From Streptomyces sp. NBC_00335 (GTDB lineage Bacteria; Actinomycetota; Actinomycetes; Streptomycetales; Streptomycetaceae), in assembly GCF_036127095.1 (NCBI RefSeq), contig NZ_CP108006.1:6377501-6441500 (forward strand): a DNA stretch of 64,000 nt, read 5' to 3'. The notes under the pieces are model-generated. The model searched no databases. It was given only the letters and a program-made list of their open reading frames with translations, and was not told where the DNA came from. A program made the position numbers and the translations under genes. Within the stretch, counting starts at the first letter, position 1, and each line of letters opens with the position of its first letter. This document shows positions 1-64,000 of this stretch, piece by piece.

Positions 1-236
1 AGGGCCTTCAGGTCGAGGCTGCCCGAGACCGGGACCACCGCGACCACCAGGGAGCCGTCCACGTCCGCCAGCAGCGTCTTGAAGACCTGCGCGGGGGAGA
101 CCCCGAGGGCCTGGGCCGCCTCCTCGCCGTAGGACGGGTGGGCGGGGTCGTGCTCGTAGGCGTGCACGGTGAAATCGGCGCCGGCCGCCGTCAGGGCCAC
201 GATCGCCGGAGTGCCCGCCGGCTTCTTCTTCGCCAT
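1..236 (-). CDS. ybaK: YbaK/EbsC-type aminoacyl-tRNA deacylase (partial, C-terminus outside window)
   Basis: The visible N-terminal 78 residues begin MAKKKPAGTPAIVALTAAG and continue through HPSYGEEAAQALGVSP and QVFKTLLADVDGSLVV. This is the beginning of the YbaK/ProX-like fold of free-standing editing proteins. Family knowledge: such proteins hydrolyse mischarged Cys-tRNA(Pro) in the cytoplasm. The Lys in QVFKTL is the conserved catalytic-site lysine of the family. The gene runs off the left edge, so the C-terminal half cannot be checked. It lies just downstream of the LON-domain gene on the same strand, with a 10-nt gap, so the two may be co-transcribed. The function assignment rests on motif resemblance only. 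Confidence 0.8.
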   Translation of the reverse strand, partial: MAKKKPAGTPAIVALTAAGADFTVHAYEHDPAHPSYGEEAAQALGVSPAQVFKTLLADVDGSLVVAVVPVSGSLDLKA

Positions 237-246
237 GGGTCCTTCG

Positions 247-984
247 TCAGTTGGGGCTCGTCGGCGCGCGCGTGAGGTCCACGGCCGGGAGCGAGGGGAG
301 ATGGCGGATGACGGCCGTCTCGGCGCGCAGCAGCTTCAGCTCCTCCGCGAGGCGGGTCGCCGTGTCCGGGGCCTGGAGCAGGCGCTGCTTGGCCGGGATG
401 TCCAGCACCGCGGCCGCCGCGACCAGGTAGGAGACCACCGAGGGCTCGTCGGGGAGGTCCATGCCGGTCAGGGACCGCTCGCGGGCTCCCGCCAGCCGCT
501 TCTGGTACGTGCGGAACGCCCGCAGCACGCCCTCGGCCAGCGCGCCCGCGCCGTCGCCCGCGTCCTCCGGGAGCTCCTCCAGCTCCGCCACGAGGAACGG
601 GCCGGAGGCGTCGACCGACAGCAGCCGGACCCGGACCGTGCCGGTCGCCATCACCTCGAAGCTGCCGTCCTCCCGCTCCCGGATCGAGGCCGCGTCCGCG
701 ATGCAGCCCACCCGGTGGAAGGCCTGGACCGGGTCCGCGCCGAAACCGGCGGCCGGCCCGCGCTCGGGCACGGCCGTCTGGTCGGGCAGGCCGGGCGCGG
801 TCGGGGCGACTTCCCGGCCGTCGCGGATCGCGACGACCGCGAAACGGCGGGGCTCGTCCTCTCCCGCCTTCAGCAGCTCGCGCATCATGGCGCGATAACG
901 CTCCTCGAAGATGTTCAGCGGGAGCACGAGTCCCGGGAACAGCACCGAGTTCAGCGGGAAGAGGGGCAGGCGAACGGTGGTCAC
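247..984 (-). CDS. LON peptidase substrate-binding (N-terminal) domain protein
   Basis: A 245-residue protein starting MTTVRLPLFPLNSVLFPG, with LPLNIFEERYRAMM shortly after. These are hallmarks of the LON substrate-recognition domain. It has no AAA+ ATPase and no Ser-Lys protease domain, so it is a stand-alone LON-N protein like those common in actinobacteria. Such proteins have no firmly established role; an adaptor or substrate-binding job is inferred. The start is an ATG shortly after the end of the upstream membrane-protein gene on the same strand. The ybaK-like gene follows closely. Confidence 0.85.
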   Translation of the reverse strand: MTTVRLPLFPLNSVLFPGLVLPLNIFEERYRAMMRELLKAGEDEPRRFAVVAIRDGREVAPTAPGLPDQTAVPERGPAAGFGADPVQAFHRVGCIADAASIREREDGSFEVMATGTVRVRLLSVDASGPFLVAELEELPEDAGDGAGALAEGVLRAFRTYQKRLAGARERSLTGMDLPDEPSVVSYLVAAAAVLDIPAKQRLLQAPDTATRLAEELKLLRAETAVIRHLPSLPAVDLTRAPTSPN

Positions 985-1018
985 GAGGCACAGGGTAGTG
1001 GCCGTGGCCCGGGGATCG

Positions 1019-2623
1019 TTATCCCCGCCTCAGGACGCGGGAAGCGCCCGCCGCCACCGTCGTCGCCAGGATCCAGCCGAGGATGACCAGGGCGGCCGTG
1101 CCCCACTGCCAGCCGCCCCGCAGAATCCACTGGTCCTGCTGGCCCAGGTCGATCACCGGGAGCAGCAGGTCCAGGGCGAACAGCACGGAGTTCCAGTCCG
1201 GGTGCTCCTGCGCCTTGAGCGGCGGCGGCTCGCCGTGCACCTCGAAGAGCACGGCCCCGGCCGCCCACAGCACGGCCATCCACAGCGCCGCCCGCCCCGG
1301 CCGGTAGCCGTAGACCACCGTCCAGTCCTGGAGGTACCCCCACGCGCGCAGCGCCGGCGGCAGCGTGGCCCGCCGGCGCCGCTGTTTGGCCACCAGCACC
1401 TCGCGGGCGTCCGCGTCCTCCCCGGAGGCCCGCAGGACCGCGGCGAGCCGCTCGTACGGTTCCGGGGAGTACTCGGGGGTGGCCGCCTCGACCCACTCCA
1501 GCCGGCGGGCCGGCGGGAAGAGGCCCCGGGGCGCCAGGTTCTCGTAGGCGAAGCCCTCGATGGACAGCCGGCCCGGGCGGGCCGGCCAGCTGGCGGCCGT
1601 GTCCACGAGCTTGACCACCCGCGAGCCCGACAGCACCACCCGGCCCCGCTCCGGCCGCTCGCCCACGAACCGCAGCTCCGGGGTGTGGATGCGGCGCAGC
1701 GCGACCTCCTGGTCCTCCGTGAGGGTGAACCGGGCCCCGTAGAAGTCCACGGCGTCCCCGAAGCGGCCGTCGTCCAGCCGCAGGCCGCCCACGCACTCGA
1801 AGTGCTGCGCGGGCTCGCCCCGCAGCGGGGTGTGGCCCTGCCCGTAGGGGGGAGTGGCTGAACCGGGGTCGCCCGAGGTGTAGTCCAGGGCGATGGAGGT
1901 GAGGTAGAGGGTGCGCTCGACGGTGAGCTGCGGGGCGTTCAGCGCCCGCTTGCCGGCCGGGTTGCTCAGGCGGGCCCCGCGCAGGCTCATCGACACGCCG
2001 ACCGTGGCGCCGCGCAGGCTCACCTCCCCGTAGGTCTGCAGCAGCTCGCCCTGGAAGTCCTGCGCCACCGACATCCCGTCGGCGGCCAGTGCCCGCCCCT
2101 TGGCGTCGCGCTGCACCACCGCCTCGCTGATCAGCAGGTCGGTGCCGATCTGCGCGTCCGTGAGCCGGATCCCGCGCGCCACCCGGCAGCGCGGCAGGTG
2201 CAGGTCGCCCTCCGTCTGCAGGCGGGCCGCCTCCAGCCGGGGTATCGCGCAGTTGACCAGGCGCAGCGTGCCGAAGCGGGTCTCCGAGAGCTGCACCTCG
2301 CCGTCGAAGCGGCAGGACTGGAGCTCCACGTACGGGGTGACCGTGCCACCGGAGAGGTCGAGGCGGCCGGTGATCCGCACGCCGCGCAGCTTCAGGGAGG
2401 CCACCCGGCCCGGCACCGGGCCCGGCCCGTGGAGCAGCAGGAGTGCCACCACCGCCGCGCGGACGCTGCGCTCGGGGCCCCAGACCCGGTCGGCGTGCGG
2501 ATCGTCCCGCTCGGCGGTGCGGGCGCTGAGATCGCAGACGCTGCCGGTCCGGTACGCGTCCCACATGAGCCGCTCGGGGCCGGTGAGATCGGCCGGTTCC
2601 CCGTTCGGTCGTGCTTCGGCCAT
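1019..2623 (-). CDS. Membrane-anchored beta-helix (pentapeptide-like) protein, function unknown
   Basis: A 534-residue protein. Residues about 55-330 are built of short repeating strands with layered Leu/Val/Gly (for example LKLRGVRITGRLDLSGG, LRLVNCAIPRLEAARL, VSLRGATVGVSMSLRGA), as in right-handed beta-helix or pentapeptide-type solenoids. The C-terminal part has hydrophobic segments (AALWMAVLWAAGAVLF, ALVILGWILATTVAAG) that should anchor it in the membrane. Streptomyces databases often label such proteins as oxidoreductases, but I see no cofactor motif and would not assign an enzyme. It is divergent from hisD and ends near the LON-domain gene on the same strand. Confidence 0.7.
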   Translation of the reverse strand: MAEARPNGEPADLTGPERLMWDAYRTGSVCDLSARTAERDDPHADRVWGPERSVRAAVVALLLLHGPGPVPGRVASLKLRGVRITGRLDLSGGTVTPYVELQSCRFDGEVQLSETRFGTLRLVNCAIPRLEAARLQTEGDLHLPRCRVARGIRLTDAQIGTDLLISEAVVQRDAKGRALAADGMSVAQDFQGELLQTYGEVSLRGATVGVSMSLRGARLSNPAGKRALNAPQLTVERTLYLTSIALDYTSGDPGSATPPYGQGHTPLRGEPAQHFECVGGLRLDDGRFGDAVDFYGARFTLTEDQEVALRRIHTPELRFVGERPERGRVVLSGSRVVKLVDTAASWPARPGRLSIEGFAYENLAPRGLFPPARRLEWVEAATPEYSPEPYERLAAVLRASGEDADAREVLVAKQRRRRATLPPALRAWGYLQDWTVVYGYRPGRAALWMAVLWAAGAVLFEVHGEPPPLKAQEHPDWNSVLFALDLLLPVIDLGQQDQWILRGGWQWGTAALVILGWILATTVAAGASRVLRRG

Positions 2624-2748
2624 GGCGGCCCCCCTCCGCTCGTACGCACGGACTCCGCCGCGCGGCCCCTCCCGCTTGAACGCGCGGACGAGCCGCGCGC
2701 AACTGCACGCTAGAGGGCCTCCGTGACATCGGGAAACGTCCGTGGCCT

Positions 2749-2765
2749 GTATCAGCCAGTGATAC
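2749..2765. promoter_or_regulatory. Inverted repeat GTATCA-N5-TGATAC upstream of hisD
   Basis: Perfect 6-bp arms separated by GCCAG, between the divergent membrane-protein gene and hisD, ending 40 bp before the hisD GTG. It is AT-richer than its surroundings, so it is a candidate operator or promoter element for the his operon. No regulator is identified. Confidence 0.35.
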
Positions 2766-2805
2766 GGACGAACGGCGGCGCGAAGCGGTCTGAGAGAATT
2801 GGCAG

Positions 2806-4128
2806 GTGATCTCTCGTATCGACCTGCGCGGCGACACCCTCCCCGAGGGTGGCGCCCTGCGCGATCTGCTGCCCCGTGCCGAGTTCGACGTAGAAGCCGC
2901 CCTGGAGAAGGTGCGGCCCATCTGCGAGGACGTCCACCATCGTGGAACGGCGGCGCTGATCGAGTACGCGCAGAAGTTCGACGGTGTCGAGCTGGAGCAG
3001 GTCAGGGTGCCCGCCGAGGCGCTCAAGACCGCTCTCGACGAGCTCGACCCGGCCGTCCGCGCCGCCCTGGAGGAGTCGATCCGGCGCGCCCGGATCGTGC
3101 ACCGCAGCCAGCGCCGGTCCGAGCACACCACCCAGGTGGTCCCCGGCGGCACGGTGACCGAGAAGTGGGTTCCGGTGGAGCGCGTGGGGCTGTACGCCCC
3201 GGGCGGCCGCTCGGTGTACCCCTCCTCCGTCGTCATGAACGTCGTCCCGGCCCAGGAGGCGGGCGTCGAGTCCATCGCGCTCGCGTCCCCGCCGCAGGTC
3301 GACTTCGACGGGCTGCCGCACCCGACGATCCTCGCCGCGTGCGCGCTGCTCGGTGTCGACGAGGTGTACGCGGTCGGCGGGGCCCAGGCCGTCGCGATGT
3401 TCGCGTACGGCACCGAGGAGTGCGCCCCCGCGAACATGGTCACCGGCCCCGGCAACATCTGGGTCGCCGCCGCCAAGCGCTACTTCACCGGCAAGATCGG
3501 CATCGACACCGAGGCCGGCCCGACCGAGATCGCGGTCCTCGCCGACTCCACGGCCGACCCGGTGCACGTCGCCGCCGACCTCATCAGCCAGGCCGAGCAC
3601 GACCCGCTGGCCGCCGCCGTCCTCGTCACGGACTCCGCGGAGCTCGCGGCCGCCGTCGAGAAGGAGCTGGAACCGCAGGTCGCGGCCACCAAGCACATCG
3701 AGGACCGGATCAAGCCCGCGCTGGCCGGCCGCCAGTCCGCGATCGTGCTGGTCGACAGCCTGGAGGACGGCCTCAAGGTCGTCGACGCGTACGGCGCCGA
3801 GCACCTGGAGATCCAGACCGCCGACGCGGCCGCCTGGGCCGCCCGCGTGCGCAACGCCGGCGCGATCTTCGTCGGCCCCTGGTCCCCGGTCTCGCTCGGC
3901 GACTACTGCGCCGGCTCCAACCACGTGCTGCCCACCGGCGGCTGCGCCTGCCACTCCTCGGGCCTGTCCGTGCAGTCCTTCCTGCGCGGCATCCACATCG
4001 TCGACTACACGCGCGACGCCCTCGCCGAGGTCACCCACCACGTGGTGACCCTGGCCGAGGCCGAGGACCTGCCCGCGCACGGCGCGGCTCTGAAGGCACG
4101 ATTCGGGTGGAAGGTTCCCCAGGCATGA
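2806..4128 (+). CDS. hisD: Histidinol dehydrogenase
   Basis: A 440-residue zinc enzyme that oxidises L-histidinol to L-histidine in two NAD-dependent steps, the last reactions of histidine synthesis. The family motifs are clear: [20 protein letters not shown], the [14 protein letters not shown] loop, [14 protein letters not shown] with the zinc-binding Gln/His, and [14 protein letters not shown] near the C-terminus. The length is normal for the family. Translation starts at a GTG ([10 protein letters not shown]). It heads the his operon, and its stop overlaps the hisC start in an ATGA. Confidence 0.97.
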
Positions 4129-5267
4129 CCCGCACCACTGACAGCGCGGACGGCGCGGCCGTCATCGGCATCGACGACCTCCCCATCCGGGACGAGCTGC
4201 GCGGCAAGACCCCGTACGGCGCCCCGCAGCTGGACGTGCCCGTCCAGCTCAACACCAACGAGAACCCGTACGGGCTACCCGAGGCACTGGTCAGCCGCAT
4301 CGCCGAGCGGGTCGCCGAGGCCGCCCGCACCCTCAACCGGTACCCCGACCGGGACGCCGTCGAGCTGCGCACCGAGCTGGCCGCCTACCTCACCCGCACC
4401 GGCAAGCACCCGGTCGCGCGGGAGAACGTCTGGGCCGCCAACGGCTCCAACGAGGTCCTCCAGCAGCTGCTGCAGACCTTCGGCGGACCCGGCCGCACCG
4501 CGATCGGCTTCGAGCCCTCGTACTCGATGCACGCGCTGATCGCGCGCGGCACCGGGACCGACTGGATCTCGGGCCCGCGCAACGAGGACTTCACCATCGA
4601 CGTGGAGACGGCCGAGCGGGCGATCGCCGAGCACGCGCCCAACGTCGTCTTCATCACCTCGCCCAACAACCCCACGGGCACCGCGGTCGGGGCGGAGACG
4701 GTCCTGGCCCTCTACGAGGCCGCGCAGGCGGCCGGGCCCAGCCTGGTCGTCGTGGACGAGGCCTACGTGGAGTTCAGCCACCGGGACTCGCTGCTGCCGC
4801 TGATCGAGGGCCGCCCGAACCTGGTGGTCTCCCGGACCATGTCCAAGGCCTTCGGCGCCGCGGGCCTGCGCCTGGGCTACCTGGCCGCGCACCCGGCCGT
4901 GGTCGACGCCGTACAGCTCGTACGCCTGCCGTACCACCTGTCGGCCGTCACCCAGGCGACCGCGCTGGCCGCCCTGGAATTCACCGACACCCTGCTCGGC
5001 TACGTCGAGCAGCTCAAGGCCGAGCGCGACCGCCTGGTCACCGAGCTGCGGGGCATCGGCTTCGAGGTCACCGACTCCGACTCGAACTTCGTACAGTTCG
5101 GCCGGTTCGAAAACTCCCACACCGCCTGGCAGAACATCCTCGACCAGGGCGTCCTGGTCCGGGACAACGGCGTGCCGGGATGGCTGCGGGTCACCGCGGG
5201 CACCCCGGCCGAGAACGACGCGTTCCTGGAAGCGGTTCGCGCACTGAAGAAGGAGCAGCACGCATGA
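4125..5267 (+). CDS. hisC: Histidinol-phosphate aminotransferase
   Basis: A 380-residue class II PLP-dependent aminotransferase that converts imidazole-acetol phosphate to L-histidinol phosphate using glutamate. Visible motifs are [14 protein letters not shown] near the N-terminus, [20 protein letters not shown], and [17 protein letters not shown], which contains the Schiff-base lysine. The start overlaps the hisD stop and the end overlaps the hisB start by 4 nt, so translation is coupled. The length is as expected. Confidence 0.97.
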
Positions 5268-5857
5268 GCCGCATCGGACGGGTCGAACGGACCACGAAGG
5301 AGACCTCGGTCCTCGTCGAGATAAACCTCGACGGCACGGGCAAGGTCGACGTCTCGACGGGCGTGGGCTTCTACGACCACATGCTCGACCAGCTCGGCCG
5401 CCACGGCCTCTTCGACCTCACGGTCAAGACCGAGGGCGACCTGCACATCGACAGCCACCACACCATCGAGGACAGCGCGCTGGCGCTCGGCGCCGCCTTC
5501 AAGCAGGCCCTCGGCGACAAGGTCGGCATCTACCGCTTCGGCAACTGCACCGTGCCGCTCGACGAGTCCCTCGCCCAGGTGACCGTCGACCTGTCGGGCC
5601 GCCCGTACCTCGTGCACACCGAGCCCGAGAACATGGCGCCGATGATCGGCTCGTACGACACGACGATGACCCGGCACATCTTCGAGTCCTTCGTCGCGCA
5701 GGCCCAGATCGCCCTGCACATCCACGTGCCGTACGGCCGCAACGCCCACCACATCGTGGAGTGCCAGTTCAAGGCGCTGGCCCGGGCCCTGCGCTACGCC
5801 GCCGAGTTCGACCCGCGCGCCGCCGGGATCCTGCCCTCCACGAAGGGCGCCCTCTAG
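5264..5857 (+). CDS. hisB: Imidazoleglycerol-phosphate dehydratase
   Basis: A 197-residue single-domain HisB that dehydrates imidazole glycerol phosphate to imidazole-acetol phosphate. The Mn-binding motifs are GFYDHMLDQ with [20 protein letters not shown] and [14 protein letters not shown]. It has no fused histidinol-phosphatase domain, unlike enterobacterial HisB. The ATG overlaps the hisC stop. The next frame starts one nucleotide after the TAG stop. Confidence 0.97.
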
Positions 5858-5858
5858 C

Positions 5859-6026
5859 GTGAACGGGCTCAACACGATCCTGATCGTCCTCGGCCTGTTC
5901 CTGGCCGGAGGCGTCTACTCCTTCAAGAAGCAGGAGATGCCCGCCTCGGTCATCGCCCTGCTCGCCATCGGCTCCGTGATGTGCCTGGTCGCCGGAGTCC
6001 TGCGGATCCAGGGAATTTGGGAATGA
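5859..6026 (+). CDS. Small two-helix membrane protein within the his operon
   Basis: A 55-residue protein, translated from a GTG one nucleotide after hisB and ending in an ATGA overlap with hisH. It has two hydrophobic segments: residues about 3-20 ([18 protein letters not shown]) and 29-48 ([18 protein letters not shown]). A basic turn, FKKQEM, lies between them. The tight spacing on both sides indicates a genuine coupled gene rather than a gap. I do not recognise a characterised family; a link to histidine synthesis is inferred only from position. Confidence 0.8.
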
Positions 6027-6673
6027 GCGCAGTCAGCCCCACCAAGAAGGTCGTGGTCTTCGACTACGGCTTCGGCAACGTCCGCTCCGCCGAGCGCGCC
6101 CTCGCGCGCGCCGGCGCGGACGTGGAGATCACCCGCGACTACGACAAGGCCATGGACGCCGACGGACTCCTCGTCCCCGGTGTCGGCGCCTTCTCCGCCT
6201 GCATGCAGGGGCTCAAGGACGCGCGCGGCGACTGGATCATCGGCCGCCGGCTCTCCGGCGGCCGCCCGGTCATGGGCATCTGCGTCGGCATGCAGATCCT
6301 CTTCGAGCGCGGCATCGAGCACGGCGTGGAGACCGAGGGACTGGACGAGTGGCCCGGCACGGTCGGCCCGCTCCAGGCCCCGATCGTCCCCCACATGGGC
6401 TGGAACACCGTGGACGCGCCGACCGACAGCCAGGCCTTCGCCGGCCTGGACGAGGACGCCCGCTTCTACTTCGTGCACTCCTACGCGGCCCACGACTGGT
6501 CGCTGGAAGTCACCAACCCGCTGATCAAGGCCCCCAAGGTCACCTGGGCCACGCACGGCGAGCGGTTCGTCGCGGCGGTGGAGAACGGGGCCCTGTGGGC
6601 CACCCAGTTCCACCCCGAGAAGTCCGGGGACGCCGGCGCCCAGCTCCTCACCAACTGGATCGAGACCCTGTGA
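6023..6673 (+). CDS. hisH: Imidazole glycerol phosphate synthase, glutaminase subunit
   Basis: A 216-residue class I glutamine amidotransferase that supplies ammonia to HisF. Motifs: [12 protein letters not shown] at the N-terminus, the oxyanion strand VPGVGAF, the nucleophile elbow GICVGMQ with Cys87, and the C-terminal catalytic pair in TQFHPEKSG. The family length is normal. HisH and HisF form a heterodimer that makes IGP and AICAR; hisF lies two genes downstream. Confidence 0.96.
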
Positions 6674-7407
6674 TGACGACGTCGAAGAAGCTCGAACTGC
6701 TCCCCGCCGTCGACGTCCGCGACGGCCAGGCCGTCCGCCTCGTGCACGGCGTCTCCGGCAGCGAGACCTCCTACGGCTCCCCGCTCCAGGCCGCCCTCGC
6801 CTGGCAGTCCGCCGGCGCCGAATGGCTGCACCTGGTCGACCTGGACGCCGCCTTCGGCACCGGTGACAACCGCGCGCTCGTCGCCGAGATCACCGGCGCC
6901 ATGGACATCAAGGTCGAGCTGTCCGGCGGCATCCGCGACGACGCCTCGCTCGCCGCGGCCCTCGCCACCGGCTGCACCCGCGTCAACCTCGGCACCGCCG
7001 CCCTGGAGACCCCCGAGTGGGCCGCCAAGGCCATCGCCGAGCACGGCGACAAGATCGCCGTCGGCCTCGACGTACGCGGCACCACCCTCAAGGGCCGCGG
7101 CTGGACCAGCGAGGGCGGGGACCTCTACGAGACCCTCGCGCGCCTGGACTCCGAGGGCTGCGCCCGCTACGTCGTCACCGACATCGGCAAGGACGGCACC
7201 CTCACCGGCCCCAACCTGGAGCTGCTGAAGAACGTCTGCGCCGCCACCGACCGGCCCGTCGTGGCCTCCGGCGGCATCTCCTCCCTCGACGACCTGCGCG
7301 CACTGGCCGGGCTCGTCGGGGCCGGCGTCGAGGGCGCCATCGTAGGCAAGGCCCTGTACGCCAAGGCGTTCACGCTCGAAGAAGCCCTGAAGGTGGTCTC
7401 CGCATGA
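6673..7407 (+). CDS. priA: Phosphoribosyl isomerase A (bifunctional HisA/TrpF)
   Basis: A 244-residue (beta/alpha)8 barrel. The N-terminal [15 protein letters not shown] carries the general base Asp14, and [10 protein letters not shown] carries the second catalytic Asp. Actinobacterial PriA isomerises both ProFAR (histidine pathway) and PRA (tryptophan pathway). Here all visible trp genes lack trpF, which supports the dual role. The ATG shares one base with the hisH stop. The C-terminal GAIVGKALY is the phosphate-binding end typical of the HisA/HisF family. Confidence 0.93.
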
Positions 7408-7820
7408 GTTCCGAGAACGGTTCCGCGAACAGTTCCGACGTCCGACGCATCTCCTCCGGCGGCGCCTACGAGGACGTACTCGGCTACTCCCGCGCCGTCC
7501 AGCTCCCCCATGGGCTGGTCCTGGTCTCCGGCTGCACCGGGGCCGACGCGGGCGGCCCGTACGACCAGACCAAGAAGGCCTTCAGCGTGGCCTTCAAGGC
7601 GCTGGAGCAGGCCGGGCTCGGCCCCGAGCACGTGGTCCGCACCCGGCTCTACCTCACGCACGCCCGTGACGTGGACGAGGTCGGCCGCGCCCACAGCGAG
7701 CTCTTCGACAAGATCCGCCCCGCCTCGACGCTGATCATCGTCAACGGGTTCGTGGACCCGAGCATGGTCGTCGAGGTGGAGGTCGAGGCCTTCGGCCCCG
7801 TCGCGGGAGGCTCGGCATGA
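7404..7820 (+). CDS. RidA/YjgF-family protein in the his operon, canonical Arg missing
   Basis: A 138-residue Rid-fold protein, coupled by ATGA overlaps to priA before it and hisF after it. It has [31 protein letters not shown] and the C-terminal [10 protein letters not shown] strand of the family. Classical RidA enzymes deaminate reactive enamine/imine intermediates using an Arg in the VARLPKD segment. The aligned segment here is VNGFVDP, with Gly at the Arg position. It probably belongs to a Rid subgroup without classical deaminase activity. Its place between priA and hisF suggests a role linked to histidine synthesis, which is not shown by the sequence. Confidence 0.85.
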
Positions 7821-8572
7821 CCCTCGCCGTACGGGTGATCCCCTGCCTGGACGTGGACAACGGCCGCGTGGTCAAGGGCGTCAACTTCCAGAACCTGCGC
7901 GACGCCGGCGACCCGGTCGAGATGGCCAAGCTCTACGACGCCGAAGGCGCCGACGAGCTGACCTTCCTCGACATCACCGCGTCCTCCGGGAACCGGGAGA
8001 CCACCTACGACGTGGTGCGCCGCACCGCCGAGCAGGTCTTCATCCCGCTGACCGTGGGCGGCGGCGTCCGCACCGCCGACGACGTGGACAAGCTGCTGCG
8101 GGCCGGCGCCGACAAGGTCGGCGTCAACACCGCCGCCATCGCCCGGCCCGAGCTCATCCAGGAGATCGCCGAGCGCTTCGGCCGTCAGGTGCTCGTCCTG
8201 TCGGTCGACGCCCGCCGCACCGCCTCCGGTTCCTTCGAGGTGACCACCCACGGCGGCCGGCAGAGCGCCGGCATCGACGCCGTCGAGTGGGCGCACCGGG
8301 CGGCCGAGCTGGGCGCCGGGGAAATCCTGTTGAACTCGATGGACGCGGACGGTACCAAGGACGGCTACGACACCGAGATGATCGCGGCCGTGCGCAAGCA
8401 CGTCACGGTCCCGGTGATCGCCTCGGGCGGCGCGGGCAAGCTCGCGCACTTCCCGCCGGCGATCGCGGCGGGCGCCGACGCGGTGCTCGCGGCGTCGGTG
8501 TTCCACTTCGGAGACCTGCGCATCGGCCAGGTCAAGGACGCGCTGAGGGAAGCGGGCCACCCGGTCCGCTGA
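7817..8572 (+). CDS. hisF: Imidazole glycerol phosphate synthase, cyclase subunit
   Basis: A 251-residue barrel that cyclises PRFAR with ammonia from HisH. Diagnostic features: [20 protein letters not shown] with the catalytic Asp12, [35 protein letters not shown], and [15 protein letters not shown] with the second catalytic Asp. The C-terminal phosphate sites are IASGGAGK and AASVFH. The length is typical. It starts inside the stop of the rid-like gene. Confidence 0.97.
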
Positions 8573-8601
8573 GGCCGGCTTTCGCCCGTGGGGGGCTCGC
8601 A

Positions 8602-9828
8602 GTGAACGGGAACGTCTGGCGGGACGCCAATGTCCTGCGCTGGCTGGCCGCCTACGGGGCTTCGCTCGTCGGGGACGGGGTCTACTTCCTCGCCCTCGGC
8701 TGGGCGGCCGCCCAGACGGCCGGCCCGGCCGAGGTCGGCCTGGTGATGGCGGTCGGCGCGATACCGAGGGCCCTGCTCATGCTGGGCGGCGGGGTGATCG
8801 CCGACCGCTTCGGGCCCCGGCTCGTGGTCATCTCCTCCGACGCGGTGAGGTGTGGCGTCGTCCTGGCCTTGGCGCTCGTCCTGGCCCTCGGCTCCCCGGG
8901 CCTGTGGGTCCTGGTGCTCGTCGCGCTGGTCTTCGGCATCGTGGACGCGCTGTTCATGCCGGCCGTCGGCGCGCTGCCGCCGCGGATCGCGGGGCCCGGG
9001 CAGCTGGTACGGGTCCAGGGGCTGCGCAGCCTCGCCGAACGCGTCGGGCACACCGCCGGGCCGCCGGTGGCGGGGCTGGCGATGGGGCTGGGCGGGCCGG
9101 CATCGGCCTTCGCGGTGGCCTCGGCGCTGTTCGGGGTGTCGCTGGTACTGCTGATCGCGGTACGGATCGCCCCGCTGCCGGCTCCGGACCCCGGCTCGGC
9201 GCCCCCGCCCGGGGAGAGCCTCTGGGGGCAGCTCCGCTCGGGACTCGCCTACATCCGGCGGCACGGGCTGATCGGGCCCCTGGTCCTGTCCGGAGCACTG
9301 AGCCAGCTCGGCACGTCCGCGCCGATGACGCTGGGGCTGATCCTGGTCTCGGAAGAGCGTGGCTGGGGGCCGGGCGGGGTCGGCTGGATCATCGGCGGGA
9401 TGGGCCTGGGCGCGGCGTCGAGCGCGCTGGTGCTGACCCTGATCCCGAGGTTCCCGCGGGCCGGGGCGATCCAGAACCTCACCCTGATCATCGGCTCGGC
9501 GGGCATCGGCGGCCTCGTGCTGGCGCCGAACCTGCCGGTGGCGGTGGGGCTGGCCGTGCTGACGGGGCTGGTCTGCGGGATCTGCGGCGGCCTGGCCATC
9601 GCCCTCATCCAGACGGCCACGGACCCCTCCTACCTGGGGCGGGTCAGCTCCGTGATGGCCTTCACGGCGGTCGGCCTGGCCCCGCTGGCCTACCCCGTCT
9701 TCGGCTTCGCCGCCGATGTGTGGGGCGTGACCCCGGTCTTCCTCGCCGGGGCGGCGGTGAGCATGGCGGGCGCGATAGTCGGCACCTCGGCCCCCGCGGT
9801 CCGCCGCGCGGAACTCGCCCTGGCCTGA
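8602..9828 (+). CDS. MFS transporter at the end of the his operon
   Basis: A 408-residue polytopic protein with about 12 hydrophobic segments and the MFS loop 2-3 signature in GGGVIADRFGPRLVV. The N-terminus (VNGNVWRDANVLRWLAAYG) resembles the macrolide/antibiotic-efflux type of MFS (DUF894/MFS_3-like). The start is a GTG about 30 nt after hisF, so it is probably co-transcribed. The substrate cannot be predicted from the sequence. A hairpin terminator follows immediately. Confidence 0.85.
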   Translation: MNGNVWRDANVLRWLAAYGASLVGDGVYFLALGWAAAQTAGPAEVGLVMAVGAIPRALLMLGGGVIADRFGPRLVVISSDAVRCGVVLALALVLALGSPGLWVLVLVALVFGIVDALFMPAVGALPPRIAGPGQLVRVQGLRSLAERVGHTAGPPVAGLAMGLGGPASAFAVASALFGVSLVLLIAVRIAPLPAPDPGSAPPPGESLWGQLRSGLAYIRRHGLIGPLVLSGALSQLGTSAPMTLGLILVSEERGWGPGGVGWIIGGMGLGAASSALVLTLIPRFPRAGAIQNLTLIIGSAGIGGLVLAPNLPVAVGLAVLTGLVCGICGGLAIALIQTATDPSYLGRVSSVMAFTAVGLAPLAYPVFGFAADVWGVTPVFLAGAAVSMAGAIVGTSAPAVRRAELALA

Positions 9829-9859
9829 GCCCTGCGGGGCCGTCCCCTCCCCGCAGGGC
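9829..9859 (+). terminator. Hairpin terminator after the his operon
   Basis: GCCCTGCGGGG pairs perfectly with CCCCGCAGGGC (11 bp) around a 9-nt loop, immediately after the MFS stop codon. There is no U-tract, as is usual in Streptomyces. Confidence 0.7.
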
Positions 9860-9957
9860 CGACCCGGCCGCACCCGCCCACCGGGCCCCGAGCCGCGACG
9901 GCAGGGGCGACACCGCCGCCCGCCCACCGCCGGACGGAGTCCCGCGTCAGGAAGGCA

Positions 9958-10590
9958 TCACACGCCCAGCTGCGCCGCCGTGAGCTTCGCGATGGCCTCC
10001 TTCGGGCCGTCCAGTTCCACCGCGGCAGCGTCCTGGCGGCCGAAGCAGAACAGGGTCAGTTCTCCCGGCTCGCCCGTCACCGTCACCACCGGCGCCCCCT
10101 TGTGCGCCACCGCCGTCTGGCCGTTCGGGCGGCGCAGGACCAGGCCCACGGGGGAGCGGCGGCCCGTCAGCCGGGCGAGCTTCTCCAGGCGGGACCAGAG
10201 GGAGTCGGAGAAGACCGGGTCCAGGGCGCGCGGGGACCAGTCCGGCTGGGCCCGGCGGACGTCCTCGGAGTGGACGTAGAACTCCACCGCGTTCGCCAGC
10301 TCGTCGATCTGCTTCAGCGAGTAGACGGACATCTTCGGCGGGCCGGTCCGGATCAGCTGGATGAGTTCCTCGTACGGCTTGGCCCCGTACTCCTCCATCG
10401 CCTTGTCCAGGCGCGCCTTCAGCACGTTCAGCAGCAGTCCGCCCGCCGCGTCCGGGCGACGCTCCCGGACCACCACGTGCGCGGCGAGCTCCCGGGTCCG
10501 CCAGCCGTCGCACAGTGTCGGCGCCTCCGGGCCCGCCGACTCCAACAGGTCGGCCAGCAGCAGTCGTTCACGCTTCGCATGGGTAGACAT
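9958..10590 (-). CDS. TIGR03085-family (DinB/maleylpyruvate isomerase-like) protein
   Basis: A 210-residue protein starting MSTHAKRERLLLADLLESAG, then CDGWRTRELAAHVVVRERRPD, a His-containing helix typical of DinB/mycothiol-dependent isomerase-like four-helix proteins. The middle NAVEFYVHSEDVRRAQPDW carries further His/Asp/Glu residues that could bind a metal. The exact reaction is unknown for this actinobacterial family. The gene is convergent with the his operon and divergent from hisI. Confidence 0.75.
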   Translation of the reverse strand: MSTHAKRERLLLADLLESAGPEAPTLCDGWRTRELAAHVVVRERRPDAAGGLLLNVLKARLDKAMEEYGAKPYEELIQLIRTGPPKMSVYSLKQIDELANAVEFYVHSEDVRRAQPDWSPRALDPVFSDSLWSRLEKLARLTGRRSPVGLVLRRPNGQTAVAHKGAPVVTVTGEPGELTLFCFGRQDAAAVELDGPKEAIAKLTAAQLGV

Positions 10591-10683
10591 GCGGGCCAGC
10601 CTACGGCCGGAACCCGCCCGGTGCCTGCCCATCAGGCGGACAGGGATCCATGATCGTCCCCCCGGCCCGGCACAATGGCTCCC

Positions 10684-11064
10684 ATGAGTACGTCCTCCCT
10701 CGATCCCGCCATCGCCGCCCGCCTCAAGCGCGCCGCGGACGGTCTGGTCCCGGCCATCGCCCAGCAGTACGACACCGGTGAGGTGCTCATGCTCGGTTGG
10801 ATGGACGACGAGGCCCTGCACCGCACCCTGACCACCGGCCGCTGCACGTACTGGTCGCGCAGCCGTCAGGAGTACTGGGTGAAGGGCGACACTTCCGGCC
10901 ACTTCCAGCACGTGAAGTCCGTCGCGCTCGACTGCGACGCCGACACCGTGCTCGTCCAGGTGGACCAGGTCGGCGCGGCCTGCCACACCGGTGCCCGGAC
11001 GTGTTTCGATGCCGACGTGCTCCCCCTGGCCGGTCCCTCCGGCCCCACCGCCGAAGCCGAATAG
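10684..11064 (+). CDS. hisI: Phosphoribosyl-AMP cyclohydrolase
   Basis: A 126-residue zinc enzyme that opens the purine ring of PR-AMP to give ProFAR. Motifs: [31 protein letters not shown], the Asp-rich metal site [14 protein letters not shown], and the zinc cysteines in [12 protein letters not shown]. It lacks the HisE pyrophosphatase domain. I start at MSTSSLD; an upstream in-frame ATG three codons earlier (MAPMSTS) is possible, and neither has a strong ribosome binding site. It sits 31 nt before trpE, which links the two pathways. Confidence 0.95.
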
Positions 11065-11095
11065 CCGAAGCCGATCACAAGTAAGGTCCCACGCC

Positions 11096-12586
11096 ATGGA
11101 TCTTGAGACGTTCCGCAAGCTCGCGGCCGACCGCCGCGTCATCCCCGTCAGCCGCAAGCTGCTGGCGGACGGGGACACGCCCGTCGGGCTCTACCGCAAG
11201 CTGGCCGCAGAACGCCCCGGGACATTCCTCCTGGAGTCCGCCGAGAACGGCCGCTCCTGGTCGCGCTACTCCTTCGTCGGCGTCCGCAGCGCCTCCACCC
11301 TCACCGTCCGGGACGGCGAGGCCCACTGGATCGGCACCCCGCCCGTCGGCGTCCCGACCTCCGGCGACCCCCTGGAGGCCCTGCGGCAGACCGTGGAGGC
11401 CCTGCACACCCCCCGGGACCTGGCCTCCGGCATGCCGCCCTTCACCGGCGGCATGGTCGGCTACCTCGGCTACGACATCGTGCGCCGCCTGGAACGCATC
11501 GGCGAGCACACCGAGGACGACCTGCAGCTCCCCGAGCTGACGATGCTGCTCACCTCCGACCTGGCGGTCCTGGACCACTGGGACGGCACCGTCCAGCTCA
11601 TCGCCAACGCCATCAACCACAACGACCTCGCCGCGGGCGTGGACGAGGCGTACGCGGACGCCGTCGCGCGCCTCGACGCCATGGAGGCCGACCTCGCGCG
11701 GCCCGCCCCCTACGCGCCGATGCCGCTGCCCGACTCCGAACTCCCGGAGTACTCGGCCCTGTGGGGCGGCGAGAAGTATCAGGCCGCCGTGGAGGACGTG
11801 AAGGAGCGGATCCGGGCCGGAGAGGCCTTCCAGGTGGTGCCCTCGCAGCGGTTCGAGACCCCGTGCAGCGCCTCCGCGCTCGACGTGTACCGGGTGCTGC
11901 GGGCCACCAACCCGTCCCCGTACATGTACCTCTTCCGCTTCGAGAACGGCTTCGACGTCGTCGGGTCCAGCCCCGAGGCGTTGGTCAAGGTCGAGGACGG
12001 GCGGGCCATGGTCCACCCCATCGCCGGCACCCGGCACCGGGGCGCCACCCCGCAGCAGGACAACGAGCTCGCCGACGAGCTGCTGGCCGACCCCAAGGAG
12101 CGCGCCGAGCACCTCATGCTCGTCGACCTCGGCCGCAACGACCTCGGCCGGGTCTGCGAGCCGGGATCGGTGGAGGTCGTCGACTTCATGAGCATCGAGC
12201 GGTACTCGCACGTCATGCACATCGTCTCCACCGTCACCGGGCGGGTCGCCGAGGGGAAGACCGCCTTCGACGTGCTCACCGCCTGCTTCCCGGCCGGCAC
12301 CCTGTCCGGGGCGCCCAAGCCGCGCGCCATGCAGATCATCGAGGAGCTGGAGCCCACCCGCCGCGGGCTCTACGGCGGCTGCGTCGGCTACCTCGACTTC
12401 GCCGGGGACTCCGACACCGCCATCGCCATCCGCACCGCGCTGCTGCGCGACGGCAAGGCGTACGTCCAGGCCGGCGCCGGGGTCGTCGCCGACTCGGTGC
12501 CCGAGCTGGAGGACGCCGAGTGCCGCAACAAGGCCGCCGCGGTGCTCCGCGCGGTGGCAGCGGCGAACCGCCTCCACGGCGCCTGA
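11096..12586 (+). CDS. trpE: Anthranilate synthase component I
   Basis: A 496-residue chorismate-utilising enzyme that makes anthranilate with ammonia from a glutaminase partner. No trpG is visible in the window. The N-terminal regulatory domain keeps LLES (residues 45-48), and NPSPYMYLF is present; both belong to the tryptophan feedback site, so it should be the feedback-inhibited biosynthetic type. The catalytic C-terminal motifs are [37 protein letters not shown] and the C-terminal [10 protein letters not shown]. Only 31 nt separate it from hisI, leaving no room for a leader-peptide attenuator in front of it. Confidence 0.96.
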
Positions 12587-12609
12587 ACCCGTAGGGGATA
12601 GTGGGGTAC

Positions 12610-13275
12610 GTGAGTGCCGTACCCCCGCCCCGAACCGAAGACGCCGATGCCGCCGCCGAGCCCGAGGCCCCCTCGGGCCGCGGCGGCCGCCGCAGCGTGG
12701 CCGTCGCCCTGCTGCTCGGCGCCCTCGGCGCCACCGTCGTCCTGCTCGCCTCCGGCCGCGTCTGGGCCCGGGGCGTCGCCGCCATCGGCGGCGGCTCGCT
12801 GCCGGTGACCGCCGACGGGCGGGCCGTCACCGGCCTGCCCGCCGCGCTGGCCATCGTCGGGCTCGCCGCCCTGGTCGCCGTCTTCGCCGTCCGCGGCAGG
12901 AGCCGGCTGCTGGTCTCGGCGCTGCTCGCCCTGAGCGGCCTGGGCGCCGGGGCCGCCGCCCTGGCCAACGCGGACGGCCGGCGCGCCCTGGACGCGCAGG
13001 CGGCCCGTACGACGGCCGACACCGCGGCCCACGTGGCCGGCCTGACCCACACGGCTTGGCCCTACGTGACGGCCGCCGGCGGGGCGCTGATCCTGCTGGC
13101 CGGACTGCTGGCTCTGCGCTTCGGGAGCACCTGGCCCACGATGGGCGGCCGCTACGAGCGCGACGGAAGCCCGCGCCCCCGCAAGGCGGCCGTGGTGGAC
13201 CCGGACCGGCCGGAGGACTTGTGGAAGGCTCTGGACCGGGGCGAGGACCCCACCGGCCCGGACCCGGCCCCCTGA
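12610..13275 (+). CDS. Trp-biosynthesis-associated membrane protein (TIGR02234 family)
   Basis: About 221 residues with four hydrophobic helices: AVALLLGALGATVVLL, GLPAALAIVGLAALVAVF, LLVSALLALSGLGAGAAAL and YVTAAGGALILLAGLLAL. A charged C-terminal tail contains PEDLWKALDRGEDPT. This family is encoded next to trpE/trpC in many actinobacteria; its function is not established. The start could be this GTG (VSAVPPPR) or the in-frame GTG 9 nt earlier; an AGGGG lies 12 nt and 3 nt upstream of the two respectively. Confidence 0.85.
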   Translation: MSAVPPPRTEDADAAAEPEAPSGRGGRRSVAVALLLGALGATVVLLASGRVWARGVAAIGGGSLPVTADGRAVTGLPAALAIVGLAALVAVFAVRGRSRLLVSALLALSGLGAGAAALANADGRRALDAQAARTTADTAAHVAGLTHTAWPYVTAAGGALILLAGLLALRFGSTWPTMGGRYERDGSPRPRKAAVVDPDRPEDLWKALDRGEDPTGPDPAP

Positions 13276-13454
13276 ACCCCGCCTCCTGACCCGGGACCCG
13301 AATCCCCGGCCCCGAATCCCCGGACCCGGAGCCGACCCCGTGAACGAGGCCGCCGCCTGGTACGGGACAATGACCAGCGAGCGTTCGGCAGAGCGCCGTT
13401 CGACACAGCACGTGCGGCGTGCGACAGAGCACACCCGAGTACGAGGAGCAACTC

Positions 13455-13706
13455 ATGGCGGGCACTAGCCACGGACACACCCCGGCCGCCTGGACCGGTG
13501 TCACCATCGCAGTCATCGGTTTCTGCATCTCCGGTGCCTTCATGGTGCTGGCGAACCCGCTGGGCTTCTACGCGGGCCTCGTCGTCGTCGCCATCGGCGG
13601 TGTCGTGGGCGCGGCGATGAAGGCCGCGGGCATGGGCGCACCGAAGGCCGCGCACCAGGACCTCGCCGAGGTCATCGCCGCGAACCGCGTCGCCGCCAAG
13701 GTCTGA
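13455..13706 (+). CDS. Small HGxxPAAW-family membrane protein
   Basis: An 83-residue protein beginning MAGTSHGHTPAAWTG, which carries the HGxxPAAW signature used to name the family. Two membrane helices follow (VTIAVIGFCISGAFMVL and GFYAGLVVVAIGGVVGAAM) and a short cytosolic tail. It is conserved near trp genes in Streptomyces, with unknown function. AGGAG lies upstream of the ATG, inside the preceding 179-bp gap. A hairpin terminator follows. Confidence 0.85.
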   Translation: MAGTSHGHTPAAWTGVTIAVIGFCISGAFMVLANPLGFYAGLVVVAIGGVVGAAMKAAGMGAPKAAHQDLAEVIAANRVAAKV

Positions 13707-13734
13707 CCAGGCGGTAGCCGGCACGTGGTTTTCG

Positions 13735-13765
13735 AAAGGCGCGGCCCTGTCGGGCTGCGCCTTTT
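13735..13765 (+). terminator. Rho-independent terminator after the HGxxPAAW gene
   Basis: AAAGGCGCGGCCC and GGGCTGCGCCTTT form a 13-bp stem with one G-T pair and a TGTC loop. The stem ends in TTTT. Confidence 0.8.
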
Positions 13766-13789
13766 GTCATGAGCGGAGAGAATCAGCGG

Positions 13790-14239
13790 GTGGACGCCTC
13801 CTCCGGAACGACCGATCTCGCACCGCCTCCCGCGCCCGTCTCCCGGGCCGGCCGGCTGGTGCGTCCGGCGCTCACGCTGGGCGCGGCCGCCGCGGCCCTC
13901 GCGTACGTGGGGACCGTGGATCCGAACGAACCAGGGCACTATCCGGCCTGCCCGCTGTTCCGGCTGACCGGGGTCCTGTGCCCCGGCTGCGGAGGGCTGC
14001 GGAGCGCGCACGCGTTCGCCCATGGCGATCTCGTGACAGCTATCGGGGCAAATGCCCTGGCGGTCGCCGGGTACTTCTTCTTCGCCGGCTTCATGGTCCT
14101 GTGGCTGGTTCGCGCCTACCGGGGGGTACCGGCCCCGAGGCTCGTCGTACGGCCGGTGTACTGGTGGGGGATCGGCGCTGTGGCCTTGGTCTTCTCGGTT
14201 GTCCGGAACCTGCCCATGGGCTCTTTCCTGGCGCCCTGA
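13790..14239 (+). CDS. DUF2752 membrane protein
   Basis: A 149-residue protein with the DUF2752 signature GVLCPGCGGLRSAHAFAHGD, flanked by membrane segments (LTLGAAAAALAYVG, NALAVAGYFFFAGFMVLWLV, WWGIGAVALVFSVV). Function is unknown; the CPGCG pair of cysteines could bind metal or be redox active. I choose this GTG because GGAGAG lies 9 nt upstream. The in-frame ATG 21 nt earlier lies three bases past the terminator and has no ribosome binding site. Confidence 0.8.
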   Translation: MDASSGTTDLAPPPAPVSRAGRLVRPALTLGAAAAALAYVGTVDPNEPGHYPACPLFRLTGVLCPGCGGLRSAHAFAHGDLVTAIGANALAVAGYFFFAGFMVLWLVRAYRGVPAPRLVVRPVYWWGIGAVALVFSVVRNLPMGSFLAP

Positions 14240-14338
14240 GGTGTAGCTGAAGTAAAGATTCCGAATGTCCATTTAATGGGACGCCGTCAACCGCGTGCGG
14301 AGGGCAAGGCGTCCTGCGGATACCATTTGAACTGCTGA

Positions 14339-14364
14339 CCTTGCAGTTGTACGTGTCTGCAAGG
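14339..14364. promoter_or_regulatory. Perfect 8-bp inverted repeat upstream of trpC
   Basis: CCTTGCAG and CTGCAAGG are separated by a 10-nt spacer, ending 37 nt before the trpC GTG. It could be an operator for a dimeric regulator or a 5'UTR hairpin. A TTGAAC at 14327 could be a -35 element. Confidence 0.45.
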
Positions 14365-14401
14365 CGGCCGACCGTCATCGACCCGGAAGGGGGCCGCTCG
14401 C

Positions 14402-15211
14402 GTGAGTGTGCTCGACGAGATCATCGAAGGGGTCCGCGAAGACCTTGCCGAACGGCAGGCGCGCGTCAGCCTCGACGAGCTCAAGGAGCGTGCCGCCAAG
14501 GCGCCCCAGGCCAAGGACGGCGTCGCTGCCCTGCGCGGCGACAGCGTCAAGGTGATCTGCGAGGTCAAGCGCTCCAGCCCCTCCAAGGGTGCGCTGGCCG
14601 CCATCGCCGATCCGGCCGGGCTCGCCGCCGACTACGAAGCGGGCGGTGCGGCGGTCATCTCCGTCCTCACCGAGCAGCGTCGTTTCGGTGGCTCGCTGGC
14701 CGACCTGGAGGCCGTCCGCGCCCGCGTGGACATCCCGATCCTGCGCAAGGACTTCATCGTCACGGCGTACCAGCTGTGGGAGGCCCGCGCCTACGGCGCC
14801 GACCTCGTGCTGCTGATCGTCGCGGCCCTGGAGCAGGAGGCCCTCGTCTCCCTCATCGAGCGGGCCGAGTCCATCGGTCTCACCCCGCTCGTCGAGGTCC
14901 ACGACGAGGAGGAAGTGGAGCGCGCGGTCGCCGCCGGCGCCAAGATCATCGGCGTCAACGCCCGCAACCTCAAGGACCTCAAGGTCGACCGCTCCACCTT
15001 CGAGCGCGTCGTCGGAGAGATCCCGGCCCACATCGTCAAGGTTGCCGAGTCCGGCATCCGCGGGCCGCACGACCTGATCGCCTATGCGAACGAGGGCGCC
15101 GACGCCGTCCTCGTCGGGGAGTCCCTGGTGACCGGCCGCGACCCGAAGTCGGCCGTGGCCGACCTCGTCGCCGCCGGCGCCCACCCCGCCCTGCGCCACG
15201 GGCGGAGCTGA
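14402..15211 (+). CDS. trpC: Indole-3-glycerol-phosphate synthase
   Basis: A 269-residue monofunctional barrel that converts CdRP to indole-3-glycerol phosphate. Motifs: [31 protein letters not shown] with the catalytic Lys, [37 protein letters not shown] and [11 protein letters not shown]. There is no fused TrpF domain. It starts at GTG after the ribosome binding site GGAAGGGGG. It leads a trpC-trpM-trpB-trpA block. Confidence 0.97.
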
Positions 15212-15220
15212 CCCGCACCG

Positions 15221-15430
15221 ATGGCCCGAAACCGCCCCTCCGTCCGCACCCGACCGGGCTCCGGCCTGGCCGGTGTGCCGACGGCGCACGCGCCCCTGGC
15301 GCGCGGCTGCCGCCCTCGCGGCTGCCGCGCCCCGGCCCGGCGCGTGCGGGGGCGGCGGGTCCGGTACGTGATCGGCTCCGAGCCCGGTCAGGTCAACGGC
15401 ATGCGATGGCGACCCGGAGTCGCGTCGTAA
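15221..15430 (+). CDS. trpM: Small basic protein, probable tryptophan-biosynthesis modulator TrpM
   Basis: A 69-residue very basic protein between trpC and trpB. It is Arg/Cys-rich in the middle (LARGCRPRGCRAPARRVRGR) and ends in VRYVIGSEPGQVNGMRWR. In S. coelicolor the same position (formerly trpX) holds trpM, a protein of about 63 residues reported to modulate tryptophan synthesis and differentiation. Position, size and the conserved-looking tail support this identity, but I cannot align it here. It begins 9 nt after trpC. Codon use is GC-rich like its neighbours. Confidence 0.7.
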   Translation: MARNRPSVRTRPGSGLAGVPTAHAPLARGCRPRGCRAPARRVRGRRVRYVIGSEPGQVNGMRWRPGVAS

Positions 15431-15626
15431 CGAGGCCCGCCGGACGGTGTACGTCGTACACCCGTGTCCGTCGGCGTCCTCTTACGGTCCGTCCCCCGAG
15501 CCGCCGGCTCCGGGGCGGGCCGCTCCGCACCCTCGTACGCCCATGCCCCAGCGGGGTGTGCGCGCCCGGGGCGGACGGCGCAATACGGTGAAGACATCCG
15601 CGTCGCATCCGTAGGAGTACCTGGGC

Positions 15627-16888
<1,262 letters not shown>

Positions 16889-16892
<4 letters not shown>

Positions 16893-17701
16893 GCGGCACC
16901 ATCGAACTCCTGTCGGCGACCCTCGCGAAGGCGAAGTCCGAGGACCGCGCGGCCCTCGTCGCCTACCTCCCGGCCGGCTTCCCGACCGTCGACGGCGCCA
17001 TCGAGGCCGTCAAGGCCGTCATCGCCGGCGGCGCGGACGTGGTCGAGATCGGCCTCCCGCACAGCGACCCGGTCCTGGACGGCGCGATCATCCAGACGGC
17101 CGACGACATCGCCCTGCGCGGCGGTGTCAAGATCGCCGACACGCTGCGGACGGTCCGCGAGGCGTACGAGGCGACCGGGGCCCCGATCCTGGTCATGACG
17201 TACTGGAACCCCATCGACCGCTACGGCGTCGAGCGGTTCACCGCCGAGCTCGCCGAGGCGGGCGGCGCGGGCTGCATCCTGCCCGACCTGCCGGTCCAGG
17301 AGTCCGCGCTGTGGCGCGAGCACGCGGCCAAGCACGGTCTCGCGACCGTCTTCGTCGTGGCTCCCAGCAGCAAGGACGAGCGCCTCGCCACCATCACGGC
17401 GGCCGGCTCCGGCTTCGTCTACGCCGCGTCCCTCATGGGTGTCACCGGCACCCGCGAGTCCGTCGGCAACCAGGCCGCCGACCTGGTGCGCCGTACCCGC
17501 GCCACCAGCGACCTGCCGGTCTGCGTGGGACTGGGCGTCTCCAACGCCGCCCAGGCCAAGGAGGTCGCAGGCTTCGCCGACGGCGTGATCGTCGGCTCCG
17601 CCTTCGTGAAGCTGCTGCTCGACGCGCCGGACCTGCCCGCCGGGCTGGCCGCCGTCAAGGCGCTGGCGGGCGAGCTCGCCGAGGGCGTACGCCGGAGCTG
17701 A
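16889..17701 (+). CDS. trpA: Tryptophan synthase alpha chain
   Basis: A 270-residue barrel that cleaves indole-3-glycerol phosphate to indole and G3[20 protein letters not shown] holds the catalytic Glu and Asp. Other motifs are [20 protein letters not shown] and [18 protein letters not shown] start with a 4-nt GTGA overlap with trpB, which fits stoichiometric synthesis of the alpha2-beta2 complex. A perfect hairpin terminator follows. Confidence 0.97.
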
Positions 17702-17771
17702 CGGGGTGCGCGTTCGATCGGGCAGCCGGACCCCTGAGCGGGTTCTGTAGCCCGATCGGGTGGAAGTAGGG

Positions 17772-17803
17772 GCAGGGAGGCACGAGAGTGCCTCCCTGCT
17801 TCG
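17772..17803 (+). terminator. Perfect 12-bp GNRA-loop terminator after trpA
   Basis: GCAGGGAGGCAC and GTGCCTCCCTGC form 12 uninterrupted base pairs closed by a GAGA tetraloop, followed by TTCGTTT. Confidence 0.85.
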
Positions 17804-17814
17804 TTTGGCCGAAC

Positions 17815-18861
17815 GTGAGCGACATGAACGACGGTGCGAACCGCGATGCGACGAAACGATCGGCCCGCGAGCGACTCCAGGTGGAGCGCGAGAAGCAGAA
17901 GGCGAGGGACAAGCGCCGGCGGACCCTCGTCGTGTCGGCGGCGGTGGTCGGCGTACTCGGGCTGGCGGCCGTCGTCGGCCTGATCGCGGCGAACGCCGGC
18001 AAGGGCGGCTCCTCCGCCAAGGGCGGCCCGCTGGTCGCCCCGTCCGGAGCCACGGGCAAGGACGCGCTCGCCATCCAGACCGGCAAGGGCGAGGCCCCCT
18101 CCACGCTGACCGTGTGGGAGGACTTCCGCTGCCCGGCCTGCAAGGCCTTCGAGACCAATTACCGGGACACCATCCACGAGCTGGAGGCCAAGGGCCTCCT
18201 CAAGGTCGAGTACCACCTCGTCACCCTGATCGACGGGAACATGGGCGGCACCGGCTCGCTCAAGAGCGCCAACGCGGCCGCCTGCGCACAGGACTCCGGG
18301 AAGTTCGCCCCGTACCACGACGTGCTCTTCGACAACCAGCCCGAGGAGACCAACGACGCCTACGGCAAGAACGCCAAGCTGCTGGAGCTCGCCGGGAAGG
18401 TCGACGGACTGGACACCGCCGAGTTCCGCACGTGCGTCGAGGACGGGACGCACGACAGCTGGGTGAACAAGTCGCAGGACGCCTTCCGCACGGGCAAGTT
18501 CCGCGGGACCCCGACCGTGCTGCTCGACGGCAAGGACATCTTCGGGGACCAGGCCAACCCGCTGACCCCGCAGAAGCTGAAGGAGAAGGTGGAGGCGGCC
18601 GGCAAGGGCGGCCCGGGCGGAGTCAAGGGCTCCCCGTCCCCGTCGGCATCCGGCTCCCCGGCCAAGTCCAAGTCCGGAACCGGGTCCGGGGCGCCGTCCG
18701 CGTCCGCTTCCGCTTCCGGCTCGGCGAAGGCCTCCTCCGGCCGCTCGGCCGCGCCCTCGGCCCAGGCCTCTTCGGCACGCTCGGCGGGACGGTCGGCCAC
18801 GGCCGGTTCGGGCTCCGCCGACGCCTCCCCGGACCACGCCGGGATGCCCATGGACCACTGA
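17815..18861 (+). CDS. Membrane-anchored DsbA-family thioredoxin-like protein
   Basis: A 348-residue protein: basic N-terminus, one membrane helix at residues about 37-60, then an extracellular DsbA/thioredoxin fold. The active site is WEDFRCPACKAF (Cys106, Cys109), and GTPTVLLDGK carries the cis-Pro. After residue about 265 it becomes a long Ser/Ala/Gly/Lys/Pro tail ending DHAGMPMDH, a Met/His patch that might bind copper. The family catalyses or exchanges disulfides in secreted proteins. The GTG start (VSDMNDG) is chosen because earlier in-frame starts fall in the trpA terminator. Confidence 0.85.
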   Translation: MSDMNDGANRDATKRSARERLQVEREKQKARDKRRRTLVVSAAVVGVLGLAAVVGLIAANAGKGGSSAKGGPLVAPSGATGKDALAIQTGKGEAPSTLTVWEDFRCPACKAFETNYRDTIHELEAKGLLKVEYHLVTLIDGNMGGTGSLKSANAAACAQDSGKFAPYHDVLFDNQPEETNDAYGKNAKLLELAGKVDGLDTAEFRTCVEDGTHDSWVNKSQDAFRTGKFRGTPTVLLDGKDIFGDQANPLTPQKLKEKVEAAGKGGPGGVKGSPSPSASGSPAKSKSGTGSGAPSASASASGSAKASSGRSAAPSAQASSARSAGRSATAGSGSADASPDHAGMPMDH

Positions 18862-18939
18862 GGGCCGTCTCGATTCGGGAGCAGCTTGCCGGGCGGGTTG
18901 CGGTCCCCACCGTCCGGCAAGGTAGCGTCGGCTCTTGCC

Positions 18940-19998
18940 ATGAACCTTGCCTTCATTCCCAGTCCGTCGACGGGCGTGCTCCATCTCGGGCCGATCCCGC
19001 TGCGCGGCTACGCGTTCTGCATCATCATCGGCGTCTTCGTCGCCGTCTGGCTCGGCAACAAGCGCTGGATCGCGCGCGGCGGTAAGCCGGGCACGGTCGC
19101 GGACATTGCCGTGTGGGCGGTGCCGTTCGGCCTGGTCGGCGGTCGCCTCTACCACGTGATCACCGACTACCAGCTCTACTTCGGCGAGGGCCGTGACTGG
19201 GTCGACGCCTTCAAGATCTGGGAGGGCGGCCTCGGCATCTGGGGCGCCATCGCGCTGGGCGCGGTCGGTGCCTGGATCGGCTGTCGCCGGCGGGGCATCC
19301 CGCTGCCGGCCTGGGCCGACGCCCTGGCTCCCGGCATCGCGCTGGCCCAGGCCTGCGGACGCTGGGGCAACTGGTTCAACCAGGAGCTGTACGGCCGCGC
19401 CACCGATCTGCCGTGGGCGGTGGAGATCACCGACGGCCCGAACCGGGTCGCCGGGACCTACCACCCGACCTTCCTCTACGAGTCCCTGTGGTGCGTCGGT
19501 GTCGCCCTGCTGGTGATCTGGGCCGACCGCCGCTTCAAGCTCGGACACGGGCGGGCGTTCGCGCTGTACGTCGCCGCGTACTGCGTGGGGCGCGGCTGGA
19601 TCGAGTACATGCGGGTCGACGAGGCCCACCACATCCTCGGCCTGCGGCTCAACGTCTGGACCTCGATCGTCGTGTTCGTGCTCGCCGTGGTCTACCTGGT
19701 GCTGTCGGCGAAGCTGCGGCCGGGCCGCGAGGAGGTCGTCGAACCGGACGCTGACGCCGGCGCCGTGGCCGGCGCCAAGGACGGGGACACCCCGGCCGGG
19801 GACGGAGCAGCCGAGGGCGACGAGGCCAAGTCCGAGGCCAAGTCCGACGCCGAGGCCAAGGACAAGACCGAGGACGAGACCGGCGCCAAGGACGGGGACA
19901 AGCCCGCGGGTGAGGTCGCCGCCGAGGCCGGGGACGAAGTCGCCGCCGAGGGCGGAGCCGACGGCAAGGCCGAGGCCCCCGGGGCCAAGAAGCTCTGA
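18940..19998 (+). CDS. lgt: Prolipoprotein diacylglyceryl transferase
   Basis: A 352-residue inner-membrane enzyme that attaches diacylglycerol to the lipobox Cys of prolipoproteins. Recognisable are LRGYAFCIIIGVF, VGGRLYHVITDY, the signature GIALAQACGRWGNWFNQELYG, YHPTFLYESLW, and a late GRGWIEYMRVDEAH. Seven membrane helices fit the sequence. Residues about 268-352 form an acidic Ala/Asp/Glu/Lys tail with no homologue in short Lgt proteins, probably cytoplasmic and disordered. A strong hairpin follows. Confidence 0.96.
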   Translation: MNLAFIPSPSTGVLHLGPIPLRGYAFCIIIGVFVAVWLGNKRWIARGGKPGTVADIAVWAVPFGLVGGRLYHVITDYQLYFGEGRDWVDAFKIWEGGLGIWGAIALGAVGAWIGCRRRGIPLPAWADALAPGIALAQACGRWGNWFNQELYGRATDLPWAVEITDGPNRVAGTYHPTFLYESLWCVGVALLVIWADRRFKLGHGRAFALYVAAYCVGRGWIEYMRVDEAHHILGLRLNVWTSIVVFVLAVVYLVLSAKLRPGREEVVEPDADAGAVAGAKDGDTPAGDGAAEGDEAKSEAKSDAEAKDKTEDETGAKDGDKPAGEVAAEAGDEVAAEGGADGKAEAPGAKKL

Positions 19999-20013
19999 CC
20001 GGAGCAACGGTCG

Positions 20014-20057
20014 AACGGGAGGGGCGTCGCGCACACCGCGCGGCGCCCCTCCCGTTT
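20014..20057. terminator. Bidirectional hairpin terminator between lgt and the CoA-ester lyase operon
   Basis: AACGGGAGGGGCG pairs with CGCCCCTCCCGTT, followed by a T. The inner CGCGC/GCGCG can extend the stem. It is placed between convergent genes and could stop both. Confidence 0.8.
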
Positions 20058-20131
20058 CGCGTGCGCCGGGTGGCGCGGGGCCGCGCCGCCGGCGGGCCGG
20101 CGGGCCCCGTGCCCGGGGCGGGCGGCCACCG

Positions 20132-20953
20132 TCAGGACAGCACCGGTGCGTCGCGGCGGGACAGGGCCACGACCCGTTCCGCGCCCGCCAGCATCGCCGG
20201 GTCGACGAAGCGGCCGTCGGGGAGGGCCACCGCGCCCGGGGTGCGGCGGGCCGCGGCCACGATCTCCTCGGCGGCGCTGACCTCCGCCGGGCCGGGCAGG
20301 TAGGCCCGCTCGATCACCGGGAGCTGGCGCGGGTGGATCGCCGCGCGGCCCAGGAAGCCGAGGGCGCGGCCCCGGGCGCAGGAGGCCGCCAGTGCCTCCA
20401 GGTTCCGGATGTCGGGGAACACCGACTGGGCCGGCGGCGCCAGCCCGGCCGCGCGGGCCGCGACCACCACCCGGGAGCGCGGCCAGTCCAGGCCCGACTC
20501 CGCGGTGACGCCCAGGTCGGCCCGCAGGTCCGCCTCGCCCAGGGACAGGCCGCGCAGGGCGGGGTGCGCGCGGGCGATCTCGTAGGCCCGTTCCACGCCG
20601 ATCGCCGATTCCAGCAGGGCGTACAGGGCCACCCCGGGGGTGCGGTCGGCGGTGGCGACGATCTGCTCCGGCGAGGAGATCTTCGGCAGCCGCAGTCCGG
20701 CGAGTCCCGGGAGCCCGCCCAGCGCGCTGAGGTCGGCGCCGCCCCAGGGGGAGTCCAGGGCGTTGACGCGGACGTGGACCGGTACCGGATGCCGGTCGCC
20801 GAGCCGTTCGGCGGTGGCGGCGCGGGCGTACTCCTTGCGGGAGGCCGACACCGCGTCCTCCAGGTCCACGATGACGGCGTCGGCCCCCGCGTGCAGGGCC
20901 TTCGACACCACCTCGGGGCGGTCGCCGGGTACGTAGAGCCAGGTCAGGATCAC
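20132..20953 (-). CDS. HpcH/HpaI-family CoA-ester lyase (CitE-like)
   Basis: A 273-residue citrate-lyase-beta-like barrel: LTWLYVPGDRPEVVSKAL, VIVDLEDAVSASRKEYAR, VHVRVNALDSPWG, LRLPKISSPEQI, ALLESAIGVERAYEIA and SLGEADLRADLG. The Arg, Glu and Asp of the Mg/CoA-ester site are present, and the C-terminal FLGRAAIHPRQLPVI is typical of malyl/citramalyl-CoA-type lyases. It starts at a GTG that overlaps the CaiB stop. It is the last gene of the seven-gene operon. The exact CoA-ester substrate is unknown. Confidence 0.88.
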   Translation of the reverse strand: MILTWLYVPGDRPEVVSKALHAGADAVIVDLEDAVSASRKEYARAATAERLGDRHPVPVHVRVNALDSPWGGADLSALGGLPGLAGLRLPKISSPEQIVATADRTPGVALYALLESAIGVERAYEIARAHPALRGLSLGEADLRADLGVTAESGLDWPRSRVVVAARAAGLAPPAQSVFPDIRNLEALAASCARGRALGFLGRAAIHPRQLPVIERAYLPGPAEVSAAEEIVAAARRTPGAVALPDGRFVDPAMLAGAERVVALSRRDAPVLS

Positions 20954-22227
20954 AGCGCCCCCTCCGTGCGGAGGGCGCTGACCTCGGCGGGGGAGAGGCC
21001 GATCTCGGCGAGGACGGCATCGGTGTCCGCGCCGTGCGGGCGGCCCGCCCAGCGGATCGAGCCCGGGGTCTGCGAGAGCCGGAACAGGACGTTCTGCATG
21101 CGGATCGGGCCCAGCTCCGGATCCTCGACCTCGGTGATGGTGTCCAGGGCCGCGTACTGCGGATCGGCCATGACGTCCCGTACGTCGTAGACCAGCGCGA
21201 CCGCGGCCTGGGCCTCCTCGAAGGCGGCCGTCACCTCGTCCGCCTTGTGGCGGGCGATCCAGCCGCCGACCGCCTCGTCGAGCACGTCCGCGTGAGCGGC
21301 CCGGCCGGAACCCGACGCGAACCACGGCTCGGAGATCAGCTCCGGCCGGCCCACGAGCCGCATCACGCGCTCGGCGATGGACTGGGCGGAGGTGGAGACC
21401 GCCAGCCAGCGGCCGTCCAGACTGCGGTACGTGTTGCGGGGCGCGTTGTTGGTGGAGCGGTTTCCGGTGCGCGGCTGGACGTAGCCGAGCTGGTCGTACC
21501 AGAGCGGGTGCGGGCCCAGAACGGTCAGGATCGGTTCGATGATCGCCAGGTCCACCACCTGCCCGTGTCCGGTGCGGTCCCGCCCGGCGAGCGCCGCCAT
21601 CACGGCGTACGCGGTGGTCAGCGCCGCGATCGAGTCCGCGAGCCCGAACGGCGGCAGGGTCGGCGGCCCCTCCGGCTCCCCGGTGATCGCCGCGAAGCCG
21701 CTCATCGCCTCCGCGAGGGTGCCGAAGCCGGGACGGTGGGCGTACGGGCCCTCCTGGCCGAAGGCCGTCACGCGGGTCAGGATCAGCCGCGGGTTCGCGG
21801 CGGACAGCTCGGGCCAGCCCAGACCCCAGCGCTCCAGGGTTCCGGGGCGGAAGTTCTCGATCACCACGTCGGCGGTGGCGACCAGGCGCAGCAGGGTGTC
21901 CCGGCCGCCGGGCCTGGACAGATCGAGGGTCATCGTCCGCTTGTTGCGGCCGAGCAGCTTCCACCAGAGGCCGATGCCGTCCTTGGCGGGACCGTGGCCG
22001 CGGGAGGGGTCGGGGCGGGTCGGGTGCTCGACCTTGACGACCTCGGCGCCGAAGTCGCCGAGGAGGGTGGCGGCGAGGGGACCGGCGAAGAGGGTGGCGA
22101 GATCGAGGACGCGGAGCCCGCGCAGGGGCGGGAGGGAGGGGGCGCCGGTGCCGGTTTCGGGTTCGGTTTCGGGGTCGGTCCCGGGCCCGGCCCCCGTCGC
22201 GGTGGTGTGCTGGCCGGTGGGGGTCAC
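20950..22227 (-). CDS. CaiB/BaiF-family (class III) CoA-transferase
   Basis: A 425-residue protein. A Thr/Glu/Pro-rich N-terminal 30 residues precede the family start LRGLRVLDLATLFAGPLAATLLGDFGAEVVKVEHP. Further motifs are WWKLLGRNKRTMTLDLSRP, ENFRPGTLERWGL, GFGTLAEAMSGFAAITG and FGLADSIAALTT; the Asp in LADS is the likely acyl-anhydride nucleophile. With the adjacent CitE-like lyase it suggests activation and then cleavage of an organic acid. GTG start in a 4-nt overlap with the kinase gene. Confidence 0.9.
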   Translation of the reverse strand: MTPTGQHTTATGAGPGTDPETEPETGTGAPSLPPLRGLRVLDLATLFAGPLAATLLGDFGAEVVKVEHPTRPDPSRGHGPAKDGIGLWWKLLGRNKRTMTLDLSRPGGRDTLLRLVATADVVIENFRPGTLERWGLGWPELSAANPRLILTRVTAFGQEGPYAHRPGFGTLAEAMSGFAAITGEPEGPPTLPPFGLADSIAALTTAYAVMAALAGRDRTGHGQVVDLAIIEPILTVLGPHPLWYDQLGYVQPRTGNRSTNNAPRNTYRSLDGRWLAVSTSAQSIAERVMRLVGRPELISEPWFASGSGRAAHADVLDEAVGGWIARHKADEVTAAFEEAQAAVALVYDVRDVMADPQYAALDTITEVEDPELGPIRMQNVLFRLSQTPGSIRWAGRPHGADTDAVLAEIGLSPAEVSALRTEGAL

Positions 22228-23129
22228 GAGGCGGCTCCGGAGCGGGCGAAGGTGTCGGTCTGGGAGCGGGTCGGCATCGAGTCCTGGGCGCCGGGGCGCT
22301 GTACGGACAGGGCGGCGGCTGCCGAGGCCCAGCTCAGGGCCTCGGGCATCGGCCGGCCCTCGCCCAGGGCCACGGCGAGCGCGCCGACGAAGGTGTCCCC
22401 GGCGGCGGTGGTGTCCACGGCCCGTACGCGCGGCGCGGGCACGGTCCGCGGCTCGCTGCCGCGGGCGGCGTACAGCACCCCGGCCGCGCCGAGGGTGACG
22501 ACCACCTCCGGCACGTCCTGGAGCAGGGCCGCCGCGGCCAGGCGGACGTCGGTGAGCCCGGTGAGCGCGGCGGCCTCGTGCTCGTTGGGGACCAACAGGT
22601 CGGTGGCGGCGAGGAGTTCGGCGGGCAGCGGCTGGGCGGGGGCCGGGGTGAGGATGGTCCGGACACCGTGCGCGCGGGCGGCGAGCGCGCCGGCGAGCAC
22701 GGCCTCCAGGGGCAGTTCGAGCTGGAGGAGCAGGGAGTCGGCGGCGCCGATGCGGGCGTCGTCGCCCGGTTCCAGGGAGGTGACGCGGGCGTTGGCGCCG
22801 GGGATGACGATGATGCTGTTGCCGCCCTCGTCGTCCACGGTGATGTGCGCGGTGCCGCTGGCGCCCTCGACGGTGCGCAGGGCCGCCGTCTCCACCCCTG
22901 CGCCGGCGAGCGCGGAGCGCAGCCGTACGCCGAACTCGTCGGCCCCGACCGCACCGATCATCACCACCTCCGCGCCGCAGCGGGCCGCGGCGACGGCCTG
23001 GTTGGCGCCCTTGCCGCCGGGAACGGTGCGGAACTCGCGGCCGGTGACGGTCTCCCCGAGGCGGGGGGCCTTGGAGACGTAGGCGACGAGGTCCATGTTG
23101 GTACTGCCGAGCACGGCGATGGCCGTCAT
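22224..23129 (-). CDS. rbsK: Ribokinase (PfkB family)
   Basis: A 301-residue sugar kinase. VLGSTNMDLV and PGGKGANQAVAAARCGAEV form the sugar-binding N-terminus. VTLGAAGVLY precedes DTTAAGDTFVGALAV, the anion-hole/catalytic-Asp signature. The length and GGKGANQA favour a ribokinase over a fructokinase. Placed directly after four ADP-ribosylglycohydrolases, it could phosphorylate released ribose. E. coli has a comparable kinase-hydrolase pairing in yegU-yegV. Confidence 0.9.
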   Translation of the reverse strand: MTAIAVLGSTNMDLVAYVSKAPRLGETVTGREFRTVPGGKGANQAVAAARCGAEVVMIGAVGADEFGVRLRSALAGAGVETAALRTVEGASGTAHITVDDEGGNSIIVIPGANARVTSLEPGDDARIGAADSLLLQLELPLEAVLAGALAARAHGVRTILTPAPAQPLPAELLAATDLLVPNEHEAAALTGLTDVRLAAAALLQDVPEVVVTLGAAGVLYAARGSEPRTVPAPRVRAVDTTAAGDTFVGALAVALGEGRPMPEALSWASAAAALSVQRPGAQDSMPTRSQTDTFARSGAAS

Positions 23130-25816
23130 GAGCGGGCTGCCTCCTGTGCGGTGAGGTGGGCGAGGGTGTCGAAGCCGATGCCGTCGAAGCCGGGGACGGT
23201 GGTGGCGAGGCGGTTCTTCAGCGGGGCGGTCCAGCGGTGCGGGATGGCGTCGGGGGAGCCGGCGATCAGTCCGGCGAGGGCGCCCGCGGTGGCGCCGTTG
23301 GAGTCGGTGTCCCAGCCGCCGGAGACGGCGCGGCAGACGGAGTGGGTGAAGTCCCCGTCGGCGTGGGTGAGGGCGGCGGCGATCACGGCGGTGTTGGGAA
23401 CGGCGTGGACCCAGTGGTAGTGGCCGTAGCGGGCGTGGAGCAGGTCCACGACGGTATCGAAGTCGGCGGCGGTGGCGTGCGCGTCGCAGGCCGTCCGGAT
23501 CCCGAAGCGGACGGCCTCGGCGAGGCGGGAGCGGGGCGGTACGACGGCCAGGCCGGCCCGGAGCGCGGTGTGCACGTCGGCCCGGCCGGTGGCCGCGGTG
23601 GCGGTGGCGGCGGCCACGAACGTGGCGGCGTGGACGCCGTTGCCGGTGTGGGTGAGGGCGGCGTCCCGGTACGCCTGGGCCGCGGCGGCGGCCGGGGCGC
23701 CCGGGTTGGTCCAGCCGTGGACGTCGGCGCGGATCAGGGCGCCGATCCATTCGCGGAAGGGGTTGTGGTGGGTGGCGGTCGCCGGGGGCTCCAGCCCCTG
23801 GAGGAGATTGCGGTACGCGACCCGCTCGGCCGTGAACGTACGGCCGGCCGGGAGCTCGTCGAGCCACAGCCGGCCGACGTCGGCGGTGGTGAAGCCCTTG
23901 CCGTGGCGCTGGAGGAGGAGCAGCCCGAGGAGGGGGTAGTTGAGGTCGTCGTCCTCGGGGGTGCCGTCGATGTTCTCGGCGAGGGAGGTGGGTGCGGAGC
24001 GGCGGTTCCAGGGGTGGGCGGCGAGTACCTCCGGTGGTACGCCGCGTTCGGTGAACCAGTCGGCCAGGGGCCAGTTTCCGGCGGCCCGGGCCAGGGTGCG
24101 GATCCCGTGCAGGGGGAGCTTCTCCACGGGCTTGCCGAGGACGCAGCCGACGGCGCGGCCGAGCCATGCGGCCTCCAGCCGCCGCCGCAGGGCGGTGTCC
24201 TGGGCGGCCGGTCCCGGCCGGGCCCCTGCGAAGCCGGCGCCGGGTCGGGACCCGGGTCGGGACCCGGGTCGGGCCTCGGGTCGGGCCTCGGGTGTGGCCT
24301 CGGGGCCGGGCCCGGGGGCAGGCGTGGCCTTGGGTCCGGCCTCGGCGCTGGGGCCGCTCTCGGCGCTGGGGCCGCTCTCGGCCCTGGGTCCGGCCTCGGC
24401 CCTGGGTCCGGCCTCGGCCCTGGGTCCGGCCTCGGCGCTGGGTCCGGCCTCGGCGCTGGGTCCGGCCTCGGCGCTGGGTCCGGCCTCGGCGCTGGGTCCG
24501 GCCTCGGCGCTGGGTCCGGCCTCGGCCCTGGGTCCGGCCTCGGCCCTGGGTCCGCTCTCGGCCTGGGGCACGGTCCGGGACCCGGCCCCGGGCATGGACT
24601 CTGCCTTGGGCACGGACTCCGTCTCAGGCGCGGTGCCGGTCCTGGCCTCAGGCGCGGGTCCGGTCCCGGCCCCGGCCTCAGGCGCGGGTCCGGCCTCAGG
24701 TACGGACTTGGGTGCGGCCCCGGTCTGTGGCACGGCCTCGGCTCCGGCTCTGGGCGCGGCCCCGGCCCCGGCCCCGGCCTCGGCCTCGGCCTCGGGTTCT
24801 GGGCGGTGGGGCGGGGTGAGGGAGGGTTCCCCCGCCCCGCCCCTTCCCGAAACCAGGGGCAGGCCCCTGGACCCCGGGTCACCGGAGCCGTCTCCACCTG
24901 GTTCGGGGGGTGAGGGGAGGGCCGCCAGGGCCGTCAGGAGGTCGGTGGCCAGGGCTCGGAGTTCCGGCGGGGCCGGGGTGGGGGAGGCGCCCGCCCGGGC
25001 CGGCGCGAGGTGGCCGCCCGCCGCCAGCCAGACGCGCAGCAGCGGCTCCGCAGCCTCTCCGCGGCCGTCCTCGGCGGCCTGCCGGAACTCGTGGCCGACC
25101 AGATCCTCGGGCTGCACCCAGGTGAGCCGGACGGGCCCGCCGGGCCCGGATCCGGGTGGCGGGGCCGTTCCGCCGCTCTGGGGGGACCGTCCGGGTCCGG
25201 GGACGGGGCCCGTCTCGTCGTTCGGGGCGGGCCGTCCGGGTCCGGGGGTGGGGGCCGTTTCACCGTTCGGGGCGGGCCGACCCGGTCCGGGGGTGGGGCT
25301 CGTCCGGTCGTTCGGGGCGGGCCGGTCCGGTCCGGGGGTGGGGGCCGGTACGCCGTTAGGGGCGGGCGGACCCGGGGGCACGGGGTCCAGGGGCTCGCCC
25401 CTGGTTTCGGGAAGGGGCGGGGTGGGGGAATTCCCGCCCCCGGCCCCGCCCCCGGCCCGGCCCGGGTCGGAGGCGGGCGCAGGCGGGGCCGAGCCGGGCG
25501 TCCCTGCTCCCGTGGCTCCGTGGTGGCCCAGGCCCGGGGCCGGGCCCGAGGGCGGGGAGGTGGGTGTTGGCGGGGCCGCGGGTGTGGCCTGGGTTGGGGA
25601 AGGCGGCCGGGGTGCGTGGGTGCTCGGGTCCCCGTGCGGGGGTGGGGAGGTGGGTGTTGGCGGGGCCGCGAGTGTGGCCTGGGTTGGGGAAGGCGGCCGG
25701 GGTGCGTGGGTGCTCGGGTCCCCGGGCGGGGGCGGGGGCGGGGAGGTGGGCGTTGGCGGGGCCGTCGGTGTGGCCCGGGCGGGGGAGGGGGGCGGCGCCG
25801 GCCAAGTGGGGGTCAT
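23126..25816 (-). CDS. ADP-ribosylglycohydrolase-family protein with about 540-residue low-complexity N-terminal region
   Basis: An 896-residue protein. The C-terminal 360 residues (from ALRRRLEAAWLGRAVGC) are an ADP-ribosylglycohydrolase domain with a TPEDDDLNYPLLG metal motif and GGWDTDSNGATAGALAG, matching the C-terminal D-x-D-S/T Mg site. The first 540 residues are Pro/Ala/Glu/Gly repeats around a small ordered-looking segment (LTWVQPEDLVGHEFRQAAED, about residues 225-300). The repeats are 30-residue, 15-residue and 6-residue units in order. Two palindromic elements are translated within it. The ATG sits in the 4-nt overlap with the preceding hydrolase. The family removes ADP-ribose from proteins or nucleic acids, or cleaves ribosides. 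Confidence 0.85.
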   Translation of the reverse strand: MTPTWPAPPPSPARATPTAPPTPTSPPPPPPGDPSTHAPRPPSPTQATLAAPPTPTSPPPHGDPSTHAPRPPSPTQATPAAPPTPTSPPSGPAPGLGHHGATGAGTPGSAPPAPASDPGRAGGGAGGGNSPTPPLPETRGEPLDPVPPGPPAPNGVPAPTPGPDRPAPNDRTSPTPGPGRPAPNGETAPTPGPGRPAPNDETGPVPGPGRSPQSGGTAPPPGSGPGGPVRLTWVQPEDLVGHEFRQAAEDGRGEAAEPLLRVWLAAGGHLAPARAGASPTPAPPELRALATDLLTALAALPSPPEPGGDGSGDPGSRGLPLVSGRGGAGEPSLTPPHRPEPEAEAEAGAGAGAAPRAGAEAVPQTGAAPKSVPEAGPAPEAGAGTGPAPEARTGTAPETESVPKAESMPGAGSRTVPQAESGPRAEAGPRAEAGPSAEAGPSAEAGPSAEAGPSAEAGPSAEAGPRAEAGPRAEAGPRAESGPSAESGPSAEAGPKATPAPGPGPEATPEARPEARPGSRPGSRPGAGFAGARPGPAAQDTALRRRLEAAWLGRAVGCVLGKPVEKLPLHGIRTLARAAGNWPLADWFTERGVPPEVLAAHPWNRRSAPTSLAENIDGTPEDDDLNYPLLGLLLLQRHGKGFTTADVGRLWLDELPAGRTFTAERVAYRNLLQGLEPPATATHHNPFREWIGALIRADVHGWTNPGAPAAAAAQAYRDAALTHTGNGVHAATFVAAATATAATGRADVHTALRAGLAVVPPRSRLAEAVRFGIRTACDAHATAADFDTVVDLLHARYGHYHWVHAVPNTAVIAAALTHADGDFTHSVCRAVSGGWDTDSNGATAGALAGLIAGSPDAIPHRWTAPLKNRLATTVPGFDGIGFDTLAHLTAQEAARS
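24333..24566 (-). repeat. 18-bp tandem repeat encoding a six-residue unit, about 13 copies
   Basis: Thirteen successive near-identical 18-bp units encode GP(S/R)AEA or GP(S/R)AES in the linker of the long hydrolase. Unit variation (S to R, A to S) is clustered at the two ends, as expected of slippage or unequal crossing-over. Confidence 0.9.
24820..24877 (-). repeat. Palindromic element copy A, inside a coding region
   Basis: Read on the minus strand it contains CCAGGGG-CCTG-CCCCTGG, then GTTTCGGGAAGGGGCGGG and a GGGGGAACCC end. It resembles palindromes I know from Streptomyces intergenic regions, but it lies in frame here, coding for GLPLVSGRGGAGE. Confidence 0.75.
25190..25375 (-). repeat. 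45-bp tandem repeat encoding a 15-residue unit, four copies
   Basis: Units of the form TPGPGRPAPN(D/G)ETAP follow one another in the low-complexity region. Copies diverge progressively toward the C-terminal end, where VPGPGRSPQSGGTAP is the most altered. Confidence 0.8.
25381..25440 (+). repeat. Palindromic element copy B, inverted relative to copies A and C
   Basis: Plus-strand CCAGGGG-CTCG-CCCCTGG, then GTTTCGGGAAGGGGCGGG and TGGGGGAATTCCC. It is translated from the opposite strand as NSPTPPLPETRGEPLDPV without a stop. Confidence 0.75.
25558..25790 (-). repeat. 90-bp tandem repeat, three copies (last partial), encoding a 30-residue unit
   Basis: TGGGTGTTGG recurs at 25561, 25651 and, as TGGGCGTTGG, at 25747, giving periods of 90 and 96 bp. 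Copies 1 and 2 are nearly identical over the whole unit, which implies recent duplication. The unit contains GDPSTHAPRPPSPTQAT. Confidence 0.9.
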
Positions 25817-27000
25817 CGGGGGGCCGTCAGGGTGGCGAAGGCGGCCTCGTGGGTGCGGCGGCGGGAGTGGTCGCGGGTGAAGATCTCCCGGGTCACCGAG
25901 GCCAGAGCCGACGCCGGGGCGCGCAGGTCCAGGCGGCTGGCCTCCGCGACCCGGTCCGCCCAGGCGGGCGGGACCGCGGCCCCGCCCGACAGGGCGCCCG
26001 CGATCGCACCGGCCATGGTCGCGATGGAGTCGCAGTCCCGGCCGTAGTTGACCGCGCCGAGCACGGAGGTCTCGTAGCAGCCGTCGGCGACGAGCAGCAT
26101 GCCGAGCGCCACCGGGAGTTCCTCGATGGAGTGCAGGCGCGAGGGGCGCCGTGCGCCCAGGGAGGGGGCGCGGTAGTCCGGGCCGACCGAGTCGTACGGG
26201 GCGACCGCCGCCCGCAGGGGGGCCAGCGCCGACTCGAAGTCCCGGTGGCGGGCGGCGACTTCGCACACCGCCGCGATGGCCGCGCGGGTGCCGTCCTTGG
26301 CCAGGGAAAGGGCCGTTTCGACCACCGAGGCCGCCGTCGCACCCGGCACGCAGGCCGCCGCCACCGCCGCCGCGAACACGCCCGCCGCCTCCCGCCCGTA
26401 CGAGGACTGGTGCGCGCCCGTGACGTCCAGCGCCTCCGCGTACGCCCCGGCCGGATTGCCCGCGTTGACGAGCCCGACCGGCGCCATGTACATCGCCGCG
26501 CCGCAGTTGACGATGTTGCCGTTGCCCGCCTCCCGCGGGTCCGCGTGGGCGTAGTGCAGCCGGGTCACGATCCACTTCTCGGCGAGGAAGATCCGCTGGA
26601 GGGGGAGGGCGTCCGCCTCCAGTTCCGGGATCCAGCGGGGGACCGTCATCAGGTCCGGCACCAGGTGCTCGGCGATCGCGTACGCGTCCAGGTGGTCCCG
26701 TACGGCCTCGTAGACCCGTACCAGCGCGTGCGTCATCAGGGTGTCGTCGGTGACGTGGCCGTCGCCCTTGTGGTACGGCGCGATCGGGCGGGCGGTGCGC
26801 CAGTCCTCGTGCCACGGGCCGACGATGCCGCGCACCCGGCCGCCGTGCCGCTCCACGATCTGTTCCGGGGTCCAGCCCTCCACCGGGCCGCCCAGCGCGT
26901 CGCCGACGGCCGCGCCGACGAGGGCGCCGGTGATCCGGTCGTCCAGGGAGGGGGAGGTGGGGGTCGAGGTGCTCTGGGGGAAGGGGGTCAGGGTCGTCAT
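25813..27000 (-). CDS. ADP-ribosylglycohydrolase-family protein, compact form
   Basis: A 395-residue protein that is nearly all catalytic domain. RITGALVGAAVGDALGGPVEG opens the fold, GHVTDDTLMTHAL (TDDT at 84-87) gives the first metal ligands, and NYGRDCDSIATMAGAIAGAL (about 318-336) gives the second. All expected Mg ligands appear present, so this copy should be active. A Ser/Thr/Pro N-terminus of about 18 residues precedes the domain. It is coupled by ATGA overlaps on both sides. Confidence 0.92.
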   Translation of the reverse strand: MTTLTPFPQSTSTPTSPSLDDRITGALVGAAVGDALGGPVEGWTPEQIVERHGGRVRGIVGPWHEDWRTARPIAPYHKGDGHVTDDTLMTHALVRVYEAVRDHLDAYAIAEHLVPDLMTVPRWIPELEADALPLQRIFLAEKWIVTRLHYAHADPREAGNGNIVNCGAAMYMAPVGLVNAGNPAGAYAEALDVTGAHQSSYGREAAGVFAAAVAAACVPGATAASVVETALSLAKDGTRAAIAAVCEVAARHRDFESALAPLRAAVAPYDSVGPDYRAPSLGARRPSRLHSIEELPVALGMLLVADGCYETSVLGAVNYGRDCDSIATMAGAIAGALSGGAAVPPAWADRVAEASRLDLRAPASALASVTREIFTRDHSRRRTHEAAFATLTAPR

Positions 27001-29387
27001 GTCCGGGGCTTTCCTTGGGGCTTGGGTGAGGTGAGTTCCGTACGGGTGAGCAGTGCGGCCAGTTCGACGAGGTCGGTGCCCGCCAGGCGGGGGAGGGCGC
27101 AGCCGGAGAGGGTGCGGCACGCTTCGCGCCAGGCGGCGGGGAGCGAGTCGCCGCCGCCGAGGGCGCCGGTCAGCGCGCCGGCGAGGGCGGGGGCGGAGTC
27201 CGCGACGCGCGACAGGCAGGCGGCGGCCGGGACCGCCTCGCCGACCCGGCCGCGGGCGGCGGTGGCGAGGGCGAGGGCCACGGGGACGGTTTCCGCGGCG
27301 GCGATCCCGTAGCTGTAGACGTGGTCGACGATCTGGTGCTCCAGGAGCGGGACGATGGCGAAGGCCCCGCCGGTCGCGGCCGTCTCGGCGCGGGCGAGTT
27401 TCACCGCGTGCCGGGCGTTGCGGCCGATCTCGGTGGACTCCGGCAGCTGCGCGAGGGCGGCGTCGACGGCGGCGTCGGTGTCGGAGGCGGTGCAGGTTCC
27501 GGTGCTCGCGAGGGCGGTGGCGATGGCGGCGGCCATGGCGCGGGCGCCGTGGACCCCGTCGCCGTCCTGGGTGTAGCGGGCGTCGAACTCGGCGAGGTCC
27601 GCGGCGGCCTCGGGGTCCCCGGGATGGACGACGGCCAGGACGCAGGCCCGGATGCAGGCGGCGTCGTCGAAGTAGTGCGGGTTGTCGTGGCCGGTGGCGG
27701 GCGGGCGCAGGCCGGCGGCGAGGTTGCCGAGGCCGGCGCGGACGGAGATCCGGGCGCGCAGGGGCAGGACGGCGGACTCGACCTCGGGCGCGCGTTCCGC
27801 CGCCGCGGCGACCTCGCTGGCCAGGGCGTTCCAGGCCAGGTCGATGGCGGCGCGCATGCGGCGGGACCGGGAGAGGTCGCTGAGCAGCACGCCGGCGGCG
27901 GTGAGGACGGACTCGGCGGCGAAGGCGGCCCACTCGGCGTCGTCGGAGGGGCCGAGGCGCAGCGGCTCCGGGGGCTGGTTGAGGGCGATGGGGACGGGGA
28001 GGGTGGTGGTGGCGTTCTGCTCGGCGAAGGTGTCGAGCTCGCGGGTGAGGCGGCGGGTCCACTCGGGCATGCGGCTGGCCCGGTGGCGGGCGGCGGGCCA
28101 CCCGGCGGCGTCGCCCGCGGCGAGCCCGAGCAGCAGCCCCTCGATCCGGCGGGGCCCTTCGGGGGCGGGCCCGGGGGCCGGCGCGGTACGGGGCTCGGCG
28201 GTGGCGGTGGCGATGGCCGTGGCCGTGGCCGTGGCCGTACGGGGCTGCGCGTCCCGCGGCGCGGGTCCCGGCGGGGACGTGTGGGGCGGGGCGTCGGCGG
28301 GTCCTGACGGGGCGGTGAGCGGGCCGCCCGTGACCTCCGCCGGGGCGGTGCGGGCCGCGGGGCCGGGGTTGGTCCAGGCCCCTGGCGGGGCGCTGCGGGC
28401 CGCCGTGCGGGGCGGGGTGCCGTCCGGGCCCGGCGTGGCTTCCGCCGGGGCGGTGCCGGGCCGCGCGGTCCCGCTCGCGGCGCCGGTCGCCGGGGCGTCC
28501 CGGCCGGAGGCGGTCCCCTTCCGGGGCGGGGTGTCGCCCCCGGTTCCCCGGCCGGGCGCGTCCACCACCACCGCGCCGGCGGTACGGGGCTGCGTGCGAG
28601 GCGGGGCGTCGTGCCCGGTGGGGGCCGGCTCCGGGGCGGGGGGACTCTCCCCGTACCCGCCCCTTCCCGAAACCGGGGGCAGGCCCCCGGGCCCCCGGAC
28701 CGGCGCCGGTGCCTCCGCCGGCCCGGGGGCGGCGGTCGCGGCGCGGAGGAACCCGGGCACCGGCGTACCGGCGATCCCCGGGCCCCGGGCGGGCTCGGGG
28801 CGACCGCCCGCGGGGGCGACGGCCCCGCCCGCCTCCCGGCCGTCGGCGGGCCGGGTCGGGGTGTCGTCCTCCGGGGTCCGCTCGGTTCGGGCGTCGGCCC
28901 GAGCGGCGTCCTGGCGGGTGGCCGGCCCGGTCGGGGTGTCGCCCTCCCGGGTCCGAGCGGCCTCCCGGTCGTCGGCCGGCCTGGTCAGGGTGTCGTCCTC
29001 CGGGGTCCGCTCGGTCCGGGCGTCGGGCTGAGCGGCCTCCCGGTCGTCGGCCGGCCGGGTCAGGGTGTCGTCCCCCGGGGTCCGCTCAGACCGGGCGTCG
29101 GGCCGCGCGGCGTCCTGGCGGGTGGCCGGCCCGGTCGGGGTGTCGCCCTCCGGGGTCCGAGCGGCCTCCCGGGCGTCGGCCCGAGCGGCCTCCCGGCCGT
29201 CGGCCCGAGCGGCCTCCCGGCCGTCGGCCGGCCGGGTCAGGGTGCCGTCCTCCGGGGCCCGCTCAGACCGGGCGTCGGCCCGCGCGGCGTCCTGGCGGGT
29301 GGCCTTCTCGGGTGCGGTGTCGTGTGGGGGAGGCGGGTTGGTGGGAAGCGGGGTGGTGGGGGGCGGGGTGGTCGGAGTCAGGGTCAT
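26997..29387 (-). CDS. Degenerate ADP-ribosylglycohydrolase-like protein with about 410-residue disordered N-terminus
   Basis: A 796-residue protein. Residues 1-410 are Asp/Arg/Ala/Glu/Thr/Pro-rich repeats (DARSERTPEDDTLTRPAD-like units) plus palindromic element copy C. From RIEGLLLGLAAGDAAGW the domain is recognisable, with DDAACIRACVLA and FDARYTQDGDGVHGARAMA. However, the TDDT region reads LGPSDDAEWAAFA, and the C-terminal metal loop reads CLSRVADSAPALAGAL, without the G-x-D-x-D core. It is probably catalytically weak or dead and may act as a regulatory or scaffold paralogue. The ATG lies in the overlap with the upstream hydrolase. Confidence 0.8.
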   Translation of the reverse strand: MTLTPTTPPPTTPLPTNPPPPHDTAPEKATRQDAARADARSERAPEDGTLTRPADGREAARADGREAARADAREAARTPEGDTPTGPATRQDAARPDARSERTPGDDTLTRPADDREAAQPDARTERTPEDDTLTRPADDREAARTREGDTPTGPATRQDAARADARTERTPEDDTPTRPADGREAGGAVAPAGGRPEPARGPGIAGTPVPGFLRAATAAPGPAEAPAPVRGPGGLPPVSGRGGYGESPPAPEPAPTGHDAPPRTQPRTAGAVVVDAPGRGTGGDTPPRKGTASGRDAPATGAASGTARPGTAPAEATPGPDGTPPRTAARSAPPGAWTNPGPAARTAPAEVTGGPLTAPSGPADAPPHTSPPGPAPRDAQPRTATATATAIATATAEPRTAPAPGPAPEGPRRIEGLLLGLAAGDAAGWPAARHRASRMPEWTRRLTRELDTFAEQNATTTLPVPIALNQPPEPLRLGPSDDAEWAAFAAESVLTAAGVLLSDLSRSRRMRAAIDLAWNALASEVAAAAERAPEVESAVLPLRARISVRAGLGNLAAGLRPPATGHDNPHYFDDAACIRACVLAVVHPGDPEAAADLAEFDARYTQDGDGVHGARAMAAAIATALASTGTCTASDTDAAVDAALAQLPESTEIGRNARHAVKLARAETAATGGAFAIVPLLEHQIVDHVYSYGIAAAETVPVALALATAARGRVGEAVPAAACLSRVADSAPALAGALTGALGGGDSLPAAWREACRTLSGCALPRLAGTDLVELAALLTRTELTSPKPQGKPRT
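28641..28699 (-). repeat. Palindromic element copy C, inside a coding region
   Basis: The minus strand has CCGGGGG-CCTG-CCCCCGG, then GTTTCGGGAAGGGGCGGG. It is translated as GGLPPVSGRGGYGES. Orientation and frame match copy A. Confidence 0.75.
28850..29300 (-). repeat. Imperfect tandem repeats in the third hydrolase's linker
   Basis: The text GxRSERTPEDD-TRPADxREA and DTPTGPATRQDAARADA recurs about four to five times with substitutions and truncated units. The repeated DNA keeps one reading frame throughout. Confidence 0.75.
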
Positions 29388-30370
29388 CGGGGGGTCTCGG
29401 TTTCCGGGGTGAGGAGGTCCGCGATGTCCAGGACGTGGTAGCCGCGCATCGAGGGGAGGCAGCTTCCGCGGACCGGGCCGATCACCGAGGACCAGGCGGC
29501 CGGGATGGCGGGGGCGCCGGACATGGCGCCGGCGAGCGCGCCCGCCACGGCCGCCGTGGTGTCCGCGTCGCGGCCCATGTTGACCGCCATGAGGACCGAG
29601 GAGGCGAAGTCGCCGCCGCACGCGGCGAACGCGCCGAAGGCGAGGCCGACCGCCTCGGGGGCCAGGTCCGTCCAGGGGTAGCCGCCGATGACCACCGCCG
29701 AGCGGACCGCCCGCTCGCCGCGCGGGGCGGCCGTCACGGCCCGGCGCAGGGAGCGGGCCGTCCAGGAGTCGGAGGGGATGACGGAGAGGGCCGCCGAGAT
29801 GACGGAGGCCGCGGAGCCCCCGGCCATCGCCGCGGCGACCCCGGCCGCGACGGCCTGGCCGCCGTAGATGCCCTCGCCGTCGTGGCTGACGCAGCCGTCG
29901 ATGGCGACGAGCCGGGCGGCTTCGGCCGGGCGGCCCGCCGCGAAGACGCCGAAGGGGGCCGCCCGCATGGCCAGACCGTCCGACCAGGCGTGCCGGTGCT
30001 GGGCGGAGATGGGGGCCGCCAGCCCCCGGCGGAGGTTCTCCAGGGTGCCGCGTTCCGAGAAGCCCGCACCGCGGAACGGGCCTTCGTCCAGGTCCGCGAT
30101 CCAGTGGTGCCACGCCCGTTCGACGTGGGCGACCGTCAGCGCCGACCCGTGTCGGGCCAGCAGCAGGCCCGAGAAGATCGCGTACTCCGTATCGTCCGTG
30201 CCCGCCGGGTCGTCCGAGACGAAGCCCTCGATCCGGCCCCACTTCGCCCGGATCTCCGAGGGCTTCATGTTCTCCGCGGGGGCGCCCAGCGCGTCACCCA
30301 CCGCGAGTCCGAGAAGAGCGCCCCGGGCCCGTTCGAGGAGGACCTGCGGATTGCATGCAATCAGCTCCAT
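29384..30370 (-). CDS. ADP-ribosylglycohydrolase-family protein, first gene of the operon
   Basis: A 328-residue protein comprising only the catalytic domain. ARGALLGLAVGDALGAPAENM opens it, DPAGTDDTEYAIF gives TDDTE at 58-62, HDGEGIYGGQAVAAG sits mid-domain, and NMGRDADTTAAVAGALAG gives the C-terminal metal site at 266-273. It is the best-conserved of the four and should be active. The start ATG has GGAGAGG upstream. It is divergent from the VIT1 gene across a 268-bp intergenic region, the only place an operon promoter could lie. Confidence 0.92.
   Translation of the reverse strand: MELIACNPQVLLERARGALLGLAVGDALGAPAENMKPSEIRAKWGRIEGFVSDDPAGTDDTEYAIFSGLLLARHGSALTVAHVERAWHHWIADLDEGPFRGAGFSERGTLENLRRGLAAPISAQHRHAWSDGLAMRAAPFGVFAAGRPAEAARLVAIDGCVSHDGEGIYGGQAVAAGVAAAMAGGSAASVISAALSVIPSDSWTARSLRRAVTAAPRGERAVRSAVVIGGYPWTDLAPEAVGLAFGAFAACGGDFASSVLMAVNMGRDADTTAAVAGALAGAMSGAPAIPAAWSSVIGPVRGSCLPSMRGYHVLDIADLLTPETETPR
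30349..30362. promoter_or_regulatory. 14-bp perfect palindrome at the start of the hydrolase operon
   Basis: GATTGCATGCAATC is self-complementary and AT-richer than its surroundings. It falls within codons 3-8 of the first hydrolase gene. A candidate operator by symmetry only. Confidence 0.35.
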
Positions 30371-30567
30371 GGCGCGCCTCTCCACTTGATGGGACTCATA
30401 TTGAGCCCTTGGGGGATTTGTGCCATGGCATGTGGTTTGTCGCTCGTCGCGAAACACCCGCCGCAGGTCCCCGTCACCCGGTCGCCGATCCCCAAAACCC
30501 CAGGTAAGTACGGCCTTCCTTGCTGGCGGGCGGCAAAAATCGTGCGTAGTTTCGAGGTGTTCAGGGG

Positions 30568-30615
30568 GAGTGGGTGTCCGCGCGTCGTCCATGGCACAGC
30601 TCTGTGCACCCACTC
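30568..30615 (+). promoter_or_regulatory. Long inverted repeat in the VIT1 leader
   Basis: GAGTGGGTG (30568-30576) pairs perfectly with CACCCACTC (30607-30615) around a 30-nt loop that contains CACAG-CT-CTGTG next to the right arm. It ends 23 nt before the VIT1 ATG, so it could be a 5'UTR structure or operator. The rest of the 30371-30638 gap holds only TGCCATGGCA (30421-30430) and weak promoter-like sequence. Confidence 0.4.
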
Positions 30616-30638
30616 GTACAAAAGGGGAGATAGCCGGA

Positions 30639-31370
30639 ATGTCCATCATCGATATCGAAGCGCCGCTTCACACCGCCCACCGCACCAACCACACCCACCG
30701 TGACGTCAACGGCGGATGGCTGCGCCCGGCGGTCTTCGGTGCGATGGACGGGCTCGTCTCCAACCTCGCGCTGATGACCGGTGTGGCCGGCGGCGCCGTC
30801 GCCCCGCACGTCATCGTCGTCACCGGCCTGGCCGGCCTCGCCGCCGGAGCCTTCTCCATGGCGGCGGGGGAGTACACCTCGGTCGCCTCGCAGCGCGAGC
30901 TCGTGCTCGCCGAACTGGACATAGAGCGCCAGCAGTTGCGCAAGCACCCCATCGACGAGATGGAGGAGCTGGCCGAGCTCTACGTCTCGCGCGGCGTCGA
31001 GCCGGCGCTGGCCCGCGAGGTGGCCATGCAGCTCTCCCGCGACCCGGAGCAGGCGCTGGAGATCCACGCCCGCGAGGAGCTCGGGATCGACCCGGACGAC
31101 CTGCCGTCGCCGATGGTCGCCGCCGTGTCCTCCTTCGGATCGTTCGCGCTCGGCGCGCTCGTCCCGCTGCTGCCCTACCTGCTCGGCGCGACCGTCCTGT
31201 GGCCCGCGGTGCTCGCGGCCCTGGTGGGGCTCTTCGCCTGCGGCGCGGTGGTCTCCCGGGTCACGGCCCGCTCCTGGTGGTACAGCGGGCTGCGCCAGCT
31301 CGTCCTGGGTGGCGCGGCCGCGGGTGTGACGTACATCCTGGGAACCTGGATCGGTGGAGCCGTAGGCTGA
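30639..31370 (+). CDS. VIT1/CCC1-family metal transporter
   Basis: A 243-residue membrane protein. DVNGGWLRPAVFGAMDGLVSNLALMTGVAGG is the family start with the Asp metal site. GLAAGAFSMAAGEYTSVASQRE is the conserved second helix. A cytosolic Glu-rich helical region (DEMEELAELYVSRGVEPALAREVAMQL) matches the metal-binding domain, and three more helices follow. The family moves Fe(II) or Mn(II) out of the cytosol. AAAGGGGAGA upstream serves as ribosome binding site. Confidence 0.92.
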   Translation: MSIIDIEAPLHTAHRTNHTHRDVNGGWLRPAVFGAMDGLVSNLALMTGVAGGAVAPHVIVVTGLAGLAAGAFSMAAGEYTSVASQRELVLAELDIERQQLRKHPIDEMEELAELYVSRGVEPALAREVAMQLSRDPEQALEIHAREELGIDPDDLPSPMVAAVSSFGSFALGALVPLLPYLLGATVLWPAVLAALVGLFACGAVVSRVTARSWWYSGLRQLVLGGAAAGVTYILGTWIGGAVG

Positions 31371-31688
31371 CCGTGCAGGGAGTGAGACACTATGCAGTAG
31401 GCAACATAAGTAGTCAGTTACTCGGCGGTTTCGATCCTGTGTCCGCCGGGCATCAGACCCTGGGCGCCGGGCAATGAGGCCCGCCCCGTACCGGGACCTT
31501 CGTCCCGTGTCCCGATGCCGGACACCTGCGAAAGTCCCCTCTTGTCTGCTCCGTGCAGTGTCCGCATGCTGGAATGACATATCCGCTTCGCGGGATTGTC
31601 GTCATCATGTAATCTGCACGAAATTTCGCAGAGGGCCAACGTCGTCCCTCGGCTATGCACATATGCCACGACGACGACGGGAGAGCCG
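31371..31688 (+). promoter_or_regulatory. gltB upstream region with GlnR-like half-box
   Basis: This 318-bp stretch contains no gene. GTAAT-CTGCAC-GAAAT at 31609-31624 fits the Streptomyces GlnR half-box pattern gTnAc-n6-GaAAc at most positions, but a second half-box is not evident. CGAAATTTCG at 31619-31628 is a perfect 10-bp palindrome. The region probably carries the gltBD promoter. Regulation by GlnR is a suggestion only. Confidence 0.4.
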
Positions 31689-36276
<4,588 letters not shown>

Positions 36277-36284
<8 letters not shown>

Positions 36285-37737
36285 CCCGAAGGGCTTCCTC
36301 ACCACCCCGCGCGAGACCGCCTGCACCCGTCCTGTGGCCGAGCGCCTCCAGGACTGGAACGAGGTCTACGTTCCGGGCTCGCTGCTGCCGATCATCAGCA
36401 AGCAGGCCGGCCGCTGCATGGACTGCGGCATCCCGTTCTGCCACAACGGCTGCCCCCTCGGGAACCTGATCCCCGAGTGGAACGACTTCGCGTACCGCGA
36501 GGACTGGACCGCCGCCTCCGAGCGGCTGCACGCGACGAACAACTTCCCGGAGTTCACCGGGCGGCTGTGCCCGGCGCCGTGCGAGTCCGCCTGCGTGCTC
36601 GGCATCAACCAGCCGGCCGTCACCATCAAGAACGTCGAAGTCTCGATCATCGACAAGGCGTGGGACAACGGCGACGTCACCCCGCAGGCGCCCGAGCGCC
36701 TGTCGGGCAAGACCGCCGCGGTCATCGGCTCCGGCCCGGCGGGTCTCGCCGCGGCCCAGCAGCTGACCCGGGCCGGCCACACCGTGGTGGTGTACGAGCG
36801 CGCCGACCGCATCGGCGGGCTGCTGCGCTACGGCATCCCCGAGTTCAAGATGGAGAAGGTGCACATCAACCGCCGCATCGAGCAGATGCGCGCGGAGGGC
36901 ACCAAGTTCCGTACGGGCGTCGAGGTCGGCCGCGACGTCACCGCCACGGACCTGCGCAAGCGGTTCGACGCGGTCGTCATCGCGGCGGGCGCGACGATCT
37001 CCCGCGACCTCCCGGTCCCGGGCCGCGACCTGAACGGCATCCACTTCGCGATGGAGTACCTCCCCCTCGCGAACAAGGTCCAGGAGGGCGACTTCATGGC
37101 GCCCCCCATCACGGCCGAGGGCAAGCACGTGGTCGTCATCGGCGGCGGCGACACCGGCGCGGACTGCGTGGGCACCGCCCACCGCCAGGGCGCGGCCTCG
37201 GTCACGCAGCTGGAGATCATGCCGCGTCCCTCCGAGGACCGGCCGGCCGGCCAGCCCTGGCCGACCTTCCCCATGCTGTACAAGGTCACCTCTGCTCACG
37301 AGGAGGGCGGCGAGCGGATCTACTCCGTCTCCACCACCCACTTCGAGGGCGACGAGGACGGCAACGTCAAGGCCCTCCACCTCGTCGAGGTCGCCTTCGA
37401 GGACGGCAAGCTCGTCCAGAAGCCCGGCACCGAGCGCGTCCTCCCCGCGCAGCTGGTCACCCTGGCGATGGGCTTCACCGGCACCGACCAGGAGAACGGC
37501 CTCACGGCGCAGTTCGGCCTGGCGATGGACGCCCGCGGCAACATCGAGCGCGACGCCTCCTACGCGACCAACGTCGACGGCGTCTTCGTCGCCGGCGACG
37601 CCGGCCGCGGCCAGTCGCTGATCGTCTGGGCCATCGCGGAAGGCCGCTCGGCCGCCCGCGGCGTGGACCGCTTCCTGACCGGCACCAGCGCCCTCCCGTA
37701 CCCGGTCAAGCCGACGGACCGCTCGATCACCGTGTAA
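36277..37737 (+). CDS. gltD: Glutamate synthase (NADPH) small subunit
   Basis: A 486-residue FAD protein that passes electrons from NADPH to GltB. The N-terminal cysteines (C47, C50, C55, C59 in [14 protein letters not shown] and C98, C102, C106 in CPAPCESAC) bind two 4Fe-4S clusters. [13 protein letters not shown] is the FAD Rossmann motif, and [16 protein letters not shown] the NADPH site. [14 protein letters not shown] closes the FAD site. The length is normal and the overlap with gltB indicates coupled translation. Confidence 0.97.
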
Positions 37738-37808
37738 CACGCAGTACCTGCAGAACCCCTCCTCCGGGAGGACCCCTCATACGGTCCGTACAACGAAGTA
37801 CGGCACTC

Positions 37809-37868
37809 GACACAACGCCCGCCACGTCCCCGACCAGGGGTGGCGGGCGTTGTGGCGTTCCGGGGTGG
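37809..37868 (+). repeat. 60-bp direct repeat, left copy, containing a terminator hairpin
   Basis: It matches 39749-39808 at 58 of 60 positions. Inside, CAACGCCCGCCAC (37813-37825) pairs perfectly with GTGGCGGGCGTTG (37840-37852). It lies between convergent gltD and the GntR gene, so it can terminate both. Confidence 0.9.
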
Positions 37869-38651
37869 TCAGGCTTCGGGCGCGAACTCGTACTGGAGCT
37901 CGTACAGGTGGCCTGCCTTCACCATGACGGTGACCTCGATCGGCTGTCCCTCCGCGCCGTAAACCGCACGGAGGGTCCGCAGGACGGGGAGGTCGCCGGG
38001 TAGCCGTAGGGCGGTGTACTGCTCCTGCGTCGCGACGCGGGCGGAGAGCCGGTCCATGCTGTGGCGGGGTGGGAAGCCGAGTTCCGTCAGCAGGGTCGGA
38101 GTGCCGCCCCGGATCCGGCGGGGTTCCGCGAGGGCGGTGCCGCGCGCGAGGTCCGGCGGGTAGTACGAGCTCACCAGCTCGGCGGGTTCGCCCTCGATGG
38201 TGATCAGCTGGCGTCTGCACACGGCCGCACTGCCCTCGGGGAGGCCGAGAGCGGCGGCGACATCACCGACGACGGACACCTCTTCCACTGCCAGCAACGT
38301 GCTGTGTGCCGCGCGGGCCGGTTCCGATGCTTCGGTGAGCCATGGGTAGGACGCCCCATCCACGGCGGGCGTGAGGGAGCCTGAAGGGCGGACGGTCCGC
38401 TGCCGGGTGTCTCGTACGGTCACTGCCGCGCCCGCACGGCCCAGAGCCAGTCCCTCGTCCTTGAGGAGCCGGACGGCCTTCTGGATCGTTGCGTTGGAGG
38501 CGTCGAACCGGGATTTCAGCTGTGACGTCGAAGGCAGCTTCGATCCGGGTGCGAGGTCGCCGTTCATGATCTCGTCCCGCAGATCGGCGGCGATGCGGGC
38601 ATGGAGCGGCCGGGGGTCGGGGCCTGCGGCTTCGGAACTGGACAGGGTCAT
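37869..38651 (-). CDS. GntR-family transcriptional regulator (HutC/UTRA type)
   Basis: A 260-residue regulator. Residues about 13-80 form the winged helix-turn-helix (PLHARIAADLRDEIMNGDLAPGSKLPST, then SNATIQKAVRLLKDEGL). A UTRA effector domain follows (VCRRQLITIEGEPAELVSSYYPPDLARGT, then PIEVTVMVKAGHLYELQYEF). It overlaps by 4 nt the upstream gene, which encodes a UTRA domain alone. No metabolic gene is in the same operon, so the ligand is unknown. Confidence 0.9.
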   Translation of the reverse strand: MTLSSSEAAGPDPRPLHARIAADLRDEIMNGDLAPGSKLPSTSQLKSRFDASNATIQKAVRLLKDEGLALGRAGAAVTVRDTRQRTVRPSGSLTPAVDGASYPWLTEASEPARAAHSTLLAVEEVSVVGDVAAALGLPEGSAAVCRRQLITIEGEPAELVSSYYPPDLARGTALAEPRRIRGGTPTLLTELGFPPRHSMDRLSARVATQEQYTALRLPGDLPVLRTLRAVYGAEGQPIEVTVMVKAGHLYELQYEFAPEA

Positions 38652-39196
38652 GCGACCTCGATGTCGATCTCGTACCGCAACTGCTGGCGTCCGGCAGGCA
38701 TGACCATCACGTCGGCCTGAATCGGCCGGCCCGCCGAGTCATAGGTGGTCCGGGCGAGTTGGAGGATCGGCTCGAACGGCCCGAGGCCCAGATGCTCCCG
38801 CTCCTCGGAGCCGGGCATCCGGGCCGTCACGTTCTCGACGGCCCGTACGCCGATGTGTCCCAGCGAGGCCAGCAGGGTCACCGCGCCGCCCCGGATCTTT
38901 GCCGTGCCGGCCAGAGGGGTGCCCGCGGCGATGTCGGCAGGGTAGTAGGTGTCGGTCAATTCGGTTGGCTCGCCGTCGAGTTCGATGATCCGGCGGCGGA
39001 CGATGACGGATTCCCCGCTTGTGAGGTCGAGCATGCGGGCGACCTCGGCCGGGGTGTCGGCCGCGCCGGCGTGCAGGATGCGCTGCGCGCCGCGGCGGCC
39101 CGCTGCCTCAGCCTCGGCGGTCCAGGCATCGGAGTCCCCGTCGGGGCGAGGGGTCAGGTACGGCATCGACGTGCCGGTCCATCCGCTGCCGCTCAC
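38648..39196 (-). CDS. Stand-alone UTRA-domain protein lacking a DNA-binding domain
   Basis: A 182-residue protein. From about residue 45 it matches the UTRA effector fold of its neighbour: VIVRRRIIELDGEPTELTDTYYPADIAAGTPL, IRGGAVTLLASLG and IQADVMVMPAGRQQLRYEIDI. No helix-turn-helix precedes it. The GTG start is supported by GGGAGG 4 nt upstream, and upstream in-frame codons do not encode an HTH either. It may form a heterodimer with the full GntR protein translated from the same message, or buffer the ligand. Confidence 0.82.
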   Translation of the reverse strand: MSGSGWTGTSMPYLTPRPDGDSDAWTAEAEAAGRRGAQRILHAGAADTPAEVARMLDLTSGESVIVRRRIIELDGEPTELTDTYYPADIAAGTPLAGTAKIRGGAVTLLASLGHIGVRAVENVTARMPGSEEREHLGLGPFEPILQLARTTYDSAGRPIQADVMVMPAGRQQLRYEIDIEVA

Positions 39197-39345
39197 GGTG
39201 CCTCCCGAGTGTCCGTCGCTGTCTGCCGGTGCCCACGTTAAGCGACGCCTCCGCGCTATCCCAGCCTGCAAACCTTGCCGCTTTTCGCGAATAGCGATAC
39301 GTTCTGTGAGGCCTTGGAAGCTCAGCGTTAAGGCGGTGGGGTGCT

Positions 39346-39735
39346 ATGTCCTTGTCCCGGCAGCAGCGGTTCCCTCGGGCCCGTGCCTCGGTGCGCGCGG
39401 CCCGTCAGTTCGTGGGAGACACGCTTGGTGATTGGGGCGTGTCCGAGCGGCGCGACGACATACGGCTCTGTGTGTCCGAGCTCGCCACGAATGCCGTTCT
39501 GCACGGGGTCCCGCTGGGGCGGGAGTTCGCCGTGCGTCTGGAGTGGGCGGGCGGGATCGTGACGATCGAGGTGCGCGACAGCGGCCCGGGTCGCCCCGTC
39601 GTGGAACAGCCCGACCTCGGTGCCCGGAGCGGCCGGGGGTTGTGGTTGGTGGTCGAGCCTGCGGACGAGTTCCGGATCCGCGACGAACGGGTGGGCAAGG
39701 TGATCCGGGCCGGATTCAAGGTGGCCTCGGCGTGA
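39346..39735 (+). CDS. RsbW-like ATP-binding (HATPase) protein
   Basis: A 129-residue single-domain protein of the anti-sigma-factor kinase type. ELATNAVLHG is the N box, VRDSGPGRP the G1 box and GRGLWLV the G2 box. Hundreds of such small ATPases occur in Streptomyces, some beside regulators, and most have unknown targets. Neither a sigma factor nor an anti-anti-sigma gene is adjacent. It is divergent from the UTRA/GntR pair and enclosed by the same direct repeats. Confidence 0.88.
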   Translation: MSLSRQQRFPRARASVRAARQFVGDTLGDWGVSERRDDIRLCVSELATNAVLHGVPLGREFAVRLEWAGGIVTIEVRDSGPGRPVVEQPDLGARSGRGLWLVVEPADEFRIRDERVGKVIRAGFKVASA

Positions 39736-39748
39736 GGTGAGTGACTGG

Positions 39749-39808
39749 GACACAGCGCCCGCCACGTCCCCGACCAGGGGTGGCGGGCGTTGTGGCGTTT
39801 CGGGGTGG
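39749..39808 (+). repeat. 60-bp direct repeat, right copy
   Basis: It has two mismatches to 37809-37868 (A to G and C to T). The hairpin is retained with one G-T pair. It follows the ATPase gene and precedes the xanthine dehydrogenase gene, so it can end ATPase transcription. Confidence 0.9.
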
Positions 39809-39902
39809 GTGTGCCGAACTGCGGGGTGGGCCGTGGCGGGTTATCAAGGGGGTGAAGGCGAGCCCGGATGGTGTGGGGGTCGTCGCCCCCCACGGTTGAG
39901 GA

Positions 39903-42473
39903 GTGCGTCTCGTGGAGTTCGAGGTCAATGGCGTCCCGTGTGTGGTGGACGTGGACGATGATCCGGCTGCCGTGGAGGTGGTGCGGGAGCAGTTGGGGCT
40001 GACGGGGACCAAGCTGGTCTGCGCCGGCGGGGTCTGCGGGGCGTGCACGGTGCAGGTCGACGGCGAGCCGCGGGTGGCGTGTCTGACGCCGGCGGTGCGG
40101 CTGGCCGGGAGGCGGGTGACGACGGTGGAGGGGCTGGCCGGTCACCCGGTCGGGCGTGCCTTCGCCGGTGAGGACGCGCTCCAGTGCGGTTACTGCACGC
40201 CCGGGTTCGTGGTCGAGGCGGCCGCGTTCTTCGAGCGGTGGCGGGCCGCGCACGGGCGGAGCAGGCCGGGGCGGGAGGAGATCGCGGAGGCGCTGGCGGG
40301 GCACCTGTGCCGGTGCGGGGCGTACGAGGGGATCTTCAGTGCCGTGGCGGCGGCCTGTGCGGGGGACTACGACGGGGAGGTGCCGGCGCCGCCGCGCGCC
40401 GAGGCTCCCGAGAAGGTCGACGGGTCGGCCCGGTACACCACCGATCACCGGCCGGAGGGGCTGCTGGAGGGGGTGATCATCCGCTCGCCGCACGCGCACG
40501 CGTACGTACGGTCCCTGGAGGCGGGGGATCTGGCGCTGGTGCCGCTGCTGCCCCCCGACGGAGTGGTGCGGTACGTCGGGCAGCCCGTGGCGGCGGTCGC
40601 CGCGGCGGACCGGGCCTCGGCGCGGGCGGCCGCCGGGCGGGTCAAGGTGGAGTACGAGGTGCTGCCGGCCGCCCTCGACGTGAGCCGGGCCCGGGCCGGC
40701 GAGGGGCCGCTGGTCTACGAGGACAAGGCGTCGCGGAAGCTGGCGCCCGGGTCGGGGGAGGCTCCTCAGCTGACGCCCGCGCGCTGGCGCGGGAACCGGC
40801 GGGGACCCTCCGCCATGAGCAAGCGGCCCGCCACGGCCGTGCGCCGGATCACGGAGGCCCGTAAGAACAGCCCCGAGCGGGTGGTCGAGGGGCTGTTCAC
40901 GACCGCCGCGCAAACCCACACCCCGCTCGAACCGCACGCCTGCCTGGCCCGCTGGGACGAAGGCACCCTCCACCTGGAGGTGTCCACGCAGTCGGTCAAG
41001 CAGGTGGCCGTACTCGCCGCCGAGCGCTTCGGCGTGCCCCTCGAACGGGTGGTGGCCCGGGCCGTCCACGTCGGCGGCGGCTTCGGCTGCAAGATGGGGC
41101 TGACCTCCGACGTGATCGCCGCGGCGGAACTGGCCCGGCTGCACGGCGCCCCCGTACGGGTGGTGCTGGACCGGGACGAGGAGCTCACCGACGGCGGGTA
41201 CCGGCCCGGCACCCGGATCCGGCTGGCGATGGCCGCCGACGCCACCGGCGGGCTGAGCGCGCTGGCCATGGACGTGGACACCGACGGCGGGGTCTCGGTG
41301 GGCGGCACCGTCGCCGCGCTCGCCCGGTTCATGTACGGCAAGGCCCCGCGCCGGCTACGGGACTTCGACACCGTCACCCACCGGCCGCCGGGCGCGCCCT
41401 TCCGCGGCCCGGGCGGACCCACGATGTGCTGGGCCCTGGAACAGGCCGTCGACGAGATGGCCCACCGGCTGGGAGAGGATCCGATCGCCCTGCGGCGCCG
41501 CTGGGACGGCAACCCGAAGCGCCACGCGCTGTACGACCTGGCCTCCGCCCTCCCGGCCTGGGCGGGCACCCGCGGCGGCACCGGGCGCTTCCGCCGGGGC
41601 GTCGGCGTCGCGGCGGCCAACTGGCTGTACTTCCTCGACCCCGTCACCGAGGTCGAGCTCACCGTCGAGGACGGGATCGTCGTCGCCCGCTGCGCCGTGC
41701 AGGACATGGGCACGGGCTCGCGCACCGTACTGCGCCGCGCCGTCGCCGAAGGGCTCGGCGTACCGGAGGAGAGGGTGCGCGCCGAGGTCGGGCACAGCGA
41801 CACCGTCCACGGCCCGACTTCCGGCGGCAGCCGCACCACGCCGTCGATCGTGCCCGCCGCCGCGGACGCCGCCGCACGGCTGCGCGAGGCGCTCGGCGGC
41901 GGTGACGGCGACGTGGCCTCCCGGCTGGGCATGGCGCACGGCGTACGGGTCACCGGCCGGCGCACCCGGGACCACCGGGGCTTCGTGACCCCCCTCAACC
42001 TGACCATGGGTGGCGTGGCGATCGGCCGCGGCTTTACCGGATCGGTGCAGGTCGCCGAGGTGGAGGTGGACACCCGGCTCGGCCGGATCCGCCCGCTGCG
42101 CGTGTGGAGCGGCATCGCCGCGGGCCGCATCCACGAGGAACGGCTCGCCCGCAGCCAGTGCGAGGGCGCTGTCGTCCAGGGCGTCGGCTACGCCCTGTTC
42201 GAGGAGCGGCGCACCGACCCGGCCACGGGGCGGGTGCTGACCGACAACCTGGAGGACTACCGCATCCCCGGCATCGGGGACACCCCCGAGATCACCGTCC
42301 ACTTCCACCAGGAGGGCTTCGACCACGTCCCCGGCGGCGGAGTCGGCCTCGGGGAGATCTCCACCCTGCCCACCGCGGCCGCCCTGGCCAACGCGGTCCA
42401 CGACGCCACCGGCTGGCGCCCGTACGACATGCCCATCCGCCCCGACCGCCTCCTGGAAGGACTGGGTACGTGA
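39903..42473 (+). CDS. Xanthine dehydrogenase-family fusion: 2Fe-2S domains plus molybdopterin domain
   Basis: An 856-residue protein joining two usually separate subunits. Residues 1-155 hold the plant-type 2Fe-2S site (C40, C45, C48, C60) and the helical 2Fe-2S site (C95, C98, C136, C138 in CGYCTPG and HLCRCGAY). After PRAEAPEKVDGSARYTTD comes the molybdenum subunit, with HVGGGFGCKMG, APFRGPGGPT and GGGVGLGEIS, whose Glu should be the catalytic base. The family hydroxylates purines or oxidises aldehydes. A GTG overlap couples it to the FAD subunit. Start is GTG; the substrate is unknown. Confidence 0.9.
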   Translation: MRLVEFEVNGVPCVVDVDDDPAAVEVVREQLGLTGTKLVCAGGVCGACTVQVDGEPRVACLTPAVRLAGRRVTTVEGLAGHPVGRAFAGEDALQCGYCTPGFVVEAAAFFERWRAAHGRSRPGREEIAEALAGHLCRCGAYEGIFSAVAAACAGDYDGEVPAPPRAEAPEKVDGSARYTTDHRPEGLLEGVIIRSPHAHAYVRSLEAGDLALVPLLPPDGVVRYVGQPVAAVAAADRASARAAAGRVKVEYEVLPAALDVSRARAGEGPLVYEDKASRKLAPGSGEAPQLTPARWRGNRRGPSAMSKRPATAVRRITEARKNSPERVVEGLFTTAAQTHTPLEPHACLARWDEGTLHLEVSTQSVKQVAVLAAERFGVPLERVVARAVHVGGGFGCKMGLTSDVIAAAELARLHGAPVRVVLDRDEELTDGGYRPGTRIRLAMAADATGGLSALAMDVDTDGGVSVGGTVAALARFMYGKAPRRLRDFDTVTHRPPGAPFRGPGGPTMCWALEQAVDEMAHRLGEDPIALRRRWDGNPKRHALYDLASALPAWAGTRGGTGRFRRGVGVAAANWLYFLDPVTEVELTVEDGIVVARCAVQDMGTGSRTVLRRAVAEGLGVPEERVRAEVGHSDTVHGPTSGGSRTTPSIVPAAADAAARLREALGGGDGDVASRLGMAHGVRVTGRRTRDHRGFVTPLNLTMGGVAIGRGFTGSVQVAEVEVDTRLGRIRPLRVWSGIAAGRIHEERLARSQCEGAVVQGVGYALFEERRTDPATGRVLTDNLEDYRIPGIGDTPEITVHFHQEGFDHVPGGGVGLGEISTLPTAAALANAVHDATGWRPYDMPIRPDRLLEGLGT

Positions 42474-43429
42474 GCACCGAGCCCACCCTCACCGACCTCT
42501 CGGCCGCCGTCCTGGCGCGCGGCGGGGAGCTGCGCGCCGGCGGAACCGACACCACCGCCCGGCAGCGCTCCGGCATCGCCCCGGGCCCGTTCACCGACCT
42601 CGACGGTGCGGGCAGCCTGCGCGGCTGTACGCCACTGCCCGACGGCGGGCTGCGGATCGGCGCCCTGACCACGCTCGCCGAGCTGACCACCGACCCGCGG
42701 GTACGCTCCGGCTGGCCCGCCCTGGCGGTGTCGGCCGGGACCGCGGCGACCCCGCAGATCCGCGCCGCCGGCACGCTGGGCGGCAACCTGCTCCAGCGCA
42801 ACCGCTGCTGGTACTACCGCAATCCGCACTTCAGCTGCCTCCAGAAGGGCGGCTCCGGCTGCCCCGCACGCGAGGGCGACCACCACTTCGGTGTGGTCAG
42901 CGGCGACGGCCCGTGCGTCGCCCCGCACCCGTCGACCCTCGCGATGGCCCTGCTCACCTACGACGCCGGGGTCGAGGTCCACGGCGAATCGCCGCGCGGC
43001 GTCGCCGAGTTGTACGGGGACGGCGACCGGCTCCACCAGGCCGACCACCTGCTGGCACCGGACCGCATCCTCACCGCGGTCCTGCTGCCGCCGCCCCTGC
43101 CGGGCGAACGCGCCGCCTGCCACCGGGCGACCAGCCGGGCCCACGGCGAATGGCCCCTGGTCGAGGCCACCGCCCGGCTCGCACTGGACGGCGCCACCGT
43201 CACGCACGCCGCCGTCGCGGCGGGCGGGGTGGCACGGGTTCCGCTGCGGCTGCCGGAGGTCGAGGCCGCCCTGATCGGCCGGGAAGCCACCCCCGAAGCC
43301 CTCGCGGCGGCGGCCGCGACGGTACTGGCCCGCTGCCGCCCACTACCGCAGACCGGGTACAAGACCACCCTGTTCCGCGACACCGTCCTGGAGGTGCTGG
43401 AGCGGGCCGCCGCCCCGACCCGGTCGTAG
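42470..43429 (+). CDS. FAD-binding subunit of a molybdenum hydroxylase, with possible extra 4Fe-4S site
   Basis: A 319-residue CoxM/XdhB-type protein. RAGGTDTTARQRSG and ATPQIRAAGTLGGNLLQRNRC form the FAD site. It has an insertion carrying C113, C123, C131 and C149 (NRCWYY, FSCLQK, SGCPAR, GPCVAP). Comparable Cys insertions bind a 4Fe-4S cluster in PaoB-like and 4-hydroxybenzoyl-CoA-reductase beta subunits, so one is likely here. A CO_deh_flav_C region completes the protein. It partners the upstream fusion protein. Confidence 0.88.
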   Translation: MSTEPTLTDLSAAVLARGGELRAGGTDTTARQRSGIAPGPFTDLDGAGSLRGCTPLPDGGLRIGALTTLAELTTDPRVRSGWPALAVSAGTAATPQIRAAGTLGGNLLQRNRCWYYRNPHFSCLQKGGSGCPAREGDHHFGVVSGDGPCVAPHPSTLAMALLTYDAGVEVHGESPRGVAELYGDGDRLHQADHLLAPDRILTAVLLPPPLPGERAACHRATSRAHGEWPLVEATARLALDGATVTHAAVAAGGVARVPLRLPEVEAALIGREATPEALAAAAATVLARCRPLPQTGYKTTLFRDTVLEVLERAAAPTRS

Positions 43430-43444
43430 GGCCGAGCACCCGCC

Positions 43445-44443
43445 CTACGGCTGCCGGACCCGTGCCATGGTCCGGTAGGCGGTCGGGGTGAGGCCCGTGG
43501 AGCGGACCAGGTGGGTACGGAGGGAGTCCGCCGTGCCGAGGCCGCTCCGGGCGGCCACCTGGTCCACGGGGAGGACGGTCGTCTCCAGGATCTCGCGGGC
43601 CCGGTGCAGGCGTTGGTGCAGGAGCCACTGCAGGGGGCTGAGACCCGTCTCCGAGCGGAAGCGGCGGGTCAGGGTGCGCACGCTCAGGCCCGCGTGCCGG
43701 GCCAGGTCGGCCAGGGCGGTCGGTTCGTGCAGGCGGGCCAGGGCCCAGGCGCGGGTCGCGGCGAGGGAGGTGCCGCGGTCGGCCGGGAGCGGGGTCTCGA
43801 TGAACTGGGCCTGACCGCCCGGCCGTACGGGGGCCGCGACCACCAGGCGGGCGGTGCCGTTCGCGACGGCGGCCCCGTAGTCGCAGCGCACCATGTGCAG
43901 GCACAGGTCGATCCCCGCGGAGAGCCCCGCCGAGGTCAGCACCCCGCCGTCCTCGACGAACAGCACGCCCGGCACGAGGTCGACCGCGGGGAAGCGCTCC
44001 CTGAACTCCTGCGACATGCTCCAGAAGGTCGTGGCGCGGCGGGAGCCGAGGAGACCGGCCTGGGCCAGGACGAACGCGCCGGTGCAGATGGACGCGATGC
44101 GCCGGCCCTGCGCGGCGGCGGTCCGCAAGGCGTCCAGTACGCGCGGGTCGGCGCTGACCCGGGCGCCCGTCCCCGTCACCATCACCGTGTCGGCCCGCTC
44201 GATCGCCTCCAGGCCGTGGCGCACGACGATGTCGATGCCGATCGCCGCGGCGACGACGCCGGGGGCGGGGGTGCAGACCGTCACCTCGTAGGCCGGGTCC
44301 TCCCCGATGCGCGTCGCGCCGAAGACCACCTCCGGGATCGACAGGTCGAAGGTGGTCACCGGGGGGACCGCGATGACCGTCACGCGATGCGGGCGGTGGG
44401 CCGCAGGGGCGGAAGCGGGACCGTGTGCGGGAGGAGTCGTCAT
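43445..44443 (-). CDS. GlxA-type transcriptional regulator (DJ-1/PfpI plus AraC HTH)
   Basis: A 332-residue protein. The N-terminal DJ-1/PfpI-like domain contains ASICTGAFVLAQAGLLGSRRATT, with the Cys at the nucleophile elbow position. The C-terminal AraC HTH is ADLARHAGLSVRTLTRRFRSETGLSPLQWLLHQRL. It is convergent with the FAD-subunit gene and divergent from the reductase gene at 44555, which it may control through the 111-bp intergenic space. Confidence 0.9.
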   Translation of the reverse strand: MTTPPAHGPASAPAAHRPHRVTVIAVPPVTTFDLSIPEVVFGATRIGEDPAYEVTVCTPAPGVVAAAIGIDIVVRHGLEAIERADTVMVTGTGARVSADPRVLDALRTAAAQGRRIASICTGAFVLAQAGLLGSRRATTFWSMSQEFRERFPAVDLVPGVLFVEDGGVLTSAGLSAGIDLCLHMVRCDYGAAVANGTARLVVAAPVRPGGQAQFIETPLPADRGTSLAATRAWALARLHEPTALADLARHAGLSVRTLTRRFRSETGLSPLQWLLHQRLHRAREILETTVLPVDQVAARSGLGTADSLRTHLVRSTGLTPTAYRTMARVRQP

Positions 44444-44554
44444 GGCTCGAATCTCCGGACGGCTGGCATTCGGGCCACTACTGTACGGCGCCGCACCGGG
44501 CGAGGGTTGATCCATCGCGTGAACAACTCGCGCCCTCGACAGGGGAGTACAGCC

Positions 44555-45472
44555 ATGTCCGTGCACGTCGTCACCGGCGCCGGCCCGATCGGCACCGCCA
44601 CCGCCCGCCTGCTCGCCGCGTCCGGCGAACAGGTCCGTGTCATCACCCGCAGCGGCGGCGGGCCCGAGCATCCGCTCGTCGAGCGGGTCGCCGCCGACAT
44701 CACCGACACCGACCGCCTCACCGAACTGCTCCGCGGTGCGCGCACCCTCTACAACGCGGCCGCTCCCGCCTACCAGGACTGGCGCACCGCCTTCCCGCCG
44801 CTGGCGGCCTCCCTGCTCACCGCCGCCGGGCGGACCGGCACGGACTACGTGATGCTGGGCAACCTCTACGGGTACGGATCCGCGGCGCAGCCCCTGACCC
44901 CCGGTCTGCCCCTGCGGCCGACCTCGGACAAGGGGCGGGTGCGCGCCGCGATCTGGGAGGAGGCCCTGGCCGCCCACGAGGCCGGGCGCGTGCGCGCCGC
45001 CGAGGTCCGGGCCGGCGACTTCCTCGGCGAAGGCGCGCTCTCCCTGTTCACCTGGACGGTCGCCCCCGCCGTCCTCGCGGGCACGGAGGCGGCGCTCCCG
45101 GTCGGCCTGGACGAGGCGCACGCCTGGTCCTACGTGGGCGATGTGGCCCGCACCCTCGTCGCCGTCGGCGGCCGGGAGGACGGCTGGGGCCGCGCCTGGC
45201 ACGTGCCGTCCACCTCGGAACTGTCCATCCGGGCCTTGGCCGCCCGGCTCGCCGCAGCCGCGGGTGCGCCGGACCCGCGGCTCCGGCGGATGACGCCCGG
45301 GGAACTGGCCGAGCTGGTCGCCCGGGACGCCGTCATGGCCGAGGTCCCGGAGATGGCGTACATGTACGACGGGGCGCTGCGCCTCGACGCTTCCGAGACC
45401 GAGACCGTGCTCGGCGTACGGGCCACCGCGCTCGACCTCGTCCTCAAGGAGCTGGTGGAGAGCGGGAGCTGA
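44555..45472 (+). CDS. NAD(P)-dependent epimerase/reductase (atypical SDR)
   Basis: A 305-residue Rossmann protein. HVVTGAGPIGTATARLLAASG is the dinucleotide-binding start, and VERVAADITDTDRL the Asp-containing second segment. YNAAAPAYQDW and DYVMLGNLYGYG follow; the latter holds the YxxxN-like active-site region rather than classical YxxxK. WSYVGDVARTLVAVG is typical of extended SDRs. It has no adjacent pathway genes. AGGGGAG precedes the ATG. Confidence 0.82.
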   Translation: MSVHVVTGAGPIGTATARLLAASGEQVRVITRSGGGPEHPLVERVAADITDTDRLTELLRGARTLYNAAAPAYQDWRTAFPPLAASLLTAAGRTGTDYVMLGNLYGYGSAAQPLTPGLPLRPTSDKGRVRAAIWEEALAAHEAGRVRAAEVRAGDFLGEGALSLFTWTVAPAVLAGTEAALPVGLDEAHAWSYVGDVARTLVAVGGREDGWGRAWHVPSTSELSIRALAARLAAAAGAPDPRLRRMTPGELAELVARDAVMAEVPEMAYMYDGALRLDASETETVLGVRATALDLVLKELVESGS

Positions 45473-45499
45473 TGCCCCCGGGCGGCCCTACCCGCAAGT

Positions 45500-45516
45500 A
45501 TTGACTATTAGTCAAT
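45500..45516. promoter_or_regulatory. Perfect 17-bp palindrome ATTGACTA-T-TAGTCAAT
   Basis: Eight-base arms around one central T, strikingly AT-rich for this genome, 57 bp upstream of the small-protein GTG. This is the expected form of a winged-helix regulator operator (MarR/HxlR type), and it overlaps a TTGACT -35-like hexamer. Confidence 0.55.
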
Positions 45517-45572
45517 TCGGGCCCACGCTCGACGCGAGCCGTCGTGTCGTCTCTGGTGTGGGAGGTCGTCCC

Positions 45573-45797
45573 GTGCGTACAGATGAGGAAATGGGCCGCT
45601 TGAGCGGGGAGTTGGGGGGCGCCCGGCCCCCCGCGTCGTTCGCGGAGCTGGATGCCGGGGAGCTCGTACGGCTCGCCGAGGCGCTCAAAGCGGAGCGGGC
45701 GCGTCAGGCCGAAGGCCTGAACCAGGCCGCCGAGGAGGCGCTGGGGCTGGTCCCCGCCCTCGCACGCGGGGCCGTGCGCAAGGTGCTGTTCCGGTGA
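45573..45797 (+). CDS. Small helical protein coupled to the next gene, unrecognised
   Basis: A 74-residue protein, VRTDEEMGRLSGELGG at the start, then a predicted amphipathic helix FAELDAGELVRLAEALKAERARQAEGLNQAAEEAL and a short basic end RKVLFR. The GTG is preceded by GGGAGG with a 7-nt spacer. The GTGA at its end is also the start of the next gene, so the two products are probably made together. I do not recognise a family. Confidence 0.72.
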   Translation: MRTDEEMGRLSGELGGARPPASFAELDAGELVRLAEALKAERARQAEGLNQAAEEALGLVPALARGAVRKVLFR

Positions 45798-46879
45798 GCC
45801 GCGCCGAAGTGGAGAAGATCGCCCGGCTGGTGGGCGCGGAAGCCGGGGAGCTCGGCTTCCTGCGCGGGCTGCCGGACGAGGACGTACGGGCGTTCCGGGA
45901 GCAGGTCAGCGGCGTACTGAACGACGGCGCACCCGAGATGCTCGACCGCATCGCCGCCGCGACCAAGCTGGTGCCGGCCGGGGTGGCGGCCGCCATCTCG
46001 CAGAAGGCGCTCGGACCCCGGCTGGCCGCCGGCGTGGCCGGCCGGCTGGAGGCGGGCCGGGCCGCCGCCATCATCGAGAAGCTGCCCGTCTCCTTCACCG
46101 CCGAGGCCTGCGGACACCTGGACCCGCGGAAGATCTCCGGCATCGTCGACCGGCTCGACGAGGGGCTCGTCGTACGCATCGCCACCACCCTCGCCGAGAA
46201 CCGCGACCACCTCACCATGGGTCGGTTCGTCGGCCACATGCGGGACCAGGTGCTCCGCCGGATCCTCGACCAGGTCGACGACGCCGTCGTGCTGCGCGCC
46301 GGTTTCTACGTGGACCTGCCCGAGCGGCTGCCCCGGATCCTGGAGCTCATGGGCGACGACCGCCTCGGCGCGGTCGTACGGGCAGCTGCCGCCGAGGGGC
46401 TCTGGGAGGAAGCCCTCGGGGTCGCCGCGATGGTCGGCGGCGACCAGCGGCTGCGGATCGCCGAGCTCACCGCCCGCCTCGGCGCCGCCGAACTCGACTC
46501 GCTCGTACGGGTGACGCACGCCGAAGGCCTGTGGGAGTCGCTGCTCCCGCTCGTGGCGCTGCTCGGCGAGGAGGACCGGCTCGCGGTGGCCCGGCTGGAC
46601 TCCCTGCGGGACCCGCTCGTGCTGGCCGGGGTGGTACGGGCCGTCGTGGCGACCGCGCTGTGGGGCGCCTTCCTCCCGCTGGTCGGCGTCCTGCCCGAGG
46701 AGGCGCGCAAGGTGGTGGCCGATGCCGCCGCCGGACTGGGCGACGCGGAGCTCGACGGACTGGTGCGCGAGGTCGGCGAGCAGGACCTGTGGGAGCTGGT
46801 GCTGCCGCTCGTCGAGCTGATGGAGGAGGCGGGGAAGGAGCGGATCTTCGCCCTGCCGGCCTTCCAAGACCAGGAGTAG
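45794..46879 (+). CDS. All-helical repeat protein, unrecognised
   Basis: A 361-residue protein made of about 8-10 repeats of 30-40 residues rich in Leu, Glu and Ala (AAAIIEKLPVSFTAEACGHLDPRKI, GIVDRLDEGLVVRIATTLAEN, LVRVTHAEGLWESLLPLVALLGEEDR). These resemble the helical repeats of MgtE N-terminal domains in style only; there is no membrane region and no enzyme motif. It is translationally coupled to the small protein before it. The 17-bp palindrome upstream may regulate the pair. Confidence 0.72.
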   Translation: MSRAEVEKIARLVGAEAGELGFLRGLPDEDVRAFREQVSGVLNDGAPEMLDRIAAATKLVPAGVAAAISQKALGPRLAAGVAGRLEAGRAAAIIEKLPVSFTAEACGHLDPRKISGIVDRLDEGLVVRIATTLAENRDHLTMGRFVGHMRDQVLRRILDQVDDAVVLRAGFYVDLPERLPRILELMGDDRLGAVVRAAAAEGLWEEALGVAAMVGGDQRLRIAELTARLGAAELDSLVRVTHAEGLWESLLPLVALLGEEDRLAVARLDSLRDPLVLAGVVRAVVATALWGAFLPLVGVLPEEARKVVADAAAGLGDAELDGLVREVGEQDLWELVLPLVELMEEAGKERIFALPAFQDQE

Positions 46880-46925
46880 GGGAGGGGGAGGAAGGAGAGG
46901 GGGAAGGAAGGGGAGAAGGAGGGGG
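46878..46925 (+). repeat. 48-nt uninterrupted homopurine tract
   Basis: An unbroken G/A run in the 83-bp space between convergent genes, starting in the TAG stop of the helical-repeat gene. It may form triplex or G-rich structures and could influence termination. Confidence 0.7.
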
Positions 46926-46962
46926 CGGGAGCCGGCGTGGCCGCCCCCGTCCTCCCGCCCGG

Positions 46963-47430
46963 TCAGCGCTCGGCGGCCGGGACGAGGCCCGGGGCGAACC
47001 GGTAGGACACGGCCTCCATCAGGGGCTTGCGCTTGGTGTTCTGGAAGGCGGCGATCCGCCATGACCCGTCCGTGTCGCGGACGAGGGTGTACGTCTGGAT
47101 CTTGGTGAGCTTCTGCGGGCGCTTGCCCTTGTAGGTGTCCCCGCGGCCGTTGACCACGGCCGCGTCGGGCCCGTAGAAGCGGATGTCGAGGATCTCGTCC
47201 GCCAGCCGGGTGCCCTTGAGGAAGCCGGCGAAGAGGGCGCGGTGGCTGTCCGCGATGTCGCGGCGGCCCCGGTAGAAGGTGCCGACGTAGGTGACGTACG
47301 TGGCGTCCTCGGTGAACAGCTCGCCGTACGCCTCGGCGTCGTGGCGCTCCCAGGCGGAGACGAGCCGGTCGAGCACGGTCCGGACGGAGGCCGAGGCGGA
47401 GGCGATGGACTCGCTGGTGGGCTGCTGCAT
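46963..47430 (-). CDS. SgcJ/EcaC-family (SnoaL/DUF4440-like) protein
   Basis: A 155-residue NTF2-like protein: VLDRLVSAWERHDAEAYGELFTEDATYVTYVGTFYRGRRDI, then SHRALFAGFLKGTRL and WRIAAFQNTKRKPLM. This family contains proteins from antibiotic clusters labelled oxidoreductases, but the fold usually binds small hydrophobic ligands. It is divergent from the MarR gene, and the shared 96-bp region contains the operator array, so MarR control is likely. Confidence 0.85.
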   Translation of the reverse strand: MQQPTSESIASASASVRTVLDRLVSAWERHDAEAYGELFTEDATYVTYVGTFYRGRRDIADSHRALFAGFLKGTRLADEILDIRFYGPDAAVVNGRGDTYKGKRPQKLTKIQTYTLVRDTDGSWRIAAFQNTKRKPLMEAVSYRFAPGLVPAAER

Positions 47431-47461
47431 GACGGATCACTCCCCATTTGGCTAGACTGGC

Positions 47462-47502
47462 GCAGATACTGAGCGAACGCAGTATCTGCATGCGTGCAGA
47501 TA
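47462..47502. promoter_or_regulatory. Triple half-site operator between SgcJ-like and marR genes
   Basis: GCAGATACTG (47462-47471) pairs perfectly with CAGTATCTGC (47480-47489). The latter's TATCTGCA (47483-47490) pairs perfectly with TGCAGATA (47495-47502). Two palindromes thus share the middle half-site. Confidence 0.75.
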
Positions 47503-47526
47503 TAAAGGTAGGAGGCGATCCCGAAC

Positions 47527-48021
47527 ATGGCAACAGGCAGCGGTGGTCCGGATGCGCACACGGTCTTCCGGCACTACCTGGACGCCGTCGGCCTCCAGGG
47601 GCTGGCCAGTGCCGAGGCGGCCGGTCTGCACACCTCGGAGTGGTACGCCCTCAGCCTCATCACCCTGGAGGGGGGCCTGTCCTCCGGCGAGCTCGCCACG
47701 CGCACCGGGCTCACCACGGGCGCGACGACCCGGCTCATCGACCGCCTCGAACGGGCCGGTTACGCCCGCCGGGCCGCCGACCCCGGGGACCGGCGCCGGG
47801 TCATCGTGGAGCCCGTGGCGGACGCGCTGGACCGGGTCGAGGACGCGGTCGCACCGGCCCGCCGGCACATCGCGGCCGTGATCGGCTCCTACACCCCGGA
47901 GCAGCAGGCCCTGCTCTTCGACTACTTCGCCCGCGCCGCGCCCGCGTTCCGCGCGGCCACGGAGGAGATCCGCGGCGCCGCCGCGCCCCGCCGGAGCAAG
48001 GGCCGCCCGGCGGTGGAGTAG
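47527..48021 (+). CDS. MarR-family transcriptional regulator
   Basis: A 164-residue protein with the MarR winged helix: TSEWYALSLITLEGGLSSGELATRTGLTTGATTRLIDRLERAGYARRAADPGDRRRVIVEP. The wing Asp-Arg-Arg is intact. Helices for dimerisation flank it (HTVFRHYLDAVGLQ and AAVIGSYTPEQQALLFDYFAR). GGAGG lies 11 nt before the ATG. It is divergent from the SnoaL-like gene and almost certainly binds the overlapping palindromes between them. Confidence 0.92.
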   Translation: MATGSGGPDAHTVFRHYLDAVGLQGLASAEAAGLHTSEWYALSLITLEGGLSSGELATRTGLTTGATTRLIDRLERAGYARRAADPGDRRRVIVEPVADALDRVEDAVAPARRHIAAVIGSYTPEQQALLFDYFARAAPAFRAATEEIRGAAAPRRSKGRPAVE

Positions 48022-48130
48022 GAGAGCGAGGGGGGCGTCCGCGGTGAGGTGCGGCCGTCACGTCAACAGGTGACGCAGGGCTCTCGTGCCTCTGCGTCAA
48101 CACCCGGGCCTTCTGGTAACAGTGGGTCAC

Positions 48131-49528
48131 ATGCTCCCCTCCCACATGATGTTGAGCTGCCTGCTGGGCGCCGCGCTGCTCGCTCCCGTCCCCCTCGGGG
48201 CCGCCGACGGCCCCGTCCCCGACGGCCGCACCGTCGACTACCGCGGGCTGCGCCTCACCGTCCCCGCCGACTGGCGGGTCGTCGACCTCGACCGGAACCC
48301 CGACGCCTGCCTGCGCCTCGACCTGCCCACCCTCTACCTCGGGCACGCCGGCGCCCAGGGCGAATGCGGAGCCGCCCGCGCGGCCGCCCCCCGCTCCGAC
48401 ACCCTGCACCTGGAGCCGCTCGACGGGGCCCCGCCGCGCGCCGACATCCCCACCGTCGGGGGCGACGAGGGCGACCCCCTGCCCAAGGTCCGGGGCGACA
48501 GCAACGAGATCCGCTACGCCCTGCGCCGCGCCGGGGTGATGGCCACCGTTTCCTACGGGTCCACCCCCGAGGCCGTCCGCGCGGTCCTCACCCGGGCCCG
48601 CGCCCTCACACCCCCGGCCGCCCCCGGCCCGGTCCCCGTCGATCCGGTCGGCACCGTCGGCGGGGGTCCCCGTACCACCGTCCAGACGCCCTTCACCGGC
48701 GAGGGCTTCGACGCCTGCACGGCCCCCACCCAGCGCACCATGAACGCCTGGCGGACCGACTCGCCCTTCGGCGCCGTCGGCGTCTACATCGGCGGCCGCG
48801 CCCGCGCCTGCGCCCAGCCGCAGCTCACCGCCGGATGGGTGAGCCGGCAGGCCGAGGCGGGCTGGCACCTCATGCCGATCTGGGTCGGCCCCCAGCCCTG
48901 GAACAGCTCCTCCACGGGGCTGTCCACCGACCCCTCGGAGGCCAACGACCAGGGCCGGGCCGAGGCCGAGGGCGCGGCCCACGCGGCCGCGGCACTGGGC
49001 CTGGCCGAGGGCACGGTCCTCTACAACGACCTGGAGAACTACTCGGACCGGGCCACCTGGGACGCCCCGGTCGTCGCCTACCTCACGGCCTGGACGGTCC
49101 GCCTGCACGAACTGGGCTACGGCGCCGCCGCCTACGTCGCGGCGAGCTCCGGGGCCAAGGCGCTGAGCGCCCACTACGCCCAGGCCCCGGACGCCATGCC
49201 CGACGTGCTGTGGGTGGCCCGCTGGAACGGCGCCGCCTCCGTCACCGACGCCGACCTGGGCCTGCCCGCCGGTACGAGCCAGTGGACGGGGGGCCGCCGC
49301 GCCCACCAGTTCCGGGGGGACCACGACGCCACGTACGGGGGCGTGACGCTCAACATCGACCGGAGCTGGCTGGACGTCGGCGCGCAGACCCCGGCCCCGG
49401 CCAAGGCCCCGAAGGCCCCGAAGGCCCCGGGCAAGACGCCCAAGGCCCCGAAGGCCTCGGGCAAGACCCCGGCCAAGGTTCCGGCCAAGGCTCCGAAGGT
49501 CCCGGCGAAGACCCCGGCCAGGGTCTAG
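48131..49528 (+). CDS. Secreted DUF1906 (glycoside-hydrolase-like) protein
   Basis: A 465-residue exported protein. The signal peptide is MLPSHMMLSCLLGAALLAPVPLGAADG. A mid-region variable domain leads to the DUF1906 barrel (GFDACTAPTQRTMNAWRTDSPFGAVGVYIGG, GWHLMPIWVGPQPWNS, GTVLYNDLENYS with Asp and Glu, VLWVARWNG, AHQFRGDHDATYGGVTLNIDRSW). The family resembles GH25-like lysozymes such as Rv2525c. The C-terminal tail is a Lys-Ala-Pro repeat (AKAPKAPKAPGKTPK-like), probably to bind the negatively charged cell wall. Confidence 0.88.
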   Translation: MLPSHMMLSCLLGAALLAPVPLGAADGPVPDGRTVDYRGLRLTVPADWRVVDLDRNPDACLRLDLPTLYLGHAGAQGECGAARAAAPRSDTLHLEPLDGAPPRADIPTVGGDEGDPLPKVRGDSNEIRYALRRAGVMATVSYGSTPEAVRAVLTRARALTPPAAPGPVPVDPVGTVGGGPRTTVQTPFTGEGFDACTAPTQRTMNAWRTDSPFGAVGVYIGGRARACAQPQLTAGWVSRQAEAGWHLMPIWVGPQPWNSSSTGLSTDPSEANDQGRAEAEGAAHAAAALGLAEGTVLYNDLENYSDRATWDAPVVAYLTAWTVRLHELGYGAAAYVAASSGAKALSAHYAQAPDAMPDVLWVARWNGAASVTDADLGLPAGTSQWTGGRRAHQFRGDHDATYGGVTLNIDRSWLDVGAQTPAPAKAPKAPKAPGKTPKAPKASGKTPAKVPAKAPKVPAKTPARV

Positions 49529-49547
49529 TGCCGTGACCAGCACGGGC

Positions 49548-50069
49548 TCAGCCCGCCGCGGGCTCCTCGCGGGCCGGCTCGTCGTCGTTGCCCCGGCGCA
49601 GGGTGCGCAGCCCGTGCTCCGGGGTCCACGAGCGGACCACCAGGTCGTCGCCCTCGACGCCGACGTGCACCACCTCCGTCAGCTCGGCGCGGAACAGGTC
49701 GAAGGGGTGCGGGGTGTCGTTCTCCTCGGCCTCCTCCGCGTACCGGTGGAGCTCGGGCTGCTCCACGATCTCCACCGCGCGCCCGGAGATCCGTACGTCC
49801 CCGTCGGGCATGGTCTCGCCGGCGCCCGGGTTGGTGTGCAGGGCGAAGCGCCCGTCGCGCCGCAGGTCCTTGCCCTTCATCGAACCCGGCATCATGCCCA
49901 GCCACAGCTCGCCGCCGCGGATCTCGACGTTGAGTCCGGTCGCGCGCGGGGAGCCGTCCTTGCGCAAGGTCGCCAGGACGTGGTGCGGGAACTGAGCGAA
50001 GCGGGCCTGTACGGCCGCCGCGAAGTCCGGTTCCGCCTTTTCGAATACGGCCCAGTTGTTCGTCGTCAT
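49548..50069 (-). CDS. Pyridoxamine 5'-phosphate oxidase-like (split-barrel) protein
   Basis: A 173-residue flavin or F420-binding split-barrel protein: ARFAQFPHHVLATLRKDGSPRATGLNVEI, LWLGMMPGSMKGKDLRRDGRFALHTN, DVRISGRAVEIVEQ. Such actinobacterial proteins reduce or oxidise unknown substrates with FMN or F420; the cofactor cannot be told from the sequence. Convergent with the DUF1906 gene. Confidence 0.82.
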   Translation of the reverse strand: MTTNNWAVFEKAEPDFAAAVQARFAQFPHHVLATLRKDGSPRATGLNVEIRGGELWLGMMPGSMKGKDLRRDGRFALHTNPGAGETMPDGDVRISGRAVEIVEQPELHRYAEEAEENDTPHPFDLFRAELTEVVHVGVEGDDLVVRSWTPEHGLRTLRRGNDDEPAREEPAAG

Positions 50070-50105
50070 ACGTCCATCAAAGCGCGAGGGGGTGACAACC
50101 GCCGG

Positions 50106-50834
50106 TCAGGCGCGCACGATTCCCGCCGCCCGGGCCGCCGCCAGCCAGCCCGGGAACTCCCCGACCAGCCGGTCGTACAGCTCCGGGTCGGGGACGGTCC
50201 GCGGGTCCGGGCCGGCGTGGAAGTAGCCGGCGTTGTCCACGACCCGCTTGGCCGGGACGGGCAGTTCGTCCAGCCGCCGCAGGAAGTCGAACTGTGAGCT
50301 GCGCGTGTTGCCGAAGCCGACGAACTGCCAGAAGAGCGGCAGCCGGGCCGCCTTGCACAGGTACCTCTCGGCGGCGAGCTTGTTGATGGGACCGCCGTCG
50401 GTCTGGAAGACGACGAGCGCCGGGGCGGTCGACCCCGAGTCCAGGTAGTGGTCGATCACCGCGTCCATCGCCGCGTGGTAGGCCGTCTTGCCCATGTGGC
50501 CGAGGCCGGCGGCGATCGCGGTGACCCGCCCCTCGTGGCCCGCGAGGGAGATTTCCTCCAGCGCGTCGACCTCCGTGGAGAAGAACACGACGGGTACGCG
50601 GGCGTCGTCGTCCAGGTGCGCGGACAGCCCCAGCACCCGGTCGGCGAGGGCCTGCACGCTGCCGTCGTCGTAGTACGGGCGCATCGAGCCGGAGTAGTCG
50701 AGGACCAGGTACACCGCGGCGCGTCCGCCCTCCAGGCCGTGCTTGCGGAGCGAGGTCCCGGCGCTCTTGTACAGGCTCACCAGCGCCGGGGCGGTCTCTT
50801 CGATCTTCCGGAGGTTTATCGCACTGCCCGTCAT
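50106..50834 (-). CDS. VWA-domain protein (TerF/TerY-like)
   Basis: A 242-residue von Willebrand factor A domain protein. AAVYLVLDYSGSMRPYYDDG is the MIDAS motif DxSxS, and VFQTDGGPINK the second metal loop. SGTS-type companion motifs and the length match VWA proteins of stress/tellurium-resistance operons. No ter genes are adjacent. It is 36 nt from the PNPOx-like gene on the same strand, so co-transcription is possible. Confidence 0.85.
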   Translation of the reverse strand: MTGSAINLRKIEETAPALVSLYKSAGTSLRKHGLEGGRAAVYLVLDYSGSMRPYYDDGSVQALADRVLGLSAHLDDDARVPVVFFSTEVDALEEISLAGHEGRVTAIAAGLGHMGKTAYHAAMDAVIDHYLDSGSTAPALVVFQTDGGPINKLAAERYLCKAARLPLFWQFVGFGNTRSSQFDFLRRLDELPVPAKRVVDNAGYFHAGPDPRTVPDPELYDRLVGEFPGWLAAARAAGIVRA

Positions 50835-50885
50835 GGGCCGAGCGTACGACAGCGGCCGTTCCCCGTGCCCCCGGTCGCCGGCGCG

Positions 50886-52076
50886 TCACCCGGTCGGGAG
50901 GAACCCCAGCCGGGCCGCCAGCCGTTCCCTGTGCGCGGAGGGAGAGCCGAAGAGCTGGGCCGAGCCGTGGGCCCGTTTGAAGTACTCGTGCGCCTCGTGC
51001 TCCCAGGTGATGCCGATGCCGCCGTGCAGCTGGATCATCTCGCCCGCCACGTACGCGTAGGCCTCCGAGCAGGCCGACTTGGCGGCGGCCGCCAGGTCCG
51101 GGGCCGCGTCGGCGGCGGCCGCCGCGAGCGAGAGCGAGCGGGCCCCCTCCACCGCGGTGTGCAGGTCGGCGAGCCGGTGCTTGACCGCCTGGAAGGAGCC
51201 GATCGGCCGCCCGAACTGCACCCGCTCCTTCGCGTACCGGACCGTCGCCTCCAGCGCGCGCGCCGCCGCCCCCGTCTGCTCGGCGGCGAGCGCCGTGCAG
51301 GCCAGGTCCCGGACCCGGGCGAGGACCCCCGCGCCGTCGGCCGAGAGCAGCCGGGCCGGGGTCCGGTCCAAGGTCAGCTCCGCGAGGGGGCGGGTGCGGT
51401 CCATCGTGGACCGTACGGTGAAGGCCGCCGGCGCGGCGAGGAGCTCGAACAGCCCGAGCGGGCCGGTGTCCCGGCCCGCGCCGGGGGCCGGGGCCGTCCT
51501 GGCGAAGGCCAGCAGCAGGGACGGTTCCGCCGGCCCGGCCAGGACGTACCGCTTGGTGCCCGTGAGGAGCCAGTCGGAGCCTGCCGGCTCGGCCCGGGCC
51601 GCGAGCTCGTGGGCCTCCCAGCCCCCGCGCGGGACGCCGGGCCCGGGCGCGGCCCCCGTCACGGGCCCGCTGCTCGCCCCCGGGTCCGGATCGGCCTCCC
51701 GGGAAGGCCGGGGCGCCTCCCCGCCGGCCGGGGACTCCGCCCAGGCCAGGGCGCCCACGACCGTGCCCTCCGCCAGGTGCGGCAGGTGCTTCGCGCAGGC
51801 CTCCCGGTCGCCGGACGCGAGCAGCGCCCCCACGGTCAGCACCGCCGAGCCCAGGTACGGTACGGGGCTCAGCGCGCGCCCCAACTCCGCCATGACCACC
51901 CCGACTTCGGCCTGCCCGCAGCCCAGCCCGCCGTACTCCTCGGGGACCGCCAGCGCGGCGGCGCCGATCTGCGCCGTCAGCGGAGCCCAGGCCGTGTGGC
52001 CCGGGTGGCGTGCCAGGACGGCCCGTACCGCGTCCCGGAGTTCTTCGTGCTCCGCGGTCGGCTCCAGCGGCCTCAT
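50886..52076 (-). CDS. Acyl-CoA dehydrogenase, partner-type (lacks standard catalytic Glu motif)
   Basis: A 396-residue protein with the N-terminal helical and C-terminal ACAD domains (ALAVPEEYGGLGCGQAEVGVVMAELG, RVQFGRPIGSFQAVKHRLADL, MIQLHGGIGITWEHEAHEYFKRA). The usual C-terminal TSE/SDE-IQ catalytic stretch is absent. Steroid-degrading ACADs often form two-subunit complexes in which one subunit lacks parts of the active site; that may apply here. It overlaps the FadD3-type ligase by 4 nt. The middle contains an Ala/Gly/Pro-rich insertion (about residues 120-160). Confidence 0.87.
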   Translation of the reverse strand: MRPLEPTAEHEELRDAVRAVLARHPGHTAWAPLTAQIGAAALAVPEEYGGLGCGQAEVGVVMAELGRALSPVPYLGSAVLTVGALLASGDREACAKHLPHLAEGTVVGALAWAESPAGGEAPRPSREADPDPGASSGPVTGAAPGPGVPRGGWEAHELAARAEPAGSDWLLTGTKRYVLAGPAEPSLLLAFARTAPAPGAGRDTGPLGLFELLAAPAAFTVRSTMDRTRPLAELTLDRTPARLLSADGAGVLARVRDLACTALAAEQTGAAARALEATVRYAKERVQFGRPIGSFQAVKHRLADLHTAVEGARSLSLAAAAADAAPDLAAAAKSACSEAYAYVAGEMIQLHGGIGITWEHEAHEYFKRAHGSAQLFGSPSAHRERLAARLGFLPTG

Positions 52077-53737
52077 GCCGACTCCCCTCGCGCCGTGCGG
52101 CGCAGCTCCGTCTTCAGCAGCTTGCCGCCCGCGTTGCGCGGGAGCTCCTCCAGCCGGGTGAACCGGCGCGGCACCTTGAAGTTGGCCAGTCGTTCCCGGG
52201 TCCAGGCGGTCAGCTCCTCGGAGGTGACCGGCCCGGTGGTGACGACGTAGGCCACCCCGACCTCGCCGAGCCGCTCGTCGGGGGCGCCGACGACCGCCGC
52301 GTCGGTGATGGCGGGGTGGGTCAGCAGCACGTTCTCCACCTCCGCCGGATAGGCGTTGAAGCCGCCGACCACGTACATGTCCTTCAGCCGGTCGGTGATG
52401 GCGAGGTAGCCCCGCCCGTCCAGCACGCCGATGTCCCCGGTGCGCAGCCAGCCGCCGGGCAGTACGGCTTCGGCGGTGCTCGCCGGGTCGTCCAGGTAGC
52501 CGGGGGTGACGTGGTAGCCGCGGACCTGCACCTCGCCCGGCTCCCCGGCGGGCAGTACGGCGCCGAGCGGGTCGGTGATCCGTACCTCGGTGTCCGGCAG
52601 CGGCGGGCCGACGGTGTGGGCGAGGGTCCAGGCGTCGGCGTCGGTGGGGCAGACGGACACGACCCCGCCGGACTCGGTGAGCCCGTACGCGGTGAACACG
52701 TCGGGCGCCCCCAGTTCGCCGCGGATCTCCTCGACGAGGGAGGTGGGCACCGAGGCGGCTCCGGTGCCGGCCAGGCGCAGTGCGGACAGGTCGTGGGCGG
52801 CCCGCGCCGGGTGGCGGATCAGGCCGTGGAAGACGGTCGGCGGGCCCATCAGGCAGGTGACGCGCTCGGCGGCCATGCGGTGCAGGATGCGGTCGGTGTC
52901 GTAGACGGCCTCGGGGAGCATGGTGACCCCGCGCAGGAGGCAGGCGAGCACGCCCGCCTTGTAGCCGAAGGTGTGGAAGAAGGGGTTGACCAGCAGGTAG
53001 CGGTCGCCGGGGCGCAGGGAGACGAGGCCGGACCAGGAGGCGTAGAGCCGGACGGTCTGGCCGTGGGTGGTCATCACCCCTTTGGAGCGGCCGGTGGTGC
53101 CCGAGGTGTAGAGGACGTCGCTGAGGTCCCCGGGGCGTACGGCGGCCGCGCGCGCGGCCCGCTCCGCTTCGGGGACGGCCTCGCCGGCCTGCAGGTACGC
53201 CTCCCAGGAGACGCTCCCGGGCGGGCCGTCGGCACCGGTCGGGAGGCTCTTCTCGCGCCCGTCCCGCAGGATCACCGTCGAGGCGAGCGCCCCGAGGGCC
53301 TCGCCGGAGGCGTGCAGGTCGCGGGCGTAGTCGGTACCGAGGAACCCGCGCTCGGTGAACAGGACGCGGGCGCCGCTGCGCCGGATGATGTCGGCGGCCT
53401 CGGCGGGCTTGTAGCGGGTGTTGACCGGTACGAGGACCGCTCCGGCGCCGACCGCGCCGAGGGCGGCGGTGATCCACCGGCGGCTGTTGGGCGCCCAGAT
53501 CGCGACCCGGTCGCCGGGGCGGATGCCGTGGGCGATGGCGGCGCGGGCGGCCGCGGAGATCTCGGCTGCGAGGCGGGCGAAGGTCCAGCGGACCTCTCCG
53601 TCGGCGAGCGCCTCGCGCTCCCCGTACGCGGCGGCGGCGTACTCGGGGAGCCGGGCGAGCGTGGCGGGCGGCTGCGGCAGCGGCTGCGCCTGCGGCTGTT
53701 GCTGTTGCTGTTGTTGAGGCGGGGGTGGTGGTGGCAT
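52073..53737 (-). CDS. fadD3: FadD3-type acyl-CoA ligase (HIP-CoA ligase-like) with a Gln/Pro tract
   Basis: A 554-residue AMP-forming CoA ligase. TSGTTGRSKGVMTTH is the P-loop, YGLTES the A5 motif and GWLRTGDIGVLDGRGYL the hinge region; LPRNAGGKLLKTELR has the C-terminal Lys. NPFFHTFGYKAGVLACLLRG matches FadD3 proteins that activate 3aalpha-H-4alpha(3'-propanoate)-7abeta-methylhexahydro-1,5-indanedione. The first 22 residues are a run of Pro and Gln encoded by CAA/CAG repeats. AGGGAGGG is the ribosome binding site. Confidence 0.85.
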   Translation of the reverse strand: MPPPPPPQQQQQQQPQAQPLPQPPATLARLPEYAAAAYGEREALADGEVRWTFARLAAEISAAARAAIAHGIRPGDRVAIWAPNSRRWITAALGAVGAGAVLVPVNTRYKPAEAADIIRRSGARVLFTERGFLGTDYARDLHASGEALGALASTVILRDGREKSLPTGADGPPGSVSWEAYLQAGEAVPEAERAARAAAVRPGDLSDVLYTSGTTGRSKGVMTTHGQTVRLYASWSGLVSLRPGDRYLLVNPFFHTFGYKAGVLACLLRGVTMLPEAVYDTDRILHRMAAERVTCLMGPPTVFHGLIRHPARAAHDLSALRLAGTGAASVPTSLVEEIRGELGAPDVFTAYGLTESGGVVSVCPTDADAWTLAHTVGPPLPDTEVRITDPLGAVLPAGEPGEVQVRGYHVTPGYLDDPASTAEAVLPGGWLRTGDIGVLDGRGYLAITDRLKDMYVVGGFNAYPAEVENVLLTHPAITDAAVVGAPDERLGEVGVAYVVTTGPVTSEELTAWTRERLANFKVPRRFTRLEELPRNAGGKLLKTELRRTARGESA

Positions 53738-53834
53738 CGGACCCTCCCTACTTGACGAGCGAGCGTGGGCGGTATCCAATCACAGGTGTTTCGGTTAGGC
53801 ATATACCTAGTAGAAATAATCAGGGAGGGTTCTC

Positions 53835-54416
53835 ATGAGGGAGGAAGCCATGTCCGACATGAAGTCGGTCCTGTCCAGCTTCTGCACCGGTGTCGCCGTC
53901 ATCACGGCATGCGGAGCCGACGGCCGTCCCGTGGGGATGGCCGTGCAGTCCTTCTCGTCCGTGTCCCTGGATCCGCCGCTGGTCTGCTTCTGCCCGGCGC
54001 GCACGTCCACCACCTGGCCCCGGATCCAGGCGGCGGGGGCCTTCGCCGTCAACATCCTCGCCGCCGACCAGCAGGAGCTGTGCCGCCGGTTCGCCGTGAC
54101 CGGGGGCGACAAGTTCGCCGGGGTCCCCTGGCGGGCCGGCGGCAACGGCGCGCCCCTGCTCGACGGGGTCCTCGCCACCGTCGAATGCGGCGTGGAGGCC
54201 GTCCTGGACGGCGGCGACCACGCCATCGCGCTGGGCCGGGTCACCGCCCTGACGGCGCACCGCGAAGGGGCGCCGCTGCTCTACTTCCGGCGCACCTACG
54301 GGCGCTTGCCGGGCTTGCCCGGCGCCGAGTCCGGGTCGGGGGACGCGCCGCGCGCCCTCTCCAGCTCCGCGATGTCGTCGAGCATGGCCCCCGCGAGGTC
54401 GCGCTCGGAGGCGTAG
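53835..54416 (+). CDS. Flavin reductase-family protein (HsaB/HpaC-like)
   Basis: A 193-residue split-barrel flavin reductase: LSSFCTGVAVITACGADGRPVGMAVQSFSSVSLDPPLVCFCPA, FAVNILAADQQELC, HAIALGRVTAL. Normally such proteins end near LLYFRRTYGRL; here 35 further residues are read across the 3' end of the opposite-strand padR gene. The start may be this ATG or the one 15 nt later; both have GGGAGG upstream. It probably supplies reduced FMN to the downstream LLM enzyme. Confidence 0.85.
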   Translation: MREEAMSDMKSVLSSFCTGVAVITACGADGRPVGMAVQSFSSVSLDPPLVCFCPARTSTTWPRIQAAGAFAVNILAADQQELCRRFAVTGGDKFAGVPWRAGGNGAPLLDGVLATVECGVEAVLDGGDHAIALGRVTALTAHREGAPLLYFRRTYGRLPGLPGAESGSGDAPRALSSSAMSSSMAPARSRSEA

Positions 54417-54934
54417 TACCGCTCGGCCCACTTGAGGGTGAGCGTCGGGTACGCCCACGAGGCCTCTTCCCTGGCCCCGTCCGCGTCGGCCACCGCGCGC
54501 CGCCGCATCTTCTCCGCGAACTCCTGGTGCTGTACGAGGACTTCGCGCATCTGCTCCGGCTCCAGCAGGTGGCCGAGCCACAGCCGCAGCATCGGCCCGT
54601 GCTTGAGCACCGGCGGGTCGACGGGTGCCTCGCGCGCCCAGCGCCGTACGGCCGTCATGCCCTCCTCGGTGATCCGGTACACCCGCTTGTCGCGGGTGCC
54701 GGTCTCCTGGGCGACCATCCGCGAAGAGGCGTAGCCGGCCTTCTCCAGCCGCTTGAGCTCGCCGTAGATCTGGCTGAAGGACGGGCTCCAGTAGAAGAAG
54801 CGCAGCGACCAGTCCGACCACTTCTTCAGGTCGTAACCGGAGAGCTCCTCGCCGAAGGAGAGCAGCCCGAGCACCGCCCAGCTGGTCGCGGGGAGCGTGC
54901 GGCCGTTCGCCTCTTCTGTCGCCTCGTTCGTCAC
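54296..54934 (-). CDS. PadR-family transcriptional regulator
   Basis: A 212-residue protein. PATSWAVLGLLSFGEELSGYDLKKWSDWSL and FSQIYGELKRLEKAGYASSRMV form the PadR winged helix, followed by VYRITEEGMTAVRRW. Residues about 110-190 form the dimerising helices. It is convergent with, and overlaps by 121 nt, the flavin reductase gene and is divergent from the LLM monooxygenase gene, whose promoter region holds palindromes. It probably represses these genes in response to a phenolic or steroid-like ligand. GTG start. Confidence 0.9.
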   Translation of the reverse strand: MTNEATEEANGRTLPATSWAVLGLLSFGEELSGYDLKKWSDWSLRFFYWSPSFSQIYGELKRLEKAGYASSRMVAQETGTRDKRVYRITEEGMTAVRRWAREAPVDPPVLKHGPMLRLWLGHLLEPEQMREVLVQHQEFAEKMRRRAVADADGAREEASWAYPTLTLKWAERYYASERDLAGAMLDDIAELERARGASPDPDSAPGKPGKRP

Positions 54935-55013
54935 GCAGCGCAGTCTACGACCGGTCTTCGCGGCGCCCTTCCCCCGGCGGGGTATGACTGCTAGAAGTAT
55001 TCCTATTCGAAAT

Positions 55014-55045
55014 ACATCACCGATGTGCCGTGCGCAGCGCACGGC
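55014..55045. promoter_or_regulatory. Two palindromes in the PadR-LLM intergenic region
   Basis: ACATC-ACC-GATGT (55014-55026) is followed immediately by GCCGTGCGC-A-GCGCACGGC (55027-55045), perfect 9-bp arms, just before the LLM ribosome binding site. The first has the ATGT/ACAT symmetry seen in PadR operators. Confidence 0.55.
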
Positions 55046-55058
55046 TGGGAGGCACCCC

Positions 55059-56189
55059 GTGAAGTTCTCGATGATCTTCGAGGCGCAGCTCGTCGACCCG
55101 ACGCCCGAACGCGAGCGCCAGGTCATCCACGACTGCGTCGAACAGGCCGTGTTCGCCGAGGAGATGGGCTTCGACCGGATCTGGGCCGTGGAGCACCACG
55201 CCCTCACCCAGTACGCCCACATGAGCGCCTCCGAGATCTTCCTGACCTGGGTCGCCGCCCGGACCCAGAAGATCCGCATCGGCCACGGCGTCGTCACCAT
55301 GCCCTTCGGCTACCAGCACCCCGTCCGCGTCGCCGAACGCGCCGCCATGCTCGACGTGCTCTCCGGCGGCCGCGTGGACATCGGCGCCGGCCGCGGCGCC
55401 ACCCGCCAGGAGATGTCCATGTACGGGGTCCGCCCCGAGGACACCTACCCGCAGATGGAGGAAGCGCTGCGGATCTTCTCCTCCGCCTGGCGCGAGGAGA
55501 AGTTCGAGTGGCACGGCTCCATCGACATCGGCCCCGGCGCGATCCTGCCCCGCCCCGTCCAGGACCCGCACCCGCCGCTCTTCATGGCCTGCTCCAAGCA
55601 CGACACCCTCAAGCTCGCCGCCGAACTGGGCATCGGAGCGCTCGTGATGGGCTTCGCCGGCGCCGACGACGTCCGCACCATGCGCAAGGTCTACGACGAG
55701 GCCATCGCCACCCGCAGCGGCGACCGCTTCGTCTCCACCGAGGTCAACGACCACCTCTCCGCACTCTGCCCCACCATCGTCCTCGACGACGCCGAACGGG
55801 CCCTGCGCCTGGGCACCCGCGGCCAGCGCTTCTTCGCCGAGTCCATCGCCCACTGGTACGGCAACGCCCCCGAGCCCACCGGCTACTCCGAGGACGAGAC
55901 CGCCGAGGAGCACGTGGCCGCGCTGGACAAGGGCCGCGAGGAACTGGTCGCCAGGCTCCACGAGGCGAACATCCCGGCCCGCCCCATAGACACCGGCACC
56001 TACAACGCCGAGCATGCCTACGGCAACGCCCAGACGGCCATCGCCTACGTCGAGCAGCTGCGCGAGATCGGCGTCGACGAGGTCATGTGCCTGATCCAGA
56101 TGGGCACCGTCCCGCAGGAGGCCTGCATGGAGACCATCCGCCAGTGGGGCGAGACCGTCATCCCGCACTTCCGCGCCCTGGAGGGCTGA
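55059..56189 (+). CDS. LLM-class flavin-dependent oxidoreductase
   Basis: A 376-residue bacterial-luciferase-like barrel: MKFSMIFEAQLVDPTPERERQ, EEMGFDRIWAVEHHALTQYAH, RIGHGVVTMPFGYQHPVRVAERAAMLDVLSGGRVDIGAGRG. The family uses reduced FMN and O2, or F420. Proximity to a flavin reductase favours FMNH2. GTG start, with GGGAGG upstream. It heads a run with an SDR and a hydrolase downstream. Confidence 0.9.
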   Translation: MKFSMIFEAQLVDPTPERERQVIHDCVEQAVFAEEMGFDRIWAVEHHALTQYAHMSASEIFLTWVAARTQKIRIGHGVVTMPFGYQHPVRVAERAAMLDVLSGGRVDIGAGRGATRQEMSMYGVRPEDTYPQMEEALRIFSSAWREEKFEWHGSIDIGPGAILPRPVQDPHPPLFMACSKHDTLKLAAELGIGALVMGFAGADDVRTMRKVYDEAIATRSGDRFVSTEVNDHLSALCPTIVLDDAERALRLGTRGQRFFAESIAHWYGNAPEPTGYSEDETAEEHVAALDKGREELVARLHEANIPARPIDTGTYNAEHAYGNAQTAIAYVEQLREIGVDEVMCLIQMGTVPQEACMETIRQWGETVIPHFRALEG

Positions 56190-56192
56190 CCG

Positions 56193-56969
56193 GTGAACAC
56201 CTCCCTCGACGCCGAGGTCCTCAACGCCGAGGTCCTCAACGCCAAGGTCCTTAACGGCAAGGTCGTCGTCATCACCGGCGCCGGACGCGGCCAGGGCGCG
56301 GCCGAGGCCCGGCTGTGCGCCGAGGCCGGCGCGCGGGTCGTGGTCACCGACATCCGGGAGGAGGAGGGCCGCGCGGTGGCCGCCTCCCTCGGTGACCAGG
56401 GGCTGTACGTACGCCACGACGTGGCCGACGCCGACAGCTGGGCGGAGGTGGTCCACGAGGCCGTACGCGCCTTCGGCACGGTCTCCGCCCTGGTCAACAA
56501 CGCCGCGCTGTGGCGCACGGCCCACGTCGAGCGCCAGGGCCTCGAAGACTTCGAAGCCCTGCTGCGCGTCAACCTCCTCGGACCGTTCCTCGGCATCCAG
56601 GCGGTGGCCCCGGTGCTGCGCGCCGCCGGCGGCGGCTCGATCGTCAACGTCTCCTCCACCGCCGGACTGGTCGGCATCCCGGGCCACGCGGCGTACGGCT
56701 CCACCAAGTTCGCCCTGCGCGGGCTGACGAAGTCGGCCGCACTGGACCTGGCGGGGGACCGGATCCGCATCAACTCCGTGCATCCGGGGGCGATCGACAC
56801 CCCGATGGTCAGCGAGGCCGTCGCGGGACGGGATTGGTCGCACCTGCCGCTGGGGCGGATCGGGCGGCCCGAGGAGGTCGCGGAGCTGGTCCTCTTCCTC
56901 TGCTCGGACGGGTCCTCCTACATCACGGGCGCGGAGTTCACGGTCGACGGCGGGATGACCGCGCGATGA
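56193..56969 (+). CDS. SDR-family oxidoreductase with N-terminal tandem repeat
   Basis: A 258-residue classical [20 protein letters not shown] is the cofactor motif, [10 protein letters not shown] the NNAG-like motif, NVSSTAG with the catalytic Ser, and YGSTKFAL the YxxxK. The C-terminal [10 protein letters not shown] is typical. The N-terminus contains AEVLN in near-identical tandem 15-bp units ([18 protein letters not shown]) before the fold. It starts at GTG 3 nt after the LLM stop, and an ATGA overlap links it to the next gene. Confidence 0.9.
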
Positions 56970-57856
56970 GCGCCGCCGACCGGCTGTCCCCGGCGGCCCG
57001 CCGGCTGTGCGACGCGATGGCGGCGGTCTTCCCAGGCCCGGGCGACGCGGCGGCCCTGCGGGCGGCCGTGGCCGGCTCCCCGGGAGGCGGCGTGGAGGTG
57101 GCCTCCGTACGGGACGCGGTCGCGGACGGGGTCCCCGTCCGGATCTACGACCCCGCGCCGGGCGCGGGGGACCGCCCGCTGGTGGTGTTCTTCCACGGCG
57201 GGGGCTGGGTGATGTGCGGCCTGGACACCCACGACGCGCTCTGCCGGGCGCTGGCCGTGGCCTCGGGCGCGGTGGTGGTCTCCGCGGACTACCGCCTCGC
57301 CCCCGAACACCCGTGGCCGGCGGCGCCGGACGACGCGCTGACCGTGCTGCTCTGGGCCCGGGCGCGGGCGGCCGAACTGGGCTGCGACCCCGCACGGATG
57401 GTCGTCGCCGGGGACTCCAGCGGAGGCAACCTCGCGGCCGTGACGGCCCTGCGGGCCCCCGGACTGATCGCGGGCCAGCTGCTGTTCTACCCGGCGCTGG
57501 ACGCCTCGATGGGCCACCCCTCGGTGGCCGAGTTCGCGGAGGGCCACTTCCACACGGCCGCGCACATGGCCTGGTACTGGGACCAGTACGGCGGCGACCC
57601 GGCCCACCCCCACGTCTCCCCGCTGCGGGCCCCCGACCTCTCGGGGCTGCCGCGCACGCTGCTGGTCCTGGCCGACTGCGACGTCCTGCGGGACGAGGGC
57701 CTGGCCTACGGGCGAAGGCTGGGGGAGGCCGGAGTCGACTGCGGGATCCAGCTGCTCCCCGGAGTCTTCCACGGCTTCCTCGGCCTGCCGCTCCCCGCCG
57801 CGGCCGCGGCGATCGGGGCGGCGGGGGCGTGGGTGGCGGCGACGGGCGCGAAGTAG
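56966..57856 (+). CDS. HSL-family alpha/beta-hydrolase (esterase)
   Basis: A 296-residue hormone-sensitive-lipase-like esterase. [16 protein letters not shown] is the oxyanion-hole HGGG motif, [14 protein letters not shown] the nucleophile Ser, [10 protein letters not shown] the catalytic Asp and VFHGFLGL the catalytic His. It is coupled to the SDR gene. In steroid gene sets such enzymes can open lactones or cleave esters; the substrate here is unknown. Confidence 0.92.
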
Positions 57857-57871
57857 GGGGAGGGGGAGGGG

Positions 57872-57947
57872 GGCTGGGCGGCCGGATTCGAACCGGCGTC
57901 CTCCTCCATGCTGTGTAGGCGCACTACCTCTGTGCTACGACCCAGCC
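57872..57947 (-). tRNA. tRNA-like element, structurally abnormal (possible pseudo-tRNA)
   Basis: The minus strand contains a tRNA-like cloverleaf: D arm GCAC-AGAGGTA-GTGC after TA at positions 8-9, a 5-7-5 anticodon arm, a 5-nt variable loop and the T arm GCCGG-TTCGAAT-CCGGC. Two defects are visible. The acceptor GGCTGGG-T-CG pairs with CG-CCCAGCC only with a bulged T and two extra base pairs. The anticodon loop reads ACAGCAT, with C in place of U33. If the frame is kept, the anticodon is AGC. CCA is not encoded. Functionality is doubtful. Confidence 0.5.
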
Positions 57948-58013
57948 CTTGCCCCGGATCCTAGGTGCGGCCCCGCCGGACGCGCACACGAATATCCCCG
58001 GCATGATGTGCGC

Positions 58014-58340
58014 ATGTCGATATCGGTCCCGGGGGTTGCGCTGCGCAACTCCCTCGCCCTCGCTGCGGAGTTCGCCGCCGCCCTGCTGATGCGCGGCTCC
58101 CAGCCGCACTGGCTGCCGATCCTGCTGGCGCTGGTCGCCCTCGTCTCCGGCCTGCCGCACGGCACGGAGGCCGGCTTCGTGCACCGGATCGTGCTGGCGC
58201 TCGGCGCGGTGGCGATCGCCCTGTCCGCAGCCCGAGCCCTGGACGCCCCCGACCCGCTCCTCTGGCAGGCCCTGACCGGAGCCCTGCTCCTGACCCAGAC
58301 GGTCTCCCTGACCCGCCTCTCCCGCCGCCGCGCCGCCTGA
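58014..58340 (+). CDS. Small membrane protein, unrecognised
   Basis: A 108-residue protein with three hydrophobic segments (LAAEFAAALLM, WLPILLALVALVSGL, ALGAVAIALSAARAL) and a basic tail RLSRRRAA. ATG start; an in-frame GTG two codons earlier is an alternative. Function unknown. It is divergent from the tRNA-like element. Confidence 0.65.
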   Translation: MSISVPGVALRNSLALAAEFAAALLMRGSQPHWLPILLALVALVSGLPHGTEAGFVHRIVLALGAVAIALSAARALDAPDPLLWQALTGALLLTQTVSLTRLSRRRAA

Positions 58341-58384
58341 AAAGCGCTGGTCAGGGCCGTGGTCACCCGTCTACGCTGCGCCCC

Positions 58385-58732
58385 ATGTCCCCTACTACGA
58401 CGCTGTGGCGCCCGACGGGCCCCGTGGAACTCGGCCTGGTCCGTGACCTCGACTGGCGTGCCTGGCCGCCGCGACTGCCGGAGCAGCCGATCTTCTACCC
58501 CGTGCTGAACGAGGACTACGCGGTCCGCATCGCCCGTGACTGGAACGTCAAGCACAGCGGCGCGGGATACGTGACGCGGTTCGAGGTGGACTCGGTGTTC
58601 CTGGAGCGGTACCCGGTCCAGCAGGCCGGCGGGGAGACCATCCTGGAGCTGTGGGTTCCGGCGGAGGAGCTGGACGAGTTCAACGCGCACATCGTGGGGC
58701 GCATCGAGGTGGTCAGGGAGTTCCGCCCCTGA
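58385..58732 (+). CDS. Small protein annotated elsewhere as ADP-ribosylation/crystallin J1
   Basis: A 115-residue protein: LWRPTGPVELGLVRDLDWRAWPPRLPEQPIFYPVLNEDYAVRIARDWNVKHSG, then RYPVQQAGG, ELWVPAEELDEFNAHIVGRIEVV. The pattern matches small bacterial proteins given the above database name; the name does not imply an ADP-ribosylglycohydrolase fold. It is a complete family-length protein. Its end overlaps the signal peptidase gene by 20 nt on the opposite strand. Confidence 0.75.
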   Translation: MSPTTTLWRPTGPVELGLVRDLDWRAWPPRLPEQPIFYPVLNEDYAVRIARDWNVKHSGAGYVTRFEVDSVFLERYPVQQAGGETILELWVPAEELDEFNAHIVGRIEVVREFRP

Positions 58733-59486
58733 TCCCCGGCTGCCCGAAGGTCTCCGGGACAGGCAGGCCCGCCCAGCGGGTGAGCGGCCAGGCGACGACC
58801 ACGGCCCGGCCGACCACTTCCTCGACCGGCACGAACCCGTGGGTCTTCGGGTCGTTCAGGTGATAGCGGGAGTCGGAGGACTTCTGGCGGTGGTCGCCCA
58901 TGACCCAGAGCTTTCCCTCGGGCACGGTGAGCGGTCCGAACGGCTTGTCTCCGCACGGGGTGTTCCCGGGGAAGACGTACGGCTCGTCCAGTGCCTTGCC
59001 GTTGACCTCGACCGGTCCGTTCCCGTGGCACTCGACCGTGTCGCCGCCGACCGCGATGACCCGCTTGATCAGGTCCTTCTCGTCGGCCGAGGGCATCAGG
59101 CCGATGGCGGAGAGGGCGTTCTGGACGGCGTTGCGCTCCGGGACGGGCTCGTCGGCCAGCCAGTCGCTCGGGTCGTGGAAGACGACGACCTCGCCGCGTT
59201 CGGGCTTCGAGCCGAACCAGGGGGTGAGCTTGTCGACCAGGACCCGGTCCCCGCGCTGGAGGGTGTTCTGCATCGAGACGGAAGGGATCGAGAACGCCTG
59301 GAACAGGCACGTCTTGATCCCGAACGCCAGCACGAGGGCGATGGCGACGAGCAGCGGCAGCTCCTTCCAGAGGGGGCGCCGCCCGGACCCGGACCCGGAC
59401 CCGGACCCGGTGCCGTCGCCCGTGGTCGGCATGCGGGCGGCGTCCGGATCCCGGGAATCGGTCTGCGCGTCCGGTGGGTCGCCCAT
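58713..59486 (-). CDS. lepB: Signal peptidase I
   Basis: A 257-residue membrane protease. After a Gly/Ser repeat (GTGSGSGSGSG, about residues 24-36) comes one helix LLVAIALVLAFGIKTCLF. The catalytic pair is Ser71 in SIPSVSMQNTL and Lys141 in LIKRVIAVGGDTVE. GHHxxSxDSR-like box D reads GDHRQKSSDSRYHL. It cleaves signal peptides of exported proteins at the outer membrane surface. I begin at MGDPPDAQ, preceded by GGAGG; an upstream in-frame start exists. Confidence 0.93.
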   Translation of the reverse strand: MGDPPDAQTDSRDPDAARMPTTGDGTGSGSGSGSGRRPLWKELPLLVAIALVLAFGIKTCLFQAFSIPSVSMQNTLQRGDRVLVDKLTPWFGSKPERGEVVVFHDPSDWLADEPVPERNAVQNALSAIGLMPSADEKDLIKRVIAVGGDTVECHGNGPVEVNGKALDEPYVFPGNTPCGDKPFGPLTVPEGKLWVMGDHRQKSSDSRYHLNDPKTHGFVPVEEVVGRAVVVAWPLTRWAGLPVPETFGQPGIRGGTP

Positions 59487-59552
59487 GGGGGCCTCCGATC
59501 GTTTGTCGATCAGGCCACGAAACACCATGGGGCGGTTTGCCGGCCGTAAAGA

Positions 59553-59581
59553 CGGCCCCCGGAGCAGTGCCCCGGGGGCCG
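59553..59581. terminator. Hairpin between signal peptidase and thiolase genes
   Basis: CGGCCCCCGG pairs with CCGGGGGCCG around a 9-nt loop, 14 bp before the thiolase stop codon. It can terminate the minus-strand thiolase operon. Confidence 0.75.
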
Positions 59582-59595
59582 ACTTCCGGCGGGAG

Positions 59596-60753
59596 CTACA
59601 GCCGCTCGATGATGGTGACGTTGGCCTGGCCGCCGCCCTCGCACATGGTTTGGAGGCCGAAGCGGCCGCCCGTGCGCTCCAGTTCGTGCAGCAGGGTCGT
59701 CATCAGCTTGACGCCCGTCGCGCCCAGGGGGTGGCCCAGGGCGATCGCGCCGCCGTTGACGTTGACCCGCTCCGGGTCCGCGCCCGTTTCCTTCAGCCAG
59801 GCCAGGGCCACCGGGGCGAAGGCCTCGTTGATCTCGACCAGGTCGATGTCGGAGAGGGACATGCCCGTCTTCTTCAGGGCGTACGCCGTCGCCGGGATCG
59901 GCGCCGACAGCATGCGGATCGGGTCCTCGCCGCGGACCGACAGGTGGTGGATGCGGGCCCGCGGGCGCAGCCCGTGTTCCCGTACCGCCCGCTCCGAGGC
60001 CAGCAGCATCGCCGCCGCGCCGTCCGAGACCTGGGAGGAGACCGCCGCCGTGATGGTCCCGCCTTCCATCACCGGCTTGAGGCCCGCCATCTTCTCCAGG
60101 GTGGTGTCGCGGCGCGGACCCTCGTCCACCGACACCGACCCGTACGGCACGATCTCCCGCTCGAAGCGGCCCTCGTCGATCGCGCGCAGCGCCTGCTGGT
60201 GGGAGCGCAGGGCGAACTCCTCCATGTCGAGGCGGGAGATGCCCCACTTCTCGGCGATCAGCTGGGCCCCGTAGAACTGGTTGATCGGGGAGTCCCCGTA
60301 CCGCGCCCGCCACCCCTCCGAGCCCAGGTAGGGGCCCTCGGTGAAGCCCAGGGGCTCGGCCGCCTGCCGCGAGGCGAAGGCGATCGGGATCATCGACATG
60401 TTCTGGGTGCCGCCCGCGACCACCAGGTCCTGCGTGCCGGACATGACGCCCTGCGCCGCGAAGTGCACGGCCTGCTGCGAGGATCCGCACTGGCGGTCGA
60501 TGGTGACGCCCGGGACCTCCTCGGGGAGCCCCGCCGCCAGCCAGGCCGTCCGGGCGATGTCGCCCGCCTGCGGTCCCACCGTGTCGAGGCAGCCGAAGAC
60601 CACGTCCTCCACGGCCGACGGGTCGATCCCGGACCGTTCGACGAGGGCCTTGAGGACGTGCGCCCCCAGGTCGGCCGGGTGGACCTCCGACAGGCCTCCC
60701 TTGCGCCGCCCCACGGGGGTGCGTACCGCTTCGACTATGTAGGCCTCGGGCAT
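59596..60753 (-). CDS. fadA6: Acetyl-CoA acyltransferase (thiolase, FadA6-like)
   Basis: A 385-residue thiolase. Cys89 in DRQCGSSQQAVHFAAQG is the nucleophile, and NEAFAP, GHPLGATG and CEGGGQAN complete the active site. MSMIPIAFASRQAAEPLG is typical of the steroid-type branch. It is the last gene of the FadE30-IpdF-KstR2 set, 15 nt after the regulator, consistent with FadA6, which cleaves a beta-keto intermediate in steroid C/D-ring degradation. Related thiolases of fatty acid oxidation cannot be excluded. Confidence 0.88.
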   Translation of the reverse strand: MPEAYIVEAVRTPVGRRKGGLSEVHPADLGAHVLKALVERSGIDPSAVEDVVFGCLDTVGPQAGDIARTAWLAAGLPEEVPGVTIDRQCGSSQQAVHFAAQGVMSGTQDLVVAGGTQNMSMIPIAFASRQAAEPLGFTEGPYLGSEGWRARYGDSPINQFYGAQLIAEKWGISRLDMEEFALRSHQQALRAIDEGRFEREIVPYGSVSVDEGPRRDTTLEKMAGLKPVMEGGTITAAVSSQVSDGAAAMLLASERAVREHGLRPRARIHHLSVRGEDPIRMLSAPIPATAYALKKTGMSLSDIDLVEINEAFAPVALAWLKETGADPERVNVNGGAIALGHPLGATGVKLMTTLLHELERTGGRFGLQTMCEGGGQANVTIIERL

Positions 60754-60768
60754 CAGAACTCCTCAGGG

Positions 60769-61404
60769 TTACGTGCGTGTGGCGATGCCGTCCAGGACCA
60801 TCGACAGGTACTGGCGGGCGATCTCCTCGGGGCTGTGCTGGCCGCCCGGCCGGTACCAGGACGCCGCCACCCACACCGTGTCGCGCACGAAGCGGTAGGT
60901 GAGGCGGATGTCCAGGTCGGCGCGGAAGACCCCGTCCGCGACCCCGCGCTCCAGCGTCCCCAGCCACGCCTTCTCGAACTTGACCTGCGAGTCGGAGAGG
61001 TAGTGGAAGCGGGGCTGGACCGACAGGGTCCGGGACTCCTTCTGGTAGATGGCGACCGCGGCGCGGTGCCGGTCGATCTCCCGGAACGATTCGGTGACGA
61101 GGGCCTCGATGGTCTGCCTGGGTCCGAGACCGGCGGCGAGGACGGTGTCGTACCCCTCCCACAGCTCGGTCAGGAAGGCGGAGAGGATCTCGTCGAGCAT
61201 CGATTCCTTGGAATCGAAGTGGTAGTAGAGGCTGCCGGCGAGCATGCCGGCGGCGTCGGCGATCTTGCGGACGGTGGTGGCGTTGTAGCCCTGCGCGGCG
61301 AAGACCTCGGCGGCGGTGTCGAGGAGTTCGCGGCGGCGTTCGGGCGACGCCGTCACCTGGGGCTTCTTCTTGGCCGTCGATGAGATCGGCTTGTTCGTTG
61401 GCAC
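60769..61404 (-). CDS. kstR2: TetR-family regulator, KstR2-like
   Basis: A 211-residue TetR. The HTH is AAEVFAAQGYNATTVRKIADAAGMLAGSLYYHFDSKESMLDEIL. The effector domain, especially VAIYQKESRTLSVQPRFHYL, FRADLDIRLTYRFVRDTVWVAASWYRPGG and QYLSMVLDGI, closely follows the KstR2 repressor of actinobacterial steroid C/D-ring genes as I recall it. KstR2 is released by HIP-CoA. A near-perfect KstR2 box lies upstream of this operon. The basic, extended N-terminus is unusual. Confidence 0.87.
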   Translation of the reverse strand: MPTNKPISSTAKKKPQVTASPERRRELLDTAAEVFAAQGYNATTVRKIADAAGMLAGSLYYHFDSKESMLDEILSAFLTELWEGYDTVLAAGLGPRQTIEALVTESFREIDRHRAAVAIYQKESRTLSVQPRFHYLSDSQVKFEKAWLGTLERGVADGVFRADLDIRLTYRFVRDTVWVAASWYRPGGQHSPEEIARQYLSMVLDGIATRT

Positions 61405-61429
61405 CCGGCCATTCTCGTCATAGGTCGCC

Positions 61430-62245
61430 CTACGCGTGCTGACTGCTGACCGACACGGTCTCGCCCGTCATGTACGACGAGTAGCCGCTGGCCAGGAACA
61501 CGATGACGTTGGCCACCTCCCAGGGCTCGGCGTACCGGCCGAAGGCCTCGCGGGAGGTGAGTTCGGCGAGCAGCTCCTCGCTGGTGACCTTCACCAGGTG
61601 CGGGTGCATGGCCAGGCTCGGCGCGACCGCGTTGATCCGTACGCCGAACTCCGCCGCCTCCAGCGCCGCGCAGCGGGTCAGCGCCATCACCCCGGCCTTG
61701 GCGGCGGCGTAGTGGGCCTGCCCGGTCTGCGCGCGCCAGCCGATGACGGAGGCGTTGTTGACGATCACCCCGCCCGTCCCGGAGGCCTGCATGGAGCGCA
61801 TCGCGGCGCGGGTGCAGCGGAAGGTGCCGTTCAGCGTGACGTCGAGGACGCGGGACCACTGGTCGTCGGTCATGTCGACGAGGTTCGCCGTGCCGCCGAG
61901 CCCGGCGTTGTTGACGACGAGGTCGAGGCGGCCGTGGAGCCGCTCGGCGAGCGCGAAGAAGGCGGCCACCTGCTCCTCGTCGGTGACGTCGCAGGGCAGG
62001 GAGGCGACCCGGTCCGCGCCGAACTCGGCGGCCAGCGCCTCCTCGGTCTCCTTGAGCCGCCGGGCGTGCGCGTCGCCGATGAGCACGCGGGCCCCCTCCT
62101 CCAGGAAGCGCCGTGCGGTGGCCCCGCCGATGCCGGCCCCGGCGGCCGCGGTGATCACGGCGCTCCGGCCGGTCAGCAGCCCGTGCCCGGCCACGTACTC
62201 GGGTGCGTTGCGGAGCACGTTGCGGGACTCTTCCGGTGCGTTCAT
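61430..62245 (-). CDS. ipdF: SDR-family oxidoreductase, IpdF-like
   Basis: A 271-residue SDR. NAPEYVAGHGLLTGRSAVITAAAGAGIGGATARRFLEEGA is the cofactor site, NNAGLGGTANLVDMTDDQWSRVLDV the NNAG region, and NNASVIGWRAQTGQAHYAAAKAG the Ser-Tyr-Lys triad. The C-terminal ASGYSSYMTGETVSVSSQ ending is shared with the IpdF reductases of the HIP pathway. Its start overlaps the FadE30 stop by 4 nt. Confidence 0.87.
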   Translation of the reverse strand: MNAPEESRNVLRNAPEYVAGHGLLTGRSAVITAAAGAGIGGATARRFLEEGARVLIGDAHARRLKETEEALAAEFGADRVASLPCDVTDEEQVAAFFALAERLHGRLDLVVNNAGLGGTANLVDMTDDQWSRVLDVTLNGTFRCTRAAMRSMQASGTGGVIVNNASVIGWRAQTGQAHYAAAKAGVMALTRCAALEAAEFGVRINAVAPSLAMHPHLVKVTSEELLAELTSREAFGRYAEPWEVANVIVFLASGYSSYMTGETVSVSSQHA

Positions 62246-63390
62246 GCCCGGACCTCCTTGGGAAGGCCGAGGATGCGCTCGGCGACGATGGTGCGCTGGA
62301 TCTCGTCGGAGCCCGCGTAGATGGTGTCGGAGCGGGAGAAGAGGAAGAGCCGCTGCCAGTCGTCGAGGTCGTACGGGTCCCCGTGCGCCCCCGCCGCCGG
62401 CAGCGAGGCGGCTCCGCAGACGTCCATGGCGAGCTCGCCGAGGTCCCGGTGCCAGCGGGCCCAGTAGAGCTTGGCCGTGGACGGCGCGACCCCGGGCCGC
62501 AGCGCGGAGGCGCGCATGGTCTCCAGGCCGATCCAGGCCCGGACGAGCCGGTCGCGGATCAGCGGATCGGCCATCGCGCCGTTGCGCTTCGCCAGCGCGG
62601 CCAGGTCTTCGAGCTCGCGGCGGAAGCCGACCTGCTGGCCGAGGGTGGAGACCCCGCGCTCGAAGCCGAGGGTGGCCATGGCGACGGCCCAGCCCTCGCC
62701 GGGCGCGCCGACGACGTGGGCGGCGTCGGTGCGGGCCCCGTCGAAGAAGACCTCGTTGAACTCCGAGGTCCCGGTCAGCTGCACGATGGGCCGGACCTCC
62801 ACCCCGGGCTGGTCCATCGGGACCAGGAGGTAGGACAGCCCCGCGTGCCGGCGGGATCCCGGCTCGGTGCGGGCGACGACGAAGCACCACTGGGAGGCGT
62901 GGGCCAGGGAGGTCCAGATCTTCTGGCCGTCCACCACCCACGCGCCGTCCACCAGGGCGGCCCGGGTACGGATGTTGGCCAGGTCCGAGCCGGCGTCGGG
63001 CTCGCTGTAGCCCTGGCACCACAGCTCCTCCACGGCCCGGATGGGCGGCAGGAAGCGCCGCCGCTGCTCCTCGGTGCCGTGGGCGATGAGGGTGGGGCCG
63101 AGGAGCTGCTCCCCTATGTGGTTCACGCGCGCGGGCGCGTCGGCCAGCGCGTACTCCTCGTGGAAGGCGATCTGCTGCTCGGTGCTCGCGCCGCGGCCGC
63201 CGTACTCGACGGGCCAGCCCACGCAGGTCCAGCCGTGCGCCGCCATGTGCCGCTCCCAGGCGAGGCGTTCGGCGAAGGCCTCGTGCTCCCGGCCCGGTCC
63301 GCCGCGGCCCTTGAGGGCGGCGAACTCACCGGTGAGGTGGGTCCGTAGCCAACTCCGAACCTCGGTGCGGAACTCCTCGACGCTGCTCAT
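62242..63390 (-). CDS. fadE30: Acyl-CoA dehydrogenase, FadE30-like
   Basis: A 382-residue ACAD. Motifs: WERHMAAHGWTCVGWPVEYGG, WCQGYSEPDAGSDLANIRTRA, DGQKIWTSLAHASQWCFVVART, GQQVGFRRELEDLAALAKRNG, and SDTIYAGSDEIQRTIVAERILGLPKE with the catalytic Glu region. The match in order and sequence is to FadE30-type steroid dehydrogenases. It is the first gene of a four-gene operon and lies opposite the hydratase across a KstR2 box. Confidence 0.87.
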   Translation of the reverse strand: MSSVEEFRTEVRSWLRTHLTGEFAALKGRGGPGREHEAFAERLAWERHMAAHGWTCVGWPVEYGGRGASTEQQIAFHEEYALADAPARVNHIGEQLLGPTLIAHGTEEQRRRFLPPIRAVEELWCQGYSEPDAGSDLANIRTRAALVDGAWVVDGQKIWTSLAHASQWCFVVARTEPGSRRHAGLSYLLVPMDQPGVEVRPIVQLTGTSEFNEVFFDGARTDAAHVVGAPGEGWAVAMATLGFERGVSTLGQQVGFRRELEDLAALAKRNGAMADPLIRDRLVRAWIGLETMRASALRPGVAPSTAKLYWARWHRDLGELAMDVCGAASLPAAGAHGDPYDLDDWQRLFLFSRSDTIYAGSDEIQRTIVAERILGLPKEVRA

Positions 63391-63406
63391 GGCCGTACGT
63401 TAACCT

Positions 63407-63420
63407 ACCAAACACTTGTT
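63407..63420. promoter_or_regulatory. Putative KstR2 operator
   Basis: ACCAAACACTTGTT matches the KstR2 motif AnCAAGnnCTTGnT at 9 of 10 fixed positions; only the first G of CAAG is A here. It lies between divergent FadE30 and hydratase genes, where a repressor could control both. Confidence 0.75.
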
Positions 63421-63436
63421 AGGGAAGGATGCAGCG

Positions 63437-64000
63437 ATGCCCGGAGAGATGTCCGACGAAACCCCCGTGCTCTACGAGCGCCGCGGACCGGTCGCGTACG
63501 TGACCATGAACCGCCCCCGGTACCGCAACGCCCAGAACAGCGCGATGACCTACGCCCTCGACGACGCCTTCTACCGCGCCGCCGACGATCCCGCGGTCAA
63601 GGTCGTCGTCCTGGCCGGGGCCGGCGAGCACTTCTCGGCGGGCCACGACATCGGCACCCCGGAGCGCGACGCGCACCTGCCCTTCGAACGCCGGGCCGGC
63701 CTGTGGTGGGACCACTCCCAGCGCTCCGGCGCCGAATCCCGCTTCGCCCGCGAATCCGAGGTCTACCTCGGCATGTGCCGGCGCTGGCGCGAACTGCCCA
63801 AGCCCCTCATCGCCTCCGTCCACGGCGCGTGCGTGGCCGGCGGGCTGATGCTCGCCTGGGTCTGCGACCTGATCGTGGCCAGCGAGGACGCCTTCTTCGC
63901 CGACCCCGTCGTCCGCATGGGCATCCCCGGCGTCGAGTACTTCGCCCACCCGTGGGCCATGCCCCCGCGCATCGCCAAGGAATTCCTCTACACCGGCGAC
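63437..64000 (+). CDS. Enoyl-CoA hydratase/isomerase-family protein (partial)
   Basis: At least 188 residues, running off the right edge. VLYERRGPVAYVTMNRPRYRNAQNSAM opens the crotonase fold, VVVLAGAGEHFSAGHDIGTPE forms the first oxyanion-hole region, and HGACVAGGLMLAWVCDLIVASEDAFFADPVVRMGIPG the second. The Trp-Trp-Asp-His insertion (RRAGLWWDHSQRSG) is found in a subgroup of hydratases. GGGAAGG serves as ribosome binding site. The KstR2 box upstream places it in the steroid-like regulon. Confidence 0.87.
   Translation, partial: MPGEMSDETPVLYERRGPVAYVTMNRPRYRNAQNSAMTYALDDAFYRAADDPAVKVVVLAGAGEHFSAGHDIGTPERDAHLPFERRAGLWWDHSQRSGAESRFARESEVYLGMCRRWRELPKPLIASVHGACVAGGLMLAWVCDLIVASEDAFFADPVVRMGIPGVEYFAHPWAMPPRIAKEFLYTGD

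What the first reader, a model, noticed from the sequence alone, without database searches (positions are those of the whole stretch)
20132..30370. Seven-gene coupled operon with four ADP-ribosylglycohydrolases, ribokinase, CoA-transferase and CoA-ester lyase
All six junctions are 4-nt overlaps, so the products are probably made in fixed ratio. Four paralogous hydrolases of one superfamily in one transcript is unusual. Family knowledge: DraG/ARH enzymes cleave ADP-ribose or ribosides, and E. coli pairs one with a PfkB kinase (yegU-yegV). I infer a dedicated pathway: hydrolysis of an ADP-ribosylated or ribosylated substrate, ribose phosphorylation, then CoA activation and cleavage of the released acid or base. 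No transporter or ADP-ribosyltransferase is in the operon.
Basis: partly seen in the sequence, partly recalled or inferred. Interest (0 to 1): 0.78.

Follow-up and report, generated by a model that had tools for sequence, protein, structure and literature searches.

The report
Sugar-uptake operon built on ADP-ribosyl hydrolase relatives
A conserved Streptomyces gene cluster with four relatives of ADP-ribose-removing enzymes appears to be the remnant of a sugar-type uptake-and-breakdown operon shared with other soil bacteria, which suggests that some of these proteins digest a sugar conjugate and do not edit proteins or RNA.

Summary
In detail: seven minus-strand genes (30370 to 20132), all six junctions 4-nt overlaps, four ARH/DraG proteins (PF03747), a ribokinase, a class III CoA-transferase-like protein and a CitE-like lyase. 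It is a conserved Streptomyces locus (SCO2028 onward in S. coelicolor) with no assigned function.

The new evidence is the operon's history. In 13 of 14 loci read from other actinobacterial families the cluster directly follows a LacI repressor, two sugar permeases and a solute-binding protein. Nine of 80 Streptomyces loci keep that importer, two of them at this same chromosomal site. Nine of nine rhizobial plasmid loci read pair LacI and importer with two ARH proteins; seven also carry the CoA-transferase and six the lyase.

This favours a catabolic pathway for a sugar-like conjugate over reversal of macromolecular ADP-ribosylation. Cautions: g2 has lost a metal-ligand Asp in all 96 rows compared and looks like a fixed pseudoenzyme; g6 lacks the usual catalytic Asp. 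The ribokinase is absent in a quarter of Streptomyces loci and lies beside the operon in only two of nine rhizobial loci, so "ribose" is inferred. The substrate is unknown.

The parts
29384..30370 (-). g1: ARH-superfamily hydrolase, 328 aa, motifs intact (E33, T58-D59-D60-T61, D268-x-D270-T271)
   Evidence: PF03747 202.4 bits; Streptomyces rows with letters: E 69 of 69, DD 69 of 70 (one row broken), DxD 70 of 70; other families 16 of 16 for each; nearest solved structure DraG
26997..29387 (-). g2: ARH-fold protein with 416-aa low-complexity N-terminal extension; likely pseudoenzyme (V728 in place of the first Asp of DxD, A433 in place of Glu)
25813..27000 (-). g3: ARH-superfamily hydrolase, 395 aa, motifs intact (E41, T84-D85-D86-T87, D322-x-D324-S325)
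   Evidence: PF03747 168.5 bits; conserved in 81 of 81 Streptomyces and 14 of 14 other rows; orthologues in rhizobia 42-44%
23126..25816 (-). g4: ARH-superfamily protein with 548-aa Pro/Ala/Gly-rich N-terminal extension; variant motif P-E-D-D-D plus D836-x-D838-S839
   Evidence: PF03747 156.1 bits at 549-860; DDD and both Asp of DxD conserved in 80 of 80 Streptomyces and 17 of 17 other rows; repeats in the extension
22224..23129 (-). g5: ribokinase (PfkB family); the least constant member of the operon
   Evidence: TIGR02152 319.2 bits against cut-off 299.65; absent in 14 of 61 Streptomyces loci; where it is absent g4 and g6 overlap directly in 17 of 18 loci
20950..22227 (-). g6: CoA-transferase family III-like protein; Gly169 where four of the five nearest solved relatives shown have Asp, with Glu173 four residues on
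   Evidence: PF02515 405 bits; Gly in 77 of 78 Streptomyces rows and 11 of 11 other rows with letters; the one Asp row is from L074, which has two g6-like genes; PDB alignments
20132..20953 (-). g7: CitE/RipC-like CoA-ester lyase (HpcH/HpaI family)
   Evidence: PF03328 114.6 bits; RipC 146 bits, below its cut-off 375; R62, E115 and D142 conserved in 77 of 77 and 12 of 12 rows
30371..30419 (.). Interval between g1 and the VIT-family ORF; in two Streptomyces loci (L025, L083) LacI, two permeases and a solute-binding protein lie between these two genes
   Evidence: the true start of the VIT gene may lie further in, so the interval may be longer

Best explanation
The seven genes are the enzyme half of an ancestral LacI-regulated, CUT1 ABC-fed catabolic operon for a small sugar-like conjugate. 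Shown by sequence: gene order, relatives, importer linkage elsewhere and its absence here, motif states. Inferred: the conjugate enters the cell (in this strain by another route, or it is made inside); the metal-dependent ARH proteins g1, g3 and g4 cut its glycosidic bond or bonds, with g2 as a non-catalytic ARH-fold partner, probably of g1; the freed sugar, probably ribose, is phosphorylated by g5 or by a housekeeping kinase; the freed carboxylic acid, probably a beta-hydroxy acid of the citramalate or hydroxymethylglutarate kind, is made into a CoA thioester by g6 and split by g7 into a short acyl-CoA plus an oxo-acid. Core: importer plus g3- and g4-type ARH proteins; the kinase and the CoA pair are separable modules.
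For: LacI, two permeases and a solute-binding protein lie directly upstream of the ARH genes in 13 of 14 g3-bearing loci from other actinobacterial families; the 14th, L162, starts at a contig end (Pfam for L147 and two more binding proteins). Nine of 80 Streptomyces loci keep this importer, two of them (L025, L083) between the VIT gene and g1 at this same site. Nonomuraea has LacI-perm-perm-SBP-g1-g2-g3-g4-g5. Rhizobial plasmids: LacI-perm-perm-SBP-ARH-ARH-ATPase in 9 of 9 loci read (of 20 non-Nonomuraea records matched), g6-like in 7 and g7-like in 6 of 9; the two loci without both (L182, L189) have a g5-like match divergent beside LacI. The rhizobial second ARH (699 aa) has about 400 further residues with a weak Laminin_G match below cut-off. 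A solute-binding orthologue occurs in 23 of 31 g3-positive but 4 of 90 g3-negative Streptomycetaceae genomes. LacI scores highest against RbsR, below its cut-off. None of the five other ARH genes of this genome lies in such an operon.
Against: The window's genome has no solute-binding orthologue (best 24% identity; none at 1e-60); with it, 8 of 31 g3-positive genomes lack one, so import by this system is not required everywhere. The CoA pair is missing from L150, from the Nonomuraea locus and from two of nine rhizobial loci, and g5 is often missing, so the downstream chemistry may not be one pathway. g6 lacks the usual catalytic Asp. No substrate is identified, and the only assay data I saw for this locus are negative.
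Confidence: 0.6

Rival explanations
1. The four ARH proteins reverse endogenous ADP-ribosylation of proteins or nucleic acids in Streptomyces; the CoA genes and the kinase are metabolic passengers.
For: g1 is nearest to DraG among solved structures and keeps all motifs. The S. coelicolor genes are listed as putative ADP-ribosyl hydrolases (PMC9411070 and PMC5087735, passages). In the window's strain no importer orthologue was found.
Against: Conserved linkage to LacI and a sugar importer, and to CoA enzymes, in two phyla. No ADP-ribosyltransferase among the ten flanking proteins scanned. SCO2028 and SCO2030 showed no activity on U-alpha-ADPr (one substrate only).
Confidence: 0.13
2. After losing the importer the operon was turned to an internal substrate in many Streptomyces: clearance of damaged or by-product ribosides such as nucleotide or cofactor breakdown products.
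For: The enzymes persist in streptomycete loci without a linked importer (g3 at 76-92%, g2 mostly at 72-98% identity to the window). Of 22 g3-positive genomes of the window's genus (one, G110, by a partial match), 14 have an unlinked solute-binding orthologue and 8 have none at 1e-60. The unlinked importer genes nest inside the streptomycete clade.
Against: The unlinked importer may still serve the pathway in 14 of 22; another sugar importer could have taken over in the rest. I found no marker of the supposed internal substrate.
Confidence: 0.17
3. Incidental clustering: separate riboside, CoA-acid and kinase modules that share a regulator but no common substrate.
For: Modules separate: Nonomuraea keeps importer and g1-g5 with no g6 or g7 in the 21 kb read; rhizobial L182 and L189 have a kinase match but no g6 or g7; L154, L155 and L160 have g1-g2-type pairs with LacI and permease genes without the CoA pair; g6 relatives sit elsewhere with other partners.
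Against: g6-g7 adjacency and their linkage to g3/g4-type ARH genes recur in Actinomycetota and Alphaproteobacteria, and g4 joins g6 directly when g5 is absent (17 of 18).
Confidence: 0.1

Closest known systems
S. coelicolor SCO2028-SCO2031 (uncharacterised DraG/ARH homologues)
   Same: Four consecutive ARH genes; g1-g4 most likely correspond to them one to one (inferred from order between gltB and trp genes; locus numbers of neighbours recalled, not checked)
   Different: The papers seen treat them as ADP-ribosyl hydrolases; the operon context, importer history and g2 degeneration are not in the passages I read
E. coli yegTUV with GgaR (YegW)
   Same: Transporter, ARH-family protein, PfkB kinase and a regulator in one module; function of the enzymes unsettled (PMC10819704, abstract and passages)
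   Different: MFS transporter and GntR regulator, one ARH protein, no CoA enzymes; linked by its authors to ADP-glucose and glycogen
DraG / ARH3 ADP-ribosyl hydrolases
   Same: Family profile, metal motifs in g1 and g3, fold modelled for g2
   Different: Those act on ADP-ribosylated proteins or nucleic acids; these belong to a sugar-importer operon type, and g2 lacks a metal-ligand Asp
CoA-transferase plus citramalyl/malyl-CoA lyase pairs (e.g. itaconate RipC)
   Same: g7 is of the CitE/RipC family with conserved R62, E115, D142; g6 is class III-like
   Different: g7 is far below the RipC and citE cut-offs; no hydratase in the operon; g6 has Gly at the catalytic Asp position
LacI-controlled CUT1 ABC sugar operons
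   Same: Regulator-permease-permease-binding protein order in relatives
   Different: The intracellular hydrolases are ARH-superfamily proteins, not one of the usual glycoside hydrolases; importer and regulator lost in the window

Membership tests
ARH/DraG superfamily (PF03747) | Profile match over the curated cut-off | tested here: met
   g1-g4: 202, 109, 169, 156 bits against 26.2
ARH/DraG superfamily (PF03747) | All-helical ARH fold in the divergent member g2 | tested here: met
Catalytic ARH (metal-ligand Asp pairs and Glu; residue roles recalled) | E..., TDDT, DxDT/S in g1 and g3; variant in g4 | tested here: met
   Conserved in nearly all rows; g4 has PEDDD and DTDS
Catalytic ARH (metal-ligand Asp pairs and Glu; residue roles recalled) | Same motifs in g2 | tested here: not met
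   First Asp of DxD absent in 80 Streptomyces and 16 other-family rows; Glu kept only in L154 and L155, 2 of 16 other-family rows
ADP-ribosyl hydrolase (activity) | Releases ADP-ribose from protein or nucleic acid | not testable with these tools
   Literature: SCO2028 and SCO2030 inactive on U-alpha-ADPr; other substrates not reported in the passages read
Ribokinase | TIGR02152 equivalog cut-off | tested here: met
   319.2 against 299.65 bits; below a second ribokinase model, NF008353 (281.4 against 341)
Class III CoA-transferase | Family profile PF02515 | tested here: met
   405 bits
Class III CoA-transferase | Catalytic Asp after G-[FY] (role recalled) | tested here: not met
   Gly in 77 of 78 and 11 of 11 rows; four of five nearest PDB chains shown have Asp, one benzylsuccinate CoA-transferase subunit has Gly
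RipC / CitE lyases | NCBIfam equivalog cut-offs | tested here: not met
   RipC 146.2 of 375, citE 139.5 of 443.4
yegTUV-like riboside module | Transporter and regulator in the same operon | tested here: not met
   Absent beside the operon in the window; present in relatives

The most novel reading that the evidence does not exclude
A branch of the ARH superfamily has become a set of intracellular glycoside-type hydrolases for an imported sugar conjugate, working with a conserved ARH pseudoenzyme partner, and feeds an acid through an unusual CoA-transferase (Gly where the Asp is expected, Glu one helical turn on) and a CitE-like lyase; the same pathway exists in Actinomycetota and rhizobia and has survived loss of its importer in Streptomyces.
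Probability: 0.4. Interest if true: 0.75.

Novelty: new variant of a known kind. Interest (0 to 1): 0.6.

Why it matters
S. coelicolor's many DraG-like and macrodomain hydrolase genes are cited as a sign of lively ADP-ribosylation metabolism (PMC5087735, passage). If four of its eight listed DraG/ARH genes (PMC9411070) belong to a carbohydrate pathway, that count is misleading, and these enzymes need glycoside substrates to be assayed. It would widen what the ARH fold does, give a ready genetic system (importer, repressor, enzymes) for finding the substrate, and offer a CoA-transferase active-site variant and an ARH pseudoenzyme to study. My literature searches found no report of ARH genes in a sugar-importer operon of this kind (open-access text only, judged from listings).

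Tried and rejected
Fixed-ratio translation: not supported, since the g2/g3 overlap is conserved in only 24 of 80 loci.

Recent cluster or chance assembly: rejected; the gene order is old and g1, g2, g3 and g4 each form one group across families in the tree (support 97/92, 74/69, 100/100, 99/87). In that tree I meant to include the five other ARH proteins of this genome, but my extraction took wrong frames (end branches 4-8); I ignore those five rows.

Importer kept elsewhere in this strain: best solute-binding hit 24%, none at 1e-60. The permeases and LacI were not searched in it.

No kinase at all in rhizobia: my first reading, wrong. A late check found a g5-like match in 2 of 9 rhizobial loci (L189, 43% over 301 residues; L182, 58% over only 71), divergent and next to LacI, in the two loci that lack g6 and g7. 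This helps the ribose idea a little; I left the odds as they were.

Unlinked importer loci in other Streptomyces: six neighbours scanned in two of ten loci (a glycosyltransferase, an APH-family protein, an exonuclease, two SAV2148-like proteins, an rRNA methylase) show nothing catabolic. The unlinked binding proteins nest within the streptomycete importer clade, so relocation is likely; whether they serve this pathway is open.

Extra 638-aa gene found in 7 of 14 relatives between g5 and g6 (fused to the kinase in L162): C-terminal FGE-sulfatase domain in the two scanned; AlphaFold model too poor (pLDDT 48.2), so no fold search was made.

Promoter and terminator scan of 19900-30800: nothing found, uninformative for Streptomyces.

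The g3 protein search showed 120 of 6139 rows; where a name was given it was Streptomyces or 'Actinobacteria bacterium', so it did not reach distant relatives. L156 gave no gene calls (the caller assumes high G+C).

Papers: PMC13036486, PMC9411070, PMC5087735, PMC5036795, PMC11833690 and PMC10819704 were seen as passages found by search terms only (plus the abstract of PMC10819704); the rest as listings.
Full report
WHAT IS THERE. The window is part of a 9.0-Mb Streptomyces-type genome (nearest relative among the loci compared, Streptomyces sp. AP-93, 92-98% for g1-g7). Seven minus-strand genes run from 30370 to 20132 with a 4-nt overlap at each of six junctions. g1-g4 carry PF03747, g5 is a ribokinase, g6 a CoA-transferase family III protein and g7 an HpcH/HpaI (CitE-like) protein. 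g2 and g4 have long low-complexity N-terminal extensions (416 and 548 residues, Pro/Ala-rich, with DNA tandem repeats); in relatives these vary widely in length by a crude measure, so they are probably flexible tails. Codon-position G+C in them stays high at position 3 (0.93 and 0.85), so I take them as coding. Downstream lie lgt, a DsbA-like gene and trp genes; upstream, divergent, a VIT-family gene and gltB/gltD.

CONSERVATION IN STREPTOMYCES. A scan with g3 gave 80 Streptomyces loci (best 80 of 491). Of the 61 that hold both the VIT gene and lgt, 61 have g1-g4, g6 and g7 by similarity; 47 have g5. Where g5 is missing, g4 and g6 usually overlap directly (17 of 18). In a sample of 121 Streptomycetaceae genomes, g3 is present in 31, in 3 of 17 genera. 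In S. coelicolor the four ARH genes are almost certainly SCO2028-SCO2031, listed as uncharacterised DraG/ARH homologues (PMC9411070). SCO2028 and SCO2030, which I infer to be g1 and g3, had no activity on uracil-alpha-ADP-ribose (PMC13036486).

THE IMPORTER. In other families of the class the same cluster exists. In 13 of these 14, LacI, two permeases and a solute-binding protein lie directly upstream in the same direction (Pfam for L147 plus two further binding proteins). The 14th (L162) begins at a contig end. The order g1 to g7 holds wherever the genes were called, except in L153 (g6-g7, importer, g3-g4-g1-g2). g6 and g7 are present in 12 of 14 (L149 is cut by the contig end, L150 is without), g5 in 11 of 14. 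The LacI protein scores best against the ribose repressor RbsR, but below its cut-off (191.6 against 531 bits). In Streptomyces, 9 of 80 loci have the importer set upstream of g1. Two of them, L025 and L083, keep it between the VIT gene and g1 at the same chromosomal site as the window, so the window's arrangement is most simply derived by loss. Across 121 Streptomycetaceae genomes a solute-binding orthologue (E at most 1e-60) occurs in 23 of 31 g3-positive and 4 of 90 g3-negative genomes. By the coordinates in these two calls it is next to g3 in the 9 positives of the two other genera, and far from g3 or on another contig in the 14 positives of the window's genus (one of which, G110, has only a partial g3 match). 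The window's genome and 7 more have none. A tree of 34 solute-binding proteins places the unlinked ones inside the streptomycete clade, consistent with relocation.

ACROSS PHYLA. tblastn of g3 against plasmids found 21 records, 20 of them rhizobial or related, one Nonomuraea. I read nine of the 20: all nine have LacI, two permeases, a solute-binding protein, a g3 orthologue, a second, longer ARH protein and a UgpC-type ATPase in that order; g6-like in 7 of 9 and g7-like in 6 of 9 (L188 reads in pieces). A g5-like match lies divergent beside LacI in 2 of 9, L189 and L182 (in L182 only 71 residues), which are the two without g6 and g7. g3 identity to the window is 42-44%, g6 45%, g7 about 30% (two loci). 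The longer ARH has roughly 400 further residues with a weak Laminin_G match below cut-off, a hint of a carbohydrate-binding fold and no more. Nonomuraea (L187) has LacI, importer and g1-g5, without g6 or g7 in the 21 kb read.

CONTROL. The five other PF03747 genes of this genome were read with 20-kb surroundings. None is in an operon with importer or CoA genes; one (L197) has importer-like genes 5-9 kb away on the other strand. One (L194) follows PnuC-, NadR- and Nudix/NrtR-like genes, the kind of setting expected for real NAD or ADP-ribose metabolism. The operon's ARH proteins therefore keep different company.

ACTIVE SITES. g1 and g3 keep the Glu, TDDT and DxDT/S motifs in all or nearly all rows; g4 keeps a variant (PEDDD, DTDS); g2 has no Asp at the first position of DxD in any of 80 Streptomyces rows (78 Val, two unreadable) and 16 other-family rows, and keeps the Glu only in L154 and L155. 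Residue roles are recalled from ARH3 and DraG work; titles name E41, D77 and D314 mutants. The g2 model is a confident ARH fold. So g2 is a conserved ARH-fold protein unlikely to bind two metals normally. It follows g1 in the clusters where both were called, and g1-g2-type pairs also occur with LacI and permease genes but without the rest (L154, L155; with a g4-like ARH and a kinase in L160), which suggests a g1-g2 partnership. g6 has Gly169 where four of the five nearest solved CoA-transferases shown have Asp, with Glu173 one helical turn on; the change is shared by rhizobial, Rhodococcus and Haloferax relatives. The only Streptomyces row with Asp is from L074, which has two g6-like genes. 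In Haloferax a g6 relative sits beside a hydroxymethylglutaryl-CoA lyase gene, in Rhodococcus in a locus with a CoA ester lyase, so activity on beta-hydroxy-acid CoA esters is plausible; a Sphingomonas relative has neither beside it. g7 keeps R62, E115 and D142 in every row.

INTERPRETATION. The most economical reading is a catabolic operon for an imported sugar-like conjugate: ARH proteins cut it, kinase and CoA enzymes dispose of the pieces. The order and the recurrent partners are shown; the substrate, the bond and the CoA chemistry are inferred. Core and options separate: importer plus g3/g4-type proteins is the most constant part, g6/g7 next, g5 least. The loss of the importer in the window's lineage leaves open an internal substrate or another importer.

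NOVELTY. Searches of open-access papers found the S. coelicolor genes only as putative ADP-ribosyl hydrolases and no description of this operon type. The components are known kinds; the combination, with ARH proteins as the hydrolases of a sugar-importer operon, one of them a fixed pseudoenzyme, is a new variant.

Noticed in passing
L194: 7076-12120 (own genome, G000:C1 about 6.735-6.740 Mb): Another ARH gene (9611-10648) directly follows PnuC-, NadR- and Nudix/NrtR-like genes and precedes two RlaP (RNA repair) family genes: a likely NAD or RNA-repair module with a real ADP-ribose-type ARH.
   Followed up: partly
L147: 14547-16463 and L162: 2648-5638: A 638-aa protein with an FGE-sulfatase domain sits between g5 and g6 in 6 of 14 other-family loci and is fused to the kinase in a seventh, L162; function unknown, model poor.
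   Followed up: partly
L160: 3877-12527: Second ARH cluster in one genome: PfkB kinase, permeases, g4-like ARH and LacI, divergent from a g1-g2-type pair, without CoA genes.
   Followed up: partly
L182 about 5194-5406 and L189 about 4340-5239: g5-like kinase matches divergent from LacI in the two rhizobial loci that lack g6 and g7: kinase and CoA pair seem to replace each other there. In L182 only a fragment matched.
   Followed up: no
window 37869-39271: Two adjacent UTRA-domain regulator genes downstream of gltD; only the first (37869-38651) showed a GntR helix-turn-helix in the frame scanned.
   Followed up: no
window 24241-25793 and 28814-29377: GC-rich tandem repeats encode the low-complexity N-terminal extensions of g4 and g2; extension lengths vary widely among Streptomyces.
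   Followed up: partly
genome sample: Six genomes of the window's genus listed without g3 (22 have it): five are small (5.8-6.4 Mb) and one is 7.1 Mb, suggesting loss in reduced genomes.
   Followed up: no
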